From the NCBI GenBank assembly GCA_029260055.1, contig JAJDDX010000500.1, positions 119,467-183,466 of the forward strand: DNA of 64,000 bases, in the 5' to 3' direction. The position numbers and the translations under genes were made by a program. Below the pieces are notes generated by a model. That model ran no database searches, was not told the DNA's origin, and saw only the letters and a program-made list of their open reading frames with translations. How positions within the stretch are numbered: position 1 is the stretch's first letter; each line of letters starts with the position of its first letter. Positions 1 through 64,000 of the stretch are shown here, piece by piece. Source of the stretch: Phycisphaerae bacterium. GTDB taxonomy: Bacteria; Planctomycetota; Phycisphaerae; UBA1845.

Positions 1-73
1 TCTTGGGGCAGAACTTGCCGTTGCTCGCGTGATAGGTGCCACACCCCTCACACAGCGACTTCGTTTCAATCAT
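1..73 (-). CDS. Partial CDS (N-terminus only), small Cys-containing protein MIETKSLCEGCGTYHASNGKFCPK
   Basis: Minus-strand ATG at 71-73 overlapping the stop of the preceding gene; CxxC...C pattern; truncated by window edge. Confidence 0.5.
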   Translation of the reverse strand, partial: MIETKSLCEGCGTYHASNGKFCPK

Positions 74-756
74 CACGCACCCTTCCGGACCACATCCTTC
101 TCAATCTTCTTGAAGAGCTTGTCGAACTTGCGGGCCTTCGTGATGCCTGTGCCCGGGATGCCCTTGTTCAGGGGACCCTTCTCCATGCCGTGCTGGAAAC
201 TACGCCGCACACCCTTTTGGGTCTGCCTGGTCGCCTTTGGGAGCTTGGTGTTCACCCGGTATGGACCCTTCAGGTAGCCGTACTTCGTCATGGCCCATCG
301 ACAGATGTTCCAGGCCGCCTTCTCGGACTTCCCGCGCTTGTGCTTGAGGGCCAGCATGCAGTGACGAATCTGCGCTGGGACCATCTCCTTCGGCGCCTTG
401 CCGACAGGAGTGGCCTTCGCCTTCGTGCCCGTAGGCTCCTGCTTGGCCGCCGCCCTGGCCGCCTTCTTCTCCTGGCGGGCCTTCTTGTTGGCGGCCAACG
501 CAGCACGCGTGGCCTCCTTGGCCTTCCGCGCCTTGGTCTTCTGAGCCTTGGCTATCGCCGCCGTCTTCTTCTTCGCTGCTGCCTGGGGCGTGGGTTTCTT
601 GATCGTGCGCCTCTTGGACGCAGCCTTCTTCTGGCGCTTCTGCTGCGCCTGCTGAGCCGGCTCTTGGCGCTCGTCGTCGTCCTTCGGAGGGTTGGGTCCC
701 TCCGGTGGGCGTGGCCCCTGTGGAGCCTCAATAAGCGGCATGAGCAAGTCCAGCAT
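73..756 (-). CDS. Lys/Ala-rich basic protein (histone H1-like low complexity), putative virion protein
   Basis: ORF from MLDLLMPLIEAPQGP; long AAKKKTAAIAKAQKTKARKAKEA tract; lies in the structural block. Confidence 0.6.
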   Translation of the reverse strand: MLDLLMPLIEAPQGPRPPEGPNPPKDDDERQEPAQQAQQKRQKKAASKRRTIKKPTPQAAAKKKTAAIAKAQKTKARKAKEATRAALAANKKARQEKKAARAAAKQEPTGTKAKATPVGKAPKEMVPAQIRHCMLALKHKRGKSEKAAWNICRWAMTKYGYLKGPYRVNTKLPKATRQTQKGVRRSFQHGMEKGPLNKGIPGTGITKARKFDKLFKKIEKDVVRKGA

Positions 757-758
757 GG

Positions 759-1553
759 TCACCCCGTCATGAACGGTACGGGATCCGAGAGACCCATGAT
801 CTCTTCCTTGAGCTGCCCCTTGGTCTCGTTGGCCTCGTCGATGAGCGAAGAGCCGTCCAGGAGCTTCGGTCCGCCAGCGCCAGGCATCCCGTCCTGGTAC
901 TTCGAACGCGCCCGGCCGACCCTGATCTTCGCCTCGGCGAGGGCGTACCGCATGATGAGGTCTCGCTCGCGCCACATGAGCCCCTCGGAGAAGTCGTTCT
1001 TCAGCCCATCGGGGTTGTTCTCGGTGTCATCGGCAGCGAAGGCCCCCAGGCGCGTGCTCGCGTAGCGCGCGATGAGCGAGCCGGTCCGGACGTTCCTCGG
1101 GAAGATATTCAGGAGGTTCCGGTCCCGGTAGTAGTCCCAGTCGGGCTCGGACCCGACGATCCGACGGGCGGTCTCGGCGTGCGCCAAAATCTGGTGCAAG
1201 GTGCCGTAGAACTGCCCGCCGGGAACGCCGGTGATGGACTGGTAGGCGACAGGGAGCTGGTCGACGTCGATGAACGCGAAGGGGTTGACCGCCGCGATGA
1301 TGTCGAGCTGGACGCCTGGGAACCACACCTGGATGACCATGTCGGTGTCGTCCGGCATGATGTACTCCTGGACACCTGGGACCAGGTTCACCGCAGCGTG
1401 GCGCTTGATTCCCCGGTACCCCACGTACCAACGCACAGCGTCATCGAAGGCGTCGTCCAGAGCTTCTGGCGACGTCTCCAACACGATGACTCCACCACCG
1501 AGCTTCCGCTGAATCCACCCGATGACATCTGGTTTGGTCTTGGGGTCCGCCAC
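759..1553 (-). CDS. Putative virion/neck structural protein
   Basis: 264-aa ORF, position downstream of the capsid genes; no recognised motif. Confidence 0.5.
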   Translation of the reverse strand: MADPKTKPDVIGWIQRKLGGGVIVLETSPEALDDAFDDAVRWYVGYRGIKRHAAVNLVPGVQEYIMPDDTDMVIQVWFPGVQLDIIAAVNPFAFIDVDQLPVAYQSITGVPGGQFYGTLHQILAHAETARRIVGSEPDWDYYRDRNLLNIFPRNVRTGSLIARYASTRLGAFAADDTENNPDGLKNDFSEGLMWRERDLIMRYALAEAKIRVGRARSKYQDGMPGAGGPKLLDGSSLIDEANETKGQLKEEIMGLSDPVPFMTG

Positions 1554-1587
1554 CCTTACCTCCTACTGCGACTGGAAAGAGTGATCC

Positions 1588-2043
1588 TTAGCCCCTGTCC
1601 TTGGCGCTCCTCTTTCTGGCCCCACCGGTCCCCGGCTGCACCTTGCTGGCTGGGCTCTTTGTCGAACTTTCATTCGCATCGGCGGCAGCCTGGCGGGCCT
1701 TCGCCTCGGCGGTATCGGCCTCGGCACGAGCCTGCTCTTCGGTGGCCCTCTCGGCGGCGGCGTCCTTCTCGGCCTTGGCCTGCGCCTTCTTCTCGGCCGC
1801 GGTGGCCGGCTCAGGGTCGGACTCGGGCTCGGGCTCAGGCTCAGGCTTCTCCCCGCGCCCGCGCAGGATGTCGGCGACCTCTTCGTCCGTGCATCGGCGC
1901 AGGAAACCCATCGCGACGAAACGGTCCCACTTCGAGCCTTCGAGGACCACGTTGTCGAAGATGGTCTGGTCCCCTCGTCCGACCATAATCTTCAGGTCTT
2001 TTCCCATGTAGTCGGGATGCTTTGCGTACATTTTCATGCTCAT
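1588..2043 (-). CDS. Hypothetical protein with Ala/Glu-rich C-terminal tail
   Basis: Start MSMKMYAKHPDYMG at 2043 with aggaagg RBS-like sequence upstream. Confidence 0.55.
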   Translation of the reverse strand: MSMKMYAKHPDYMGKDLKIMVGRGDQTIFDNVVLEGSKWDRFVAMGFLRRCTDEEVADILRGRGEKPEPEPEPESDPEPATAAEKKAQAKAEKDAAAERATEEQARAEADTAEAKARQAAADANESSTKSPASKVQPGTGGARKRSAKDRG

Positions 2044-2060
2044 CTGGATTCCTTCCTCAG

Positions 2061-2076
2061 GTGCAGACGTCTGCAC
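2061..2076. promoter_or_regulatory. GTGCAGACGTCTGCAC perfect palindrome (dispersed family, copy 1)
   Basis: 16-bp perfect palindrome between a stop (2087) and the next start (2043). Confidence 0.6.
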
Positions 2077-2086
2077 CCCGATTCTT

Positions 2087-3421
2087 CTACTCGCCCCACA
2101 CCGATCGGACGAGCGACTTCCACGCTGCATCACTGAGGTCGTACTTCTTGATGACCCGGTCGCGGGCGGCGGCACTACTGGTACCTGCCCTCTTGAGCAG
2201 CCTAGCAAGCTTCATCGCACCCTTTAGTCCGGGGTCGATCCCTGCCTCTGTGAGGATCCGTTGCTCCAGTCGCCGAGCCTTGCTCGTGGACTCCTCGGCC
2301 CGATGGCGGAAGCCCGTGGTCGTCGCCCTCGGCGCGTTGATGCGCTCGTGGGCGATGTTCGTGAACATGTCGAACAGCTCGGCCTCGGTCTTGGCCTCCT
2401 CGGAAGGAGCCTCCTCACCGTCGTCGACGAGGTCGTGCGTCTGGGTCCGAATGGTCGCTACCTCGACGGGAGTGAGCCACTTGCTCCCCGTCATGTCGAA
2501 CCCGTAGGTCTTCACGCGCCGACCCTCGCCGAGCTTCACAAGGAGCACCTCGGGATCGAAGTCGCTCGGGTTCACGTCCTGGACCTTGTAGACCTCGCCC
2601 TTGATGCGGACCTTCTTTCCCACCTCGGGGATGGCCTCGTTGAGACCGGAACGGCTCTCGTTGAGGCTCTCAGTCTTCGCCTTCTTGAGGCGCCCGAGGT
2701 CGGCCTTGAGATTCGAGATGTAGTAGCCCATCGGCTTCACATCGATCTGGCCCCTGCGGTCGATGTCCGCCTGCATGTCGCCCTTGGTCACACTGATACT
2801 GCGGGCCACCTTCGCGTCGAGCGGCTGGATCTCCTTGGCGTGCGCGGCGAGGTTGTGGATGTAGTTCTTGGCCGAACGACCCGTGATGGGCTTCTTCGAG
2901 CGGTAGTCCGGGTCGGTCTCCATCTCGTCGATGGTCACGTCCAGGCCCCTGAGGATGGCCTCACGACTCCTGCCCTCGGTGACACGGCTCGCTGCCCCGA
3001 GGATCTCCTGCTCGACGAGCGCTGCCTGACGAACGCCACGGCCGATCATCCGGCCCTCGCGCATGTGCTTGTGTGCCATCTTCCTTGCCAGCTTCCTCAG
3101 CTCTCGCTTGTCGTAGAGGGCGACCTCGCTCTTGAAGGCCAGTGCCGCTCCCGCAGTCATCGGGATGCGCTGCTGACCGGGCCACCAGACCTCGCCGTGG
3201 CTGAGGTGGTAACCGTGGCCACCCTTGACGATGATGGCGACCTTGGTGCCGTCGGCTGCCGTGACGTTGAACGCGGTGACGGGGAGGTCGTCGATGTCCT
3301 GGGGGACCGACATACTCTTGCCCGATCCGACGTTGTGGGTCTTGGTCCTACCACTCGCGCCGCGAGCGATGGACTCCTCGTTGCGCTGATGGGCGAGGTG
3401 TTTGAGTAGATCCATGGACAT
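2087..3421 (-). CDS. Putative virion protein with CTS-like N-terminus (MSMDLLKHLAHQRNEES)
   Basis: 444-aa ORF immediately downstream of the major capsid protein; internal SLNE/S and GLNE/A sites. Confidence 0.55.
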   Translation of the reverse strand: MSMDLLKHLAHQRNEESIARGASGRTKTHNVGSGKSMSVPQDIDDLPVTAFNVTAADGTKVAIIVKGGHGYHLSHGEVWWPGQQRIPMTAGAALAFKSEVALYDKRELRKLARKMAHKHMREGRMIGRGVRQAALVEQEILGAASRVTEGRSREAILRGLDVTIDEMETDPDYRSKKPITGRSAKNYIHNLAAHAKEIQPLDAKVARSISVTKGDMQADIDRRGQIDVKPMGYYISNLKADLGRLKKAKTESLNESRSGLNEAIPEVGKKVRIKGEVYKVQDVNPSDFDPEVLLVKLGEGRRVKTYGFDMTGSKWLTPVEVATIRTQTHDLVDDGEEAPSEEAKTEAELFDMFTNIAHERINAPRATTTGFRHRAEESTSKARRLEQRILTEAGIDPGLKGAMKLARLLKRAGTSSAAARDRVIKKYDLSDAAWKSLVRSVWGE

Positions 3422-3450
3422 GCAGACTCCTCCGTTGCGACTGCGAGACT

Positions 3451-3490
3451 ACCAGAAACGAGAAAGGGAGGCCCCTTCCAGGACCTCCCT
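3451..3490 (-). terminator. Rho-independent terminator downstream of the major capsid gene
   Basis: Minus strand GGGAGGTCC-TGGAAG-GGGCCTCCC (9-bp stem, one T-G pair) followed by TTTCTCGTTTC. Confidence 0.7.
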
Positions 3491-3517
3491 CGCTCTTCGT
3501 TCTCGAACCGTTGTGGC

Positions 3518-5017
3518 TCAGAGACCGCCGGTGATGGTCACCCGACCGTACCACTCGTCACGAAGACGCTTGGTCGCGTACCGTGTCCGCATCCCCTTGC
3601 GGTAGGTCTGGTCGTCCGGGTCCAGGAACGTGGGGGTCATCTGGAGCGGCACGTAGGGCGCGAAGACGAACCCGGCGTCCAGGTAGCTCTGCCCGCGAAG
3701 GCCGAGCATGATCTGGTTGAACCGGAAGAAGGGGTCCTGGTAGCCCCACCACTTGTTCGCCAGGGTGCCCATCTTGATGATGCCCTGGTGGGAGCTGATG
3801 GGACCGTAGCTGGGCGGGGTGACGGTGCCGTCGAACGGCCCCTGCGTGGTGCCCGGCGCGCTGACCCAGGCCGCCCGGTAGTCCGAGTGGGTCTGGAGCT
3901 GCACGAGCTTGGCCGAGACCTCGGGGGAGGTGACGAACCAGTTCGCGGGCGAACGGAGGGTCTTCTTGTGGATGAGATACGAGACCGCGCTCATCCGCGT
4001 GAGTACCGAACGGATGTGGCTGACCTCGTCGAGGCCGGCCGGGACCGTGAAGTCGAACGTGCTGGTCGTGGAGACCGACGCCTGGAAGAGCTGGTCCAGG
4101 ATATCTCGGTCCAGTTCGAGGGCGATCTCCTGGCTGATGCCGGCGACCAACTCGGTCTCCGCGTCGATGCCGTGGAAGGCACGGAGGTCATCGGCGGCCT
4201 CGGCGCTCCAGCGAGCCTTCAACTTCCTAGTCGTCGCGCGGATCGTCTCGAAGTTGATGTCGATGAAGACGTCGGGAACCTGCTTGTTGGCTTCCGAGTC
4301 GTAGTAGTAGGTCGCCCGGACCACTCGTCCAGCACCGGCCGCGGGGGCCGCCGTGAACAGGAATCCAGTTACCTGGCCGGTGGCGTAGTTGATGGAGCCC
4401 GCGGCGGTGTCGCCAGTGAAGCCACCTGCGCCGTCATCGGACGCCGTCTGAGCGACGGTACCGTCTGCGTCAACATCCTCCAGGAGCACGCTGATGCTCG
4501 CCGAGGTATCGAGGGGTCGTACAGGAGAAAACTGAAGGATGCGGTTGAGGGCCGCACCACCACCACCCATGTTGGTGCCGTCGGGAACACCGATCTGCTC
4601 GTTCTCGACCTTCTCGCCCGAGTAGTGCATGTCGAAGTTCTGGATCAGGTTCGACCCTGCGGTCGTCTGGCCCTTGCTTCGTCCATGCTTGTACTCGAAG
4701 TAGAAGACCGCTCCGACCGGGGCCGTCATCGGCTGGACCGAGACGATCTCGTTGGCGATCAGGTTCGGGAACACGCGACGCAGAACGGGGAAGATGTACT
4801 TGGTGTACTGTCCCGCGTTGACGCTGAGCGTGTCCTCGTGAAGCTGACGCCTCATGTCGTCGAGCTGGTTCTCGAAGAGCAGCGACATCACACGGCGCGT
4901 GTAGTGGTCACCCACGCCGTCGAGGAACTGCCCCCACTTATCTTCCAGGAGGGCGGAGTAGGACTCGTCCCGCACCGTCCCTTGGTTTGCTGCACCCATC
5001 ATGTTTCGCGCTTCCAT
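3518..5017 (-). CDS. Major capsid protein, T4 gp23-like
   Basis: VFPNLIANEIVSVQPMTAPVGAVFYFEYKHG matches the T4-type gp23 signature; location after the protease gene. Confidence 0.85.
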   Translation of the reverse strand: MEARNMMGAANQGTVRDESYSALLEDKWGQFLDGVGDHYTRRVMSLLFENQLDDMRRQLHEDTLSVNAGQYTKYIFPVLRRVFPNLIANEIVSVQPMTAPVGAVFYFEYKHGRSKGQTTAGSNLIQNFDMHYSGEKVENEQIGVPDGTNMGGGGAALNRILQFSPVRPLDTSASISVLLEDVDADGTVAQTASDDGAGGFTGDTAAGSINYATGQVTGFLFTAAPAAGAGRVVRATYYYDSEANKQVPDVFIDINFETIRATTRKLKARWSAEAADDLRAFHGIDAETELVAGISQEIALELDRDILDQLFQASVSTTSTFDFTVPAGLDEVSHIRSVLTRMSAVSYLIHKKTLRSPANWFVTSPEVSAKLVQLQTHSDYRAAWVSAPGTTQGPFDGTVTPPSYGPISSHQGIIKMGTLANKWWGYQDPFFRFNQIMLGLRGQSYLDAGFVFAPYVPLQMTPTFLDPDDQTYRKGMRTRYATKRLRDEWYGRVTITGGL

Positions 5018-5107
5018 CGGTCAGCTCCTTCACCGGCCTCTATCGTGTTTGCCAAGTACCGTAACTGGCTCAGTCGTTCAACTTTTCCGGTCTACAGCAC
5101 CCGGCGC

Positions 5108-6769
5108 CTATGAAGGCTTTCCGGTGCCTGCCAGCCTCGAATAGTCACTCACACCCATCCCGAACTCTGCCAGGGGGCCGACCCCAGCTTCGTCCGACTT
5201 GGGCTGCGTCCCGGTGCCGCCATGAGTGTCCTCGTGGAGATCCCGTTCCTTTCCACGCCCTACTCGGGCGCGGATACGATCTGCTTCGTCGTCATCCATG
5301 ATGCGACGTGGTTCGACGACCTCGACGAGCGCAAGGCGCTTGTGGTCGGCGATTGCTTTGCGCGTGGCGTCCTCGTCGGTGAGGTCCTCGCACAGACCCT
5401 CGACGGTGGCGATGTCATCATCGTCCATCCCCCGAGTCTCTTCGGCGACGACCCTGGCGACACGCTCACGCTCCGCGATGCGGATGGCCTGCTGGGCCTG
5501 CTGCTCGTGCTCGGCGGCCTGCTGGTGGGCCAAGCGCTCCCGCTCCTCGGACTCCTGAAGACGACGCTCCATGCCGGCGAAGCGTTCCTCCCACTCGGTC
5601 TGGGCCTCCTCGTCGGAGCTGCCACCCAAGCGGTTCAGTTCTTCGCGCACGGTGTCGACCTTGGTGTCGAGGTCGGTACGGGAGTCGTACTCATTGAGGT
5701 CGCCGATCAGGGCCAGGATGGCCGCCTTCGACGGGTCAGCCCCGAGCTTGCGCTCCAGGTGGAGACCGTAGGCCGCCTCCTTCGCCATCTTCGCGGACTC
5801 GGTCGCCTCGCGGGTGACCTTCTGGATCTCCAGCTCGCGGTCGGCCAACTCCGTGCGGAGCCTCTCGATCTCTTCGTCCTTCGCTCCGAGCTGGCCCTTG
5901 GCCTGAGCATCGACACCGAAGGGCATCACCAGGGATGCGATGGCCTCGACGACCTGTTTGGCCCCAGCTATCTCGGGGTCGGTCATGTAGTCCGAACGGA
6001 CCTTGGCCTCGACCTCTTCGCGCATGACCTCCATGGCCCGGCGCATCTCACCGGAGAAGCGGTCCACGAGACGGTCTCGGGTACGCTCCTCGGCCTCGAT
6101 GATGGCTCTGGCAACATCACTGCCAGTAGCACCCTCAGTCAGACCGGCGCCGCCACCGTTGAACTCACGAGCCAGCTCACCCACAAGTCCGGGGTAGTCC
6201 TTTTTCAGGGCTTCGACCGTCAGCTCCATCTCGTCCTCCCAGATCTTGCCTCGCTCTTCCCGGAACACGGCCGGGTAGGCGGTCTTGGTGGCGGGGTCCG
6301 CCACGAAGTCGAACGTGTCGAGCCGAAAGTCCTCCTGGACCTCCATGACTCCGTCGCTGAGGGTCTTCACGGACCCAAAGCCACGCGAACTAATGCCGAC
6401 CTCGCCGCTCGCCTCCGCGATGGCCTTCATGATGCGGCCGTTGGGCGTGTCGATGACCTCGGCCTCGCCGTAGACCTCGTTCCCGCGGACCTCCAGCTTG
6501 GTGATGATGTGGCTCACCCTCTGGAGCCGCGTGCGACCGTCCTGGGGGTGGTCCAGCTCGCCGTAGACACGACGACGCTTGATGCCCTCGGAGAGGCGAC
6601 CAAACTCGCGCTTCCACAGGTGCTCCCTGTAGAGACGCTTGTTCTCCGTCGCCTTGTCGGATCGCGCGAACTGCCCCTTGATGATGATCTTGTTGGGGGA
6701 GCCAGACTCCTTCGCTTCGGTGAGCGAGAACCTGAGGGTCGAGTGATGATCTATGAGCAGCTCTGCCAT
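5108..6769 (-). CDS. Prohead protease (gp21-like) fused to coiled-coil scaffold domain
   Basis: N-terminal RVYGELDHP...RVSHIITKLEVRGNEVYGEAEVIDTPNGRIMKAIAEASGEVGISSRGFGS; C-terminal long charged coiled coil. Confidence 0.8.
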   Translation of the reverse strand: MAELLIDHHSTLRFSLTEAKESGSPNKIIIKGQFARSDKATENKRLYREHLWKREFGRLSEGIKRRRVYGELDHPQDGRTRLQRVSHIITKLEVRGNEVYGEAEVIDTPNGRIMKAIAEASGEVGISSRGFGSVKTLSDGVMEVQEDFRLDTFDFVADPATKTAYPAVFREERGKIWEDEMELTVEALKKDYPGLVGELAREFNGGGAGLTEGATGSDVARAIIEAEERTRDRLVDRFSGEMRRAMEVMREEVEAKVRSDYMTDPEIAGAKQVVEAIASLVMPFGVDAQAKGQLGAKDEEIERLRTELADRELEIQKVTREATESAKMAKEAAYGLHLERKLGADPSKAAILALIGDLNEYDSRTDLDTKVDTVREELNRLGGSSDEEAQTEWEERFAGMERRLQESEERERLAHQQAAEHEQQAQQAIRIAERERVARVVAEETRGMDDDDIATVEGLCEDLTDEDATRKAIADHKRLALVEVVEPRRIMDDDEADRIRARVGRGKERDLHEDTHGGTGTQPKSDEAGVGPLAEFGMGVSDYSRLAGTGKPS

Positions 6770-6975
6770 GGGTATGTCCTACCAAGATCGCCATCGTTGT
6801 TTGGACGCGAGAGGGGTCCTCTTGATGAGTCGTCCCGCCTTCTCTTTTCTGACCTTCCGCTTCGGCAACTGGACCCCCTTTTTCAGGTCGTCCAGTCCTC
6901 CAGCGAACAGTTCACGTCTTCCACTTCGATAGGCAGTCCTCCGCTTTCGCTTGCCCTCAAGGAACCGGATGAGGC

Positions 6976-8037
6976 TTAGACCTCGTCCAGCTCCTCGTCG
7001 CCGTTTCCCAGGTCACCGAAATCGTCGCCGTCGAGATCGTCGAGGTCATCGAGGTCGTCGACATCTTCCTTGTACGAGGAGCCGCACTTCTCGCACTTGC
7101 CGTCCTTGCCGTACTTCATGTCGCACTTCTTGCACATTTTGTCGGCGTACATCTCGTCGAGGTCGTCACCATCGTCGTCGCTCTCTTCGAGCTTGTGGGC
7201 GTGGTACTCGCACGCCTCCAGGAGCGAAGGAGCGTCCATCGCCTCGTGGAAACGGAGGCCCTTGAGGACCTGCTCCAGGACGCTGTTGAGCTTGGCCTCC
7301 ATGGCATCGTCCAACGTGTCGTGCTGGTCCAGCTCCTCACTCAGCTCGCCCGCGTAGTCGGACAGCTCCGACATGGCCTCGCCAGCCTCTTCCTCGAAGA
7401 CCTCCTCGAAAATCTCGGAGAGGTAGAGCGAGACCAGGCTCGCGTTCAGGGCCGCCTCGCCGTAGACGCTGAGACTCTCGGTGATGGCACCGGTGCCCTC
7501 GCCCGTGATCTCCTCACGAAGCTGATCGAGGTCCGGCAGCTCGTCGGACATCTTGATGGCCTTGCCGGCGCGGTGGAGCGCCGACTGCTGCTTGGCCGAG
7601 AAGCGCGTGTTCTTGCGCTTCGCACGGCGCTTGATGGCCACCTTGTTCTTGCGGCGAGAAATGCGACCGGCCGCACGCGCCGCGCCCTTGCCCTTCCGGT
7701 ACGCCTTCTTGCCTGCGATATGGGCCTTCTTGTTGCGCTGCTGACCCTTTTTGGTCGTCGCCGAGCGGCCGATCTCGAACTCGTCGAGCGGCTCGCCGGG
7801 TAGGCCAACGTCCTCCATGAGGGAGCGCTCTTCATTCACATGGCCGGAGAGGTTGGAGGTGCCTACGCCATAGGTCGGCAGGGGAGGGGAACCCTTCCAG
7901 GTCCCGTCGGGGGACGATCCCTCCGTGAGGTTCTGGGACATTCGGTCCACCTGTCCGGTGAACTTTTCGGAGTCGATCCCGAGGTCACTGAGGTCTTCGT
8001 TCAGGGGCCTCACGGTCCGGTGCTTGGTCAGCAGCAT
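6976..8037 (-). CDS. Hypothetical virion-region protein with Lys/Arg-rich stretch and C-terminal CxxC...CxxC zinc motif
   Basis: Start MLLTKHRTVRPL at 8037; MCKKCDMKYGKDGKCEKCGSSY. Confidence 0.55.
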   Translation of the reverse strand: MLLTKHRTVRPLNEDLSDLGIDSEKFTGQVDRMSQNLTEGSSPDGTWKGSPPLPTYGVGTSNLSGHVNEERSLMEDVGLPGEPLDEFEIGRSATTKKGQQRNKKAHIAGKKAYRKGKGAARAAGRISRRKNKVAIKRRAKRKNTRFSAKQQSALHRAGKAIKMSDELPDLDQLREEITGEGTGAITESLSVYGEAALNASLVSLYLSEIFEEVFEEEAGEAMSELSDYAGELSEELDQHDTLDDAMEAKLNSVLEQVLKGLRFHEAMDAPSLLEACEYHAHKLEESDDDGDDLDEMYADKMCKKCDMKYGKDGKCEKCGSSYKEDVDDLDDLDDLDGDDFGDLGNGDEELDEV

Positions 8038-8050
8038 CTCAGGTCTCCTC

Positions 8051-8986
8051 CTACGCCGCTTCTGACGGCGCCTCGAATCGGCGTGCGAGCTTGTCGACGA
8101 AGGCCGCCGCGAGCGTCCACTCGTACATCTGGCCCGCGATTCCGTCATGGACTCGTGCCAGACACTTCACACAGCCATCCTCGGCGATCGCAAGAGCGTC
8201 GCTGACAATGCCGCGCATACCTTCCAGGTCCTCAACGAAGCCCTGGACGAACTCGGAAAACTCAGTGGCGGCCATTGAGTCGTCGCTACCTTGGAGGGTG
8301 TAGCTCTCGTCGACCTGGCGACCCAAGAGGCAAGACTCATCCATCTTCCGGAGGCTCTCGGCGAGACGCTTCACGGCGACGATGACGGCCGCTCGGTGAC
8401 CCTCCTCCTGGGAGGGTGTAATGTCCGACTCAATCATCGACTCGAAGCGGGGGGTCGGGCGCTCGATGCGACCAGCGTCCCCACCGATAAAGGCCCTCAT
8501 CGAGGACTCCTTCTCGCGGGTCGCCAGGAACCAGTCGGCCTCGTGGAATGACTGTTTGCCCCAGTGGTCCTCGACACCCTCGGGCGTGAGGCGTGCGCCG
8601 GTGTAGGCGTACTGGGCCAACTCCTTGAGCCGCTCGTCCACGTCGGGGGCACCGCGGAGGATGGCCTCGACGGTCTCTCGGGCAACACCACGGACCTGGC
8701 CGCTGAGGGCCTCGGCCTCGTAGACCGGCACAGCAATGTCCTTGATCTCGCTCAGCGTAACCTTGCCCTCATCAGACATGGCCCACTCGGCTCGGTAGAA
8801 TTCCCCGTCTTCGTTGGCCACGATACAATGGTCTGTGTGGGTTGCGATGGCGCGCACCACCCCACCACCGAAGAGGTCAGCGTGCTCTCCCACGGCTTCT
8901 TCAACCGCTCCGACATTGGCCTCGAAGGACCCAATCATGAGTCTTCCGAGGAAGTCGGCGTCGACCATTTTTTCGGTGCTGGGCAT
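8051..8986 (-). CDS. Hypothetical virion-region protein
   Basis: 311-aa ORF in the head gene block. Confidence 0.5.
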   Translation of the reverse strand: MPSTEKMVDADFLGRLMIGSFEANVGAVEEAVGEHADLFGGGVVRAIATHTDHCIVANEDGEFYRAEWAMSDEGKVTLSEIKDIAVPVYEAEALSGQVRGVARETVEAILRGAPDVDERLKELAQYAYTGARLTPEGVEDHWGKQSFHEADWFLATREKESSMRAFIGGDAGRIERPTPRFESMIESDITPSQEEGHRAAVIVAVKRLAESLRKMDESCLLGRQVDESYTLQGSDDSMAATEFSEFVQGFVEDLEGMRGIVSDALAIAEDGCVKCLARVHDGIAGQMYEWTLAAAFVDKLARRFEAPSEAA

Positions 8987-9095
8987 TGTTGGACCTACAC
9001 AGAGCCGGAGCTTTGCCCCGGCGAGTTGCTGTGAACGCTATTGCTGGTGCCCAAGGGCTGTCAAGTATCGCCACCCACGGCAGGGCCACGTATCG

Positions 9096-11801
9096 TCAGG
9101 CTGCCTTGGTAAGGTGACCCTTGATCTCACTGAGCAGACCTCCCAGCTCCCTCATACGCCTCACGGTGGTGGCATCGTTGGCGAGTAGCCGTTGAAGTTT
9201 ACTGTCTACCTTCCTGACATCATTCATCTTTCGGTCGAACGAACGCTCCCAGTCCCGGTGGTGAGAGCTGAGCATCTTGGCGAACTGACGCTCGACCAGC
9301 GGGTCACCGCGATGTCGGCGGCGCTCGGCCTCCGGGGCAGCCTTCTCCTGGGGCGGCGCGCCGTCCTCTGGCTCCTGCTGCTGCGTGGGAGGTGCTTCCT
9401 CTTCGCCGCCGCCGAGCTTGGCCACGCGGTTCTCCATCCGGGCCGCCTGGAGCTGCTCTTCCTCTCGCTCCTTCATCAGTGAGTGAGCCTCTTCGTCCGT
9501 AAACTTGAACAATGACGTGAGGATCCAGCGCGTCGAAACGCTCTCCTTCATGCGCTCGGCGAGGTCGGCCGTGGCGCTCATGACCTCTAGCTTCGCCAGC
9601 TCCATGATGGCGCTCGGGACGCTCATCCGGACCTCGTAATCGTGGGCATCGGGATTCTCAGCACCCCTGGCCACAAGGTGGATACGGCACGCCTTGCGGT
9701 AACCCATCTGCATCTCAGACTGGATGCGCATGACGGTCCGCGCGAAACGGATGTCTTCGCTGGACAGCGAGCCACGGGTCGCCTCTCCGCCATAGCCCAT
9801 GTAGGGCTTCGGAACCTTCAGGGCCGCGACCAGCTTGTCCCGGTGGTACTCCAGCGAGTCCGTCTCCGCGTAGTCCGGCCCCTGGAGGACCTCGATGCGG
9901 GTGCTGTCCTTGCCGCCGCGGGACGGGACGAAGAAGTCCTCGTCGTGCGCGAGCGGGTTGTAGCGCATGTCGAGCTTGCCCGTGGAGGGGTTCACGAACT
10001 TCTTCTTCACGAACTGATTCTTGACCCGGTTCACGTAGGCAAGGCCCCGCTCACCATCGAGTTCGCCGATGTCGACATAGAAGGCGTATCGCGAAGGAGC
10101 CCGGCTCAGCTTGTAGATGAGGAGCGCATCCTCCAGAAGAGCGAGCCTTTTCCAGATCCAGCGGGCCGGGTCGATGACCCCGTGGCCGTAGACCGACCTG
10201 AGGTGCTTGCCGCGGAGCCGCCAGTGAATCAGCTCCCAGTCTTCGAAGACCGTCAGCTCCCCCTGGCCCCTCGTGCGCTCGGAGTTCGTGCCGCGCTGCT
10301 TCGCGAGCTTGTAGAAGTCCTCCAGCGAGAGGTTGAACTCGCCGCGGGTGTCCTGGATGAATCCGAGGAGCTGGCCCTTGGGACCCTCAACCCGTCGACA
10401 GGTTGGCGGTGGGAGGAAGCTGATGCCCACGAGCCCCTGCTCGGAGACGAGGGCCTCGCCGTACCCGTTGCCGTACTTGCCCAGGGTCCGAGCCAGACCC
10501 CAGTTGTCGCTCTCGACCAAGAGCTGTTTGTGCAGCATGTGGTTCAGCTCTTTGGACGTGGAGTTGTCCGAGCTGGTCACCCAGACCGACTGGTTCCGCT
10601 CCATGTCGGGGATGGTTGCGTCGTCTGCATAAAGATCCAGGGCGGTGTTGTGAACCACCACCCCATGGCACACGAAGTTGTGGAACCCCGGCACATGCAG
10701 ATCGTACACCGCAGGACTCTCGTCGAGATGCTCGACACGAAGCACCCTGTGGTTGCCGCCGTCGCTGACCAGGTCGAACGCGACGGCCCTCCTCTTCGCC
10801 ATTGACCACGAAATCCCGAGGATCTCAGCCGCACCTGCAACCGTACCTCCCTCCGACAGGGCCGACTCCATCTTGGCTCGTGAAATGTCGATTCGGTTCG
10901 GCTGCGTATTGCCGCGCATCTTCTCGGCCTGCTGAAGGCGTCGTTCACCTGTCCATTCCGGAAAAAAACGGCTGTTGTCGATGTCCGCGATGTGGTGACC
11001 AGCATGTGTGGACCTGGTCTCGATCGACAGGTTCGACGGGTCGTTGTTGAGCTGGTCATGGTTCTCGTGATGAACCACCTGGTACTCGCCTCGTTCCACC
11101 GAGAGCATCTCCTCGGCCACCAGGTGATGGAGCCAGACCCATCGCTTTCCGTCGCTCGAACAGATCTCAGAATCCGCATGGGGCTGATGGATCTGCCAGT
11201 AGGGCGATGCCGAGGAGTCGTTCAACGACCTGAGCCTGAGGTTCCCTGGCATGAGCCGCTGACCCACCACGAGGTCTCCGGCCTCGATCCACTGCTCGTC
11301 CTTGGCCAGGAAGGGGTGGTCGGCTGTGCAGACAATCTGCTCCCCATTGTCGAGGGTGACCCGCACCATCGGCTTGTGGTGACCCTCAGGGGCCGACAAA
11401 AGGGCCGTGCCCTCGGCGGGCACCAGGGACCGCCGTTCCTTGTCGTAGGCGATGACGTGGAAGTTCTGGCCCACCATGTCACGGATCTGAACCCACCCAC
11501 GTTCCAGTGTGAAGACCGGCGAATCCCCGTGTAGACACGAAATCTCCGGGTATTCGTCCATCTCCTCGTAGTCCGAGAAACGGGCCTGGAGGTCCTGGTC
11601 AACGCGAAGGTGTTGGGCGAGGGAGTCGTACCCGAACTGAGAGGCGAGGTTGTAGGGGAGCCCGGCCCGCTCGGAGCTGGGCATCCCTCCTCTGCGGAGC
11701 TGCGCGGCTTGGACCTCGGGCGCGCGAGCGAAGAACGACCTGATGGCCGTGCCCATGCCCTGCGAGAACCCTTCCCAAAGACTCTTGTTCGTCGTTGCCA
11801 C
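9096..11801 (-). CDS. Portal protein (gp20-like), intein-containing precursor
   Basis: Extein segments TALDLYADDATIPD...VWVTSSDN...LNHMLHK and FYVDIGEL..GERGLAYVNRVKNQFVKKKFVNPSTGKLD typical of T4-type portals; intein interrupts it. Confidence 0.85.
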   Translation of the reverse strand: MATTNKSLWEGFSQGMGTAIRSFFARAPEVQAAQLRRGGMPSSERAGLPYNLASQFGYDSLAQHLRVDQDLQARFSDYEEMDEYPEISCLHGDSPVFTLERGWVQIRDMVGQNFHVIAYDKERRSLVPAEGTALLSAPEGHHKPMVRVTLDNGEQIVCTADHPFLAKDEQWIEAGDLVVGQRLMPGNLRLRSLNDSSASPYWQIHQPHADSEICSSDGKRWVWLHHLVAEEMLSVERGEYQVVHHENHDQLNNDPSNLSIETRSTHAGHHIADIDNSRFFPEWTGERRLQQAEKMRGNTQPNRIDISRAKMESALSEGGTVAGAAEILGISWSMAKRRAVAFDLVSDGGNHRVLRVEHLDESPAVYDLHVPGFHNFVCHGVVVHNTALDLYADDATIPDMERNQSVWVTSSDNSTSKELNHMLHKQLLVESDNWGLARTLGKYGNGYGEALVSEQGLVGISFLPPPTCRRVEGPKGQLLGFIQDTRGEFNLSLEDFYKLAKQRGTNSERTRGQGELTVFEDWELIHWRLRGKHLRSVYGHGVIDPARWIWKRLALLEDALLIYKLSRAPSRYAFYVDIGELDGERGLAYVNRVKNQFVKKKFVNPSTGKLDMRYNPLAHDEDFFVPSRGGKDSTRIEVLQGPDYAETDSLEYHRDKLVAALKVPKPYMGYGGEATRGSLSSEDIRFARTVMRIQSEMQMGYRKACRIHLVARGAENPDAHDYEVRMSVPSAIMELAKLEVMSATADLAERMKESVSTRWILTSLFKFTDEEAHSLMKEREEEQLQAARMENRVAKLGGGEEEAPPTQQQEPEDGAPPQEKAAPEAERRRHRGDPLVERQFAKMLSSHHRDWERSFDRKMNDVRKVDSKLQRLLANDATTVRRMRELGGLLSEIKGHLTKAA
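10647..11537 (-). mobile_element. Intein in portal protein, with HNH-like endonuclease segment
   Basis: Starts Cys (CLHGDSPVFT), block B-like CTADHPFLA, HNH-like VVHHENHDQLNNDPSNLSIETRSTHAGHH, ends VVVHN/T; 297 aa. Confidence 0.9.
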
Positions 11802-11805
11802 TCAG

Positions 11806-14800
11806 CTACCCCTTGATGAAGGGCATCGGCCCATCCACATCGAAAGACGGTCCGCCCATATTGCCTTGGGGACCCTCCTTCCTACCACTCTTGTCAGAAA
11901 CCAACACCTTCCCCCCGCTGACCCACGAGTGATCAGCCTTGTCGGCCGCCACCGTAGCGTTCGTCAATCCGAGCATGGGGGGCACCGGCCGGCCCGGCAT
12001 CCGCTGTATCAGGGAAAAGGTCACGCCGGCCAGGGCATCGGCCACATCCTTGGATCCAGGGACCTGCACTCCGTCGGGTCCGGTCATCCTCTTGGGGTGA
12101 TCGATCTTCACCCTGCCCGAGGTGCGAGGAACCCTCTGGAGGTTCCGCAGCTCAGCCTGCAACCACGGGTGGTGGTGGATCCTGGTCCGACCCTCGTAGA
12201 TGGCGTCCTTGAGGACGTCGTAGGCGTCGGTGGTCTTGTCGACGGAGACGATCTCGGCCTCGACCCCTCGCTTCCTGAGCTGCTGGAGCGAGTCCGCGCT
12301 CTGGTACTGGTCCATCGAGACGTACCCGATATTGAAGCCGTGACCCATGAACTGGTAGAGGATCGACCGCACGTCCGAGAGCATAATCTCGTCGCCGGGC
12401 GGGGGCTTGATGCGGAGGATGAGGTCGGTCTCGGTGACCGGCGCCAGCTCCTCGTACTCCTCGCCGAACGGGTCCTTGCGAACCACCTCGGTCCAGTGGG
12501 CCACGTGGGAGATGACAAGCCCTGTGCAGTCGCCCGTGAGCGAGGAGTCCCAGTGGGCATACCGGACGGCGTTCGGGTGCCTGATGGGCCTCCACGCCTC
12601 CTCCGTGGCCCCTCCCGGAAGGCGCCTCTCGTAGGAGTTCGCTATGGCCGCCCACCGGATGTAGAGCGGCGAGTTCGCGATCCAGGTGTGCTGGTTCTCT
12701 TCGCCGCCCTCGCCGCCGAGGGGGTTGACCAGCTCGGCATGGTCCGACGCCTCGTAGATCTTGTCGGTGCGGGTCATGAACGGGGTGACCGCCTCGGTGG
12801 CGATGCCCGCGATCTCTCGGATGGCGTTGTCGAGGTCGCGCTCGAACTCGGTGCGGTAGTCCTCGGGGACCGTCACGACCTGGAGCCCCATCTCGCGCCA
12901 GCGGTTCAACTCCTCCTCGGGGGTGTCGCCCGCGAGGATGCGGCTCTGGACCCGCTCGTTCCCCGCGACGACCACGAAGCGCTCGGGGCTGAAGATCTCA
13001 GGGGGCTTCACGTCCCAGGTCGAGTATTCGCGGACAAAGAAGTGAGGGTCGTCGGACTCCTTCGCCTGCTTGATGCGCTTCTCGATGAACGCTGTCGGCC
13101 GCTCCTTCGAGCTGACCGTGATGAGCGCTCCGGGGAGCCGTCCGACACGCTGGAAGCGCGACTTCATGCGGCGGATGATGCTCTTGTGGATCTTCTCGCC
13201 GAGGTCCTCGACGATGACGTGCCCACGACCGTCGATGATGGACTGCTCGCCCATGAAGCTCGACTCGTCGATGAACCCGCTGAAGACGTTGAGCCCGATG
13301 ATGGCCGTCGATCGCGTCGAACCCGCCACGACCCAAACGCGGCTGGGGAACTGAATCTCCAGGGAACTGGGCGCGTACCGGAGGTGCTTGAAGTTCTCTT
13401 TGAAGTACGGGGAGTGCTCGATCTTCCCCATCAGCTCTTGGATGGCGACGCGCCGCGCGACCTTCTCCGAGGGGGCGAGCATGGCCAGGTAGATGGCTGA
13501 CCCGTCGCTGATGCCGTAGGCGCCCTGGGGGTTCGCCAGGCAGCTCATCTGGTAGAGCACGTAGGACATCGCCGTCGTGGCGAAGTAGCTGTTGTGGACA
13601 ACAGGCCCGCCGTTGATGACCATGTTTTGGGTCTCTGGGACGCTAATCTCGTACACGTCCTGCTCACCCGTCGACTCAATGGTCGCAACCCTCTCCCACA
13701 CCACGTCCTCCGCCATCGTGACGTATCTGTAGAACCTCCCCCGGTAGCCCGTGGCTTCACAGAGACGGCAGAACTTCTGGGTCCCCAGATAAGACCCCTT
13801 GGCGAGCGATCCCAACCTCAGCCACTCCTGGTTGCTCCACGGGCCCGTCTCTCGCCGGATCTCCTTCAACTCCTCGATGGTGATCGGAACCACATCCCAG
13901 TTGGGATTGGATTTGACCTTCAATGCCTGATCTCGAAGCTCCTGACACTTGGACTCCTTGCCGGGTATGTCGCCGACAGCATCGAGAAACAGGAGTTGGC
14001 TCGTTGCATCGGCAATCTGGAGGCGCCAGGCGTCATGGAACACCCCATCCTTTTTTGCCCTTTTGGGCTGGTAGGACTTCCTGGCCACCACCCCAAACCG
14101 TCGCAAAAGGGCCTGGATATCGTCGATGAGCCCCTCGGACGCGAGAGCGATCTCGATCTTCCTCGGAGACCTCGTGTAGACGTTTCCGTCGGTGAAGAGC
14201 CACCGGAGGAAGATGGCTAGCTGGTCATCCGGCAGCCCATAAAACCTCGCCGGTACCCTCTTGCAGGTGGAGTTGCAGTCGATGTCGATGGACCTGATCC
14301 ACGACAACAACCCCTTGAGATAGACGTAGTGGGCACCCCCCTCAAACACATCTCGACCCACACCGTCCCACCCATCAATCTCGGATGCCGCATCGATCAC
14401 GGATTCCACCAGACGACGGTCACCTTTGACGTATCCGGCCTGGTTGTGCCCGAGCCCAGATCCATCTGCGATGAGAGCTGCTGCCACAAGCACCTCTGCA
14501 TCAGATATCCAGCGCCTCCAGCGCCCCATAGATGGCGCAGGTACGCGGCGGGCCACCGCGACCAGGTCACCCGACCTCAGGGTCTCCAGGGCCTCCCAGC
14601 CACCAGGAACACGTATCCGATGGTCAAGGCTGACCTCGATCCACTGACCCGAGGCGAGCGTCATCTTCGCGCAGACTTTCCTCCCGGTCTTCCACACCTG
14701 CCCGATCGCTTTTCCATCCACCCTTCCATCGTCCGTGAGCGACGCTATCGAAATGCCTGCTTGCTCCGCCACACTCCGCCTGGTACCACTGCCCAAATCC

Positions 14801-15168
14801 ACGTAAGTAGTTGAAATCGCGGCGCTTTTGCCCCAGCCGATGGACCCACCGAGGGCGGCCTCGTGGTAGTTGCCCTCGAACAGCTCGACCATGTCGTCCT
14901 TGAGGGCCGGCCATAGGGTCTGTCCGATGTGCCCCAGGTAGTAGGGGTCGTTGAGGAACTCCTCGACCGAGACCGGGCTCACCTTGTAATCGACGTCGAC
15001 TACCTGGTTCCACTCGGCGTGAAACCCTCCGCCGAGCTTCTCCAGGGCCTCCAGGACCGCCAGCTTCTCTTCGGGCGGGAGGTGGTGGATCTCCTTGAGC
15101 AGAAGCTCGTGGTCCTCCTCGGAAGTTCTTATGGACCGGGGGCGACCGCCCTGTTCGATGATGGCCAC
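11806..15168 (-). CDS. Terminase large subunit, intein-containing precursor
   Basis: Walker A GGSIGWGKS, FIDESSFM Walker B-like, C-terminal nuclease-like YAHWDSSLTGD and VSMDQYQSADSLQQLRKRG. Confidence 0.9.
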   Translation of the reverse strand: MAIIEQGGRPRSIRTSEEDHELLLKEIHHLPPEEKLAVLEALEKLGGGFHAEWNQVVDVDYKVSPVSVEEFLNDPYYLGHIGQTLWPALKDDMVELFEGNYHEAALGGSIGWGKSAAISTTYVDLGSGTRRSVAEQAGISIASLTDDGRVDGKAIGQVWKTGRKVCAKMTLASGQWIEVSLDHRIRVPGGWEALETLRSGDLVAVARRVPAPSMGRWRRWISDAEVLVAAALIADGSGLGHNQAGYVKGDRRLVESVIDAASEIDGWDGVGRDVFEGGAHYVYLKGLLSWIRSIDIDCNSTCKRVPARFYGLPDDQLAIFLRWLFTDGNVYTRSPRKIEIALASEGLIDDIQALLRRFGVVARKSYQPKRAKKDGVFHDAWRLQIADATSQLLFLDAVGDIPGKESKCQELRDQALKVKSNPNWDVVPITIEELKEIRRETGPWSNQEWLRLGSLAKGSYLGTQKFCRLCEATGYRGRFYRYVTMAEDVVWERVATIESTGEQDVYEISVPETQNMVINGGPVVHNSYFATTAMSYVLYQMSCLANPQGAYGISDGSAIYLAMLAPSEKVARRVAIQELMGKIEHSPYFKENFKHLRYAPSSLEIQFPSRVWVVAGSTRSTAIIGLNVFSGFIDESSFMGEQSIIDGRGHVIVEDLGEKIHKSIIRRMKSRFQRVGRLPGALITVSSKERPTAFIEKRIKQAKESDDPHFFVREYSTWDVKPPEIFSPERFVVVAGNERVQSRILAGDTPEEELNRWREMGLQVVTVPEDYRTEFERDLDNAIREIAGIATEAVTPFMTRTDKIYEASDHAELVNPLGGEGGEENQHTWIANSPLYIRWAAIANSYERRLPGGATEEAWRPIRHPNAVRYAHWDSSLTGDCTGLVISHVAHWTEVVRKDPFGEEYEELAPVTETDLILRIKPPPGDEIMLSDVRSILYQFMGHGFNIGYVSMDQYQSADSLQQLRKRGVEAEIVSVDKTTDAYDVLKDAIYEGRTRIHHHPWLQAELRNLQRVPRTSGRVKIDHPKRMTGPDGVQVPGSKDVADALAGVTFSLIQRMPGRPVPPMLGLTNATVAADKADHSWVSGGKVLVSDKSGRKEGPQGNMGGPSFDVDGPMPFIKG
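13591..14823 (-). mobile_element. Intein inserted at the Walker A P-loop of the terminase, LAGLIDADG-type
   Basis: GWGKS/AAISTTYVDL...VSLDHRIRV...LVAAALIADGSGLG...IFLRWLFTDGNVY...GGPVVHN/SYFATTAM; 411 aa; N-terminal boundary +/-1 aa. Confidence 0.88.
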
Positions 15169-15171
15169 GAG

Positions 15172-15897
15172 CTAGCTTGCCTCGCGTTCGCGATCATCCT
15201 CTCCGGACTTGGGCTCCCCGACGCCTTCCGACCCCATACGCTGGAGCCTTTCGACGATGCTGATGACGCGACGTCGCGAGTCGGGCCTGCTGAGCACCCG
15301 GGCCGTCTCCTGCGAGTAGCCCTTCAGGTCTCGGATGTCCTTGGTCTTGGTCCCGAGCCCCGCCTTCTCCTTGGCGGTGATGCGCTTCATGAGGATGTCG
15401 GCCGCGACCGCCAGCTCATGCCCAGCCTTGTCACTGAATGCCCCAACACTGTGTTCGAGGGTGACGAGCCGATCGATACGGTCCCGCTGGGTAAGGTAGA
15501 GGGCCTCCAGCTCGATAACCTCCTCGATGCCACCCTTGGTCCGCTTGTATGCCCCCCGGGCAAGCACCGACGGTTTGGCCGGCCCGTCGTCGTCATCATA
15601 GTCCACGACGCGCCCGGTCTCGAACCAGTCCTCCTCGACCCCTTCGCCATCATGACCCTCATACTCGTGGACGTCCGGGTCGAACCTCAGATCGTTGAGG
15701 AGCCTCGTCTTCTGCTTGGCCAGTGCGTTGGTCAGCGCCTTGTGGGTCACGTCTTCCATGGAGGTCTGATCCTCCTGGATGAAGTGAGCCACTTGCGAAG
15801 CAGGGACCCCCTCCTTGAGCATCGTGTTGACGGTCTTCACGAAGGCAAGGTTCGCGATTCGCTGCGAGATCGTTGGTTTTCCGGCTCCTCGGGACAT
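15172..15897 (-). CDS. Hypothetical, terminase-adjacent (possible packaging accessory/small subunit)
   Basis: Start MSRGAGKPTISQR at 15897; directly upstream of the terminase. Confidence 0.4.
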   Translation of the reverse strand: MSRGAGKPTISQRIANLAFVKTVNTMLKEGVPASQVAHFIQEDQTSMEDVTHKALTNALAKQKTRLLNDLRFDPDVHEYEGHDGEGVEEDWFETGRVVDYDDDDGPAKPSVLARGAYKRTKGGIEEVIELEALYLTQRDRIDRLVTLEHSVGAFSDKAGHELAVAADILMKRITAKEKAGLGTKTKDIRDLKGYSQETARVLSRPDSRRRVISIVERLQRMGSEGVGEPKSGEDDREREAS

Positions 15898-15948
15898 ATT
15901 CTCCACCTTGGGCGAGTCAAAGTGACCCGTCAAGAAAGCATAGCCGAG

Positions 15949-15964
15949 GTGCAGACGACTGCAC
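15949..15964. promoter_or_regulatory. GTGCAGACGACTGCAC element (dispersed family, copy 2)
   Basis: Same half-sites as copy 1, in the gap between ORFs ending 15977 and starting 15897. Confidence 0.55.
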
Positions 15965-15976
15965 AGGCCCATGACA

Positions 15977-16219
15977 CTACGTGGATACGAGGACCTCAAG
16001 TCGGCCAGCGATGGCAGCCAACTCGGCCTTCATCTGTTCCATTGGAACGCCCCGGATCTGAATGACGCTCAGCCCCTCCGGAATGCCGCCCGGAAAAGCC
16101 TCGACCTCGTTGCCTTCGGGGTCGATGACCGTCGGCTTGTCGAGCAAGGTAATCCACGACGAGAGGTGGTTCCGTAGGGTCTTCAGTTCCTCCAGGGCGA
16201 ACTCACGCGAAACCTGCAT
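15977..16219 (-). CDS. Small hypothetical protein
   Basis: 80-aa ORF between flanking minus-strand genes. Confidence 0.45.
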   Translation of the reverse strand: MQVSREFALEELKTLRNHLSSWITLLDKPTVIDPEGNEVEAFPGGIPEGLSVIQIRGVPMEQMKAELAAIAGRLEVLVST

Positions 16220-17278
16220 CTACCCTTCCTCGTCCTCAGCAGAGAAGTCGTCGACCGTTTCCTGGCCGAAGACGACATCGTTGGTCTCTTCGTCGAGGGC
16301 CACAATCTTGACCCCCAGGGAACGCTCCACGGACCGTAACATCTCGAACCGGAAGTTGGCCCGGTGCTTGACCTTCGACTCCCTCACGGAGCCGTTGTAG
16401 CTCGCGATGAACGAGGTACTGATGTGGTCGAGCAGCATCCCGCCCGCGTCTCGATTCTTCTCCTTATTCTGCCTCGATTCCCCATCGTCGATGAGGTCGT
16501 TCGCGAGACTCATCGCCAGCTCAACGTTCCCCTTCTGGTCGTCGGAAACCTTCACGGTGAAATTGTGCCGGCGGAGCCTCGGCTCATCGTCGGAGACCGG
16601 GTCGGCACCCTGGCGCTCGTCGTCGAGCGGTCGGTGGACGACGGTGCCGGGAGGCGGGTCCGCGTCCCTCTCGCCCTCGGTGTAGAGGGCGTTGCCTTTG
16701 CGGGCCTCCGCGTCCGCGTGGCGCTCGGCGGCCTCGTTGTCCTCGTTGGTCTGGGTGACACGCCCAGTGGCCCGCTCCTTCTTCCGGTCGGCCTTCGCTT
16801 TCTTCGCGAGCCGCGCCTCGTCCTCCAACTTCTTCACTGGCATAACGGCGGCCTTCTCGACCCAAACATCGACGTTCTTAGCGTCGACCACCTCAACGAG
16901 CGCCGCCGCCTTCGACCAGCCCAGCTCTCGGACCTTGTCGAAGACCTGCTTGTTGCCCAGCTCCAGGGCGAAGTAGCGGTAGATGCGCATGAGGTACATC
17001 GCCTTGCGCCAGGCAAACGTGACCTCCCCGTCCACGTAGTCCCCGAAGCTGTCGTAGCCCCAGAGCTGATACAGCGCTTCCTTCTGGACGTGATAGAGAT
17101 GTCGTCCCAACTCGAAGTAGCTAGAGGCCACCGCATCACGCAGTTCGATGATGCGTTTGCGGACAAGATCTGCTTGGACCTCCCTGTCCCCCAAAACCTC
17201 CGGCTCGACGTATGCGCTCCCACTGACCGAGGCCAGGTTGCTCACATTGACTTCGGCTTCACCTTCGACTTTTGCCAT
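16220..17278 (-). CDS. Hypothetical DNA-binding-like protein
   Basis: 352-aa ORF with helical YFELGRHLYHVQKEALYQLWGYDSFGDYVDGEV region. Confidence 0.5.
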   Translation of the reverse strand: MAKVEGEAEVNVSNLASVSGSAYVEPEVLGDREVQADLVRKRIIELRDAVASSYFELGRHLYHVQKEALYQLWGYDSFGDYVDGEVTFAWRKAMYLMRIYRYFALELGNKQVFDKVRELGWSKAAALVEVVDAKNVDVWVEKAAVMPVKKLEDEARLAKKAKADRKKERATGRVTQTNEDNEAAERHADAEARKGNALYTEGERDADPPPGTVVHRPLDDERQGADPVSDDEPRLRRHNFTVKVSDDQKGNVELAMSLANDLIDDGESRQNKEKNRDAGGMLLDHISTSFIASYNGSVRESKVKHRANFRFEMLRSVERSLGVKIVALDEETNDVVFGQETVDDFSAEDEEG

Positions 17279-17787
17279 AGCTCCTGAATCTCCTTCTCCT
17301 TCGCCACTACCCAGTCGAACGTGTATCTCGCGACCACGGCCGCGTCCGCTTCATGGTCATTGGCGACGTCTATTTCGAGCCCCTCTCGGACGGCCTCTGT
17401 GATGACCTCCTTCGAGAGTCGGCCACCATACCCGAGTACGTGTTTTCGCGCAGCCCCCGGTGCAACTACTTCCGCAACCAGCTTGCAGGCCAGGTAAAGC
17501 TGGGTCTTCAACGCCCCGGCCACCTCCCCGATCTGGTGGGCCTGCCACTTGGCGTCGTGGGCGAACCCCTCGATCCCCACGTGCATGACCTTGAAGTCTT
17601 TGATGACCTGGATGATCTCGTTGCAGATGCCGAGGAGCCGCTGGACAATCTCGGCCTGGGCGATCGGAGGGTCGCCCTTCTTCCGTCCGGAGAAGACGTA
17701 GTCGATGGTCATCGTCCGCATCACCACCCCCGTCTTTGTGAGAACGCACAGTCCCGTGTGCTGAAGCGAGAGGTCAATCCCCAGCAC
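17242..17787 (-). CDS. RuvC-like Holliday junction resolvase
   Basis: VLGIDLSLQHTGLCVL, HVGIEGFAHD, NDHEADAAVVA acidic motifs; likely GTG start at 17787. Confidence 0.75.
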   Translation of the reverse strand: MLGIDLSLQHTGLCVLTKTGVVMRTMTIDYVFSGRKKGDPPIAQAEIVQRLLGICNEIIQVIKDFKVMHVGIEGFAHDAKWQAHQIGEVAGALKTQLYLACKLVAEVVAPGAARKHVLGYGGRLSKEVITEAVREGLEIDVANDHEADAAVVARYTFDWVVAKEKEIQELWQKSKVKPKSM

Positions 17788-18676
17788 GGGACCGGAACAC
17801 CTCCAGTTCAATGCACTTGCAGTCGCCAAACGGGATTTTGCCGCCATATGGACAAGCCGGGATGGGTCGAAGGGGGTTTTTGAGCGCTTCACGGAGGCCA
17901 CGGATCTTCTCTTTCTCTTCGTGCATGAGCTGCGGATCGAAGGTGATGATGTGCTCTACCATCGCGTCCTCGAACTTCAGTGCGCCCGGGTCGAGATAGA
18001 TGAGTCGACCTCTCCGGATGTCGTAGGCGTCCATGTACCAATGAAGCTGCTTCACATCGTGCGGACGTGGCTCTCGGCGGACCCACTTGAGACTCTTCGT
18101 CGTCTTCAGGTCGAAAAACTCCAGGGAGTGGCCCGGCAGCATGAGGATGCCATCGACCGGCCCCCACACCTTCAGCTCGTAGTTCCTGGTCCATGGCTCA
18201 ACGTACTGGAAGGGGTCGAACTTGTTCGACTTATGGTCGCACGCCTTGCACACCTCAGGCATCGGGATCGCCGTCTCCGGCGTGACCAGGACGAACCCCC
18301 CGTGGTTCTCCTCCTTGGTTAGCTCTCGGGAGACGTGGAGCTTCGCGCACCGAGGGCACCGCCAGCCCCCATACATCCACCCGAGGGGACCGAGCCACAG
18401 CTCTTGGAAGATGCGGTGGATCGAGGTACCGCGGTCCATCCTCCACCGGGCCTCGATGTCGTACTCGTCGATGAGGTTGGTAATCCCCATGCGGTACGCC
18501 ATCACATGGAAGCGCGGGCAGTGGAGCGGAACCTTCGACGCGCCGAGCCAGTCGTCGGGACCGGGCATCTTCTTGTTCGGGTTGTAGACCGCCAGGTGCT
18601 CCGCGAGGATCCCGTGTAGGTAGTTGTGACCCTTGCGGATCTGGTCAATCTCTTCGATGACATCGCCGAAGCCCAT
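17774..18676 (-). CDS. PD-(D/E)XK nuclease (Cas4/RecB-like) with Cys clusters
   Basis: GPVDGILMLPGHSLEFFDLKTTKSLKW nuclease motif; CPRC...CKAC and C-terminal CPYGG..DCKC. Confidence 0.65.
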   Translation of the reverse strand: MGFGDVIEEIDQIRKGHNYLHGILAEHLAVYNPNKKMPGPDDWLGASKVPLHCPRFHVMAYRMGITNLIDEYDIEARWRMDRGTSIHRIFQELWLGPLGWMYGGWRCPRCAKLHVSRELTKEENHGGFVLVTPETAIPMPEVCKACDHKSNKFDPFQYVEPWTRNYELKVWGPVDGILMLPGHSLEFFDLKTTKSLKWVRREPRPHDVKQLHWYMDAYDIRRGRLIYLDPGALKFEDAMVEHIITFDPQLMHEEKEKIRGLREALKNPLRPIPACPYGGKIPFGDCKCIELEVFRSRAGD

Positions 18677-19476
18677 CAGTCCCGACCCTTCAGGATGCGA
18701 CGATAAACGAGCCGTTGTCGGATCCACTGGAGAACCGCTTTGGGGGTCTGGTCGACATCGACTTTCTCGTACCCACCATCGGCCATCAGGTACCCGGTCG
18801 ACATCGGCGAGTAGATGGGCGATCCGTGCCCATCCTCCTGACCGAGCACGTCCCACGGTCGATCGCCCTCGGCCGCGATGTACGCGCGCAGGCGCGTGTA
18901 GGCGTCCACCTCAATCCTTGTGACCGTAAGCCACAGGCTGATGGCGTGTTGGGTGTTGTGGGTCTTCGCGCTGGTCACCATCGCCAGGTCCCATGCGAAG
19001 TCAGAGAGCTTCGTTAGCGGCTCCTCAACCCGCTTCTTACGGAGCCCATCGAGCGCCATGACGATCACCCTGGAGACCTGGTCCCACTTGTTGTTGAGCA
19101 AGACCCTGGCCTTACTGAGATCGACTCCCACGGTGGCGACGTTCGCGAGCACCCAGTCGTAGGCGTCGCTGACAAAGTTCTGCCACGGACGTTCACCGAC
19201 CCACGTCGGGCACTTGCCCAACTCCAGGTCGTCAGCCAGTTCGAAAAAGTTGCCGTTGGATGTCAGCCGGAACAACTTGGTGTCCCCTAGAATCCGCTTC
19301 TCCCACTTCGCGTCGAGGTCCTCCGCGCGTTCTCCGATGTTGTGCATCAACCCACGGAGAGCTATCGCCCCTACCTGCTCATGTTTGAGGCACAGCCGGA
19401 TAGCCTCCCACTTCGAGCGCCTGGTGAGGTACGCCCGGTACCGTTTCCACCGCTCCAGTGTCTCCACCTCATCCAA
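18676..19476 (-). CDS. Hypothetical protein
   Basis: Conserved-looking ORF; probable TTG start near 19476, upstream part of the track ORF is out-of-gene sequence. Confidence 0.45.
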   Translation of the reverse strand: MDEVETLERWKRYRAYLTRRSKWEAIRLCLKHEQVGAIALRGLMHNIGERAEDLDAKWEKRILGDTKLFRLTSNGNFFELADDLELGKCPTWVGERPWQNFVSDAYDWVLANVATVGVDLSKARVLLNNKWDQVSRVIVMALDGLRKKRVEEPLTKLSDFAWDLAMVTSAKTHNTQHAISLWLTVTRIEVDAYTRLRAYIAAEGDRPWDVLGQEDGHGSPIYSPMSTGYLMADGGYEKVDVDQTPKAVLQWIRQRLVYRRILKGRD

Positions 19477-19933
19477 AATCCGGACCCTCCTGGCCCAGCG
19501 CCTCGAAGATGGCCTGCACCGTCGTAGCCGGAAACATGACCCAGTCGGTCTCCGCGGAGAGCCCCTGCCTCGCGAGCTTGTCCATGACCTCCTTGTCGAA
19601 CTGGATCGCGAGGGCCGGATGCTTGTGGACGTTGAACGCCTCACGCGTAATCTTCGCGAGCCACTCCGCCTTCACGCTGATCGACTTGCCGTGTCCATTC
19701 GCCCTCAACGTCGTGCGCTTGCACTCGACGAGGAGAGGGAAGTCTTGGATGTACCCGCTGCCCTCACGTGCCGCATCCCCCTTGGCGTCCTCGTGACTCC
19801 CTGAGCCGCCCTGGCGTCTTCCTCCGACCACCAGGGCGACCTTCTTCTCCTGAGCCTTGGGCTTGACCCTGTGGCTCCTACGCTTCTCCGTCTCCTCGGG
19901 CCGGTGAGTCGACGGCTTCGTCCTTTCGGCCAC
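19469..19933 (-). CDS. Putative PD-(D/E)XK/Hjc-like nuclease
   Basis: GGRRQGGSGSHEDAKGDAAREGSGYIQDFPLLVECKRTT. Confidence 0.5.
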   Translation of the reverse strand: MAERTKPSTHRPEETEKRRSHRVKPKAQEKKVALVVGGRRQGGSGSHEDAKGDAAREGSGYIQDFPLLVECKRTTLRANGHGKSISVKAEWLAKITREAFNVHKHPALAIQFDKEVMDKLARQGLSAETDWVMFPATTVQAIFEALGQEGPDFG

Positions 19934-19936
19934 AGG

Positions 19937-21514
19937 TCACATGCTCCGAAGCATCGCGTCTTCGAGGATCGACTGACGGACCGCATCGTAGAAGTGAACG
20001 TCGTCGCGCAGGTCCGTGAGGATGGCCGCCTGGGACGTGTACTCCCGGCCACCGAGCTTGTACTTCGAGGCCGAGCCCTTCTTCTCCTGCTCGACGAGGT
20101 ACTTGAGCGACATCTTGAAGACACGCTCCCAATCAATGACCGTGCCCGCACAGTAGGCGTCGGTGTCGCGCATCGCCTGGCGGTAGCTTCCCTCGACGTC
20201 ACGAAGACCGACGCCATGCCCACCCTTGGACTTGGTCACCTTGAAGATGAACTCCTCCCAGACCGGGATGGTGATGCTCTCGTTCTTGTCCTTGGCACCC
20301 CACAACTCCTCGACGGTCTCCGTGGCCCCGTGCCGGAACTTGATCTCAGAGACGACCTGGAAGCCCTGACCCTTGCCGCCGGGCATCGTGGCCGGCGAGC
20401 CGAACATAACCCCGATCTTCTCTCGCTCCTGGTTGATCCAGATCTGGGTAACGGGCCGCTTGCCGTAACGGACGACGTTGGCGGATTCCTTGTTCCACCT
20501 CCGGATCGCCTTGTTCATGAGCCGCGCCGCGAGGCCCTGTTGCCACGCCTCGGCCGACTCGGTCAGCTCCTTTTTGGGCGTAAGCTGGGCGATGGAGTCA
20601 ATGGCCAGCAGGTCGACCTCACCCGTGAAGATGAGACCGGCCATGATGTCAATCGCCTCCTCGGCCGAGTTCGACCAGATCAGGAGGAGCCGGTCGGTGT
20701 CCACTCCGAGCTTCGTGGCCCAGTCAATGTCGAGCGTCATCTCCTCGTCGAACCACGCCACGACCATCTCGTTGTAGGAGTTCAGAGACATGCCCTCATT
20801 CCAGGCCTCAAGAGCGGCCCTGTGCTTCTTGCTCTTCTTGGCGGGCTTGCTGCTCCCCTCGATGAGCCCCATCTCCATCAGTTCGTCGATGGACGGTTCC
20901 TCGGGATCGTAGAGCTTCCTCGCGAAACAATCGCAAAAACCACGCGCCTCCCACCGAGCCTCCGGGTCCTCCTCCAGTTCGGCCTCCGATGGCCTGATGG
21001 ACTCGACGTCGCCCCCAGTGTGGATGGCCATCGCGTAGGTGTCGCCCTTCACGTAGATGACCGTCAGCACCTCGTCCACATCCTCCATGATCGGGTGGAT
21101 ACTGTACCCGTCCTTGATGAGCTTCTCGTGGACCGCGCCCCTCGTGAGTGCCGAGTTGGCGTCCCACTCATGGACCTGCTTGAAACAGTCTCCCGGCTTC
21201 TCGGCCTTGAGCCCCACGACCGTGACCCAGCCGTCACGGCGAGCACGGCGAAAACAGTTGCGGCAGACATTCTGGGCCTCACCGCACGTGCGGAGCGCCG
21301 ACGAGGTTTTGCCGCCGCTTTTTTTGCCCCAGAAGAGGGTGACATTGCCGACCTTCAGGCCGCCGCCGAGGGCGTAGTCGAGATCGATGGCGCCCGTCGG
21401 GATGCGCCGATCGATGCCGAGTATGGAGGTCGCCGCGCGACGACAGGACCCCTCTTGCTTGCGCTTCCCCTGCTCTCGCAAAAAAGCGTTGAGAGCCTTC
21501 TTAGCCTTCGCCAT
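19937..21514 (-). CDS. RecA/UvsX-like recombinase with a large insertion in the core
   Basis: GIPTGAIDLDYALGGGLKVGN-like start, Walker A GKKSGGKT, VDLLAIDSIAQLTPKKELTES, GLAARLMNKAIRR, TQIWINQEREKIGVMFGSP. Confidence 0.85.
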   Translation of the reverse strand: MAKAKKALNAFLREQGKRKQEGSCRRAATSILGIDRRIPTGAIDLDYALGGGLKVGNVTLFWGKKSGGKTSSALRTCGEAQNVCRNCFRRARRDGWVTVVGLKAEKPGDCFKQVHEWDANSALTRGAVHEKLIKDGYSIHPIMEDVDEVLTVIYVKGDTYAMAIHTGGDVESIRPSEAELEEDPEARWEARGFCDCFARKLYDPEEPSIDELMEMGLIEGSSKPAKKSKKHRAALEAWNEGMSLNSYNEMVVAWFDEEMTLDIDWATKLGVDTDRLLLIWSNSAEEAIDIMAGLIFTGEVDLLAIDSIAQLTPKKELTESAEAWQQGLAARLMNKAIRRWNKESANVVRYGKRPVTQIWINQEREKIGVMFGSPATMPGGKGQGFQVVSEIKFRHGATETVEELWGAKDKNESITIPVWEEFIFKVTKSKGGHGVGLRDVEGSYRQAMRDTDAYCAGTVIDWERVFKMSLKYLVEQEKKGSASKYKLGGREYTSQAAILTDLRDDVHFYDAVRQSILEDAMLRSM

Positions 21515-21852
21515 CAGAGAGGACTCTTTGGCCCAGGCTTCTTGGAGCGAATCGAGGTGACCGCCTCCTTGATCCGCGTCTCGATGAAATCCTCGGCCCA
21601 CTTGTCGGCCAGGTGGAGGTCTTCCAGGTAGCAAGGCACCTCGACCGAGACGTCGATGCGGGCGCTCTCAAAGTTCCCGAGGTTCATGGTGAGCCCGTAC
21701 CCTCGTCGGACGATGGCTGGGGTGGTCTCAAATTTCACCACTTTGACGATCTCCTCGTCGGCCGCGATGATCTTCTCCTGGCCGTTGCCCCGCTTGAAGC
21801 GATGGTCGACGGTCACGATGATGGGATGATCCTGTCCCTTTTCGCTGCTCAT
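21514..21852 (-). CDS. Hypothetical small protein
   Basis: Start MSSEKGQDHPIIVTVDH at 21852. Confidence 0.5.
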   Translation of the reverse strand: MSSEKGQDHPIIVTVDHRFKRGNGQEKIIAADEEIVKVVKFETTPAIVRRGYGLTMNLGNFESARIDVSVEVPCYLEDLHLADKWAEDFIETRIKEAVTSIRSKKPGPKSPL

Positions 21853-21853
21853 T

Positions 21854-22396
21854 CTACTCCTCCTGCTGCTCCGGCTCCGGAGCGGGTGTTCTCGTCTTGG
21901 CGAGCACGTAGTCGAGGTCTCCTTCGGTTCCAACGGGCACGCCCGACTCGACCCACGCGGCCATGATTCGGTCGGACATCTCGGGGTCCGCCGGAAAGAG
22001 CCGACGCTTGCCACCGACCTCATCTCTCACAGCCTCGATCATCGATCTCGTGTAGAGGCGATGACCGCGGGTGTCCCGGAAGGGCGTCGGAGGCAAGAGC
22101 CCCTGCTTCTCCCAGTGCGAGATGGATTGGACAGACCGCTGCACGAAAGTCGCGAAGGCCCCCACACTGAAGAGTTGGACCTCCCCGCCGTCACCGGCCT
22201 GACAGGTCTTCACCTGGTTGATTCGAGGCATACGAACTTTGGGACGACCACGCTTCTTGTCGCGGTAGGTCTGCGAGTGCTTGAGCACCCGTTTTCTGTA
22301 GTCATCGTCCGACTCGTACCGCTTCCGGCGCTTGTCGTTGATGTCGTCCTTGTTGTCTTCGTAATACTTCTGGTAGTACCCATCTTTGTTGGGCAT
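21854..22396 (-). CDS. MerR-type HTH regulator
   Basis: LFSVGAFATFVQRSVQSISHWEKQGLLPPTPFRDTRGHRLYTRSMIEAV. Confidence 0.7.
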   Translation of the reverse strand: MPNKDGYYQKYYEDNKDDINDKRRKRYESDDDYRKRVLKHSQTYRDKKRGRPKVRMPRINQVKTCQAGDGGEVQLFSVGAFATFVQRSVQSISHWEKQGLLPPTPFRDTRGHRLYTRSMIEAVRDEVGGKRRLFPADPEMSDRIMAAWVESGVPVGTEGDLDYVLAKTRTPAPEPEQQEE

Positions 22397-22411
22397 TCCG
22401 GTACCTCCACT

Positions 22412-22444
22412 CACCATTATGGTGGTATGGTTTGCGATTGTCAA
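22412..22444 (-). promoter_or_regulatory. Sigma70-like promoter with CACCATTATGGTG palindrome over the -10
   Basis: Minus strand TTGACA-17-CATAAT; 13-bp palindrome at 22412-22424, upstream of the MerR-like gene. Confidence 0.55.
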
Positions 22445-25400
22445 CCGGTGGCTCCGGCAACCTTGGTGCCAAGTTCACGGTAGAAGGACAGCCGATACTT
22501 TTTGCGTCGTTGCGTCAGCGGGAAGCGGCGGTCGACGATGTCCGCGACGATGGGGGTGGGCTTGCCTTCGCAGGTGCCCGCTCGCCACGAGCACAGATGC
22601 TCGCAGTCCTCCGGGGTCTTGTCACCCCCGAAGGCCACCGGGACGCAGAAGCGGCGCGCCCGGCCCGCAGCTTGCTCGACGTCGGATACCGGGGAGGCAA
22701 GCACCTGGGTGTCGATGGCGGGGATGTCCACGCCCTCAGAATTGTGAACAATGATCCCCGACGCTGCCCAGCTCTTGTCCGGTGGAACGGCAAAATCACC
22801 CACCTCCCTGGCACCCACAGCGACCACTGCGCGGACCGGGATCCATGCCACCGCTTCTGAAAGCACCGGTTCGCCGATGAACTCAGCGATGGCGTCGTAC
22901 CTCTCGCGAGAAAGAAAGACGATCTTGGCACTGAGCTTGGATGGAAAGACCTCGGCTGCCTCAGCCATCGCCTTCACCATGAAGCCTCCGTCGCGACCTC
23001 GTTGAACCAGATCGCGAGCCATCTGCGGAGGAACCATTGTGAAATCCCCGACACCTAGACGTCTCTTATCGTGCGACCCCACCCGGAGCTTCTTTCGGGC
23101 GAGTCTCATCCCCACCAACTCACGAGCAACCTGGGACTCGTGGCGACCAAGGAGGACCACCCAGCACCCTTTGCCACCATGGAACGGCGGCTTGGTCGGA
23201 ATGCCGAGACGTAGCAGGAGCGTTCGAGTTTGCTCCAACAGAGGTCTAGACACCGAAGAAAACGAGAAACGCCCCTCGGCACTCACACACCCGTCACCAT
23301 CGACGTACCCACCCAGGTAAGACCTAACAATCCCAAGTGGCGCCATCACAAGCTCCTGCGGCAACCTTTTGTTGTGCGCCGTCTTACACATACCAAGGCG
23401 TTCCAGCTCTTCCCGTAACCACGACTTACGACCTGGACCCGAACTTCCACCGAGCACTCTCGTGTTCCAGTGTTGGTGGCGCTCCTTCGCGAGAAACATA
23501 CCGTGACTCCGAAGAACACGATCGGCCTCGCTGACAAGCTCCTGGTCGTCCGAAGTGAGACCGAAGGTCCCTCGCTCAGGACACGACAACGACCCGTCCG
23601 CCATGAGTAAACCCATCAACCACGCATCGTCCTCAGACAGGTCAGTTGGTTGAGTTTCCAAATCCAGCTTGCGCGGCACCGAGACATAGTCCCCACCCGT
23701 ACTGGACGGCGATCCCTCATGGGCAACCAAATCACCGGCCTCCACCCACCCCCTCTGGGTCCACATACGGTGATCTGGAGTGAGCACCAGTGAACGCTTC
23801 CCGGTTCCTCCAACCACCACCTCCACACACTCCTTGATCCCGAAAAGTCCGACATCGGACGGCTCCACCACGGAGCACACATTCCTCCCCGACACCACCC
23901 TGACCTTGGCACCGTCTTCAATACACTGCCTCATGGTCACCACCTCTCCGTTGAGAGGGTCCACGACCTCCGTATCTATGTCGACGCAGCACATCTGGTA
24001 GGTCGCGAAGACCACTCGTGCCCGCTCGGCCTCGTAGAGGTCCTCCTCGGTCAGGGGCTTCCTCACCGGCTTCGACTTGTCCTGCGCAATGTCGTAGTCG
24101 CGCGCGAGCGAGCACAACTGCTTGCCGTTCAGGTTCTCCAGGATCCGCTTCGCGTGGCGGTGCTTGTAGAGGGAGATCTCGTGGGCCGGATCGAACCGGT
24201 CGTCCCCGTTCTCGTCCTGCGCGTAGAGCACCGTCATCCGGCCGCACTTGCCGTTCCACATGAGGGTGACCTTCGGCTTCTTCTTGCTCTTGGCCTTCGT
24301 GATGTCGTCCTCGGCCTGCACGCCCTTCAGGCCGTCACCGGCAGCCTTGTACCGGCGGAAGTGGCGGTAGATGGTGGCGATGGCCTGGAGGCGCTCCTCG
24401 GGCTCCAGGTCGCGGACCTTCTTGAGGCTGAGGGTCATCTCTCCCGTAAACCACTCGCCCACGTAGAAGCCCGTCGAGAGATCCTCGACCGTCGACTGCT
24501 CGCGGATCAGTTTCTCCAGCACCTTGAGCTGCTCCAGGCGTTCGGAGATGACCATGAGCTTGCGGCCGGCCGGCGACCGTAGAGCTTTTACGGCCTCGTC
24601 GACAACCACCTGGTTCCGCTTCGTCAGCTTCGTCAGGACGTTGATCACCACGCTCGGGCTGACCGTGTCCTCGGTGAGCATGTCCGGGCCACGCGCGTCG
24701 GACTCGACCATCCTCACGAGCGGTTTGGGGGTCTCGGTCTTGGCCTTGTAGACGACCTCGCCGATAGACCACCAGAAGACCTTGTCGGCCCCGTCCTTAC
24801 GCCTGGGGGTCGCCGTGAGCCCGACGATGTACTGAGCGGCGAAGAGCGACGGCACCGGCGCCCACGAGCCCGCGCCGATGCGATGGGTCTCGTCGATGAA
24901 AATGAGCCCATGGTGGGAGTAGAACTCCTGGGGGTAACGGGCCTCTCCGGACTTCCCCTCCAGCGAGAGCGACTGGACCATCGCGACACTGAAGTCGTGG
25001 TCCTCGAACTCGCACCGCGCCTCCTGGACAATGCCCACCCGAGCGTCAGGCATGAAGCGCTTGATGCGCCGCACCCACTGACGCATCAGGAACTCCTTGT
25101 GGACGATGATGAGGGTTTTCCGTCCTAGCTTGTACGCGAGCGCGAGCGCGGTGTTGGTCTTGCCGAAGCCCGTGGCCCCCTGGAGAATGCCGCCGAGCCC
25201 GAGCCCACGTCGGTTGTCGTTTGCGCCCTCGGGCACGACCATGTGATCCCACATCGCGTCGATGGCCGTGGCCTGCTCGGCGTACTTGCCCTCCTGTCGC
25301 AGGAGGTTCTTGAACGGAGCCATCGGCTCGCCATCGGAGAAGGTCCAGACGATCTCGTGGTTGCCCTGGGAGGTGCCGAAGAAGTAGGCCCTCGGTACTC

Positions 25401-25575
25401 CGATGCAACCTCGGCTCTTCTCGATGCGGTAGCACCTGATGGGGGTCGGCTTGGTGTCGCTGTACATTGAGAGCTTCTTCGGCACGATGGTCAGCGCCTT
25501 CTTCAGGTACGCGACACCGTCCGCGCCCAGCTCCTCCATCGAGAGCCAGACCATGCCCGAGACCTCAACCTTCAA
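22441..25575 (-). CDS. SF2 (XPB/UvsW-like) DNA helicase, intein-containing precursor
   Basis: GATGFGKTNTALAL, FIDETHRI, GLTATPRRKDG, SEGVDIPAIDT...QAAGRARR; probable TTG start at 25575 preceded by aggagg. Confidence 0.85.
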   Translation of the reverse strand: MKVEVSGMVWLSMEELGADGVAYLKKALTIVPKKLSMYSDTKPTPIRCYRIEKSRGCIGVPRAYFFGTSQGNHEIVWTFSDGEPMAPFKNLLRQEGKYAEQATAIDAMWDHMVVPEGANDNRRGLGLGGILQGATGFGKTNTALALAYKLGRKTLIIVHKEFLMRQWVRRIKRFMPDARVGIVQEARCEFEDHDFSVAMVQSLSLEGKSGEARYPQEFYSHHGLIFIDETHRIGAGSWAPVPSLFAAQYIVGLTATPRRKDGADKVFWWSIGEVVYKAKTETPKPLVRMVESDARGPDMLTEDTVSPSVVINVLTKLTKRNQVVVDEAVKALRSPAGRKLMVISERLEQLKVLEKLIREQSTVEDLSTGFYVGEWFTGEMTLSLKKVRDLEPEERLQAIATIYRHFRRYKAAGDGLKGVQAEDDITKAKSKKKPKVTLMWNGKCGRMTVLYAQDENGDDRFDPAHEISLYKHRHAKRILENLNGKQLCSLARDYDIAQDKSKPVRKPLTEEDLYEAERARVVFATYQMCCVDIDTEVVDPLNGEVVTMRQCIEDGAKVRVVSGRNVCSVVEPSDVGLFGIKECVEVVVGGTGKRSLVLTPDHRMWTQRGWVEAGDLVAHEGSPSSTGGDYVSVPRKLDLETQPTDLSEDDAWLMGLLMADGSLSCPERGTFGLTSDDQELVSEADRVLRSHGMFLAKERHQHWNTRVLGGSSGPGRKSWLREELERLGMCKTAHNKRLPQELVMAPLGIVRSYLGGYVDGDGCVSAEGRFSFSSVSRPLLEQTRTLLLRLGIPTKPPFHGGKGCWVVLLGRHESQVARELVGMRLARKKLRVGSHDKRRLGVGDFTMVPPQMARDLVQRGRDGGFMVKAMAEAAEVFPSKLSAKIVFLSRERYDAIAEFIGEPVLSEAVAWIPVRAVVAVGAREVGDFAVPPDKSWAASGIIVHNSEGVDIPAIDTQVLASPVSDVEQAAGRARRFCVPVAFGGDKTPEDCEHLCSWRAGTCEGKPTPIVADIVDRRFPLTQRRKKYRLSFYRELGTKVAGATG
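22741..23988 (-). mobile_element. Intein in SF2 helicase, LAGLIDADG-type
   Basis: CVDIDTEVVDP...LTPDHRMWT...LMGLLMADGSLS...YLGGYVDGDGCVS...GIIVHN/SEGVDIPAIDT; 416 aa. Confidence 0.93.
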
Positions 25576-25666
25576 CGGGCCCTCCTGTGGGCAAAAGAAG
25601 GGGCACCACTCGCCTCGTCGCCGTGGGGGGGGTAGGCGAGGTCGGCGAGGGTGCCCCCGCAAGATT

Positions 25667-25682
25667 ATGCAGACGTCTGCAC
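25667..25682. promoter_or_regulatory. ATGCAGACGTCTGCAC element (dispersed family, copy 3)
   Basis: In the gap between the SSB stop (25781) and the helicase start (25575). Confidence 0.55.
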
Positions 25683-25780
25683 GCGATGACGACTCAATAG
25701 GTGGGTGGCACCTACGAAGGCTCCGTACTTCCCGAGCCCTTCGAGGGTCGAAGACCACAACGGCGTCAAGTCGGTTTTAG

Positions 25781-26596
25781 TCAATAAGGAATGTCGTCGT
25801 CGACTCCACCGTCCTTGAAGTCGTCCTTGGTGCCGGTACTGCCACCACCGCCGTTGGATTCCTGCGAGGGCGCGTTCTTACCGAACATTGCGCGGATCTC
25901 CGAGATGTCCCTGGGCTTGATCTTCTCTTCCCAGTTGAAGGGCTCCCAGGGCGACCACTCCAAGAGCTTCTCGACGGATACCTTCTTTTTGTCGTCCTCG
26001 ACGGCCTTGTTACGGCGCTCGACGTAGGACTTGAGCTGTTCCATCGAGTACGCCTGGATCTCACCCGGGTCGATCTTCTCGATGAGATCGAAATCGGAGC
26101 CGCACACCTCGGTCTTCTTGCCGGGGCGCTCGATATCGAAGATGAGCCCGCGGAGCCGGCCGTGCTTGGACTTGAGCTTCTCCAACTTCTTCAGGACGCC
26201 GGGCTTGTCCTTGCCGCCCAGTTTCGCCGCGAAAATGCGCCGACTGAAGTTCATCTCGATGTGGTCCTTCTTCGTGAACCAGGGCGTCATCTCGATGACG
26301 GTGTGGCACCCCACGAAGTAGGGCCATCGGTCGTCGTATGCCTTGCAGATGGGACAGGACCCACCGCTCAACCGCGCGAGGTGTTTGTTCCTCTCGTGGC
26401 AGGGCTCCCAGTTCGTCCACTTCCCATCGTACTGAAACTGGTGCTCCCAGAACGCCGCGGGGTCGTCGTCGAGAAACAAAAAACGGCGCGTCTGGTCCGC
26501 TTTCAGGTAGACGCGATCGTTCTTACCCGAACTTGACTTAGGTGTCTCATTGTAAGCCTCCTGCGCCGACTCATATCCGGTCGAAAACCAACTCAT
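25781..26596 (-). CDS. Single-stranded DNA-binding protein, T4 gp32-like
   Basis: C/H zinc cluster EPCHERNKHLARLSGGSCPICKAY; acidic C-terminal tail GGVDDDIPY; replication context. Confidence 0.7.
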   Translation of the reverse strand: MSWFSTGYESAQEAYNETPKSSSGKNDRVYLKADQTRRFLFLDDDPAAFWEHQFQYDGKWTNWEPCHERNKHLARLSGGSCPICKAYDDRWPYFVGCHTVIEMTPWFTKKDHIEMNFSRRIFAAKLGGKDKPGVLKKLEKLKSKHGRLRGLIFDIERPGKKTEVCGSDFDLIEKIDPGEIQAYSMEQLKSYVERRNKAVEDDKKKVSVEKLLEWSPWEPFNWEEKIKPRDISEIRAMFGKNAPSQESNGGGGSTGTKDDFKDGGVDDDIPY

Positions 26597-26617
26597 AAAC
26601 CGCCTCCTCGTCTATAC

Positions 26618-26655
26618 GTGCTCGGTCCGAGCACTTCCGTGTACAGCCTGTACAC
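26618..26655. promoter_or_regulatory. Two tandem inverted repeats in the SSB leader
   Basis: GTGCTCG-GTC-CGAGCAC (26618-26634) and GTGTACAG-C-CTGTACAC (26639-26655). Confidence 0.65.
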
Positions 26656-26663
26656 ACTAACGG

Positions 26664-26692
26664 TACTTACCCCCTAAGGTCGGTGCAGTCAA
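26664..26692 (-). promoter_or_regulatory. Sigma70-like promoter for the SSB gene
   Basis: Minus strand TTGACT-17-TAAGTA. Confidence 0.5.
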
Positions 26693-27912
26693 CTCTTGTT
26701 TGGAGGTGGCCCGATAAACTCCTCGATGCCCTCCATGAGGCTATTCGGATCGGTCCCTGACGGCAGCTCTTTGAGGGTCAACGGGATCCTATCGGCAACG
26801 AGTTTCTTCATCTTGGTGGCGAAGTCCTGACCGGCTTGGTCACCATCGGCAACGAGGATGATTCGGTCGGCATCGCGGATCATCTTCTCGACCTGGTTCT
26901 GGCTCGGCCAGCTCCCCAACGTCGCCACCACGGGCCGGTACCCGAGCTGCCACATCGCGGGCACATCGGCGTTCCCCTCAACAACGTAGAGCCGTCCATC
27001 GGTCTTATCGATGCGGATCCGGTTCTCTCCGTAGAGGATGAAGTTGCGCTTGAACCCCTTCGAGTGGAGGTACTTGGGCGGCGACTTCCAGAGGCACTTC
27101 GCGCACACAGCCCGCTGGCGCTTCATCTCGATGTGATCGCACTTCGGGCAGTGGTCGTCGACGTCGAGATTGCCGTAGACCGTTTCTCCACAGGCTGTGC
27201 ATACGTTGGGGGAAACGGTCTCGGGGGGTCCGAGCCCGCAGCTCGGGCACTCGTAGAGCCGGCCGCTGATGGCAACGAGCCGGCCCTTCCGGTCACGCAT
27301 GGGGAAGAGCAACCGTTTGCCGTACTTGTCGTGACCCAGCTCCCACGCCTTGCAGGTCTCGATGGTCAGCCCCCGGTCGAGGGCGTACCTCGGAACTGAG
27401 CCCGCGTTGGGCGCGTATCGCGCGTAGGGAATCTCCTCCAGCTCGATCTCGGCCGCCTTGTAGTCGTAGAAGGGCTTGCCCGGGGCCTGCGGCTTGAACT
27501 GGCTCCTGGTGGCCTTCCTGAGGGCCTTGCGAGCTGCTGACGACCGATAGACGTAGTCCTGCTCCCTTTCGGCCAGCCCGTCGGCACGCTGGCTCTTGGA
27601 GCGCTCCTCGGCATCCTCCACCGAGGTCTCTTCGTCGACGACCTCGATCCAGTTCATGAGGTTCACGCGACGCTGAGTCCAAAGGTCGAGGATGAGGTCA
27701 CGCAGGCTGCCACTCTCGTGACACCCGAGGCACGTGTAGATGGGGTCCCCGTGTGAGCCCTCCGGGAAAAGAACCATGGAGGGATGGGTGTCGTATCCCT
27801 TGGCGTGCGTCCACCTCGCGAGAAGGCAGACGCACCGCACCCGGTCACCGGCGACGGATACCCGGTCGCCGCCGATGCCTCGCACGATATCCGCGAGACG
27901 ATAGCTGTCCAC
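26689..27912 (-). CDS. DNA primase (DnaG-type: zinc-binding plus TOPRIM)
   Basis: CVC..HPSMVLFP...YTCLGCHESGSLRDL; LFPMRDRKGRLVAISGR; LYVVEGNADVPAMWQ..IILVADGDQAGQ. Confidence 0.85.
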   Translation of the reverse strand: MDSYRLADIVRGIGGDRVSVAGDRVRCVCLLARWTHAKGYDTHPSMVLFPEGSHGDPIYTCLGCHESGSLRDLILDLWTQRRVNLMNWIEVVDEETSVEDAEERSKSQRADGLAEREQDYVYRSSAARKALRKATRSQFKPQAPGKPFYDYKAAEIELEEIPYARYAPNAGSVPRYALDRGLTIETCKAWELGHDKYGKRLLFPMRDRKGRLVAISGRLYECPSCGLGPPETVSPNVCTACGETVYGNLDVDDHCPKCDHIEMKRQRAVCAKCLWKSPPKYLHSKGFKRNFILYGENRIRIDKTDGRLYVVEGNADVPAMWQLGYRPVVATLGSWPSQNQVEKMIRDADRIILVADGDQAGQDFATKMKKLVADRIPLTLKELPSGTDPNSLMEGIEEFIGPPPNKS

Positions 27913-27915
27913 GCC

Positions 27916-28374
27916 TCAGCCCGAGAACTGGTGCGCCGGGTGGACCTGGGTGTCCTTGGCATCCCACCAAGGTTCGAACCCAGGAATGGTCGCCTGGGCC
28001 TTCTCCTGGTCGAGAAACCGGAAAAGCAACGACCCGTGCTTCGGGTGGTCGTAGTAGTGCCCCACCTTCGTGCCGTGCTTGCGGCTGAAGAGGATCACGT
28101 CCCCGATGCGCACGTTCGGCGGCTCGTGGAAACGACCACGCTGGTCGACGCGCCCTGGCCCGATAGCAATGACCTCGCCGTAGCGCCACAGGTCGAAGCG
28201 GTAGGCGTAGAACATCTCGTCGGACCGACCCTCAGGGATCCAGATGCCGCTCTTGGTGACGTTCGGTTGCCCGTAGTCCGCGACGATGATCAGGTCCTTG
28301 GAACACTTGACCCCGCACACCGTCTTCCCAGCGTCAGGGTTCATGCTCGTCATCCGGTCTATCTCCATCTCCAT
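27916..28374 (-). CDS. GroES-like co-chaperonin (first of two)
   Basis: LIIVADYGQPNVTKSGIWIPEG...YGEVIAIGPGRVDQRGRFHEPPNVRIGDVILFSRKHGTKV. Confidence 0.6.
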   Translation of the reverse strand: MEMEIDRMTSMNPDAGKTVCGVKCSKDLIIVADYGQPNVTKSGIWIPEGRSDEMFYAYRFDLWRYGEVIAIGPGRVDQRGRFHEPPNVRIGDVILFSRKHGTKVGHYYDHPKHGSLLFRFLDQEKAQATIPGFEPWWDAKDTQVHPAHQFSG

Positions 28375-28743
28375 CTACTCCTCCAGCTTCTCCAGGATGG
28401 TCTCTTGCACCTCTTGGGGGAGGCGACACATAGGGCATATCGGCAGCGCAGTCACCCCTGGCTCCAAAGCCACAGCGACAGCCACGCCGCACTTCCTGCA
28501 CTCCATATCTTGGTCCACGAGCTTGCCCTCGACGACCGGGGGGCGCTGTGCCGCTTCCCTCGCCGCGATCACGTCCTCGTAGTTCGGTGTGCAGTCATCT
28601 GCATAGAAGCCCAGCTCGGCCTCCTCCATATCGACGGCTTCACCAAGCTCTCCGAGGAGGGCCGCCCCCTCTTCGTCGTCACCACGATCCAGCTCTCGCT
28701 TCACGAGCCACCGGAAGGTCCGCAGCTTCAGCAGCTCGTTCAC
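28375..28743 (-). CDS. Hypothetical protein with zinc-ribbon-like CxxC...CxxC
   Basis: MECRKCGVAVAVALEPGVTALPICPMCRLP. Confidence 0.5.
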   Translation of the reverse strand: MNELLKLRTFRWLVKRELDRGDDEEGAALLGELGEAVDMEEAELGFYADDCTPNYEDVIAAREAAQRPPVVEGKLVDQDMECRKCGVAVAVALEPGVTALPICPMCRLPQEVQETILEKLEE

Positions 28744-29192
28744 GAACCCGCCGGAGAGACCGGCTCCGACTTGTCGTCGTGGTCATCCATGATGGCATGC
28801 GCCTCGTCTTCGCTCAGGTTTGGGAGCCGCGAATCAGGGACGCCCTGGGGTCTCCGAGGCATGGGATTCTGCGGCATCGCGAACCGCCGCACCACGGTCC
28901 TGGACAACGACCCGAGTATCGCAAGCAGCTCTTCGGCGACATGGGCCGCAACCGCGGTGAGTCCACCCATCAGGAAGATGTTGAAGAGCCCGTTGCCCGA
29001 ATAGATGGCCCACGCGAACCCAAGACAGAAACCGACCCAGAGAGGATCGCCAAGAACGGCCACCAGCCATCCCCAGAAAGCGTGAGACCTGGTCCGACAC
29101 CAACCCCTCAGCGGCTCGAACCCGCTCGACGACGTGAACACCAGAACGACCCCCACAAGACCACCAAACGCTTCCCAGCTCAGACCTTGCAT
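28740..29192 (-). CDS. Small membrane protein
   Basis: Several hydrophobic segments: FGGLVGVVLVF, FWGWLVAVL, PLWVGFCLGFAWAIY, NIFLMGGLTAVAAHV. Confidence 0.55.
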   Translation of the reverse strand: MQGLSWEAFGGLVGVVLVFTSSSGFEPLRGWCRTRSHAFWGWLVAVLGDPLWVGFCLGFAWAIYSGNGLFNIFLMGGLTAVAAHVAEELLAILGSLSRTVVRRFAMPQNPMPRRPQGVPDSRLPNLSEDEAHAIMDDHDDKSEPVSPAGS

Positions 29193-29201
29193 CGTGGCTC
29201 C

Positions 29202-31844
29202 TCAGAAGGGGACATCGCTGAACTCCTCATCGAACTGCTTCTTGCCCTTGTAGCTCCCGGCGCCACCCTCGTCGTCATCGTCCGGGCTGGAATCAATCTT
29301 CGTCCCGATCTGGTCGAAGTTCATCTGCTCCATGTCCCAGTTGATCACGACGTGGCTCGACCGCGCTCGACGACGGACCTTCAAGGGGACGAACATGAGC
29401 TGCTTGTCGAGCCGCATGTCCGGGTCCTGCCACACGGCGAAGAGGTTGTGGACGTCCATCAGCAACGTGTCGGTGAACGCCAGGGCGTCCTCCAGGCCGC
29501 CTGTGCCCTTGCCCTGCTTCACCGAGTGCCTCGCACCCTTCTTGACCTTGCCCTCGCGAGAGAGCTGGCTGATGCCGAGGATGGGGATGTTCTTGCGGCG
29601 CGAAAGCCGGCGCATCCAGTCGACGGTCTCGTGGATCCTGTCGTACCGGCCGCCCTTGCTCCCTGGCCCCTTCTTTACTTTCCCCTCGTCGACCCTCATC
29701 AGGTAGACGGCATCGAAGACCACGAGCTTCGGTTTGAGGGCGTCGATGGCCGCCTCGATGTACTCGGGCTGGAGCCTGTCCTCGTCGTCGAGGATATAGA
29801 GGTTCTCGCCGATCTCCTCCAGCTTCGTAATGGTCTCTTCGAGCGCTGGCTCGCCCATCATCCCGAGGGTGCCAGCCACGAGGTCGCCGTAGGACAGCCC
29901 GCCGTGCTTGGCGACCATGCGTTCGGCCAGCTCGGTGCGGTTCATCTCGGGGGAGATGATCAGGACCTTGTCGTGGGTCTCCTTGATGATGCCCTGCAAC
30001 CAGACGTGCATCGCGATGATAATGGCCGTCCAGGTGTTGTGGACAATGATGTCGTTGGCGACGAAACACGCGGTTGGATCTACCGTCAAGTCGTAGACCT
30101 TCTGCTCCCCAACGTTCTCGATCGACACCACCTCATCCCAGAAGATCGAGGAGTCCCACCACCACCTGTACTGATCCTCGATGCCATACACTGCTGAGAA
30201 CCCACGAAACGCGGTCATCTTGACGGCGTTGTGGTTTCCGAACAGGTCACGAGTCTGAAAACGAGCGCGGCCCAAGACCTCCGCCACCTTGGCGTGGAGA
30301 CCTCCGGACCACCGCCCGGAACCAACCTTCGACGCACAGCGAAGCTCCTCGACCAACTCGTCTGAAATCCTTGGGGACCCCACGTTGGGGTTTCTCGTTC
30401 GGGGGTTCGAGACGTTCAACCGATCTGCTTTTTGACCCCACAGGGAAAACGCTGACGCGAATGCATTCGCGCAATGCGCGTACACTCTCAACCTCCACGC
30501 ATCGAACCCTCCCTTGATGGGTCGATGTTGCACCCTCGACTGGATTCCAAAACGCAGCAGCAACGACTGAATCTGGCGAACCATCGTCTCCGACGCAAGC
30601 GTGACCAAGGCGTCGCCCCGTTTCGACACCGTTCCATCACACATCCAGAAAATCGACAAGAACCGAGAAAGCTGGTCCTTGGGCAACCGAAATATGGCCT
30701 CAGGCAACACCTTGTTCCGTGCCAACTTCCTGTCAGCCCCGGCGCCTCGCAATATCTCTCGAACCGGGTTCGGACCTACGCTCCCGCGCCTCACCAGGTC
30801 ATAGTCGATCTCATTTCGTGGGGTCACGTCCACGCCAATCATCTCCGCCGCTGAGCAAGCGATCATCAGGATCGCCGGATCGGTGGTCGTGAACCCAACG
30901 TGGTTACCGCTGTAACTCCCCTTCGACAACAAGATGGCCCACAGGTCCAACTCTGCGGGCACCATCCGTGTCGACTGCTCCGGGAACGGCATTTCCGATG
31001 GTAGCGCCAACGACCTGCCCACCTCCAACTCGTCGGCCCTACGCCACCCTTCCGGTGTCAGGAACGGGTGCTCCGGCGTGACCACGACCGACCGGCCGCT
31101 ACGTGTGGTGAAGCGAAGACACTCCTTTCGGCCCGTGTCCACCTTCGCAGTGATGTTCGTTGGGTGTACACCCTCGTCCTTCGACCACGTCGTTACTCTC
31201 TGAACGTCCGACGTGTACACCTCCCGGATGGACCTTGGAACACCTGTCACCGGGTCCACAATTTCAGTGTCTTCGTGGACGCACTTTCCGACGCCTGGGC
31301 GCGCGACGAAGAACGTCAACGTCTGGGGCCACATCCCGAGCGTCATGTCATTCATGGCGTCCCAGGGGAACGGCACACCGATCTCGCCACGTTTGGTGCG
31401 CTCGTACATCTCCTGGACGCCGCGGGCCTCCTGCGCAATCGTCGTGAGCTGGACGTGCTGGATCTTGGCCTGACGCAGCGCATCCGCGAGCGAATGAACC
31501 TCGGTGACCGCGTCATCCTGCTCACCCTCCTCAAGGTGCTCCAAGGATGCCGACAAGCCGTGCTGAAGACACCGGAACTCATGGCGCCTGAAAAGCTGAT
31601 CCGCGAGGTAGGAGAGGTCGGCCCGTTCCTCCTCGTCCGGCTCTCGGATGGACGCGCCCGTCTGCTCGATGACGATACCGATGCCCGGCACCCCCCCGTG
31701 CTCGGATCGGTACTTCTCCAGGAAGCGCCAGGCTGACTTCGAGACGCCCTTGAAGAGGTGCTCGCCGATGCCCAGCTCCTTGGCCCGGAGCATGTCCTCG
31801 TCGCTACGTGTTGCTTGCCAAATAGTTGCTGAATCGAGATCCAA
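29202..31844 (-). CDS. DnaB-like replicative helicase, intein-containing precursor
   Basis: FFVARPGVGK/TWTAIIIAMHVW, KVLIISPEMNRTELAERMVAKHGGLSYGDL, VVFDAVYLM, ILGISQLSREG; probable TTG start. Confidence 0.85.
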   Translation of the reverse strand: MDLDSATIWQATRSDEDMLRAKELGIGEHLFKGVSKSAWRFLEKYRSEHGGVPGIGIVIEQTGASIREPDEEERADLSYLADQLFRRHEFRCLQHGLSASLEHLEEGEQDDAVTEVHSLADALRQAKIQHVQLTTIAQEARGVQEMYERTKRGEIGVPFPWDAMNDMTLGMWPQTLTFFVARPGVGKCVHEDTEIVDPVTGVPRSIREVYTSDVQRVTTWSKDEGVHPTNITAKVDTGRKECLRFTTRSGRSVVVTPEHPFLTPEGWRRADELEVGRSLALPSEMPFPEQSTRMVPAELDLWAILLSKGSYSGNHVGFTTTDPAILMIACSAAEMIGVDVTPRNEIDYDLVRRGSVGPNPVREILRGAGADRKLARNKVLPEAIFRLPKDQLSRFLSIFWMCDGTVSKRGDALVTLASETMVRQIQSLLLRFGIQSRVQHRPIKGGFDAWRLRVYAHCANAFASAFSLWGQKADRLNVSNPRTRNPNVGSPRISDELVEELRCASKVGSGRWSGGLHAKVAEVLGRARFQTRDLFGNHNAVKMTAFRGFSAVYGIEDQYRWWWDSSIFWDEVVSIENVGEQKVYDLTVDPTACFVANDIIVHNTWTAIIIAMHVWLQGIIKETHDKVLIISPEMNRTELAERMVAKHGGLSYGDLVAGTLGMMGEPALEETITKLEEIGENLYILDDEDRLQPEYIEAAIDALKPKLVVFDAVYLMRVDEGKVKKGPGSKGGRYDRIHETVDWMRRLSRRKNIPILGISQLSREGKVKKGARHSVKQGKGTGGLEDALAFTDTLLMDVHNLFAVWQDPDMRLDKQLMFVPLKVRRRARSSHVVINWDMEQMNFDQIGTKIDSSPDDDDEGGAGSYKGKKQFDEEFSDVPF
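30036..31283 (-). mobile_element. Intein inserted at the Walker A P-loop of the DnaB-like helicase, LAGLIDADG-like (degenerate)
   Basis: GVGK/CVHEDTEIVDP...VTPEHPFLTPEGWRRADEL...LSIFWMCDGTVS...ANDIIVHN/TWTA; 416 aa. Confidence 0.93.
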
Positions 31845-31904
31845 AAAGACACCCCTACAGCCCTCCCGCAGGAGGGCCGTCCCTGGCTTCGAGGGGGTTC
31901 GATT

Positions 31905-32549
31905 CTACCCTACCGCAAGACGGTCGCGTAGATCATCACCCGCACCCATACGTCGATTCTCCCCTTCGACATGTATGGGCGCTACGGTCTCCCGAAGAAC
32001 TTCCATCATTGAGATCCCGTACCGCTCGATGAGCTGCTTGGGTCCCAGGTTACTCGTGATGATCGTGGTCCGCTGATGGGCCGACCGAATACGAATCAGG
32101 TTCTCGTAGAGCATCTCCGAGTACCCGCTCGCGCCGCTGTGCTCCTTGCCCAGGTCGTCGATGACCAGGACGTCGACCTCGCGAGCCCGGTCCATGACGG
32201 TGATGTCGTCGTGGAACAGGGTCCGCTCGATGTCGGCCTTGCGCAGGTCCTCGGCCGTGATGAACAGCGAGGGGGCGCCACGCCGCCGGCACTCCTTCAT
32301 GAGGATGACGGCCGCCGACGACTTGCCGAGGCTGTTGTCTCCCCAGAAAAGGAGTCCGTTGCCTGCGTCGAGGTGCGAATCAATGTCGCGAAGGTAGCTC
32401 TCGACCGTGCTTTGGAGCTTCTTGCCCTCGATCTGGACGTACTTCACCGCCCAGAACCGACGCGGGATACGCATCAGCAACATGTGGTCCGCCCTCAACG
32501 GCGTTCGATGTCCTGCCACACGCATGGGATCGCTCTTTCTCCACATCAT
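31905..32549 (-). CDS. DnaC/IstB-like AAA+ helicase loader
   Basis: GLLFWGDNSLGKSSAAVILMKE, VDVLVIDDLGKEH, TTIITSNLGPKQL. Confidence 0.8.
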   Translation of the reverse strand: MMWRKSDPMRVAGHRTPLRADHMLLMRIPRRFWAVKYVQIEGKKLQSTVESYLRDIDSHLDAGNGLLFWGDNSLGKSSAAVILMKECRRRGAPSLFITAEDLRKADIERTLFHDDITVMDRAREVDVLVIDDLGKEHSGASGYSEMLYENLIRIRSAHQRTTIITSNLGPKQLIERYGISMMEVLRETVAPIHVEGENRRMGAGDDLRDRLAVG

Positions 32550-32568
32550 ATTGTAACGCCACGTAGGG

Positions 32569-33030
32569 TCACGCGCTACCCGCCTCGAAGATATCCCCCC
32601 AGCCGTCGACCTCGTCGTTACCGCGATCGTACTCCCGCTCCTGCTTTCGGCGTGAGGCGACCGACTCCTTCGTCGTCCCCTCCACCATCGTCCGGAACGA
32701 GTTTCTGACGGTCCAGAAGTAGCGGAACGGAGGCATCCCCTCCTTGCCCTTCTCGGACCACCAGGTGATGAACCGCTTCACCAGCTCGATGGCACTGTCG
32801 AACTCGACCTCCTTCAGGTAGGCCCTGGCCAGCTTCGACTCCGCTGGGCCCCACTCGATGGTGCCGCACTCCTTACCGAAGACCCTCCAGGTCTCCTCCT
32901 GCCACTCGCTAGCGAGGACCTTCCACGGGCGCCGCTTCACGGCTCGCGTCCGCTTCTTCATCTTGGCCTGCGCGTTCTTCCGCAGGGCCTCACGCCGTAC
33001 CTCGGCGATGGTCTTGTCTCTAACGCCCAT
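32569..33030 (-). CDS. Hypothetical replication-region protein
   Basis: 153-aa ORF next to the loader. Confidence 0.5.
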   Translation of the reverse strand: MGVRDKTIAEVRREALRKNAQAKMKKRTRAVKRRPWKVLASEWQEETWRVFGKECGTIEWGPAESKLARAYLKEVEFDSAIELVKRFITWWSEKGKEGMPPFRYFWTVRNSFRTMVEGTTKESVASRRKQEREYDRGNDEVDGWGDIFEAGSA

Positions 33031-33063
33031 CTCTCCCCCTTCTTACACCATCAGAACGGCGAG

Positions 33064-33369
33064 TCAAAGAGGCGGGAGAACTTCTTCCACATCGACGGTC
33101 GTGACGCGCATAAAGGTGAGCCGGCCCAAGATCCTCACGTCGGCCTCGTAATAGACCTCGATCCAGTGCTTGCCGAAGGTGGACTGGAGCTGCGGGGTGA
33201 GCATGAGGGCCTCCAGTTCGCTCTTGTTCTTGAGCACGACCCTGGCCTTCTGGACGGTGATGACCTCACCCACCCTCCCTCGGCTGAGCCTCACGCGCTC
33301 ACCTACACGCGGGCGCGGCCACATGCTCTTGAGAGCTTCGATCTCGACAAGGTCCTTCGCGTCTTTCAT
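33064..33369 (-). CDS. Hypothetical protein
   Basis: Start MKDAKDLVEIEALK at 33369. Confidence 0.45.
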   Translation of the reverse strand: MKDAKDLVEIEALKSMWPRPRVGERVRLSRGRVGEVITVQKARVVLKNKSELEALMLTPQLQSTFGKHWIEVYYEADVRILGRLTFMRVTTVDVEEVLPPL

Positions 33370-33773
33370 TCGGATGACGCTTCGTCCTCGGCCTTGGTGC
33401 GCCGAGCCATGGCCTTCCCAAGCGGGCCGTTCTTGATCACGTGGGTCATGTACTTCACCCCAAGAAGAAACTTTTCGGAGTCGCCCAGATCGAGCCGCCC
33501 TCGCTCGTCGAGCTGCGGGACGTGCGTGGTCTTGCGCCTGTGCGTGAACGCGGAAGCTCGCGCCGTGCGCCCAACGATCACGATCTCGTCCCTCCGCTCG
33601 TGCCCCCAGGTGGACCCGCCGTAGAGGACACACCAACCGCACATCGGAACCGGCTCGTTGCCGCCCATGGGAGCGGTCATCCAGGCCGCGTAGTTCTTGC
33701 AGTCCCCCATGAGGCACCGGCGCTTCGTTTTGCCGCTGATGGGCTCCAGGACATCGTCCTCGTCGTAGATCAT
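33366..33773 (-). CDS. Hypothetical Cys-containing protein
   Basis: CLMGDCKNYAAW...MCGWCVLYGG. Confidence 0.5.
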   Translation of the reverse strand: MIYDEDDVLEPISGKTKRRCLMGDCKNYAAWMTAPMGGNEPVPMCGWCVLYGGSTWGHERRDEIVIVGRTARASAFTHRRKTTHVPQLDERGRLDLGDSEKFLLGVKYMTHVIKNGPLGKAMARRTKAEDEASSE

Positions 33774-33847
33774 CGCCCTCTCCTTCTACTGAAGGGCTGG
33801 CCCCCTCGGTTGCACTGTCGATGATAGCCTTCCCGCGGAGGAGCCCC

Positions 33848-34666
33848 ATGTCCAGCCTGATCGATTACAGCTACGCGCCCCCCGCGTTTCCGCCGCCGCT
33901 GACCTTCAAAAACGGCCTCTTTACGAAAGGTCGGAAGAGTCGCCGGGTGGACCCCGACAAGGTCCTCATTCTCACGCCAGATCGTAACGAAAAGAAGGCC
34001 GACTACACCGGCGCATTCCTGCCCGAGGCCCGCAAGTTCGCCGACCTCCACGGCATCCCGCGCAGCCAAATCCACACCATCGACGTCGGCAAGTCGATGC
34101 GTTACCGGGCTGACCGATCGCTCGCGCTCATCGAGGAGCACCAGCCCCAGGTTCTCGTGATCTTCTGCCACGGTTACTCGACCGGCATCCAGGTCGGGTT
34201 CCGGAGCCCTTCGAAGGTCAAGCGGAAGCGTGGGTGGTACACGCCCACGACTCGCGCGAAGGAGCAGTTCGACCACCTCGTGGAGTTGATGGCTTCCTGC
34301 AACAAGAACCCGACCATCGCCCTCTACTGTTGCTCGACCGGGGACGACCCGGACAACGACGACGACAGCGCGCCCGGCTCCGGTGATGACTCCTTCGCCG
34401 ATCTGCTCCGCGACGCGCTGTGCGAGGCCGGTTCGCGGACCTGCCGGGTCTTCGCGCACGTCACCGCCGGCCATACGTCCCGCAACCCCCACTGTAAGTT
34501 CTACGACGGCGCCTACTCATCCACGGGTGGCGTCGGCGCTGGACACGTCGCCCGCCCTGGGAGCAACAGCTTCCGGAAGCTCGCGAAGGGACTCAAGACC
34601 GACCTCCGTTTCCGCCTGCCCTTCCTCAGCACGGCTCGCGTCCACGAGCTGCTGGAGAACGTCTAA
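33848..34666 (+). CDS. Candidate caspase/CHAT-like (clan CD-like) hydrolase
   Basis: VLVIFCHGYSTGIQVGF (His-Gly) followed by IALYCCSTGDD (Cys) in an alpha/beta context; ATG at 33848 with ggagg RBS; isolated plus-strand gene. Confidence 0.45.
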   Translation: MSSLIDYSYAPPAFPPPLTFKNGLFTKGRKSRRVDPDKVLILTPDRNEKKADYTGAFLPEARKFADLHGIPRSQIHTIDVGKSMRYRADRSLALIEEHQPQVLVIFCHGYSTGIQVGFRSPSKVKRKRGWYTPTTRAKEQFDHLVELMASCNKNPTIALYCCSTGDDPDNDDDSAPGSGDDSFADLLRDALCEAGSRTCRVFAHVTAGHTSRNPHCKFYDGAYSSTGGVGAGHVARPGSNSFRKLAKGLKTDLRFRLPFLSTARVHELLENV

Positions 34667-35605
34667 GTCCAACCCAAAAAGTTCGACCAAGGTTGGTTCT
34701 GGATCGCGTCCGCGACGAAGGGAGAGTAGGACCTCTCTCCTGGCCGTCTCCGGTGTGAAGTGCCTGGTCCTGGCCCAGTAACGGTTGGCAGTCGCCCCGC
34801 ACGTCTCAACAGGAATCAGGCCACGCCATCGCGCGATGGCATCATCACACGCACCTGAGGCCACGTCACAACGCCCACCCCAGGCCACGACGGGCACCGG
34901 ACACTGCCTGGTCCTATCGCGGCCATGTACGAGGTCTGAGGCCCACCCTAGGAGCGTCTCCCACTTCGCACGGTAAGTCTGCTCCCAGGCCCCCTCCTCG
35001 GTCACTCGGCCCCACCTGGCGGTCGGCTCAACCAGGTCGAGGTTCAGCCCCGCAATCCATCGCTCACGTGCACGACGCGGAGCCCAAACCTCGGAGACGA
35101 CCCGGGAGTGATTCCTCATCGCGTTGATCAGGGTCTCGGTGTTGCCTCGGGTCGTGCGGAGGACCTGGTAGAGCGCCCTCATGTCCTCGCGGTTCTCCCA
35201 GTTGGCCTCGGAAAAGGCCATCCGTGCGAGGACCAGGACGGTGACCCTGAGGAGGACCTCGTCGTCCCCGATGTTGCGTACCTCGGCTCCCCACCTGGTC
35301 ACCCTTTCCTCGTGCCTCGACGGTGCGCGTTGCACCTCGGTCACGCGGCGCGTCAGGAGCCTCGGGGAGTTGACCGTCCGCCGTCCTCGAAGAATCTGGC
35401 TGACCGGGATCCCGGCCGCATGAACGGTCTCGTCCGGAGGATCTTCCTCAACCACCTCGGGCTCCTCGACAAGGGCCTCCACAAAAAGTGCTACCACCTC
35501 AGCATCCGGGTGTTCTTCGACGTCTGGTACAGACTCAACAACGGGGTCGGTGCATCCAAGGAGAAGTGCTGCGAACAAAAGGGAGTGTCTCACAAGGGCC
35601 TCCAT
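34517..35605 (-). CDS. Putative lipoprotein
   Basis: MEALVRHSLLFAALLLGC/TDP lipobox-type signal; overlaps the plus-strand gene tail to tail by 150 nt. Confidence 0.55.
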   Translation of the reverse strand: MEALVRHSLLFAALLLGCTDPVVESVPDVEEHPDAEVVALFVEALVEEPEVVEEDPPDETVHAAGIPVSQILRGRRTVNSPRLLTRRVTEVQRAPSRHEERVTRWGAEVRNIGDDEVLLRVTVLVLARMAFSEANWENREDMRALYQVLRTTRGNTETLINAMRNHSRVVSEVWAPRRARERWIAGLNLDLVEPTARWGRVTEEGAWEQTYRAKWETLLGWASDLVHGRDRTRQCPVPVVAWGGRCDVASGACDDAIARWRGLIPVETCGATANRYWARTRHFTPETARREVLLSLRRGRDPEPTLVELFGLDLDVLQQLVDASRAEEGQAETEVGLESLRELPEAVAPRAGDVSSADATRG

Positions 35606-35722
35606 GGCTCGGGTGCAAAGCGGTTGGACTCGAACCCGCGTGCGTCTCGGCCAGTTGGGCGCGCACATCGGGGTTGGTCTCACCAGTCTATGTCGAGCGG
35701 GTGGAACCCTACTCCGGTGGTT

Positions 35723-36139
35723 TCAGGCTCGCAAGTCCTCGCGCATCTGGTCGTTGGACATGTTGGACCAACGCGTCGAGATCCACCGCTCGGTAAAGGG
35801 GCGGGGCATGCGCCACCTATCACGCGGGAACCTGGCGACCACCTGGATCATGAACGCGACGGCGATCGCGTCGGAGACGCATGGCACCTCCAGGTAATGA
35901 CTGAGAATCGAACGAGCAAGACCCATGGACCCCGGACCGCCCCTCCCCCAGTCGAACACCTCTCCACGACGCATCACCCGAGGGAGCACCCCTCGCTCCT
36001 TGGCCTCCTCGTCGAAGATGAAGACGTCGTGGGGTCCGTGCTCCTTTCGGATGCCGCAGTAGGACAGGTGGCTCGGCTGCATCTCGTCGCTCATCTCACT
36101 CACCATCGTCCTCGAAAAGGCCCTTGCCGTAGCACTCAT
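35723..36139 (-). CDS. Hypothetical protein (DUF6166-like pattern)
   Basis: FDWGRGGPGSMGLARSILSHYL...FMIQVVARFPRDRWRMP; starts overlapping the upstream stop. Confidence 0.45.
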   Translation of the reverse strand: MSATARAFSRTMVSEMSDEMQPSHLSYCGIRKEHGPHDVFIFDEEAKERGVLPRVMRRGEVFDWGRGGPGSMGLARSILSHYLEVPCVSDAIAVAFMIQVVARFPRDRWRMPRPFTERWISTRWSNMSNDQMREDLRA

Positions 36140-37203
36140 CCAATTGGTGTCGAAGGGGGGAAGCTGTCAATCTCGTCCGGACACTCGCCGTCACAGTATT
36201 CTTCGCCGCAGTCGGGACAAGACTCGAACTCGACTGGCCCTGCGGGAAGCGTTTCGGGCACCTCGGTCGAGTCGGTGAGAATCGGGGTCTCGCGCTCACC
36301 CAGCAGGAGCTTGGGCATGTCACCGCGGGCAATCGCCGCCATGCCGGCCCGGGTGAGGACCACCTGGGCGAACGCCTCGATCTCGGCCTTGGCCGACGTG
36401 ACGACCTTGTCCGCCGACTCGCGGAACTGGTTCACCACGAAGGGAGCGTTCTTGCGCAACTCCTGGGCCGCGTGCGTGAGGACCTTGAGCATCTCGCGAG
36501 CCCGGCCCTTCGAGATGGTCTTGCTCCCGTCGAGGATCGCAGCCCAGTCGTCCCGGGCCTTCTCCAGCTCGATGGCCGTTTCGTCGATCTTCTCCTCGAA
36601 GCCTTCACGGATCTTCTGGTGCTCGGCCTGCGCCTCCACCGGGACCGGCTCCATCAGGACGCGACCGATCTCATAGATGGTGCAGGGGGCGCCGACGCCG
36701 CTGTTGAGAGACGTGATGGCCTCGGCGAACTGCGCGGCCGAGAGCTTAATCTCGATCAGGTGGTCGGTCGGGTGGTAGCGGTCGTAGCTGAGCCCGTGGC
36801 AGACCTTCGCCCGCGAGACCGCCATGGTGATGTAGTGCTGGTGCTGCTCCAGGTGCGACCCGAAGAGACGAACCCCACCGCTCACCCGGTTGAACCGGAC
36901 GAGGCCGAACGACTCGTGCTCCTCCTCGATGTCACCGTCACCCGCACCCTGGCGCTTCCTCGTGACGTTCTCGTAGGGCACGCGCTTCTCGGCCGGGGCG
37001 CCGTGCTCGAAACGGTCCACGCCGTCCTCCAGGCGTATGATGGACCTGGTGAAGTCGCGCAGGGTCGCACGCTGGGAGTATGGCGTTGGGTCGCTGCCCA
37101 CCATCCGAATGGTGTAGTCGTCGATGACACTCCGGACGCGGCGGATGAATTCCTTTATATTTCCCTGACCTACCGGCCCGTGACTCTCTTCCTCGTTGCT
37201 CAT
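36136..37203 (-). CDS. Hypothetical protein with C-terminal Cys motif
   Basis: Long ORF; CPDCGEEYCDGECPDE tail; start chosen at MSNEEE downstream of a promoter-like element. Confidence 0.5.
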   Translation of the reverse strand: MSNEEESHGPVGQGNIKEFIRRVRSVIDDYTIRMVGSDPTPYSQRATLRDFTRSIIRLEDGVDRFEHGAPAEKRVPYENVTRKRQGAGDGDIEEEHESFGLVRFNRVSGGVRLFGSHLEQHQHYITMAVSRAKVCHGLSYDRYHPTDHLIEIKLSAAQFAEAITSLNSGVGAPCTIYEIGRVLMEPVPVEAQAEHQKIREGFEEKIDETAIELEKARDDWAAILDGSKTISKGRAREMLKVLTHAAQELRKNAPFVVNQFRESADKVVTSAKAEIEAFAQVVLTRAGMAAIARGDMPKLLLGERETPILTDSTEVPETLPAGPVEFESCPDCGEEYCDGECPDEIDSFPPSTPIG

Positions 37204-37225
37204 AATGAGGCTCATCCCTCTCACC

Positions 37226-37253
37226 ATCCTAGCGTGTAAGGAGCGACAGTCAA
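37226..37253 (-). promoter_or_regulatory. Sigma70-like promoter
   Basis: Minus strand TTGACT-16-TAGGAT. Confidence 0.45.
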
Positions 37254-37287
37254 CCCTGGTGGTTCACCAAAGGTGACGCTGCGATCC

Positions 37288-37962
37288 TCACAGGAACCCG
37301 ACGATGGCGTTGTCCTCTTCGTCTGGCCCTGTGCGCGGCGTGACGCGGGGCTCGATCTCGACAAAACTGAAGTCGCGCATGGGGGATCCGCGGCCGAAGG
37401 AGGGCCGGTCGGAGATGAACTTCAGGCGAAGGACGCGGACGTTCCACCAGACCATCTTGCGGCGCTCGATGGAGTGCAGGGTCCGGGTCTGGATGAGCGC
37501 GCAGGTCCTCTTGGCCCACCGCAGGCCGAGGTGCGCGAGGAAGACCCCGTCCATACCCTTTGATAGCGGCGGGTTCATGACGGAGACGTCGAAAAGGGGC
37601 TCGTTCTTCAGCCGCGGCGGCAGGACCTTCAGGAAGTCGCAAGCGTCGTAGGTGGTGGCCTCGGGGAAGTGTTTGCGGAGGTAGGCGACCCACTCCACGT
37701 CCAGCTCGTAGGCGTGGACCTCGGCGCCGGCCTTGAGGAGCGGCTTCACGAGATTTCCGCAGCCGGCTGTCGGCTCGACCACGCGGTCTCCCGGCTTGAT
37801 GTTCGACCAGTCAACGAACTCCTGCGCGAGCTTCGGGTCGGTGAACCACTGGTCGAGGTCCTCCTTGCGCTCGGGCTCGATGTCGGACGGCAAGAGCCTG
37901 AGCTGGCCCTTCTTGAAAAGGTCTATCTGGCCTCTCGTATCCATCTCTGCTTTGGGCATCAT
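37288..37962 (-). CDS. Adenine-specific DNA methyltransferase-like protein
   Basis: DRVVEPTAGCGNLVKPLL, AYELD, VSVMNPPLSKG. Confidence 0.65.
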   Translation of the reverse strand: MMPKAEMDTRGQIDLFKKGQLRLLPSDIEPERKEDLDQWFTDPKLAQEFVDWSNIKPGDRVVEPTAGCGNLVKPLLKAGAEVHAYELDVEWVAYLRKHFPEATTYDACDFLKVLPPRLKNEPLFDVSVMNPPLSKGMDGVFLAHLGLRWAKRTCALIQTRTLHSIERRKMVWWNVRVLRLKFISDRPSFGRGSPMRDFSFVEIEPRVTPRTGPDEEDNAIVGFL

Positions 37963-38213
37963 CCTACGACCTCCTGCGGGACTCCATCGAAGCCCTTGAA
38001 ACCGAACTGGCCGATCCCAGGCTCGATGTCTCCGGAGGCGCGGATGCGCTTCCTGTACTTGCGAGACGCGACGCGGGCCGTCTTGGCGTGTGCCTGGGCC
38101 TGCTGACTGATGCACGCATCCTCGTGGCGCTGGAGGTTCCACTCCCCCAGGCCATAATCGATGAAAATCTTCCGGGTGCAGTGAATACACCGACGGAACG
38201 TTCTCTCGTGCAT
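37959..38213 (-). CDS. Small zinc-finger-like protein
   Basis: CIHCTRKIF...LQRHEDAC. Confidence 0.5.
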   Translation of the reverse strand: MHERTFRRCIHCTRKIFIDYGLGEWNLQRHEDACISQQAQAHAKTARVASRKYRKRIRASGDIEPGIGQFGFKGFDGVPQEVVG

Positions 38214-38270
38214 CGCACCTCCACCTCTCCGTTCTTATGGGACGAAAAGGGTTAGCGCAAGCCGACGCTC

Positions 38271-38286
38271 ATGCAGACGACTGCAC
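38271..38286. promoter_or_regulatory. ATGCAGACGACTGCAC element (dispersed family, copy 5)
   Basis: Directly adjacent to the stop of the RRM gene (38286), upstream of the next gene. Confidence 0.55.
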
Positions 38287-38666
38287 TACCACCCGGTGCT
38301 GTCGTACTTGTCGCCGTCACCGCGCCGTCGTCGGCTCTTTCCCTTCCCGCCCCCTCGCCGCTCTTCGATGTGGGGGGTGGGCTCGGTCCGCTGCTCTCGG
38401 GGAGGGTCTCGGCGGGGCTTACGCTCCCGCTCGTGAGCCTCGTTGACCCTGAGGTCTCTCCCGCCCAGGTTGGCACCGTTGAGAGCCTCGATGGCCTCTT
38501 GGACACTTCCCTCGATCTCGACGAAGCCGAAGCCCCTGGAGCGGCCGGTCTCCCGGTCGTTGATGACCGAGACCTTGGTGACCTCGATGCCCTTGGCCTC
38601 AGAGATTTCCCGAAGCTCCGCATCCCCTGTCGTCCAGGAGAGGTTTCCCACAAACAGTCGTCCCAC
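38286..38666 (-). CDS. RRM-domain RNA-binding protein with basic C-terminal tail
   Basis: RNP2 LFVGNLSW, RNP1 RGFGFVEI; tail GGGKGKSRRRRGDGD. Confidence 0.8.
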   Translation of the reverse strand: MGRLFVGNLSWTTGDAELREISEAKGIEVTKVSVINDRETGRSRGFGFVEIEGSVQEAIEALNGANLGGRDLRVNEAHERERKPRRDPPREQRTEPTPHIEERRGGGKGKSRRRRGDGDKYDSTGW

Positions 38667-38687
38667 GATTCCCTCGATGATCTCTGA

Positions 38688-39557
38688 CTAGAAACTGCCG
38701 GTCTGGATGACGTGTGAGTTCGCCTGGTCGCCCAGTTTCACGGCTGCGAGAGCGTCCTCGATGGACATGTACTGCTCAGCCTTGCCGAAGCGTCCGCCCT
38801 TTTGCTTCCGCACGGAGACGGAGGTGCCCATCTTGTTCTTGGCCAGCTCGTAGGTGTGGCCGGCCACGTTCACATGGACCCAACCGCCTACCTTGAGGGC
38901 CTTGCGGACGTCCTGGGAGCCCTGGGACACCTCGACGAGATCGGATTCAACCGCAAGGGCCTCTTCGAGTTGGTCGGCGTAACTGGTCATCACATCTCCT
39001 TGGGAACGCTGGGAGACAATATCACGCGCCCCCGGACGCGCGTAGTATCGAGCCTTCTTGTAGCACGCCTCGCACAGACCCTTGGCGTAGTGCTTTTTCC
39101 TGGTCCCCTCACAGTCATCGCAACACGCCGGACGTCCGGAGACCCCCCACTCGGTCGCAGGATGCTGGATGATGGACGCCCCGTCGGGGTAGGTCCTCAA
39201 GAACTCCCGAATCGCATCAGCAGCCTCGTCATTGAGTCCGGTGCGGCGTCCCTTCTTCGGGCGCTTCGCACGCGGCAGCGGACTGGGGCTCTTCGCGATG
39301 TTGATCTTGAGCTTCCGCGCCGCGTTGACGACCCGGTCCCGATGAAACCCTGTCTCCTCGGCAAGCTCGCCGATGGTGATGAGCCCTCGATGACTCGGTC
39401 CCAGGTCGAGGCGCTTGGCCCGCCAGATGACGGAGTTGACGGACCGACCTAGACGCTCGGCAATCGTGTCGGCATTGAAGACGCCCCAGTCGAAAGCCAA
39501 CCGGCTGTCGTCACCCTCCGTCCAGGGCAACCGGTGCTTCATCGGCCCATCAGCCAC
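38688..39557 (-). CDS. SANT/Myb-like DNA-binding protein in frame with a second small protein
   Basis: PWTEGDDSRLAFDWGVFNADTIAERLGRSVNSVIWRAKRLDL; CDDCEGT...GLCEACY; strong RBS (aaggagatgtgATG) at the internal start 38990. Confidence 0.5.
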   Translation of the reverse strand: MADGPMKHRLPWTEGDDSRLAFDWGVFNADTIAERLGRSVNSVIWRAKRLDLGPSHRGLITIGELAEETGFHRDRVVNAARKLKINIAKSPSPLPRAKRPKKGRRTGLNDEAADAIREFLRTYPDGASIIQHPATEWGVSGRPACCDDCEGTRKKHYAKGLCEACYKKARYYARPGARDIVSQRSQGDVMTSYADQLEEALAVESDLVEVSQGSQDVRKALKVGGWVHVNVAGHTYELAKNKMGTSVSVRKQKGGRFGKAEQYMSIEDALAAVKLGDQANSHVIQTGSF

Positions 39558-39576
39558 AGAGGACTCCCCGTCCCTG

Positions 39577-42500
39577 TCAGCTCCAGACCGAGTGCTGGTA
39601 CTCGTAGCCGATCTTCTTCTTCTTCAGCCACTCGGTGAACTTGTCGAAGGAGATGCCTTTGAGGATCGACTCGTTGGCTTTGAGCATCTTGAAGAGCTTA
39701 CGCGCCGCACCGGGGCTCTTCGAGACGAGCTTGGTGTAGCTGGGATCGTGGCCGCCCCGCATGTCAGAACCAGGCGAATAGGCGCTGAACTTCGTCCACT
39801 CGGCGTGGACGACGAAGTCCTTGGCGTCGATGTCGAGCGGGTCAACATCCTCGGGCTCGACCTGGAGGTAAAAGACCATCTCCTCACGAGGATGGAACCA
39901 GGTCTTCTTGTCGAGGCCGGCCTCCTTCACGGCGGCCTCCATGGCGCTCGAGAGTTTGCTCTTCACCTTGTCGTAGACATCGCCACCCGCGATCTTTGCG
40001 ACCCGGAGAATGTTCTGGGCGATGAACGCTGCGTGGCGGTTGCTGAAGCCCGGATTCTGGAGGGTCAGCTTCCTGAGCTTCTTCTTGCCCTTCACGGGCA
40101 GCTCTTCGAGCACGAAGTGGTAGCCCGACCACTGGAGGCGGTACGCCTTGCCGACGATCTTGCCGTCCCAGCGCGGACCCTCTTCAAGAGGCTCCGGTCC
40201 CTGCGTCCTCCGGTGGGCATCGTCGCGGGAGCGCTCCATGACCGTCTTGGCCAGGTGCATGGACCCGCCGACCATCTCCATGAGGGCGTCCTTGGACGGC
40301 ACGTCGCGCTCCTCAGGTCGCTGGCGACTGCTCTCGATGACGAGCTGGTTGAGGTTGGTCGGGCCAACGCTCTCAACCAGGAGACCGACGCGGCCGAAGG
40401 CGGATGCCTCGACGCTACTGGAGCCGGCGCTCTTGAGGCGCTTGGCGAGCATGAGGGCGCGGAGCATCCCCGTCTCATCCTTCGAGCGGCCCGTGCGGCC
40501 CTTCATCTCGCGGATGGTCGCGTCGATGCGATCGACCGGGATGTCATCACCGTTGTTGACGCCGAGGAAGCGACTGACCCGGTTGGGGTCCTTGACCGCA
40601 TCGGCGATCGACCTCTTCTCGCTCAGCGACAGACGGTCGAGGTCCTCGAAGCTCTCGGTCTTGGCGCCACGGGAGAGGTGCTTGACCACCCGGTCGAGCA
40701 TCATCTTGCACAGCGCGTCGAGCCCAGTCTTCGAGCCCACCGACACGATCTGTCCGCCCCAATCCCGCGGAAGGTTGACCGTCCCCTGGAAGTAGTTGTC
40801 GTCTGGCTGCCGGATGACGAACTGGGCCTGTAGCTTCTCGTTCTTGGCAGTCACGATACCGATCGTGGCCGACATGCCCCACTGGGAACGCTTGCTCGGC
40901 CCGAACTTGTCCGTGTCGAGGATCCGGAGCTTCGCCTTCGGCGTGATCGCGCCGAGACCCTTCATGAGCTTCTTGCCGACCGCCGGTGGCGTCGGGTTCC
41001 CGCCAGCCTCCTCGAAGAAAGGGTCCGTGGACTGATCCACATCCTCGGAGAACTTCGCGAGCGTCGCGAGATCATGTTTCTCGATGGCCTTCGCGGCGGC
41101 CACAGGGGTCTTGAAGGTGCCAGAGAGGCCCTGGAGCTTGCCGTTGCCAACCACCCAACCCTGCTTCTCGTAGCCAGCGGGCAGGTTCCCCGCGACGCGC
41201 TTGGCCGCCGGGTTGATGCCGTAGCTGCCGTAGCGGTAGCTCATCGAGCCACCTCTCATCTTTCCGTCGAGCGACGACTTGTACTTCCTACCAACACCAC
41301 CGCCCGAGACCGCGTACCCCGAGTAGCTCTCGGCCTCGCCCAGATCCGAGCCCTCAGACTCCGCGTACTTGGCCCGCTTCGCACGAGGGTCGTCCGAGTC
41401 GGTCTCGAAGTACCGCTTGAAAATCTGGAGCGCCATCATCTCACCGCTCACGCGGGTCACGAAGATGAGATAGAGGAGCCCGGCGTTGCTCGGGACCTTA
41501 CGCACGTACTTCGCGAGCTTCGGTGAGACCTTCTGGAGGTTCTGCATCCACTTGTTGAAGGCCGGCCGCGGCTTGCCCGCGATGAAGTCCTGGGTGTCGT
41601 TGAGATGCGGGTCGTCCTTGACCCCCCACGCCAGGCCCAACTTGTCCCTGGGGATGGCGGTGATGGCCGCTCGGACCTTCGGGAAGAGCATCTCCTCGGG
41701 ACCCTTGCCCGCCTCGTCCTTCCACATCTTCAGGACCTTGGAGGAGACCTTGAAGCCGCCGGGTTTGGTGGGCTTGTCCTCACCGCCGAACGCAAGGCCA
41801 GGGGCACCGCGCTGAGCTTCGTCGAGACGGCCAGCAGCGAGGAAGTCTGAGAGGTTCGAGTGTTCCATATATCCCCGTTGTGACGCCTTCCAGGCGGCTG
41901 ACTTTTGACGCTTGATCCGAGCGCTTGCGGGCTCGGGAGAGGCGTTGGGTTGTCTCAACGCCGGCCGGTCGCCGTGCGACTTTTTGAGGGTCTTCGCGAT
42001 GTCGCTCTCGAACTTGTTCTGGATGCTCATGTACTCCAGGTACGGGAGCGACCAGGCGCCGTTGTTGAAGCGGAAGCCGACTCGTTTGAGCAGCTCCTTG
42101 ATCGGGTAGGTGTTGCCCTCGAAGACGATGTCCGCGTCGTGGATGGTGCGGTTGCCCTTCCACAGGATGCGCACCTTCACGTCGTAACGGTCGAGGCGTG
42201 CCTTGCGCCGGATGCCGCTCTCGACCTCCTTGATCTTCTTCTTCGTCGTGGAAGGGAGCGGGGTCTTCATCTCGTCGCTCGGGTAGCCGACGGTCGCGAA
42301 GTGGTCCTGGTTCTTGCGTAGGATCCCGTCGTTGTGCCGCTGCACCAGGTCGTTGACCTTCTCGATGGTCGCGCGGACCTTGGCCTCGGGCACATTGCCG
42401 CGGTGGCTCCGGTGGTCATCCCGGATGTGAATCATGGACCAGCCCTTGTTCCGCTGGTCGAACTTGAGCCCGAGCTTCTTCAGCTCGTCCTTGATGGGGA

Positions 42501-43491
42501 AGGACCCGCCGGAGACGTGAACCCCATACTCACCAGGCAGGGGGTATCCACCGCTCGAACCACCACGGAAATCCCCGAAGGCCGTGTTCGAAACCCTGAC
42601 CTGGACGCGCTGCTCCAGCCGCTCAGCGAGGTAGCGCTCCTTCTCGTCGGGAGTCTTCCCCCAGCTCGCGAGAGCGTGGGTTGCCTCCTCGAAGAGGGTG
42701 TCCGTGGGCGGCTCCACGCCCTCGTGCGCGCGACGCGCTGACGCCTTCACGATGAAGTCGCCGATGGCCTTGCCGAGCTTCTTTGGGTCGGACGAGGTGA
42801 TGGTCCTGGAGACCTTCCGGTTCTTCGAGGAGACCTGCGCAGCGAGCTTGTCGCCGCCGCTGAGGACGTTGCTGATGTCGATCTCGAAGCGGTTCCAACC
42901 GGTCCGCTCCTGCCCCACGTGAACCGAGAGGATGTGCCGCTGCGGGGTCGTGATGTCGGCCTTCGAGCCCCCCGCCTCGATCGCACGAGCGACCTCGCGC
43001 GAGAACGGGCTAGCGACCTTCAGTTCCTCGGCGGACCAGTTCATGGCCTCGCCCAGCTCGACCGACTCGTGCTTGAGACCCCCTTCGACGCGGTCCACGA
43101 TGGCCCTACCGATCTTCTGGTTGCCGCCAGCCTTCTTCCCCAGCTCGACGAGCGTGCCGAGATCGGTGAACCTACTGTCCTTGCTGCCCTGAACCTTCAT
43201 GGCGGCCTCGTAGCCACTCCTGGACCTGAAGATCTGGATGGTCGCGCTTTGGTCGCCAACTTTGAAGGTGACCTGGACCTTGCTCGCGCCCACCCCAAAG
43301 GCAGTCCCAGATGTCCTGCCATCCTTCTTGATCTGGACCGCGACCGTGTTCCCAACCTTCTCCAGGTCGGCGTCGTTGCCTTCGTTCACCAGCTCGAAGT
43401 ACGCGGCCCATTCGGCACCAAACGTAAGGTCGGAAGCCCCACGGTGAGCTTCGTCAACGCGGCTCTCACTCAAAAACGATCGGATGTCCAT
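39577..43491 (-). CDS. Giant (~1300 aa) putative capsid-targeted internal protein/polyprotein
   Basis: Starts MDIRSFLSESRVDEAHRGASDLTFGAE; second related leader MEHSNLSDFLAAGRLDEAQRGAPGLAFGGE in frame at 41868. Confidence 0.6.
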   Translation of the reverse strand: MDIRSFLSESRVDEAHRGASDLTFGAEWAAYFELVNEGNDADLEKVGNTVAVQIKKDGRTSGTAFGVGASKVQVTFKVGDQSATIQIFRSRSGYEAAMKVQGSKDSRFTDLGTLVELGKKAGGNQKIGRAIVDRVEGGLKHESVELGEAMNWSAEELKVASPFSREVARAIEAGGSKADITTPQRHILSVHVGQERTGWNRFEIDISNVLSGGDKLAAQVSSKNRKVSRTITSSDPKKLGKAIGDFIVKASARRAHEGVEPPTDTLFEEATHALASWGKTPDEKERYLAERLEQRVQVRVSNTAFGDFRGGSSGGYPLPGEYGVHVSGGSFPIKDELKKLGLKFDQRNKGWSMIHIRDDHRSHRGNVPEAKVRATIEKVNDLVQRHNDGILRKNQDHFATVGYPSDEMKTPLPSTTKKKIKEVESGIRRKARLDRYDVKVRILWKGNRTIHDADIVFEGNTYPIKELLKRVGFRFNNGAWSLPYLEYMSIQNKFESDIAKTLKKSHGDRPALRQPNASPEPASARIKRQKSAAWKASQRGYMEHSNLSDFLAAGRLDEAQRGAPGLAFGGEDKPTKPGGFKVSSKVLKMWKDEAGKGPEEMLFPKVRAAITAIPRDKLGLAWGVKDDPHLNDTQDFIAGKPRPAFNKWMQNLQKVSPKLAKYVRKVPSNAGLLYLIFVTRVSGEMMALQIFKRYFETDSDDPRAKRAKYAESEGSDLGEAESYSGYAVSGGGVGRKYKSSLDGKMRGGSMSYRYGSYGINPAAKRVAGNLPAGYEKQGWVVGNGKLQGLSGTFKTPVAAAKAIEKHDLATLAKFSEDVDQSTDPFFEEAGGNPTPPAVGKKLMKGLGAITPKAKLRILDTDKFGPSKRSQWGMSATIGIVTAKNEKLQAQFVIRQPDDNYFQGTVNLPRDWGGQIVSVGSKTGLDALCKMMLDRVVKHLSRGAKTESFEDLDRLSLSEKRSIADAVKDPNRVSRFLGVNNGDDIPVDRIDATIREMKGRTGRSKDETGMLRALMLAKRLKSAGSSSVEASAFGRVGLLVESVGPTNLNQLVIESSRQRPEERDVPSKDALMEMVGGSMHLAKTVMERSRDDAHRRTQGPEPLEEGPRWDGKIVGKAYRLQWSGYHFVLEELPVKGKKKLRKLTLQNPGFSNRHAAFIAQNILRVAKIAGGDVYDKVKSKLSSAMEAAVKEAGLDKKTWFHPREEMVFYLQVEPEDVDPLDIDAKDFVVHAEWTKFSAYSPGSDMRGGHDPSYTKLVSKSPGAARKLFKMLKANESILKGISFDKFTEWLKKKKIGYEYQHSVWS

Positions 43492-43493
43492 GG

Positions 43494-44015
43494 TCACTCC
43501 TGCTTGGCGACGATCACGACGCCCGGAAGAGCGGCGATGCTGGCCTGGTCGGCGATATCGGCCGCGATCTGGATGGCCGTGACGGTCTCCAGGACCGTGG
43601 CCTTGTCGAGGTTCTTCCAGTTGTCGGTCGAGCTGAACCGGTACTGGAGAGAGATGTCCGCGTCCGCCACCAGGGCGTTGACGCTCGTGCCGGCGTTGCC
43701 GAAGAACGCGCCGATGGCCGTCTTCACGCCCGAGATGGTCACCGGGACCGAGAAGGTCATCAGACTCCACTCGACGCGGTTGGTACCGAGGACGCCTACC
43801 GCCAGCTCGATCGACTTGTTGGCGTGGTCGATGCTGACGGAGCCGGCACTGCTGTCGACGTTGTCGAAGTTGAACAGTAGTTCGACGTCACGCGCCAGAT
43901 CATCGATTCGGGCGAGCATCGCGGCCCGCGTCGCCGACGACAGGGCCGTGTCCTTGGTGACGCTCTCGCGAAGGAGCGACTGGAATATCGCGAAAGTCGT
44001 CGTCGTCGTAGCCAT
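43494..44015 (-). CDS. Putative virion protein
   Basis: 173-aa ORF upstream of the giant protein. Confidence 0.5.
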   Translation of the reverse strand: MATTTTTFAIFQSLLRESVTKDTALSSATRAAMLARIDDLARDVELLFNFDNVDSSAGSVSIDHANKSIELAVGVLGTNRVEWSLMTFSVPVTISGVKTAIGAFFGNAGTSVNALVADADISLQYRFSSTDNWKNLDKATVLETVTAIQIAADIADQASIAALPGVVIVAKQE

Positions 44016-44175
44016 CTGGCACTCCTCCGGGAAATATGCGGCGAGTGTACGTGTACGCCTGCTCCCGGTCTACTTCCAGAAGCCGCTCACGCGCGCCACA
44101 GGCTACCACGAAGGATTCCAACACACACAGAACACTGGCCTACAATGTAGGCAACGGTAGGCAAACCGGCGGCTG

Positions 44176-44223
44176 GTGGGTGCGGGGGGGTACGGGTGGG
44201 TGCGGGTGGGTGCGGGTGGGTGC
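44176..44223. repeat. G-rich 10-nt tandem repeat (GGGTGCGGGT), G-quadruplex-capable
   Basis: gtggg tgcggggggg tacgggtggg tgcgggtggg tgcgggtggg tgc in the intergenic gap 44016-44232. Confidence 0.7.
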
Positions 44224-44232
44224 TGGTAACAC

Positions 44233-45084
44233 CTACAGGTCGGCCAGCACCCCTCTGAGCCCCTTCACCGAGCCCACGTCGAGGTCCCCAATCGCATACC
44301 TGACGCCCAGCAGAAACTCGTCGCTGAGTTCGAGATCCTTTTCCTTCGACCGCGCGACGAGCTTCCGAAGCTGCCTCTTGGCAGGCACCGGAGGTAGAGC
44401 GGTCCCCGCCTGGCGACTCTTCGTCGCCCGGTTTGCGTCCTTCGTCGTGGCCTTTTTGCCGTTGGCCGTGAGCTTCGCCAGCTCCTCATCCTGCTCGGAC
44501 CTCTTGAGCGGCGCGAGCTTCGCGGCAGCCGACGGGGAGATGACCCCCGTGTCGATGGCGGAGCGGAGATTCTTCGAGACCCCCGCGATCTTCACCCACT
44601 CCCGGATGGTCTGGGTCGTGACCCCGAAGGCGTTGGCCGTCCTAGCGTAGTCGTCCGCGTTGCGGCCCAACATCCGGACGGCCTTGTCCACCTTCGTCAT
44701 CAGCGGATCGTCCTCACGGTGCTCGTTGAGAGAGATCCCCAGCTCCTCCATGAGGTTGTCGGACCCCTTGGCGAGCATGACCGGAACGAGGTTGGGCATC
44801 TCCCCCAGCTTCTTCAGCCGGCGATTGGCCTCGCGGCCATACATGACCCTTCGTCGACCGTCGACCACCTCGGGTCGACCATCGACCTTCACGACCTTCA
44901 CGGCCATCTGCACGCCGAGGCTCATGATGTTGAGGACGGTCTCCTCCCTGAGCGGACGCTTGATGCGCTCGTCGTACCTCGGATGCTCTGGCCCATCCTC
45001 GGTATCGAGCCCGATGATGACGAGATCGCCTGGGTCCATCCCGAAGGCATTGAGCCTCTTGCCTGGTAGGGCCTGCTTGGTCAC
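44233..45084 (-). CDS. ParB-like nuclease/partition domain protein
   Basis: VVDGRRRVMYGREANRR...LNEHREDDPLMTKVDKAVRMLGRNADDYARTANAFGVTTQTIREWVKIAGVS; likely GTG start at 45084. Confidence 0.75.
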   Translation of the reverse strand: MTKQALPGKRLNAFGMDPGDLVIIGLDTEDGPEHPRYDERIKRPLREETVLNIMSLGVQMAVKVVKVDGRPEVVDGRRRVMYGREANRRLKKLGEMPNLVPVMLAKGSDNLMEELGISLNEHREDDPLMTKVDKAVRMLGRNADDYARTANAFGVTTQTIREWVKIAGVSKNLRSAIDTGVISPSAAAKLAPLKRSEQDEELAKLTANGKKATTKDANRATKSRQAGTALPPVPAKRQLRKLVARSKEKDLELSDEFLLGVRYAIGDLDVGSVKGLRGVLADL

Positions 45085-45114
45085 GGTGGTCTCCTTCTCC
45101 CTGCTAGGTTCAAC

Positions 45115-45149
45115 TACCCCATTCTTATGGGGTAACAATCAAGAGTCAA
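45115..45149 (-). promoter_or_regulatory. Promoter with 8-bp-arm operator-like palindrome
   Basis: TACCCCAT-TCTT-ATGGGGTA (45115-45134) overlapping the minus strand TTGACT-16-TAAGAAT -10. Confidence 0.6.
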
Positions 45150-48100
45150 CCACGTCCACATGGAGGCCCCTGTTTTTGAGGAAGTGCTCGGCGAGCTTTT
45201 TGATGTGGTTGGGGTCTGTTTGGAGGTTCTCGACGAGCGATGCGTCCGGGTTCTTGATACCGGTGATCTGCTGGCGCTTCAGGCCGAGGATATCGGCGAT
45301 GACCGGATCGGATCCGTCCTCGGCGATGAGGAAGTAGGCGACACTCCCCTCGGTCTGGCCGTCGCGGTGGTAGCGCCCGATGCAGTTGCCCACGACCACC
45401 ACCTTGCCCCCTCGCCTCACGACAAGGGTTCCCACATCGTTGGTCACGCACCAGACGCGCTGAGGCTCCCACGGATCGGCCTTGATCCGGTTCGGTTTGG
45501 ATGGTCCAGGAAGCGACGCCTCTTCTGCGTCGGACAGCCAGATGTCGTAAATCGGATTTCCGACCCTGGTTCGTCCCTTTCGCTTTGAAATATTCGCAGC
45601 CATTCCGCGACGCACACAGATCGATTGAAGCCGATCGAGCATGTTTTTGTTGACGCTAGTGATCCTTTTCACGTTTTTGAGACGAGTCGACTTGCTGCCA
45701 TCTCCCATCCAAAGACCGTGAAGAAAATGTTCCAGTTGCTCCCGAGTCATGTCCTCCATGAGTGGGCTCATATCCTTGTCTAGATACGGTTCCAGGTGAT
45801 CCCAGCCACGACCGATGCGCTGGCACAGCGTGCCCTCATCCACACCTTGCGTTCTCCTGTATCGCTTTCCGACAGCCACAGGACTACGATCGACACTCCT
45901 TGCCACCTCACCGTAAGAGGCCCCATCAGCAACCATTTCCATCATTTGACCGACTTCACTGATCGACCACCGACGTGAACCACGTCCGCTCGGCACGTAG
46001 TAGATGTTCATCCCACTGGGTCGCGTACACATGCCCCAGTCGATCCGGCACCCATTCAACGTCTCCCTCAGGTCTGCGTTCCACCGCTGATGGTCGGCTT
46101 GATAGAACTGAAGCTGCCTACCGTTGAAGCTCCCGTCAGACACGAACCACCCAATCAGTCGAAGTTCGTAGTCTGTGAGACATACACCCCGAATATCCCC
46201 CTCTCTTCCTGAGACGGGAACGTACCTCCTCGACGCCCCATCCAAAGACGAAGCGTCGACCATTTCCCATGCCGATCGCGTAACACCACTCGCGGTACGC
46301 CTCCCGCACCGAACAACCATACGGTGTCCACCCGTCACACACAGGTCGATCTTCTCGGTCTTGGTGACGAACATTCGCTCATCAGCAGCAAGGGGCCTGT
46401 CGATCTTTTTTACGACTGGTCGCCACACAATCCGTCCATCGACAAACGCGGCAACCTCGTGCCCCAGATGGACCTCATCCACGCCCCTAAACCCGTCTCT
46501 AGTTAGTACCTCCGTGTCTTCCGATAGGCACTGCTCGTGGACTCCCGGCGACCAGTCCAACTCGCCGAAGACCCCCACGTTGCAGCACTCCTGGAGCCCG
46601 TCGAGACCTGCCCCCGACCGGAGGCTCATGATCAGCACCCGGGCGTCCCCGGCGACGAACGCCTCGCGGGCACGGTCCTTCTGTTTGACGCTCTCCTGCC
46701 CCGTGAAGAGGACCGGGTTGTACTCCTTGAGCGCGGCCTTCCAGACGTCGTAGACGGCGTGGTGCCAGCCGTAGAGGATGACCTGTTGCTCGCTCTCAAT
46801 GAGCATCTTCACGAAGTTGGCCACGTGAGGGGCCTTCCCGAGCCCAGTGGCCTGCCTCAGTTTCCAGTCCAGTTCGCGAGCGGCTTGGCCCTTGGCCGTG
46901 AACGCCTCTCCCTGACTGAGGATGATGCGGGCCAGCTCGGCGGCAGCGTCCTTCACCTCGTCGAGGATCTTGGGGTCTGAATCCACGTGGTACGGGATGC
47001 GGGTGAGCGGCGGCAGTTCGCGGCCGACCTCGCGACGGGTGCGCCGGATCATCAGCCCTGACTCGCGGACGAAATGGCCGAACGCCTTGGGGTTCGTGAT
47101 GCGGGCCTTGTCCTCAGAGTAGGAGTAGGAGCACCACTCGCGCTGAAACTCGGCCTTCGACCCGAGCGAGTCCGGCTGGAGGATATCGAGGATGTTCCAC
47201 ATCTCCCCGCCATAGTTGTAGATGGGGGTCGCGCTGAGCCCGATGCGGTAGTTGGTCGACCGCGAGATGTGCTCGGCCGCGAGGCTCTTCGCCGTCCTGT
47301 CCCCGTAGGTACCCCGCCGCCGTAGCTCCTGGCACTCGTCGAAGACGACCGACTCAATCTTCGACGCGAGGACCTCGGCCCACTTCGAAAGCTTGTGGTA
47401 GTTCACAATGATCACGTCAGGGAAGGGCGGTTCGGACTCCATCCAATCAGTCCACGCTTTCTGCTTCGACACGTCGGAACCCTTGTCGACCCGACCAGCG
47501 AAGGCGCAGTGGTGGCACCCCACGCCCACACACGAGGGGCACTTGGCGGTGCCCACCTTGGGGCGCTTGTTGGACTTCTTGATCGTGTCGGCGCGCATCT
47601 TCGCGGCGATGTCGTAGGGCTTGATCTTCTCGATGATGTGCCACCGCAGCTCGGGCGCGAACTTCGTTAGCTCACGTCCCCACTGGGTCTGGAGGTGGGT
47701 CATCGTCACGACGAGGGCCGGCCGGGTTCCGGGCTCGACCATGGTGCAGATGGCCGTGGCGCTCTTTCCGAGCCCAAGATCGTCTGCCACGAGGAGCCCG
47801 CGCGACATGAGGGCCAACTCGGCGCCAACCTTCTGATACTTCCGTGGCGGAAGAGCGAGTTTGAACTTCCGCGGCTTCAGGGTGCCGCTGAGGACCTGGT
47901 GGAAATCCAAGGCTCGCTTGTCGAAGGTCGCCGACGCCTTCGCCATGTAGGCCCGGTGCTCCTCGGTCATCTCCATCGGGAACCGTCCAAGGAACCAGTT
48001 CAGCTCCCGGCAGTTCTCCTCCGAGTTGACCAGGGTGGTCTTGCCGAGGTGACGATCGTTCACCTTTGCGAACGTCCGCTTCAGGCGGAGCATCGCATGG

Positions 48101-48207
48101 GGCTCGCACTCGATAAGCCACACCCCTCCCGGTCCGGCCGCCTTGGGTGGGTGCTTCATCCCGTTCGCCTCCACGGTGCAGAGGGTGACCTTGCCGACGT
48201 TTCTCAC
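45139..48207 (-). CDS. SNF2-like SF2 helicase, intein-containing precursor
   Basis: LLVADDLGLGKSATAICTM, VVFDECQELR, IGLSATPIYN, VLIMSLRSGAGLDGLQ, CIGRYHRDGQT. Confidence 0.88.
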   Translation of the reverse strand: MRNVGKVTLCTVEANGMKHPPKAAGPGGVWLIECEPHAMLRLKRTFAKVNDRHLGKTTLVNSEENCRELNWFLGRFPMEMTEEHRAYMAKASATFDKRALDFHQVLSGTLKPRKFKLALPPRKYQKVGAELALMSRGLLVADDLGLGKSATAICTMVEPGTRPALVVTMTHLQTQWGRELTKFAPELRWHIIEKIKPYDIAAKMRADTIKKSNKRPKVGTAKCPSCVGVGCHHCAFAGRVDKGSDVSKQKAWTDWMESEPPFPDVIIVNYHKLSKWAEVLASKIESVVFDECQELRRRGTYGDRTAKSLAAEHISRSTNYRIGLSATPIYNYGGEMWNILDILQPDSLGSKAEFQREWCSYSYSEDKARITNPKAFGHFVRESGLMIRRTRREVGRELPPLTRIPYHVDSDPKILDEVKDAAAELARIILSQGEAFTAKGQAARELDWKLRQATGLGKAPHVANFVKMLIESEQQVILYGWHHAVYDVWKAALKEYNPVLFTGQESVKQKDRAREAFVAGDARVLIMSLRSGAGLDGLQECCNVGVFGELDWSPGVHEQCLSEDTEVLTRDGFRGVDEVHLGHEVAAFVDGRIVWRPVVKKIDRPLAADERMFVTKTEKIDLCVTGGHRMVVRCGRRTASGVTRSAWEMVDASSLDGASRRYVPVSGREGDIRGVCLTDYELRLIGWFVSDGSFNGRQLQFYQADHQRWNADLRETLNGCRIDWGMCTRPSGMNIYYVPSGRGSRRWSISEVGQMMEMVADGASYGEVARSVDRSPVAVGKRYRRTQGVDEGTLCQRIGRGWDHLEPYLDKDMSPLMEDMTREQLEHFLHGLWMGDGSKSTRLKNVKRITSVNKNMLDRLQSICVRRGMAANISKRKGRTRVGNPIYDIWLSDAEEASLPGPSKPNRIKADPWEPQRVWCVTNDVGTLVVRRGGKVVVVGNCIGRYHRDGQTEGSVAYFLIAEDGSDPVIADILGLKRQQITGIKNPDASLVENLQTDPNHIKKLAEHFLKNRGLHVDVVDS
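45385..46530 (-). mobile_element. Intein in motif VI of the SNF2-like helicase, LAGLIDADG-type
   Basis: HEQ/CLSEDTEVLTRDGF...VTGGHRMVV...LIGWFVSDGSFNG...FLHGLWMGDGSKS...VVVVGN/CIGRYHRDGQ; 382 aa. Confidence 0.92.
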
Positions 48208-48572
48208 TAGAACGCTCCACCACTGATCCAGACGACCTCGACACTCTTCCCGGAGACCTCGTCTGGCAGGTTCCGGTGCTTCGATTTGGTTGTGACAACG
48301 AGCATCGCGGCCAGCTCGTCGTGCTGGAGGTAGCGGTGGGCCTGCCTCGTGAGGGCCGTCAACGACCCGTCCACCTTCACCTCGATGCCGAGAACCCCTT
48401 CGACCATGAAGTCGATCTGGTCCCTCGACCTCCCGAGCCGGTGCTCCCGCGCGTAGGGGAGCCCCAGCTCATCGAGGACGATGGCTATGCCGGCCTGGAG
48501 TTCGGCTTCGTTGTCGTAGCGGAACCGCTTGGAGCGCAGCGCCGCGACGACGCGCTGTGCAGACGTCTGCAC
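48207..48572 (-). CDS. PD-(D/E)XK nuclease-like protein
   Basis: ELQAGIAIVLDELGLPYAREHRLGRSRDQIDFMVEGVLGIEVKVDG; probable GTG start at 48572. Confidence 0.6.
   Translation of the reverse strand: MQTSAQRVVAALRSKRFRYDNEAELQAGIAIVLDELGLPYAREHRLGRSRDQIDFMVEGVLGIEVKVDGSLTALTRQAHRYLQHDELAAMLVVTTKSKHRNLPDEVSGKSVEVVWISGGAF
48557..48572. promoter_or_regulatory. GTGCAGACGTCTGCAC perfect palindrome (dispersed family, copy 6)
   Basis: Overlaps the probable GTG start of the nuclease gene. Confidence 0.5.
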
Positions 48573-48576
48573 CCGG

Positions 48577-48951
48577 TCAGACTGAAGTCTGTGCCGTTCC
48601 GCCCTTCGACTTGCCGCTCTTGGCTGGCGGCGGGTCCGCGTTCGCTGCGGCAGCCTCTTCGGCCTTCGCCTTCTCGGTCTCGATCTTCTGCTTGGCGACC
48701 GAAATCTGACCGTCGTTGAAGAGGCCCTTCGCCTCGCGATTCGCACGCTTGACCGCGTCGTTGAGGATGGACTCACGAGCCTTCACGGCGCGGTCCAGCT
48801 CGTTGCGCTGTTCGAGTAGCGGCTGGAGGTCCTCTTCCATCGCGGCGACCGTTGAGACGATTCCTCGTCCCCATGCGCCACCGCCTTCTGGGAGGGCCTC
48901 GACCCAGGCCACTTTGCTCGACGCAGCTACGTCATCCTTCTTCTTCGGCAT
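48577..48951 (-). CDS. Hypothetical coiled-coil protein
   Basis: 124-aa ORF with charged helical region. Confidence 0.5.
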   Translation of the reverse strand: MPKKKDDVAASSKVAWVEALPEGGGAWGRGIVSTVAAMEEDLQPLLEQRNELDRAVKARESILNDAVKRANREAKGLFNDGQISVAKQKIETEKAKAEEAAAANADPPPAKSGKSKGGTAQTSV

Positions 48952-49038
48952 CTACTTCTCCTTCGAGTTGGGGTCGGGGACAATACCATACGCCCACGCG
49001 ATACCGTATCCTCTCCACGCCAGGGAGAAGGAGACACC

Positions 49039-49362
49039 GTGACCACAGCAGTCGTAGAAACAGAAAACATCACCCCGATGACCACTCCCGACCCCTACAT
49101 CGAGCTGGAAACCATCCTAATGACCATGAGCCGAGGGCTCGTGGACAAGCCAGACGAGGTCACCATCTTCCCCGCCAAGGGAGAGGGCTTCGTCCACTTC
49201 GAGGTGCGGTGCGACGATCGTGATCTCGGTGCCCTCATCGGCAAACGGGGCGCCCACGCCACGTCGATGCGATCGATTCTCTCGGCATCAGCGGCCGTGC
49301 GAAACATTCGGGTCACCGTCCAGTTCATCTCGCGCGAGGGCGATGGGCACGCAGGCCGCTGA
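49039..49362 (+). CDS. KH-domain RNA-binding protein (KhpA-like)
   Basis: DRDLGALIGKRGAHATSMRSILSASA (GxxG motif); GTG start. Confidence 0.6.
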   Translation: MTTAVVETENITPMTTPDPYIELETILMTMSRGLVDKPDEVTIFPAKGEGFVHFEVRCDDRDLGALIGKRGAHATSMRSILSASAAVRNIRVTVQFISREGDGHAGR

Positions 49363-50102
49363 TGACTCGCCGAAACCCACGAGCGCGTAGCTCTTCGCTC
49401 GGAACTCTCCAGGCCGGTATCCTGGGCGTCCTCCCCTTCGACCCGGAGATCATCGGCGTGTACCCCTCCATCAGCGCATCGTTCCTCCCACACAAGCAGG
49501 AGATCAGTTTCCATCGAGGGGACACGCTCAACATCCCCATCCAGATCCAGGACGACCAGGACCCGCCGGACCCCGTCATGATCAGCGGCGGCGTCCTCCG
49601 ATGGTCCGCCAAACAGAACGGACCGGCGCTGCCCGCCGACAACAACGTGGCCCTTCTCATCAAGAAGACGAGCTACGACGGCGGCATCGAGCTGACCAAC
49701 GAGGCCAACGGCCAGGCCATCCTCCACGTCTACCCCGAGGATACCCGATCCTTCCCGGTCGTGGCCGCCTGCTGGGACCTGGAGGTCACCCAGGCCGTCG
49801 AAGAGCTGCTGGTCGCCTCGGGCTGCGACACCGTCCCCGCGCCTACCGCCAGCGTCACCGTCGGCACCCCCGTCGTCACCGTCTCCGGCTACGACCTCAT
49901 GAGCCTCGGGCTCCGCTGGGGGGACATCATCGACGTCCAGGGTCGGTGCGTTCTCGTCAAGGAGGTCCTGTCCTCCTCGATGGTCGAGACCGACTTCGAC
50001 GGGTGGACATCGGAGTCCGACATGGACTTCGTCATCGCCCGCGGAGAGACGAAGACGGTGGCCTCAGGCCCCTTCAGTCTCATCCTCGACATCACCATCT
50101 GA
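49362..50102 (+). CDS. Putative virion protein
   Basis: Beta-rich ORF on the plus strand, FHRGDTLNIPIQIQDDQDPPDP. Confidence 0.5.
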   Translation: MTRRNPRARSSSLGTLQAGILGVLPFDPEIIGVYPSISASFLPHKQEISFHRGDTLNIPIQIQDDQDPPDPVMISGGVLRWSAKQNGPALPADNNVALLIKKTSYDGGIELTNEANGQAILHVYPEDTRSFPVVAACWDLEVTQAVEELLVASGCDTVPAPTASVTVGTPVVTVSGYDLMSLGLRWGDIIDVQGRCVLVKEVLSSSMVETDFDGWTSESDMDFVIARGETKTVASGPFSLILDITI

Positions 50103-50149
50103 GGTGGCCCGGTTCTTGACAATCGCTCCTGAGCCGGCAAGATGAACTT

Positions 50150-50368
50150 GTGGGTAAACCCAAGACGATGCGCTGCAAGGGATGTGGCGAGGTCCTCGAC
50201 GAGGATGCGGGTTCCGTGATTCGTGTGACACCTGGTGAGCTGGTGACGAAGAGCGAGAAGCTCCGGTTCTGCCGTGATGGAGAGCCCTGGGGTGTCATGC
50301 ACGAGCGGTGCTTCAAAATTGCTATCGGAGACCCCGACAGCATCGACCTCCTCGCCGTCTCGGCCTAA
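50150..50368 (+). CDS. Small zinc-ribbon-like protein
   Basis: MRCKGCGEVLDEDAG...FCRDG...HERCFK. Confidence 0.5.
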   Translation: MGKPKTMRCKGCGEVLDEDAGSVIRVTPGELVTKSEKLRFCRDGEPWGVMHERCFKIAIGDPDSIDLLAVSA

Positions 50369-50530
50369 CGTCCCCTACAAGCCCGCCGACCTCGGACATG
50401 TCCGAGCGTGCAGGCGTACCCGCACGAGAGCCTCTACGTCCACCCACGCACCCGCGCGAGGGAAAAACGAACTCCCCGACCACCGCCCTTTTTTTGGAAG
50501 GGACGGGACGGCAGCCGGGGAGAACGAAGA

Positions 50531-53485
50531 CTAGTGGCTGGTGAGCGAGAACTCAGCCGGTGGCGGGACCACACCCGGAATCGGAGAGTGCCCGACCTCG
50601 TCGAGGTAGTCGCTCGGCGGGAGCTGGACAACCCGATTCCCGACCGCGACGTTGATCGCGTAGCTGTAGTGCAGCTCGTCCTTGGCGCGGGTCGAAGCCA
50701 CGTAGAAGAGGCGACGCTCCTCCTCGGGGTCCTCGGCGCGGCCGTGGGGGAGGATGCCGTGGGCGCAGCCGATGACGATGACCACGGGCCACTCCAGGCC
50801 CTTGCTGCGGTGGATGGAGCAGAGGGTGACCTTGTTCGGATCCTTTTTGCCGCGCTTCTCGCGACTGGCCCTGATGGTGCGGTCGACATAGTCGAGCAGC
50901 TCGCGGACGGTGGGGAAGCGACCCGCGGCGCGGACCATCTCACGAACGTTCGAGACGCGGGAGTTCTCGGTCGACTCCTCGCCCTCGTCGCGGATGAGCC
51001 ACTGGGTGTAGCGGGTCTGGGTGACGATGGAGTCGAGGATGCGGGCCGGAAAAGCCGCGTCACGTGCCTCTGCGCTCGCTCCCTCGGCGGCACCGGCCTG
51101 GATCTCAGCACGGAGGTTCTCGATCATCGAAGCCCAGTCCTCGGCGGCGTAACGCTGGCGGCGCTGGATGCCGGCGCGCTCGTTGGCCTCCTTGACGACG
51201 GCAAGCCAGGAGAAGCGAGTCCCCTCGCTCTTGGCCCTACGGGCGTGCATCTTGGCGACCTCGCGGACCTTCTCTACGTAGCGCTTGCCGAGGAAGCGGA
51301 AGGGACTGTTGATGCACTTCTCCATGGAGTCGAGCCAGTCAACGAACTTGCCGTGGCCCGAGGCAACGCGGAGGTACCCGAGGAGGTTCTTGACCTCGCG
51401 GCGCTCGTAGAAGCTCGTGCCGCCGAGAATACGGTAGGGGATGCGGTGGCCGATGAGGCCCTCTTCGGGAGCGCGGGACTGGGCGTTCGTGCGGTAGAGG
51501 ATAGCGATGTCACGAGGCTCGACGCCGGCATTAGCCACGAGGGTGGCGATGCGGTGAGCGACCGACTCGCCCTCGTCTTCGAGGTTCATGAACTCGGTCG
51601 AGGTCACGGTGCCCTCTGTGTCCCGCTCGCAGATCATGTCGAGGTCGAGGCGGGTGGTCGGGTCCATCGCCGCGAGGGACCTGTTGGCGGCGTCGATGAT
51701 CTTCGAGCCACAGCGGTAGTTGCGGCCCATCTTGACCACGCTGGCCGACCAGTCCTTCTCGAAGCCGAGGAGCTTCTCGGGGCGGGCGCCGCGCCAGGTG
51801 TAAATGCAGTTCAGAACCACGATGCCATTGGCGGCGTAGGAATGATCCTTCTCCACGTCAAGGGAGTAGACCAGGCCCGAGTACATCCGTGATGGAACCG
51901 CATCAATGGGAGCCCACATGTTCCGGTCGTCTGGGAGCGGAACGCTCATCAGGCCCGGCAGGAGGTTGATAGCGTGGACCGGGAAGTAGGTGCCGCGCAC
52001 GTAGTCCGCATTAGGGTCGTCGGCTTCTGTTGCCGGGAAAGGCCAGAACGGAAAGTCGACGGATCGACTGTACTTGGCGAGCACCTGTGGTCCACGCGAC
52101 CATGTGTTCACCGACCCGAAAATCTCGGGGATAGCAGCGGTGTCGAGGTGGGTGTTGCTGACTGGCTCGAACGTCGCCGTGGGGATACCATGCTTGGCAG
52201 CCACGATGGACTCGTGGATACTCGCTTCCCTCCGGGTCTTGTGGGTCTTCAGAATCCAGACCTTGTCAGCTTTTTCCAGCTTCGCGCGCGTCACGAGGTG
52301 TAGGTTCCGGGACTTCCCTCTGGAGGCGAGGAGCTGGCACCACCCGACGCGGTATCCGAGGTCCTTACGGTACATGAGGTAGGTGACGCAGGTGTCGTGG
52401 TCGTCTCGATTGGTCCACCGACAGAGCACCTTGTGGTTGTCGGTCATCTCGGTCGAACGGTCGCAGACACGCATATCGAAGAGGCGACCGTCATAGACGC
52501 GGCTACCCAAGCTGGCACGGCGTCCTCCCACCATCTTCTGTGCTTTGCGATTCCACCCCTTGACGGTGATGAGCTTACCTTCCTGGTCTGCCCACAGGTC
52601 TTCAATCGAAACGTCACCATCATCGGTGGCGATCATCGTGCCAGGAGGGTGACACTGGGCGGGGTCGCCCACGAGGACGTAGTTGCGGTGGTCCTGCGCG
52701 AGGAGCGAGCCCATCATGAGCTGGGGGAGTGACTGGTCCTGGGCTTCGTCCTGGATGACCCAGTCCCAACGGGCGGCCCAGCGGAGGCGGATGTCTTCGT
52801 TGTCAACCATGGCCTCGACCGAGTCGATGAGCATGTCGGCGAAGGTGAGCAGGCGGCGCTCGCGGCGAATCTCCTCGGCACGCTCGTATGCCTCGTGAAG
52901 GAGGGCGGGGTTGTGCTTGGGGCCGGGGTACTTGGCGTAGATACCCTCGGCGATCTCGATGGCCTCATCCGAGTTCGGTCGCGCCATGTTCGACTTGCAG
53001 GTCTCGATGTAGGTCGCAAGGGCAGTTACGTCGGCCTTCTTCCAGTTCATGTGCTTGTAGCCGGTGACCTCCTTGAGAACGACGCGGAAACGGTCCTTGC
53101 TGTCGATGGTCCAGTCCCACTCGCTGCCGAAGCTGCCGAGGCACTCGCTCCTGTGGATCTCCAGGGCCACCGAGTGGAACGTGCCCACGCGGGCGTCGGT
53201 CTCGCCGATGAGGTTCTTGAGCCTCTCGTTCATTTCGTCGGCGCCCTTCTTCGAGAAGGTCACGGCGAGAATACGGCCGGGGTGGACGCCCTTGACCTTC
53301 ACGAGGCGCGCGATGCGGTGAACGACCACGCGGGTCTTGCCGGCGCCCGCGACGGCGACGAGAAGTTTGGGTCCCTCTTCATGGAGGACAGCTTCGCGCT
53401 GCTCGGGGTTCAGGCCAACGAGGAGCTTGTCCTCGTGCTTGATGTCGACCCCGCGGCTCACGTCAATAATGTCTCCGATGCCCAT
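50531..53485 (-). CDS. UvrD/PcrA-like SF1 helicase, intein-containing precursor
   Basis: LNPEQREAV, AVAGAGKTRV, VIQDEAQDQ, LVGDPAQ/CIYTWRGA, TLCSIHRSKGLEWPVVIVIG, EERRLFYVASTRA; start MGIGDIID at 53485. Confidence 0.9.
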   Translation of the reverse strand: MGIGDIIDVSRGVDIKHEDKLLVGLNPEQREAVLHEEGPKLLVAVAGAGKTRVVVHRIARLVKVKGVHPGRILAVTFSKKGADEMNERLKNLIGETDARVGTFHSVALEIHRSECLGSFGSEWDWTIDSKDRFRVVLKEVTGYKHMNWKKADVTALATYIETCKSNMARPNSDEAIEIAEGIYAKYPGPKHNPALLHEAYERAEEIRRERRLLTFADMLIDSVEAMVDNEDIRLRWAARWDWVIQDEAQDQSLPQLMMGSLLAQDHRNYVLVGDPAQCHPPGTMIATDDGDVSIEDLWADQEGKLITVKGWNRKAQKMVGGRRASLGSRVYDGRLFDMRVCDRSTEMTDNHKVLCRWTNRDDHDTCVTYLMYRKDLGYRVGWCQLLASRGKSRNLHLVTRAKLEKADKVWILKTHKTRREASIHESIVAAKHGIPTATFEPVSNTHLDTAAIPEIFGSVNTWSRGPQVLAKYSRSVDFPFWPFPATEADDPNADYVRGTYFPVHAINLLPGLMSVPLPDDRNMWAPIDAVPSRMYSGLVYSLDVEKDHSYAANGIVVLNCIYTWRGARPEKLLGFEKDWSASVVKMGRNYRCGSKIIDAANRSLAAMDPTTRLDLDMICERDTEGTVTSTEFMNLEDEGESVAHRIATLVANAGVEPRDIAILYRTNAQSRAPEEGLIGHRIPYRILGGTSFYERREVKNLLGYLRVASGHGKFVDWLDSMEKCINSPFRFLGKRYVEKVREVAKMHARRAKSEGTRFSWLAVVKEANERAGIQRRQRYAAEDWASMIENLRAEIQAGAAEGASAEARDAAFPARILDSIVTQTRYTQWLIRDEGEESTENSRVSNVREMVRAAGRFPTVRELLDYVDRTIRASREKRGKKDPNKVTLCSIHRSKGLEWPVVIVIGCAHGILPHGRAEDPEEERRLFYVASTRAKDELHYSYAINVAVGNRVVQLPPSDYLDEVGHSPIPGVVPPPAEFSLTSH
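51809..52654 (-). mobile_element. Intein in the UvrD-like helicase, possible degenerate GIY-YIG-like insert
   Basis: GDPAQ/CHPPGTMIATDDGDVSIEDL...MTDNHKVLCRW...TYLMYRKDLGYRVGWC...ASIHESIVAAKHGIP...GIVVLN/CIYTWRGA; 282 aa. Confidence 0.88.
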
Positions 53486-53571
53486 GTTCCGCTCTTTTCT
53501 GCCGGTTCTTGCCGGCGGTAGCGTCGGTCCTCGTGCCGACCTAACGATACTGAGGCTATAACGAGCGTTCG

Positions 53572-53841
53572 TCAAGAGCTTTTATTTGACCGCGCTTCAC
53601 CGCCGCTCCTCCGCTTCGGAAAGGCACGCCCCAGTAGGCGCCCTGCATACGTGGCAGCCACAGCGGCGGCAAGCCCCTGGAGCATCGACAGCGGCAACGA
53701 AGCGACCCCAAGTCCAATCGTGGCTGGCACGGTCCAGAACATGGAAACCAGGACCCCCAGCGAGAGCAGCAAGAGGATAATCCCCCCGATCGCCTGATAG
53801 GCCCGCCGGCCTGTTCGCCCTCGACCCCCCTCTACATCCAT
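53572..53841 (-). CDS. Small membrane protein
   Basis: Start MDVEGGRG; AIGGIILLLLSLGVLVSMFW hydrophobic segment plus a second. Confidence 0.5.
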   Translation of the reverse strand: MDVEGGRGRTGRRAYQAIGGIILLLLSLGVLVSMFWTVPATIGLGVASLPLSMLQGLAAAVAATYAGRLLGRAFPKRRSGGEARSNKSS

Positions 53842-53888
53842 AACCGGGCTCCTGCGTACCCCTCTGTTTCCTTGTCGACACACACGGC

Positions 53889-54048
53889 CAACACGTCCTG
53901 CCGAACCTGCCTCACCCAACCCTGCCTCACCCGACCTCACCTAACCCGACCTGCCTCACCCGACCTCACCAAACCTCACCGCGCCATACCTGCCTCACCC
54001 GACCAGACCTAACCCGACCTCACCTCGCCATACCTGCCGTACCTAGTT
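53889..54048. repeat. Imperfect intergenic repeat with 5-nt GG/CC phasing
   Basis: cctgcctcacccgacctcacctaacccgacctgcctcacccgacctcacc... unit CCTGCCTCACCCGACCTCACC repeated several times. Confidence 0.7.
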
Positions 54049-54498
54049 TTTCTCAACTTCGACCTTCGCCTGAAAATCGATCACCTGAGTGATCATCAAG
54101 TCGATCGAGTCACCCATACCAACAGCTGATGCAATCGACTGTGCCCTCTTGAGACACCCAAGGGCGCGCTGCATCTCCTGTTGCAACGTCCGAAGCGCTT
54201 TGCCCCGATCACTCACCAACGACAACGTCTCGACGTACCCGCCCTCTTCACGGTCTGGGTCGTGAACATACCTGGGAACCATCAACACGTGATGCCTAGT
54301 CGACACCTCGATCGTTACAGATCTGATCATCGATCGCGCCTGTTGAAGACGGTGCTCGTGAGCAGCTTTCTCGTCGTCCCACTCGAAGAACCCGTGGAGG
54401 GGAGAACCCTCCGGGTGGGCTTCCTTGATCACACGGTCGGGTGATAGTTCACCAGCATGAGCGAGCCGCTGAAGGACCTCTAGCCCCTCGTCTGTCAC
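54043..54498 (-). CDS. Hypothetical protein
   Basis: 151-aa ORF. Confidence 0.5.
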   Translation of the reverse strand: MTDEGLEVLQRLAHAGELSPDRVIKEAHPEGSPLHGFFEWDDEKAAHEHRLQQARSMIRSVTIEVSTRHHVLMVPRYVHDPDREEGGYVETLSLVSDRGKALRTLQQEMQRALGCLKRAQSIASAVGMGDSIDLMITQVIDFQAKVEVEKN

Positions 54499-55313
54499 GC
54501 GATCTCTGCCAACGAGGTGCCGTTACTCTTGGAGACGAGATTCTTGAAACCCTTGGGTGTGTGCCCTCGACGTTTGACCTCCTCGTGCCACCACACAAGG
54601 AACTGGTCGGTCTCCTCGTCGTAGCTAACGGGATTCGCCAGGGCCTCTTCCTGTACCTCACGACCTCCTTGTTCGACAATGCGGTGCCAATCGGCATCGT
54701 CATCGTTCACCAGCCGAAACTGACCGAAATTGCCCGCACCCCTCTCCTGCCGAAAATCTCCGACGCCTCGGATCATACCGGCCGCTGAAAGCAAGTTGGC
54801 GATGATGGTGGTGTTGAGGGCTGGCTCAACGAACGCTAGGTCCAACTTGCACGCCCACTCCGACAGACAAGCACGGGTGCGGATGTCCGGGGTCCTTTTC
54901 ATGTCCGCCATCCTGACGACATCCATACGAAGCCTCGGAACTCCCCAAACCGGGATCCGCTCCCCGATAGCCCACACAAGGCGCTCGACCTGGGTCCTCT
55001 TCGCACCCCCTATATCGAGCGAAGCGCTCGCTAAGGCCCGCTTGAACGAGACCGCCGGGATCACGAGCCGAGTTGGACCCGTTGCCGACTTGTAGACCGA
55101 GTTTCGAAACTCCTCAGGTGGGTTATGCTTCGCCGTGGACTGCTTCTCCGCCGCCGTCCTCTTCCGCGGGTAAAGCAGATCCCCGATCGTCTTGTTACTC
55201 ATCGCGTTGTAGATTAATGGCGTCGACCCACAAACGTAACACGTCAACCGTCCTTCGTTGATCTTGAGGATGTCGACTTCCTCTTTTGACCTTGACCTAG
55301 ACTTCTCACTCAT
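54495..55313 (-). CDS. Hypothetical protein with Gly-rich C-terminal loop
   Basis: LTCYVCGSTPLIYNAMSNKTIGDLLYP...IRGVGDFRQERGAGNFGQFRLV. Confidence 0.5.
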   Translation of the reverse strand: MSEKSRSRSKEEVDILKINEGRLTCYVCGSTPLIYNAMSNKTIGDLLYPRKRTAAEKQSTAKHNPPEEFRNSVYKSATGPTRLVIPAVSFKRALASASLDIGGAKRTQVERLVWAIGERIPVWGVPRLRMDVVRMADMKRTPDIRTRACLSEWACKLDLAFVEPALNTTIIANLLSAAGMIRGVGDFRQERGAGNFGQFRLVNDDDADWHRIVEQGGREVQEEALANPVSYDEETDQFLVWWHEEVKRRGHTPKGFKNLVSKSNGTSLAEIA

Positions 55314-55525
55314 TCGTTCCCCTTTCCTTTTCTGGGATTGACCGCTCGATCACTCTGCTTCACGGGCCAACACTCGTTGCACTGTGCTTGGTTGGTTGCG
55401 GTACTCCGCATCACGCATCTTGCGGATGCCAACCACGCTAAGCGGCTTTGTTTCGCCACACTCTCCCACTTACCCCACTGTAACACGTTATGTGATAACA
55501 ACCGCCAGCGCAACCCGCCGTCTTT

Positions 55526-56059
55526 TCACTTCAATGTGGAACGGCTTGTTGAGCGGCAATCCGGATACGCGCAGCAGCCGTAGAAGGCCGTCCAGCTCTG
55601 GCCCGCCTTGGGGGTCCTGAGGCCCATGATGGAGCCACAGGCCGGGCATGTCGGGTGCTTGAGGGCTTCGCCGTAGGCGGTGCGGAGGTTCGTCGTGAGG
55701 CGCTTGAGGAAGACCTCGACGCGCTCCTCGGGGGAGAGCTTCGTGGGGGCGGTGCGGAGCATCTTGCGGCTCTTCGCGAGGGGCTGGAAGCGGACCTTGC
55801 CGCGGTCGTCCTCGAAGACCCGTCCGACCACGAAGCGGATGGCATCGTCACCGCACGCCCGGACGTTGCCGGCGCCGCAGGTGATGGTCGTGAAGACCCG
55901 GACCCGGGACTGCCGGTTCGGCGGGCAGATGTCGACGAAGACCTCGCGGCCCTGCACGCCCTCCTCAAAGGAGCCCCCCCGCCCGGCGACCGCTTGGCCG
56001 ATGGTGCGGAGGGTCCCAAGGAGGTCGTCCGAGGGGACGTTGATGAAGCTCGGGTTCAC
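55526..56059 (-). CDS. Hypothetical protein with topoisomerase-like C-terminal zinc ribbon
   Basis: CPACGSIMGLRTPKAGQSWTAFYGCCAYPDCRST; GTG start at 56059. Confidence 0.5.
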   Translation of the reverse strand: MNPSFINVPSDDLLGTLRTIGQAVAGRGGSFEEGVQGREVFVDICPPNRQSRVRVFTTITCGAGNVRACGDDAIRFVVGRVFEDDRGKVRFQPLAKSRKMLRTAPTKLSPEERVEVFLKRLTTNLRTAYGEALKHPTCPACGSIMGLRTPKAGQSWTAFYGCCAYPDCRSTSRSTLK

Positions 56060-56298
56060 GACGCCACCGCGGGTGTGAAGGTTGCTCCACCCATCACGGC
56101 CCACGCCGCGAAGACCTCGTCCCTGGGACCGGTGACGATGGTGGCCATCCGGTCGTTACGGTCGAGGTAGCCCTCTTCCTCGGCCTCAGCCTCCTCCGCG
56201 GCGGTGGCGTAGACCACCTCGCACAGAATGTGACCCTCGGGGATCGCCCACCCCAGGTCGTGGTCGAAGATGCTCGCGATAATGTTCTTGGTCTGCAT
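56056..56298 (-). CDS. Small hypothetical protein
   Basis: Start MQTKNIIASIFDHDLG at 56298. Confidence 0.5.
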   Translation of the reverse strand: MQTKNIIASIFDHDLGWAIPEGHILCEVVYATAAEEAEAEEEGYLDRNDRMATIVTGPRDEVFAAWAVMGGATFTPAVAS

Positions 56299-56321
56299 GG
56301 TGAATCGCCCTTCCGCTATCC

Positions 56322-56350
56322 ACACTAAGGCTATGGTTATCGTCAGTCAA
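56322..56350 (-). promoter_or_regulatory. Sigma70-like promoter
   Basis: Minus strand TTGACT-17-TAGTGT. Confidence 0.4.
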
Positions 56351-56495
56351 GGGGCGACAGAAAACAGTTCACCGGGGGCCAAAACAAAAGCGCCCCCGCC
56401 AGAACCATATCCGGGGGGGGGCTACGCATCCGATGAGGCCACGCGAGTCTACGTTGGCACTTGTCGCTTGGCCTCGCTCGGGTTCTCGTTCATGG

Positions 56496-56990
56496 CTAGA
56501 TACCCTTCCAGCCTCGCCCACTAAGGTACGCACGTATCTCGTCAGGCTTCATATTGGTGTCCCTAGACATCCGGTCGATGGAATTGGTGACCACTCGCGA
56601 TCGGTCAGGCCCCTTCGAGCCGGCTGCGATCTTGAGCTGCTTGTAGAAGCGGCTGCCCGTGATCCTCTTGAGGGTCTTCATATCCGACGCCTTCGCGTGA
56701 TCCCGCTGAGCCTCCTGAGCCTTCTTCCACATGAACGCCTGCGACTTGCTCGACTCTCCGCGTCCCTTGAGGATCGCCGCGCACCTTGTGCCGACGTAGA
56801 TCTCACCGCTCTCGTCGGCGTGATCTCGACTCTGCATGACCACGCACTTCTTGAGGTTGCTCTTCCCGCACCTCTCGCACTGGTCGTGGTCACCGGACGT
56901 CCCGATGATGTCCCAGGCCCCAGCCATCCCGCCCTTGGCCCGCGCCTCGGTCAGTCCGCGGCTCTCGGCCAAGTATTCTTGAAGGTCCAT
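56496..56990 (-). CDS. CTS-type cargo candidate, Cys-rich protein
   Basis: Starts MDLQEYLAESRGLTEARAKGG; CERCGKSNLKKCVV zinc-like motif. Confidence 0.6.
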   Translation of the reverse strand: MDLQEYLAESRGLTEARAKGGMAGAWDIIGTSGDHDQCERCGKSNLKKCVVMQSRDHADESGEIYVGTRCAAILKGRGESSKSQAFMWKKAQEAQRDHAKASDMKTLKRITGSRFYKQLKIAAGSKGPDRSRVVTNSIDRMSRDTNMKPDEIRAYLSGRGWKGI

Positions 56991-56992
56991 GG

Positions 56993-57559
56993 CTACAGTC
57001 TTGCCCCTTTCCGGAACGCACCACCCACACCGGTCTTCATAGCAGATTTGAGGTCCCTGACCGTGATGCCCTGGTCCTTGAAGAGCCGCTGGTAGAGCGC
57101 GGTGGCGATTCCCGTGCGCCTGAACTCTGGCTCCACCTCCACGAACAGGATGTCGTACTCCTTCTGCCACTGGCGCCACGAAAGCACCCCCACGCGCTCG
57201 CCTGACGGGAGGTAGGCGTGAATCCACCCCTCCCACTGATCCCCCATCGAGTCCCCACCGGTCTTGATCTTGAGCCCACGGATCTCCACCGTGCCCTGGG
57301 GAGTGCTTTTGGTGAGCCGCCGCATGATCTGGCCCTGAAACCGTGTGCCTCCGTCGCCGGTCCAGAAGACCGTTCGCCCACGCCACACAGCGAGCTGTTG
57401 CCCACCCATACCGCTCTGGTGGAGCTTCTTCCCGTCGGTGCTCAGGATGCCACCGGAGTCATCGAGAGGCAGTTGGTCCGCAAAGGCGTCGACGACCTGG
57501 AGGGTGCTCTTACGCAACCTTGATTCGGCCAGGTATTCGCGGAGATCCATGGTGGGCAT
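56993..57559 (-). CDS. CTS-type cargo candidate, GNAT-like acetyltransferase
   Basis: MPTMDLREYLAESRLRKS; ILFVEVEPEFRRTGIATALYQRLFKDQG acetyl-CoA-binding motif. Confidence 0.65.
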   Translation of the reverse strand: MPTMDLREYLAESRLRKSTLQVVDAFADQLPLDDSGGILSTDGKKLHQSGMGGQQLAVWRGRTVFWTGDGGTRFQGQIMRRLTKSTPQGTVEIRGLKIKTGGDSMGDQWEGWIHAYLPSGERVGVLSWRQWQKEYDILFVEVEPEFRRTGIATALYQRLFKDQGITVRDLKSAMKTGVGGAFRKGARL

Positions 57560-57560
57560 T

Positions 57561-58876
57561 CTACCCGTCAGGTGGCCGTTCCTTCCAGTTGCCAGTCACG
57601 AGGGCCGGGATCCCGAGCGTGTGGCAGTCGAAGACGTACTCTTCGGCGCGTGTGACCTTCGAGCCCCACTCGCCCACGACACCGCACCCTCCGCACGCCA
57701 CATCCGAGTCGTCGACGTCCTCGTGCGGCTTCTTCCCGTCCTCGTCGAGCTTCAGGCCCCGGAGGGCGCCCATCTTCTGGGTCAGCTGCGTGCGGTAGGT
57801 CGCCACCTCCCACCGGGCCACCAGCTCGGGATCCGTAGTCCTCACGAAGCACTGGTTCGACAGGTACTCCTCATCGGAGTTGCCGCCCCCGTGACAGACG
57901 CCCTTGGATATGTACTTGGCGGCCCTCTCCAGGCCCTCACGGCTTCCCCGCGGGTCGGTGGCATGGTTGCGGCGTCCCTTGCCTGCCGGGGCGTAGGCGA
58001 CGTCCTGAACGTGAATCGAGCCGATACGGTCCAGGTCCTCGTGTGCAGACGTCTGCATGACCGACTCCAGCACGTAGGAGTTCGTCGGCGGGCCGAAGTA
58101 GAGGAGGTTCGCGTGAACGTGACCGCGGACAGAGACCTCGATCGTCCGGTAGCAGCCGGCCTTCGGAACCTTCAGCTCGTGCTGCCACAGGTACTTCACC
58201 GACCGCGCCGCAAGCTGGACGCGAGACCGCAGACCCTCGACGCTGAGATCCTCGGGATCATCCGGGTCGTAGGGGAACGTCATCACGACCATGTGCCAGC
58301 GGTGCCCCCGGTGGTCGAGCTTGTCGAACGCCTTCCCCATCCATTCGCTCACGCGCTTCGCGCGGACCCAGGCGCACGTCGGGCATCCCCTGGTCTTGCA
58401 CGTGTGCGTCCCCTCGTAGGTACCCGTTCCCCCACGTACCGATCCGCAGGCTCCGCACGAACGAACCATCACATGAGACCCACAACGCATGAACGACTCC
58501 AGCCTCTTCTGGAGCTTCAACCTCACCCCGACTGGCTCAGCCGCAATAGCCTCATCCCATTCGTCCCGTACAGCTCGCTTGAACGTGTTCCGGTTGTGAC
58601 CCCATCTGGAGAAACCTGAATCGTCCCAATGGGTTGAAGAGTTCTTTCCCTTTTGATCAAGAGAGCGACGGCGGCGGCGCTTCTTCGGGCGGCGCACCTT
58701 CCGATCCGAGCAAGGGTCCGGCGGCGTGTGGCGGCCCGACCGCGAGGCATGGTGTGGCGCTACGTTGCCTGACACCACTGGTTGTTGTAGATCTGGTCCT
58801 ACCACGCTCAATCCCCTGGCTTCGTGTGGTTTCCAGTCGGGCCAACGCGCGCAAGCGCGACCAAAGCCCAACCACA
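57561..58876 (-). CDS. HUH-type rolling-circle Rep-like endonuclease (start uncertain)
   Basis: CKTRGCPTCAWVRAKR, HMVVMTFP (motif I-like), GHVHANLLYFGP (HxH), AAKYISKGV (YxxK). Confidence 0.65.
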
Positions 58877-58906
58877 TCGAGAGGAATTCCCCTCCGCTCG
58901 ATGTGG
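58872..58906. repeat. Perfect 10-bp inverted repeat with 15-nt loop
   Basis: CCACATCGAG-aggaattcccctccg-CTCGATGTGG in the divergent region next to the HUH gene. Confidence 0.75.
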
Positions 58907-59041
58907 GGCTGGTGTATCCAGCTCCCGGTGAAGGAGGGGACGGTACCTGTGAGGGACCGGGCCGGCAAGCGGCTAACACCTGCCGCCTGGCAGTTGTTAG
59001 CTCATGGAACTGGACCCCCCCAATCGAGTAAGGTGTGCGGC

Positions 59042-60301
59042 ATGGATCTACAGCACTTCCTCGCCGAGCAACGGCTGACCGAGGGAAGCTCGTTCGACGA
59101 GGCGTGGGTCAAGGGCATCCGGAAGTGGTGGAAGACCTGGTCGTCCCGAGGGAAGAGGTTCGAGGGCCGCTACACGACCGTGGGCGGCCTGGGACACAGG
59201 TCCGGGCTCGAACACCTGGACGCCGCCGGGGCCGCGGCCAAGGCGTACCTGACCGAGGGGCACGAGATGGTCGAGCGCCTGAAGACCGACCTCCTGGTCA
59301 ACAAGGGCTTCTGGCACGTGCCGGACAAGAAGGCCGACAAGGGGATGCTCGCCCGCGAGTGGAAGACGAAGACCGTCCAGGAGATCGACGAGGCGAGAAA
59401 ACTCCTCGTCGCCGGGGTACGCGCCGTCGAGTTCTGGTCCGCGGGTGGCTATGACGCCGGCCCTCACATGTCCCGAGAACAGACCGAACTGAAGCTCCGT
59501 GACATCGAGAAGGTCAACAGGATGATCTCGACGATCAACGCGGCCGTCGACGAGGTTGTCGAGCGCGTCGACAAGATCATCTCGGGTCGTCTCCTCCGAC
59601 ACCTGACGAAGCTGGCCAAGATGGGCGGGTGGCAGGACAACAAAGTCGACCTTGGGGGGCACGAGCCCGAGGCGGTGACCCTGGGGAAGGCCCAGCTCAT
59701 CTTCATGGGCACCCCGAAGGGAAAGGCGACGGCGAGCGCCCGTCACCCGCGAATGAGGAAGCGGTACATCGCGTTCGCGCAGGACGTTCGGAATACCCTC
59801 CGGAAGCACAACCTCGGCTACCTCTGGTATGGGAAGTTTTTCACGAAGGCGAAGGGGGACGCGCCCGAGAACCACCTGGGGGTCCACTTCGGGGTCGGGG
59901 CCACCTACTCCCGCAAGGGCGACTACATCACCGTCTACGCGGACCCGAAAAGGAGCATGGCGTTCATGCTCATCCACGAGCTGGGGCACCGCTACTACTA
60001 CAAGTTCATGAACGCCACGGACCGGCACAACTTCGACCGCTGGTTCGGGAAGACGAAGCCCACGAGCAACTACGGTGCAACGATCTCCTCGGAGGACTTC
60101 GCCGAGGTCTTCGCTAGCTACGTGACCGGCAGAAACATCTCGCGCGACCAGGCCGCGCGACTCAAGGAGTTCTTCGGTCGCACCAAGCGCCTGGAGAGCC
60201 TCTCCGTGCCTGATAGGATAGCGACCATGGAACTCCAGTGTTTCCTCACCGAGAGCCGCCGGCGGCGTGGTAGAACCCTCGTCCGCTCATACCCAACCTG
60301 A
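59042..60301 (+). CDS. CTS-type cargo candidate, HExxH zinc metallopeptidase
   Basis: MDLQHFLAEQRLTEGSSF start; MAFMLIHELGHRYYYKFMN; downstream SSEDFAEVFASYV; in-frame C-terminal MELQCFLTESRRRRGR. Confidence 0.65.
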   Translation: MDLQHFLAEQRLTEGSSFDEAWVKGIRKWWKTWSSRGKRFEGRYTTVGGLGHRSGLEHLDAAGAAAKAYLTEGHEMVERLKTDLLVNKGFWHVPDKKADKGMLAREWKTKTVQEIDEARKLLVAGVRAVEFWSAGGYDAGPHMSREQTELKLRDIEKVNRMISTINAAVDEVVERVDKIISGRLLRHLTKLAKMGGWQDNKVDLGGHEPEAVTLGKAQLIFMGTPKGKATASARHPRMRKRYIAFAQDVRNTLRKHNLGYLWYGKFFTKAKGDAPENHLGVHFGVGATYSRKGDYITVYADPKRSMAFMLIHELGHRYYYKFMNATDRHNFDRWFGKTKPTSNYGATISSEDFAEVFASYVTGRNISRDQAARLKEFFGRTKRLESLSVPDRIATMELQCFLTESRRRRGRTLVRSYPT

Positions 60302-60316
60302 AGAAGGAGAAGAAGA

Positions 60317-60673
60317 ATGCTCAATCCCCTCGGTGACCGAGTCATCATCCGCCGCGACGAAGAAGAGGAGAAGACCGAAGGTGGTCTCTTCATCCCGGAC
60401 ACCGCCAAGCAGCCGCCCATCGAGGCGACCGTCATTGCCATCGGACCTGGGTTCCGCTGCCCCGACAACGGCATCTTCATCGAGACGACCCTCAAACCCG
60501 GCCAACGGGTCATGGCTGGCCCCCACGCCGGCATCGAGGTGTCCATCGACGTCGAGGACGGCAACGGGAAGATGAAGCACATCCTTCTCCGCGAGGGAGA
60601 GATCCTCGGGACGCTCGACGGCAACAGCGAGGAAAAGAAGGCTGAAGCCCGGAAGACGCACGAGACGAGCTAG
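60317..60673 (+). CDS. GroES-like co-chaperonin (second of two)
   Basis: LNPLGDRVIIRRDEEEEKTEGGLFIPDTAKQPPIEATVIAIGPG...VMAGPHAGIEV. Confidence 0.85.
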   Translation: MLNPLGDRVIIRRDEEEEKTEGGLFIPDTAKQPPIEATVIAIGPGFRCPDNGIFIETTLKPGQRVMAGPHAGIEVSIDVEDGNGKMKHILLREGEILGTLDGNSEEKKAEARKTHETS

Positions 60674-60855
60674 TAGTCTTCGCGCTCTTCTTTGGCGATG
60701 GCCTCTTGCAGGCACTCGTCGACCATGATTTTGAAATCGTCGACGCACTCTTCGGCATCAACGTCATCATCACCCCGATACCCCTGCTCCGCGAGCTGCT
60801 CATCGAAAGCGTTGAGACAGTCGCGGAGCATTTTCATCATCACCTGCACTTCCAT
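60670..60855 (-). CDS. Small acidic hypothetical protein
   Basis: Start MEVQVMMKMLRDCL at 60855. Confidence 0.45.
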   Translation of the reverse strand: MEVQVMMKMLRDCLNAFDEQLAEQGYRGDDDVDAEECVDDFKIMVDECLQEAIAKEEREDY

Positions 60856-60889
60856 GGTGGAGGAAACTACCCTCCGTCTCCGCCCAGGT

Positions 60890-61981
60890 TCAAGCGGCAG
60901 CCGCATGGTTGGCCCGGTTTACGGCGAGGGTCTGGTGTCTCCCCGGTCCGAGTGAGTCTGTCCATCCGACAGTACCGTTGCTCCGGTGACGCACCGAGTA
61001 CGCCTGGGGGAGCAGGAGGTCCATGAGGGGCGCGAGGACGGCGCTCTTACTGTTCTCGACGTGGTACGTGTACGTCGTCAGCTCCAGTTTCCCGTCGGGG
61101 CCGACCAGCTCGCGCATCTTCATGGCAAGGTACTCGGCGGCCTCCTTCATCGTGCGGAAGCCCTGGAGGAACCCCTTCTTCCAGTTGCCCTCGGTGTCGA
61201 CCTCCAGCGTCGTCGACTGAATGAGCGGGAGGATCCACGCGAGGTCCTTGCACATCGTGTCGATCATCGTCTTCGAGGGGCGCGGCCAGCACGTGGCGAT
61301 GCACTCGATGCCGCGCGAGTGGAAGAGGGTCGAGACCTTCTCCAGCTCCTCACGGTCCCAACGGAGTGCCCACGGCACCTGGCTCGCGAGCGTGTTCGAC
61401 TTGTTGATCATGAGCGCGGCGATCCTGATCTGCATCTGCTTGAGGTGGTCGGCGAACTCGGGCTTCCACACGTCGTGGATCGGGTCGTCGATCCACGCGC
61501 CGACGATGACGTCGTCGGGGATGGTTTTTCGCTCCAGCCACGCGCCGGAGTAGTCGTTTCCCTTGTTGCCGCCGTGGGAGAGCTGCTCTGGGATGAGCCA
61601 CTCGCTCGACCAGTAGCGGATCTCCTTGCACCCCTCGGAGACCGCGGTGTCGAAGTCCTTGTCCATCGCCTCCTCGGGCGAGTGGCCGGGGAAGGTGTTG
61701 TCGTAGGCCGCTAGGCCACACCCGATCTGGACGACCTTGGGCGAGTAGGCAGGGACCAACTCCCACGAGTCCTTGATGGCTGCGTAGGTGGTCGACCCTA
61801 CCTTGCCGTCTGCGGCCAGCCCGTTGGCGGCCTGCCAGTCGGCGACCTTCCTCACGGTGTCCGGCCCCCAGACACCATCCTCGACGGCTCCCACGGTCTT
61901 CTGGGTGAGCTTGATCTCCCCGTCGCAGTAGCCCTGCTTCTTGTTGTACTCGACCGCCGCGCTCGCTTCGCTGTTCGTCAT
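60890..61981 (-). CDS. Putative endolysin: peptidoglycan-binding-like domain plus hydrolase-like domain
   Basis: VEDGVWGPDTVRKVADWQAANGLAADGKVGSTTYAAI (PG-binding repeat pattern). Confidence 0.6.
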   Translation of the reverse strand: MTNSEASAAVEYNKKQGYCDGEIKLTQKTVGAVEDGVWGPDTVRKVADWQAANGLAADGKVGSTTYAAIKDSWELVPAYSPKVVQIGCGLAAYDNTFPGHSPEEAMDKDFDTAVSEGCKEIRYWSSEWLIPEQLSHGGNKGNDYSGAWLERKTIPDDVIVGAWIDDPIHDVWKPEFADHLKQMQIRIAALMINKSNTLASQVPWALRWDREELEKVSTLFHSRGIECIATCWPRPSKTMIDTMCKDLAWILPLIQSTTLEVDTEGNWKKGFLQGFRTMKEAAEYLAMKMRELVGPDGKLELTTYTYHVENSKSAVLAPLMDLLLPQAYSVRHRSNGTVGWTDSLGPGRHQTLAVNRANHAAAA

Positions 61982-61991
61982 CTGCTCTCCC

Positions 61992-62423
61992 TCAGTGGCC
62001 GGAGAGCAGGTCCTCCATCCTGTGTTTGGCATGGGTGTCCACCCGGTTCATGCCCCACTCGGGACACTCGTGTGGACAACAGCCCTCGCACTTCGAGAGG
62101 CAGTCTCCGAGATCTTCAACATTGAGAGCATTGCAGTGTGGGAGGTGCCCTGTCGAGCCGCAGTCCTCGCACACGTAATCGCCGTCGACGACGAACTCAG
62201 CGAAGACCTCGCCCTCGGGGAACATGCCGCGCTTCAAATCGTGCTGCGCCTCCTGGAAAAAGCTCGACTCCATGTCGTGCGCGTCGGAGGCCGCGTCCCC
62301 ACTCGGCTGAGGGCCTAGGATGTAGAACAGGACCAGCTCGCAGCACTTCCTGCGCGCGAGGACCAACCGCTCCTTCCGGGACTTGGAAGTGCGGTTGGCC
62401 TCTATAACGTCGAAGAGACTCAT
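61992..62423 (-). CDS. Hypothetical Cys-rich protein
   Basis: CEDCGSTGHLPHCN...CLSKCEGCCPHEC. Confidence 0.5.
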   Translation of the reverse strand: MSLFDVIEANRTSKSRKERLVLARRKCCELVLFYILGPQPSGDAASDAHDMESSFFQEAQHDLKRGMFPEGEVFAEFVVDGDYVCEDCGSTGHLPHCNALNVEDLGDCLSKCEGCCPHECPEWGMNRVDTHAKHRMEDLLSGH

Positions 62424-62424
62424 C

Positions 62425-63201
62425 TCACGCCGAGGGAGGTTCAGCCCCGAAGAGAGAGGGTGCTGTGGTGGGTGGCTCGGGGTCTACGTCGTCGTTGGTA
62501 CCAACCTTGCCCTTATCGACGACCGGCCTGGAGACCGAGTCCGCACGCAGGCGGTAGTGAAACGAGCCCTCGCCGACCGGGAAGGTCTCGATGACCCTGT
62601 CCCCCATCATCTTGTCGAGCACGATCAACGTCGCGCTGTTGTCACCGAGGATCCACGCGAGATCGTTGAGGTGCGCGCCCTTGCTGCCGACGTTCACGAG
62701 AGCTGCGTGGATGCGCTCTGGCGACGACGCCTCGGTGGCGATGTCCGACTCCGTACCGTTCGCCTTCGACACTTTGGTCCGGTAGCGGTGATGGCCACGC
62801 TTGCCGATGCGGTCCACCTCTTCGGCTTTGACCATCCGGCGGAGTGCACCAGCAATCGAGGACGACTTCATGAGCGGGTCCTGTTCGAGGACGGCCTGGA
62901 TGACCATTTCCTCGGAAACCCCCCTGTCGTGCCCCGCGTCGTCACGCACAATGTCGAGCCCCGCGACCACCTTGCGCGTGAGGTCGAGGACTCCGGTGCG
63001 GCGATCGCTGGTCTTTTCCCCGAGAATGTCCTCGACCCGTTTGAGCTTGGCGCGGACCTCGACCAGCTCCTTCTCCTTGTCCTGGATAGACACCAGGATC
63101 TCCACCTCGGCTCGTTTCAGCTCGACTCGGGCTCCTTCTCCCTGCCTGAGCCAGTCGTTGACGTCGAATCTCATCTTCTTTTTCTCCTCGTGGTGGTTCA
63201 T
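62425..63201 (-). CDS. Hypothetical protein
   Basis: 258-aa ORF with N-terminal coiled coil and helical region that may be winged-helix-like. Confidence 0.45.
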   Translation of the reverse strand: MNHHEEKKKMRFDVNDWLRQGEGARVELKRAEVEILVSIQDKEKELVEVRAKLKRVEDILGEKTSDRRTGVLDLTRKVVAGLDIVRDDAGHDRGVSEEMVIQAVLEQDPLMKSSSIAGALRRMVKAEEVDRIGKRGHHRYRTKVSKANGTESDIATEASSPERIHAALVNVGSKGAHLNDLAWILGDNSATLIVLDKMMGDRVIETFPVGEGSFHYRLRADSVSRPVVDKGKVGTNDDVDPEPPTTAPSLFGAEPPSA

Positions 63202-63452
63202 CCGCGACCCGGGATGATGAGCTGGGATGCGGGGTCCACGTCTTCGTCAGGTGGACGAGTCACGTGTTTGATGTCTTCGTCCCGCAGCATCATCGCCACA
63301 GGCGTGAGGTCCACTTTGCCCGTTTTCTCGTCCTGGTCGACGAGGACCAGGAAGACGGCACGCTCCTCCTTGTAGAAGCCCTCAATCGTGCCCACGGGGA
63401 CCCGGGGGTCCTTCAGTATATGAGCCAGCACTTTCTCATCTTCGGTTAGCAT
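63198..63452 (-). CDS. Small hypothetical protein
   Basis: 84-aa ORF. Confidence 0.45.
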   Translation of the reverse strand: MLTEDEKVLAHILKDPRVPVGTIEGFYKEERAVFLVLVDQDEKTGKVDLTPVAMMLRDEDIKHVTRPPDEDVDPASQLIIPGRG

Positions 63453-63460
63453 ACCTGCGC

Positions 63461-63489
63461 ATTGTTACCCTGTGGTAAGCGCTAGTCAA
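63461..63489 (-). promoter_or_regulatory. Sigma70-like promoter
   Basis: Minus strand TTGACT-16-TAACAAT. Confidence 0.5.
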
Positions 63490-63826
63490 CCGGGAGTGTG
63501 TCCTCGAAGGTCTCGTGCTGTTCGCCAACGGTTTCCAGCTCACTGAAGCGACCGTCGCGCGCGAGCATCCGGAGGGCAATGTTGTTGCCTGGTCCGAGTT
63601 GGTGAATGAGCCATCCGACGCACGGGTATTCGGTGTCGGGGTCAGACTCGTGGCAGGCCATCATCCGACGCTTCTCGCCCGAGAGGAACGCGATGGAGGC
63701 AGGCTCGGCGATGGTCTCCTTCAGGTTCGCGTGCTTCGTGGCGCAGTAGCCGCCCGGGATATCCACGTCGGGCACCGTGGAGACCTTCCACGGGCACGCC
63801 TTGCACTGTTTCTTGCGGACCTTCAC
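63482..63826 (-). CDS. Hypothetical protein (DUF6283-like CxxCPW pattern)
   Basis: KQCKACPWKVSTVPDVDIPGGYC; GTG start at 63826. Confidence 0.5.
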   Translation of the reverse strand: MKVRKKQCKACPWKVSTVPDVDIPGGYCATKHANLKETIAEPASIAFLSGEKRRMMACHESDPDTEYPCVGWLIHQLGPGNNIALRMLARDGRFSELETVGEQHETFEDTLPVD

Positions 63827-63999
63827 TGGTAGTGGAGGACCTTCCGCATGACCTGAATCCGGGACGAGCCTTTGCACTTGTAGCAACACTGAGCCTTATC
63901 GTCCGACGCCTTCGCCGGTTCGCCCCAGATCGTGAAGCCGGAGCCCTCACACTTGGTGCAGGTGATGTAGACCATCTTGCCCGGCACGTAGTTGGTCAT
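63823..63999 (-). CDS. DnaJ-type zinc-finger-like small protein
   Basis: MTNYVPGKMVYITCTKCEGSGF...CCYKCKGSS (CxxCxGxG-type repeats). Confidence 0.55.
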   Translation of the reverse strand: MTNYVPGKMVYITCTKCEGSGFTIWGEPAKASDDKAQCCYKCKGSSRIQVMRKVLHYQ

Positions 64000-64000
64000 C

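Follow-up and report, generated by a model that had tools for sequence, protein, structure and literature searches.

A single open frame encoding 1304 amino acids (about 144 kDa, pI 9.6) occupies positions 39577–43491 on the minus strand of the window, as we call the whole 64,000-nucleotide stretch of DNA analysed here. The frame starts with an ATG at 43491 and is open through to the stop ending at 39577; the mechanical ORF reaches further upstream, to a GTG at 43770 within the preceding gene. Codon usage favours this coding frame in every 180-nt segment, with a single dip at residues 501–560, just ahead of an internal leader. A preliminary description of this DNA had reported one open frame with two leaders and no stop between them, as well as further protease-like sites, and both observations were reproduced. 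The N-terminal leader, MDIRSFLSE/SRVDE/A (43450–43491; slashes mark candidate cleavage points, here after residues 9 and 14), resembles a capsid targeting sequence. The internal leader, MEHSNLSDFLAAGRLDE (residues 542–558, 41818–41868), begins at a candidate ATG start at 41868 and contains the candidate site RLDE/A. The other sites are DTLFEE/A, PFFEE/AGG and GLLVE/SVG, cut points falling after residues 269, 828 and 1040, respectively.

Modules of the chain and the genome that carries it

The chain can be divided into modules, all encoded on the minus strand. Modules A1 (residues 15–148, 43048–43449, ending HESVELGE/AMNW) and A2 (residues 149–269, 42685–43047, ending DTLFEE/A) have putative boundaries drawn at candidate sites. 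Module B (residues 299–511, 41959–42597) consists of two tandem copies of a small alpha-beta domain. Module C, a helical domain (residues 559–719, 41335–41817), has homologues in five distinct relatives, and module D (residues 829–947, 40651–41007) has one in G067, directly before the domain C of that relative. Module E (residues 959–1020, 40432–40617) weakly matches phrog_15706, whose function is unknown, and module F (residues 1105–1304, 39577–40179) follows the candidate site EPLEE/GPRW, at which its putative boundary was placed. A comparison of A1, A2, D and F gave no support for one repeated domain, and no relative of A1 was found. The modules are mostly basic domains, for which, by analogy with T4 IPI and with polyvalent proteins (PMC5512222), protection of the incoming DNA or host takeover are plausible roles.

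The chain could be assigned to no family with confidence in Pfam or PHROGs, and no Pfam family reached the cut-off in the window chain or in four homologous chains. Fusellovirus VP2, PlyG and phrog_15706 were rejected as identities, being below the cut-off or without a known function. There was no match to annotated phage records at E<=1; a relative of the whole protein was found neither by patterns in IMG/VR nor in 60 related genomes; for domain C, a set of 298 genomes from the class contained none. AlphaFold2 models of modules B and C were of modest confidence (mean pLDDT 65). Module C was predicted as a helical domain whose first 32 residues, which hold the junction, are disordered, and a fold search with this model gave no confident match. 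Module B was predicted as two similar alpha-beta units flanked by disordered ends; Foldseek returned nothing at E<=0.001, and the T4 MotA C-terminal domain, which came top of a second fold comparison, was discarded, as its Z of 5.2 lies in the chance range.

The window is the end (bases 119467–183466) of a contig of 183,466 bases, which was placed in a bacterial genome bin of 7.6 Mb. The contig ends share a perfect 141-base repeat, as a circular genome gives. Because a gp23-like capsid protein, a gp21-like protease, a portal and a tail sheath are among its proteins, the contig is, by gene content, the circular genome of an uncultured T4-type myophage distant from described ones; the best identities of its capsid protein to those of described phages are about 25–36%. 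The major capsid protein gene (3518–5017, minus strand), assigned by sequence match, has an E of about 2e-20 to T4 gp23. The prohead protease, the presumed processing enzyme (5108–6769, minus strand), combines a T4 gp21-like N-terminal domain (E 1e-11 to gp21) with a long C-terminal extension, and its GELDHP and GISSRG, which match GELNHP and GVSSRG in gp21, preserve the catalytic His and Ser motifs. Thus, a gp21-type protease and a gp23-type capsid protein occur in one genome. Capsid proteins at 66–87% identity are carried by 24 IMG/VR records, and no close relative was found in genome_contigs. The lineage set used below comprises ten genomes or fragments, including that of the window.

It should be noted that the capsid proteins of relatives have an (M/L)xE/A site at about residue 9, whereas that of the window reads MEARNMMGAANQG, without such a site. 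Several window genes carry insertions: the portal frame (9096–11801) holds an HNH endonuclease match in its N-terminal part, a SNF2-type helicase (45139–48207) contains a block whose ends are intein-like and which matches a LAGLIDADG homing endonuclease, and a UvrD-type helicase (50531–53575) is interrupted by a weak intein-splicing-domain match.

The leader as a lineage-wide tag

The internal leader had been called clearly the same as the N-terminal one. The two share 50% identity over 26 residues, but only the second site, RLDE/A, is conserved; the Glu of the first site is lost (FLAA/G vs FLSE/S). Beyond the tag, the modules behind the two leaders show no resemblance. The strict leader pattern [FY][LI]xExR occurs at 10 places in the 183-kb contig, 4 of them gene N-termini and 1 near a C-terminus. 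We then counted [LI]xE[AGSQ] at residues 7–10 (first motif residue at 7, Glu at 9) across the non-redundant gene predictions from the ten genomes (1297 genes). It was seen 40 times vs 5.4 expected (p=6e-22), the neighbouring start positions giving about 5 each; when residues 2–21 were shuffled, the count averaged 3.7 and never exceeded 10. Tagged proteins further show a preference for Leu or Ile as residue 3 and for Ala as residue 10.

In T4, the capsid targeting stretch directs proteins to the prohead core and is then removed by gp21, which cleaves after L/I-x-E (PMC9026906). T4 IPII and IPIII both begin MKTYQEFIAE/A, and IPII continues ARV, so that EFIAEARV nearly equals SFLSESRV of the window leader. 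In MDIRSFLSE/S, the window protein likewise has an N-terminal tag with [LI]xE/[AGS] within about 10–20 residues. Judged from these sequences, the leader is shared by many proteins across the lineage as a general address tag and corresponds to the T4 capsid targeting sequence. As the tag is generic and the modules behind it are unlike each other, the two leaders are no evidence that two cargo genes are paralogous.

Three more tagged genes lie in the window: one with a GNAT acetyltransferase domain, starting MPTMDLREYLAE/S (56993–57559, minus strand); an adjoining gene of 164 aa, starting MDLQEYLAE/S (56496–56990, minus strand); and one for a HELGH metallopeptidase-like protein, starting MDLQHFLAE/Q (59042–60301, plus strand). 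The last also carries a leader-like MELQCFLTE/SRRRRGR at its C-terminal end (60227–60301), and its G078 homologue ends at LRE/A. A D5/HTH-like gene (38688–39557) runs on, with no break in the frame, into a tagged domain of 100 aa, MTSYADQLEE/A, which begins at the ATG at 38990 behind a strong internal ribosome site (-8.5 kcal/mol); in G061 the tail forms a gene of its own, and the head stands alone in G067, G075 and G077. A UvrD-like helicase in G066 (contig 141736–143817) starts MSIGNILSE/A and may be packaged in that phage. Applied to the uncultured relatives, the rule M-x-[LI]-x3-[LI]-x-E/A lists about 30–40 candidate injected proteins.

Module shuffling and the domain C junction

Upstream of the polyprotein gene lies a 173-aa gene of no known function (43494–44015, minus strand), with homologues in eight relatives. 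The next gene after it encodes a long chain containing domain C in G061, G067, G075 and G077; other genes follow it in G066, G065, G064 and G078, those in G078 having candidate sites near their N-termini. Domain C lies near the N-terminus of a long protein in G061, behind its own leader MSLQDFL...HLSE/A, and at the C-terminus of longer chains in G067, G075 and G077. In L105–L107, which are identical over the protein and were counted once among the five distinct homologues, it belongs to an open frame of 468 residues, with a capsid protein gene about 3 kb away. The order of modules also changes: module B stands after domain C in G061 and before it in the window, and module D before it in G067 and after it in the window. 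Several distinct domains in shuffled architectures, as expected of phage polyvalent proteins, are thus present.

Directly before domain C, [LV]xE/AQ was found in 6/6 distinct sequences (the window and five homologues), all at the same place: RLDE/AQ, HLSE/AQ, GLHE/AQ, SLDE/AQ, MVRE/AQ and DLRE/AQ. Since conservation covers P3, P1 and P1' but not P2 (D, S, H, D, R, R), this stretch looks like a T4-type protease site rather than a structural one. In the G067 homologue, SLDE/A occurs at three junctions.

Candidate sites are also numerous along the window protein. The motif [LI]xE[AGS] occurs 6 times vs 2.5 expected by composition, a modest excess (p=0.04), and [LIVMF]xE[AGS] 14 times vs 5.2, a count reached in 0/2000 shuffles. 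In five polyproteins, 28/28 strict [LI]xE[AGS] sites fall outside the homology-defined domains, where 8.2 would be expected inside (nominal P 6e-5, in a test picked after the sites were seen). The reversed motif, a weak control, also avoids the domains (2/12 inside), and the difference between forward and reversed is not significant (Fisher p=0.085); the forward motif occurs 28 times in the five chains vs 12 for the reversed. Moreover, the whole proteome has a general [LI]xE[AGS] excess, partly common to the reversed motif. Given that the site statistics are limited by this control and by the proteome-wide excess, protease-motif conservation at module boundaries is better illustrated by the domain C junction, which together with the positional peak of the tag constitutes the stronger evidence.

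Two further long chains, in G066 (contig 40624–44166) and G070 (contig 15650–18631), are rich in candidate sites (12 vs 2.8 expected) and include three ESLDE/A or ESLDE/G sites; they are likely further polyproteins.

A proposed polyprotein of the capsid interior and its alternatives

We consider it probable that the 1304-residue chain is cargo of the capsid interior, tagged to the prohead and cut between its modules by the phage protease. The N-terminal tag MDIRSFLSE would carry the chain into the prohead core, as does the T4 capsid targeting sequence for internal proteins. During head maturation, the gp21-like protease would strip the tag and cut between modules at [LIV]xE/[AGS], and the released, mostly basic domains would remain with the DNA in the head and enter the next host cell, where any anti-host function would be exerted. 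The internal leader at 41868 would be a tag copy left or placed at a module boundary, in which RLDE/A remains and the first site has been lost. The preliminary description had already suggested fused cargo or a polyprotein matured in the prohead; apart from its use of the leaders as evidence of paralogy, this suggestion is strengthened by the T4-type head genes, the lineage-wide leaders, the [LV]xE/A junction in 6/6 sequences and the module shuffling. Against it stand the limits of the site statistics given above; moreover, a 144-kDa chain carried by a single tag would be out of the ordinary for T4, the internal proteins of which are small.

The case for a broader reading, in which the lineage packages multi-domain polyproteins that are dismembered in the prohead at tag-like junctions, appears to us evenly balanced. 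The injected set could then be changed by shuffling modules within one gene, with one 9-residue tag and one protease. If true, polyproteins fill the capsid interior of this lineage and several proteins are delivered in fixed proportion, for which we found no description in tailed phages in the literature searched. The conserved domain C junction gives a precise cleavage prediction.

Of the alternatives, the best placed, if still doubtful, is that two genes share one frame, the second yielding a product of 763 aa from the ATG at 41868, with the longer product made in minor amounts or the junction a functionless fusion. In G061 the domain C module indeed begins a protein with its own leader, internal in-frame starts are used by T4 genes 17 and 21, the gene at 38688–39557 has a like arrangement with a strong internal ribosome site, and the codon score dips at residues 501–560. 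However, the ribosome site at 41868 is of intermediate strength: its pairing (-5.7 kcal/mol) is weaker than that of 78% of called ATG starts and is matched by 22% of internal ATGs. Moreover, domain C is internal in G067, G075 and G077 without a start codon at the junction, and module B in G061 likewise continues in frame with no stop. Internal initiation at 41868 is thus possible but weakly supported, and it is compatible with the polyprotein reading.

We find it rather unlikely that the protein loses only its N-terminal tag and is delivered whole, like the N4 virion RNA polymerase or other polyvalent proteins. Phage polyvalent proteins have up to 15 domains and the N4 enzyme is packaged unprocessed (PMC5512222), and the internal leader, its first site lost, may be a relic. 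Against whole delivery, the site before domain C is conserved though the P2 residue and the flanking architecture vary, and G067 has its three SLDE/A junctions. That the chain belongs to the prohead core or scaffold, and is broken down to peptides in maturation and expelled like T4 gp22, gp67 and gp68, is more improbable still. The many candidate sites would suit it, as gp21 cleaves T4 core proteins into many fragments (PMC9026906), but the chain has conserved modules that are predicted to fold, close relatives differ strongly in module content, unlike essential core genes, and in the window a long distance separates the gene from the head cluster. Finally, loss of a stop codon through a sequencing or assembly error, which the preliminary description had raised, is very improbable. 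In its favour, there is one assembly only and the codon score reaches its minimum immediately ahead of the junction. Against it, homologues from four further assemblies are likewise long open frames with several modules (560–1073 aa), homology stays in frame before and after the junction, and in neither alternative frame is there a stop close by whose absence a single-base error could explain.

Among known systems, T4 IPI–IPIII share with the putative polyprotein a short N-terminal tag ending [LI]xE/[AS], a T4-type protease and capsid in the genome, a basic character and a content that varies between relatives, T4 internal proteins being not conserved between relatives (PMC9026906). They differ in being single and small (96–194 residues), whereas the window tag heads a 1304-residue multi-module chain with leader-like copies inside it and is one residue shorter (E9 vs E10). 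Polyvalent proteins (Iyer et al. 2017) resemble it in having many domains per chain, quick shuffling of architecture and presumed delivery with DNA, and tagged neighbours in the window include GNAT and metallopeptidase-like proteins, classes both named by those authors. In contrast, metallopeptidase, ART, ParB, PBECR and other such domains were not recognised by Pfam in the window chain, and the processing between modules by a prohead protease proposed here differs from N4 virion RNA polymerase, which is uncut, and from P1 DdrB, which was believed to cut itself. Finally, the ejected head proteins of phiKZ and SPN3US have a short xxE motif, a prohead protease that cuts C-terminal to the Glu, and several sites per chain; in these phages cleavage strips propeptides from the N-terminus of a single mature protein, whereas in the window chain it would separate several domains.

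Follow-up and report, generated by a model that had tools for sequence, protein, structure and literature searches.

Why do four unrelated proteins of one phage, with lengths of 164, 185, 419 and 1304 amino acids, all begin with MD[LI][QR]x[FY]L[AS]E[SQ]R? The genes lie in the window, the whole 64,000-nucleotide stretch that was analysed, which makes up the final 64 kb of a contig of 183,466 bp. Because the first 141 bases of this contig recur at its end, it is circular, with a length of approximately 183.3 kb. The contig is a T4-like phage. In the window's assembly, a complete circular phage contig (C445) is binned with a 7.6-Mb bacterial assembly. An earlier note on this DNA had read the shared starts as a modular tag, resembling the T4 capsid-targeting sequence (CTS), that sends diverse effectors into the capsid for injection into the host.

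Head genes and leader-bearing proteins in the window

A codon-model gene caller yielded 257 genes with predicted starts on the contig; because this caller is simple, individual starts are possibly off. On the reverse strand, g197 (3518-5017) encodes a gp23-type major capsid protein (Pfam PF07068, E 1.5e-63) with the predicted maturation site RQLHE61|DTL, and g201 (9096-11801) encodes a gp20-type portal protein (Gp20, E 2e-53) that is interrupted by an intein and carries [LI]xE|GF at its N-terminus. The gp21-like protease that the earlier note had assigned to 5108-6769 was recovered as g198, an S77 prohead protease on the same strand (Pfam PF03420, Peptidase_S77, E 6.2e-18; PHROG 207, E 1e-43) with an LxE site of its own close to the N-terminus and a long C-terminal extension that is perhaps a scaffold. 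Adjoining it is g199 (6976-8037, reverse strand), an acidic head-module protein with several LxE sites, which we regard, by inference of its function, as a candidate prohead-core component. Of nine relatives searched, eight have an S77 protease, and the remaining one is a 33-kb fragment.

Inteins (Pfam Intein_splicing) occur in the portal, terminase and DnaB-helicase genes of the window (9096-11801, 11806-15168 and 29202-31793). Further inteins are probable at 22441-25575, 45139-48207 and 50531-53485, on the basis of LAGLIDADG domains in two further helicases and an insertion of approximately 280 residues in the UvrD helicase that has no counterpart in relatives, which would bring the number to up to six in one 64-kb stretch.

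Re-reading of the sequence bore out the leader positions 56990, 57550, 59042 and 43491 that had been proposed, and with them the claim that the bodies behind these leaders are unrelated (GNAT, HExxH...E zinc-peptidase-like, Cys-rich and a giant open reading frame). The 164-aa Cys-rich protein g245 (MDLQEYLAESRGLTEA; 56496-56990, reverse strand) starts with MDLQEYLAESR (56958-56990, reverse strand) and has no homologue among the relatives. In g246 (56993-57550, reverse strand), the leader MDLREYLAESR (57518-57550, reverse strand) precedes a GNAT-like acetyltransferase body (Pfam Acetyltransf_1, E 8.9e-5, 23.2 bits against a cut-off of 20.7); the start is at 57550, or at 57559 if MPT is included. 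The 419-aa zinc-peptidase-like protein g248 (MDLQHFLAEQRLTEG; 59042-60301, forward strand) begins with MDLQHFLAEQRLTE|G (59042-59074, forward strand), and the 1304-aa mosaic protein g231 (MDIRSFLSESRVDEA; 39577-43491, reverse strand) begins with MDIRSFLSESRVDE|A (43459-43491, reverse strand). Three of the four leaders are followed, a few residues downstream, by a second site (GLTE|A in g245, RLTE|G and RVDE|A). Next to g231 lies g232 (43494-44015, reverse strand), a conserved 173-aa protein; in the relatives examined, its gene neighbours either the giant gene or the cluster of tagged genes.

The earlier note had counted a fifth leader at 41868. Its sequence, MEHSNLSDFLAAGRLDEA, is real, and a weak GGGGA element stands ahead of the ATG, but it does not open a separate reading frame and is instead residue 542 of g231. 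This internal leader (MEHSNLSDFLAAGR; 41827-41868, reverse strand) is located just ahead of LDE|AQ, the start of a module common to four relatives. A sixth leader-like copy, MELQCFLTESRR (60227-60262, forward strand), is found close to the C-terminus of g248. Homologues have a similar sequence at their ends, for example ...ESLSDQLIGALREA in the homologue of the relative G009, with which the copy aligns. Apart from these two internal copies, the strict leader is present on only four proteins of the window phage.

Residues H312/E313/H316 and E351 of g248 are invariant in four homologues. Pfam matches of g248 to zinc peptidases were weak and below the cut-off, a PDB profile search with g248 homologues gave no match, and an AlphaFold model of g248 from one sequence (pLDDT 43) was too poor for use. 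One homologue, in a 485-kb uncultured phage, aligns from residue 18 onward and thus without the leader. Because this phage (LR745208.1, locus L040; 276786-277910 and 351940-352239) has both the peptidase body of g248 and a module that occurs in the giant protein G005_47, we infer that cargo modules move between distant large phages. A search of IMG/VR for close relatives of the g231, g245, g246 and g248 bodies found none. Directly downstream of g248, a Cpn10/GroES-like co-chaperonin is encoded (60317-60673, forward strand; Pfam PF00166, E 2.9e-21), possibly an analogue of T4 gp31.

The pattern M..D...[FY]L.E[SAQ]R had 4 matches in the 257 called genes and 0 in 2000 residue shuffles, and [FY]LxE[SAQ] was observed 5 times close to a protein start, with 0.23 expected; for motifs this short there are no E-values, and these shuffle controls take no account of relatedness. 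The leaders of g245 and g246 are identical in eight of the nine residues after Met, and five of those codons differ synonymously. Because of these synonymous differences, we attribute the likeness to selection on the leader peptide and not to conserved or recently copied DNA.

Tagged proteins in related phages

Searching with the capsid protein, we retrieved 24 IMG/VR loci with 66-87% identity and no relatives in genome_contigs. Four long and six partial relative contigs, several of which are fragments, were gene-called. The leader of the relatives differs in sequence, with the register kept, as M-x-[LI]-[SA]-x-x-L-x-E-[AS] (for example, MSLSEQLQEA, MSIAQQLQEA and MRLSEQLAEA). The strict pattern was matched by 17 of 304 genes in G004, 12 of 302 in G005, 7 of 322 in G008, 5 of 211 in G009 and 5 of 49 in G010, and approximately 0.04-0.6 are expected per relative genome from shuffles and internal windows. 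In complete genomes, the counts were 10-40 times above shuffles. In G010, the head operon includes at least five tagged genes, located next to the capsid gene. A simple hydrophobic moment of the relatives' leaders was 1.43 compared to 0.86 for random windows; because the four leaders of the window score only 0.67-0.92, amphipathicity alone does not define the tag.

G009 mainly uses a second leader type, MD[IV]xxVNxVLxxAIxxFQ, on at least seven proteins. This leader (L072-L079) is similar to the N-terminus of a protein that is conserved, present in a single copy and placed, in the other phages, between the homologues of g186 and g188; its counterpart here is g187, at -3175 relative to the window start (contig 116291-116443). 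It looks as if the tag of G009 had been re-derived from this N-terminus.

Similar short N-termini could also be produced by chance, through composition bias, or by recent duplication of DNA. Short motifs are easily over-read: a DNA-pattern scan of IMG/VR for MxLSEQLxEA gave mostly chance matches outside the clade, plus two known relatives, and the same scan for the window leader found nothing. Because the UvrD helicase of G004 (G004_236) fits the leader pattern and its homologues do not, some matches must be due to chance. The excess over shuffles, the synonymous codon differences and the unrelated bodies nevertheless contradict an origin by chance or duplication, which we consider barely credible for the leader family as a whole. 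In the window phage, g240, the UvrD homologue of G004_236, was rejected as cargo, as homologues lack the motif.

Applying a slightly wider leader pattern to the ten related contigs and the window phage, we obtained 70 tagged proteins. Detectably related bodies were present in only 1 of 379 within-genome pairs, and 31 of the 70 have no homologue in the set. The earlier note had accepted in advance that its reading would be refuted if the leader recovered only homologous full-length proteins, and this outcome did not occur. Most tagged bodies are without a recognisable family. The exceptions in the relatives are two RelA/SpoT bodies (E 1.8e-9 and 3.8e-9), an SprT-like peptidase body (E 4.4e-8) and a SAM lyase body (E 2.1e-6, at the cut-off). 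Within the tagged cluster of G004 there is also a short untagged protein, G004_252 (L049:10958-11335), that has, by eye only, the look of an S-adenosylmethionine decarboxylase.

Predicted cleavage signature and the giant mosaic protein

The [L/I]-x-E signature of the leader matches the predicted cleavage site of the capsid protein. Judged by sequence only, the capsid block RQL[HQSNE]E|DTL holds L and E constant and varies the middle residue; its location is the one where T4 gp23 is cut. The [L/I]-x-E signature is also present at the N-termini of the portal ([LI]xE|GF) and the protease (LxE), where L and E are kept and x varies. In two pairs of tagged homologues, the conserved sequence starts right after the site, with FLFE|GTRYPVGTVRDW and FLAE|GTRFPVGTVRDW in the RelA/SpoT pair and LLE|ASLGRIWQH and VLE|SSLGRIWQH in the SAM-lyase pair.

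The starts of T4 gp21 substrates served as a positive control (MKTYQEFIAEA in IPII and IPIII, MAKINELLRES in gp24 and MLKEQLIAEA in gp22). The earlier note had given the first of these starts to IPI-III; this is right for IPII and IPIII and wrong for IPI, which starts with MKTFKEFTSTTTPVSTITEA. Compared with MKTYQEFIAEA, the leader has the same shape in a register that is one residue shorter, and ten residues are too short for a claim of homology. In look, the leader is closer to the starts of gp22 and gp24.

Because gp22 and gp24 have similar starts and are not injected effectors, the tagged proteins might likewise be prohead-core or structural proteins. In that case the leader would signal core assembly and cleavage, and its former carriers would stay in or leave the head without any action in the host. 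Some tagged proteins are indeed conserved, acidic or encoded in head or tail modules (the g182 and g190 homologues and G005_140/G008_176). The recognisable bodies, however, are enzymes with targets in the cell (RelA/SpoT, SAM lyase, GNAT and peptidases), and the bodies turn over fast, as seen from the share without a homologue in the set. A purely structural role appears improbable to us, albeit the most serious objection to targeted cargo that we weighed.

Shuffled modules make up g231, and seven giant proteins of relatives are mosaics of the same kind; the earlier note had not recognised g231 as a chain of this type with the sites at its module edges. A module of approximately 150 residues that starts with LxE|AQ (VxE|AQ in G008) is found at five different positions, beginning at residue 558 of g231, 21 of G001_35, 334 of G007_54, 822 of G005_47 and 526 of G008_272. 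It directly follows the N-terminus in G001_35 and the internal leader in g231, as the fusion of a tagged gene into g231 would predict. Solo tagged proteins correspond to modules of the giant proteins: G004_251 to a module within G005_47 and G008_272, and G010_40 to the C-terminal module of G004_118. Of 41 module edges, 21 were no more than 10 residues away from a predicted site, compared to 7.4 by random placement; because raw edges are not independent, the test was repeated with overlapping edges merged. ESLDEA-type linkers recur in G005_47 and G006_35. A Pfam search of g231 and G005_47 returned no significant domain, g231 showed no known polyvalent domain, and its only PHROG match (15706) was weak. 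Whether g231 is a capsid-matured cargo polyprotein, with several injected proteins in one chain that tag-like linkers pull into the head and the prohead protease cuts apart, its modules moving freely between solo and fused forms and a single tag system serving both, is in our opinion an evenly balanced question.

The same sites bear on the idea that the leader is a sorting signal with another purpose, such as tail or baseplate incorporation, an intracellular compartment or regulated host proteolysis. One tagged family, the g182 homologues, does lie among tail or baseplate genes, but [L/I]-x-E|[A/S/G] is common to the leader, capsid, portal and protease, the cognate protease is encoded in the genome, and no other pathway accounts for the same sites between the modules of giant proteins. 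We hold this idea to be very unlikely.

Proposed route into the host and known systems

What can be read from sequence is the shared leader, the unrelated bodies, the protease family, the site signature and the position of module edges at sites. With the S77 protease present and the leader matching the capsid-site signature, the modular T4-CTS-like tag of the earlier note remains the best reading of these data. We consider it probable that the leader is a capsid-targeting and cleavage tag of the T4 CTS type for co-injected cargo and that g231 represents the same principle in fused form; docking, cutting, packaging, injection and effector roles are inferred, in the absence of virion data.

In the proposed mechanism, tagged proteins would be made together with the head proteins and dock in the prohead core through the amphipathic leader. 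After assembly of the shell, the S77 protease would cut behind [L/I/F]-x-E, probably twice in most leaders (at FLAE|S and then at LTE|A). With the leader cut off, the freed cargo would therefore stay in the head and enter the host with the DNA. There, the accessory effector bodies (GNAT and zinc peptidase; in relatives RelA/SpoT, SAM lyase and SprT) would probably act immediately, by countering defence or reprogramming the host. In the giant g231, the cargo modules would form one chain, split by tag or cleavage linkers.

If true, the list of injected proteins of an uncultured phage can be read from sequence, and up to about twenty proteins per genome (RelA/SpoT, SAM lyase, peptidases, GNAT) become testable as counter-defence or host-takeover factors. 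The principle of the T4 internal proteins would then also hold in a distant, uncultured clade that carries enzymes as cargo. A phage head polyprotein that is cut by the prohead protease would be suggested as well, and the leader could serve as a ready-made tag with which proteins are loaded into capsids. In the literature searched, which left out most subscription journals, we found neither the clade, the leader family and such numbers of tagged proteins per genome, nor leaders that are alike within one phage but differ between phages, nor mosaic giants with sites between modules or a cargo polyprotein cut by a prohead protease.

The tag principle itself is already known. In T4, internal proteins join the prohead core via a short N-terminal CTS, are trimmed by gp21 and are then injected; Ip1-3 have only the leader in common and block different restriction enzymes (PMC9958956, PMC12373910, PMC3012670). 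The T4 system (IPI-III and Alt) resembles the one described here in its N-terminal leader ending in [L/I]xE, S77 protease, gp23-type head and unrelated accessory bodies; the T4 internal proteins are injected anti-restriction proteins. It differs in the leader sequence, which is one residue longer, and in having a handful of tagged proteins instead of up to 17-21 per genome. Unlike in T4, recognisable enzymes occur as cargo here, the leaders are uniform within a phage and different between phages, and fused mosaic giant proteins with internal sites are present.

The ejection proteins of phiKZ and SPN3US are likewise inner-head proteins with shared N-termini (MANFVKSKLARESVE in both gp53 and gp54) that a prohead protease cuts after x-x-E, but they mostly have long propeptides on related paralogues, whereas here a tag of 10-15 residues precedes unrelated bodies (PMC5694885). 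In P1, the N-terminal 30 residues direct the large anti-restriction protein DarB into the head; this concerns one protein and another head type, without a shared tag family (PMC9024508). For the mosaic giants, the nearest published idea is that of the polyvalent proteins of phages and conjugative elements, which are large, multidomain, built from solo modules and thought to be injected, and which include the same effector classes (lethal-factor-like zinc peptidase, RelA/SpoT and GNAT). Their release has been proposed to occur by embedded zinc peptidases (PMC5512222), whereas the linkers described here resemble prohead-protease sites.
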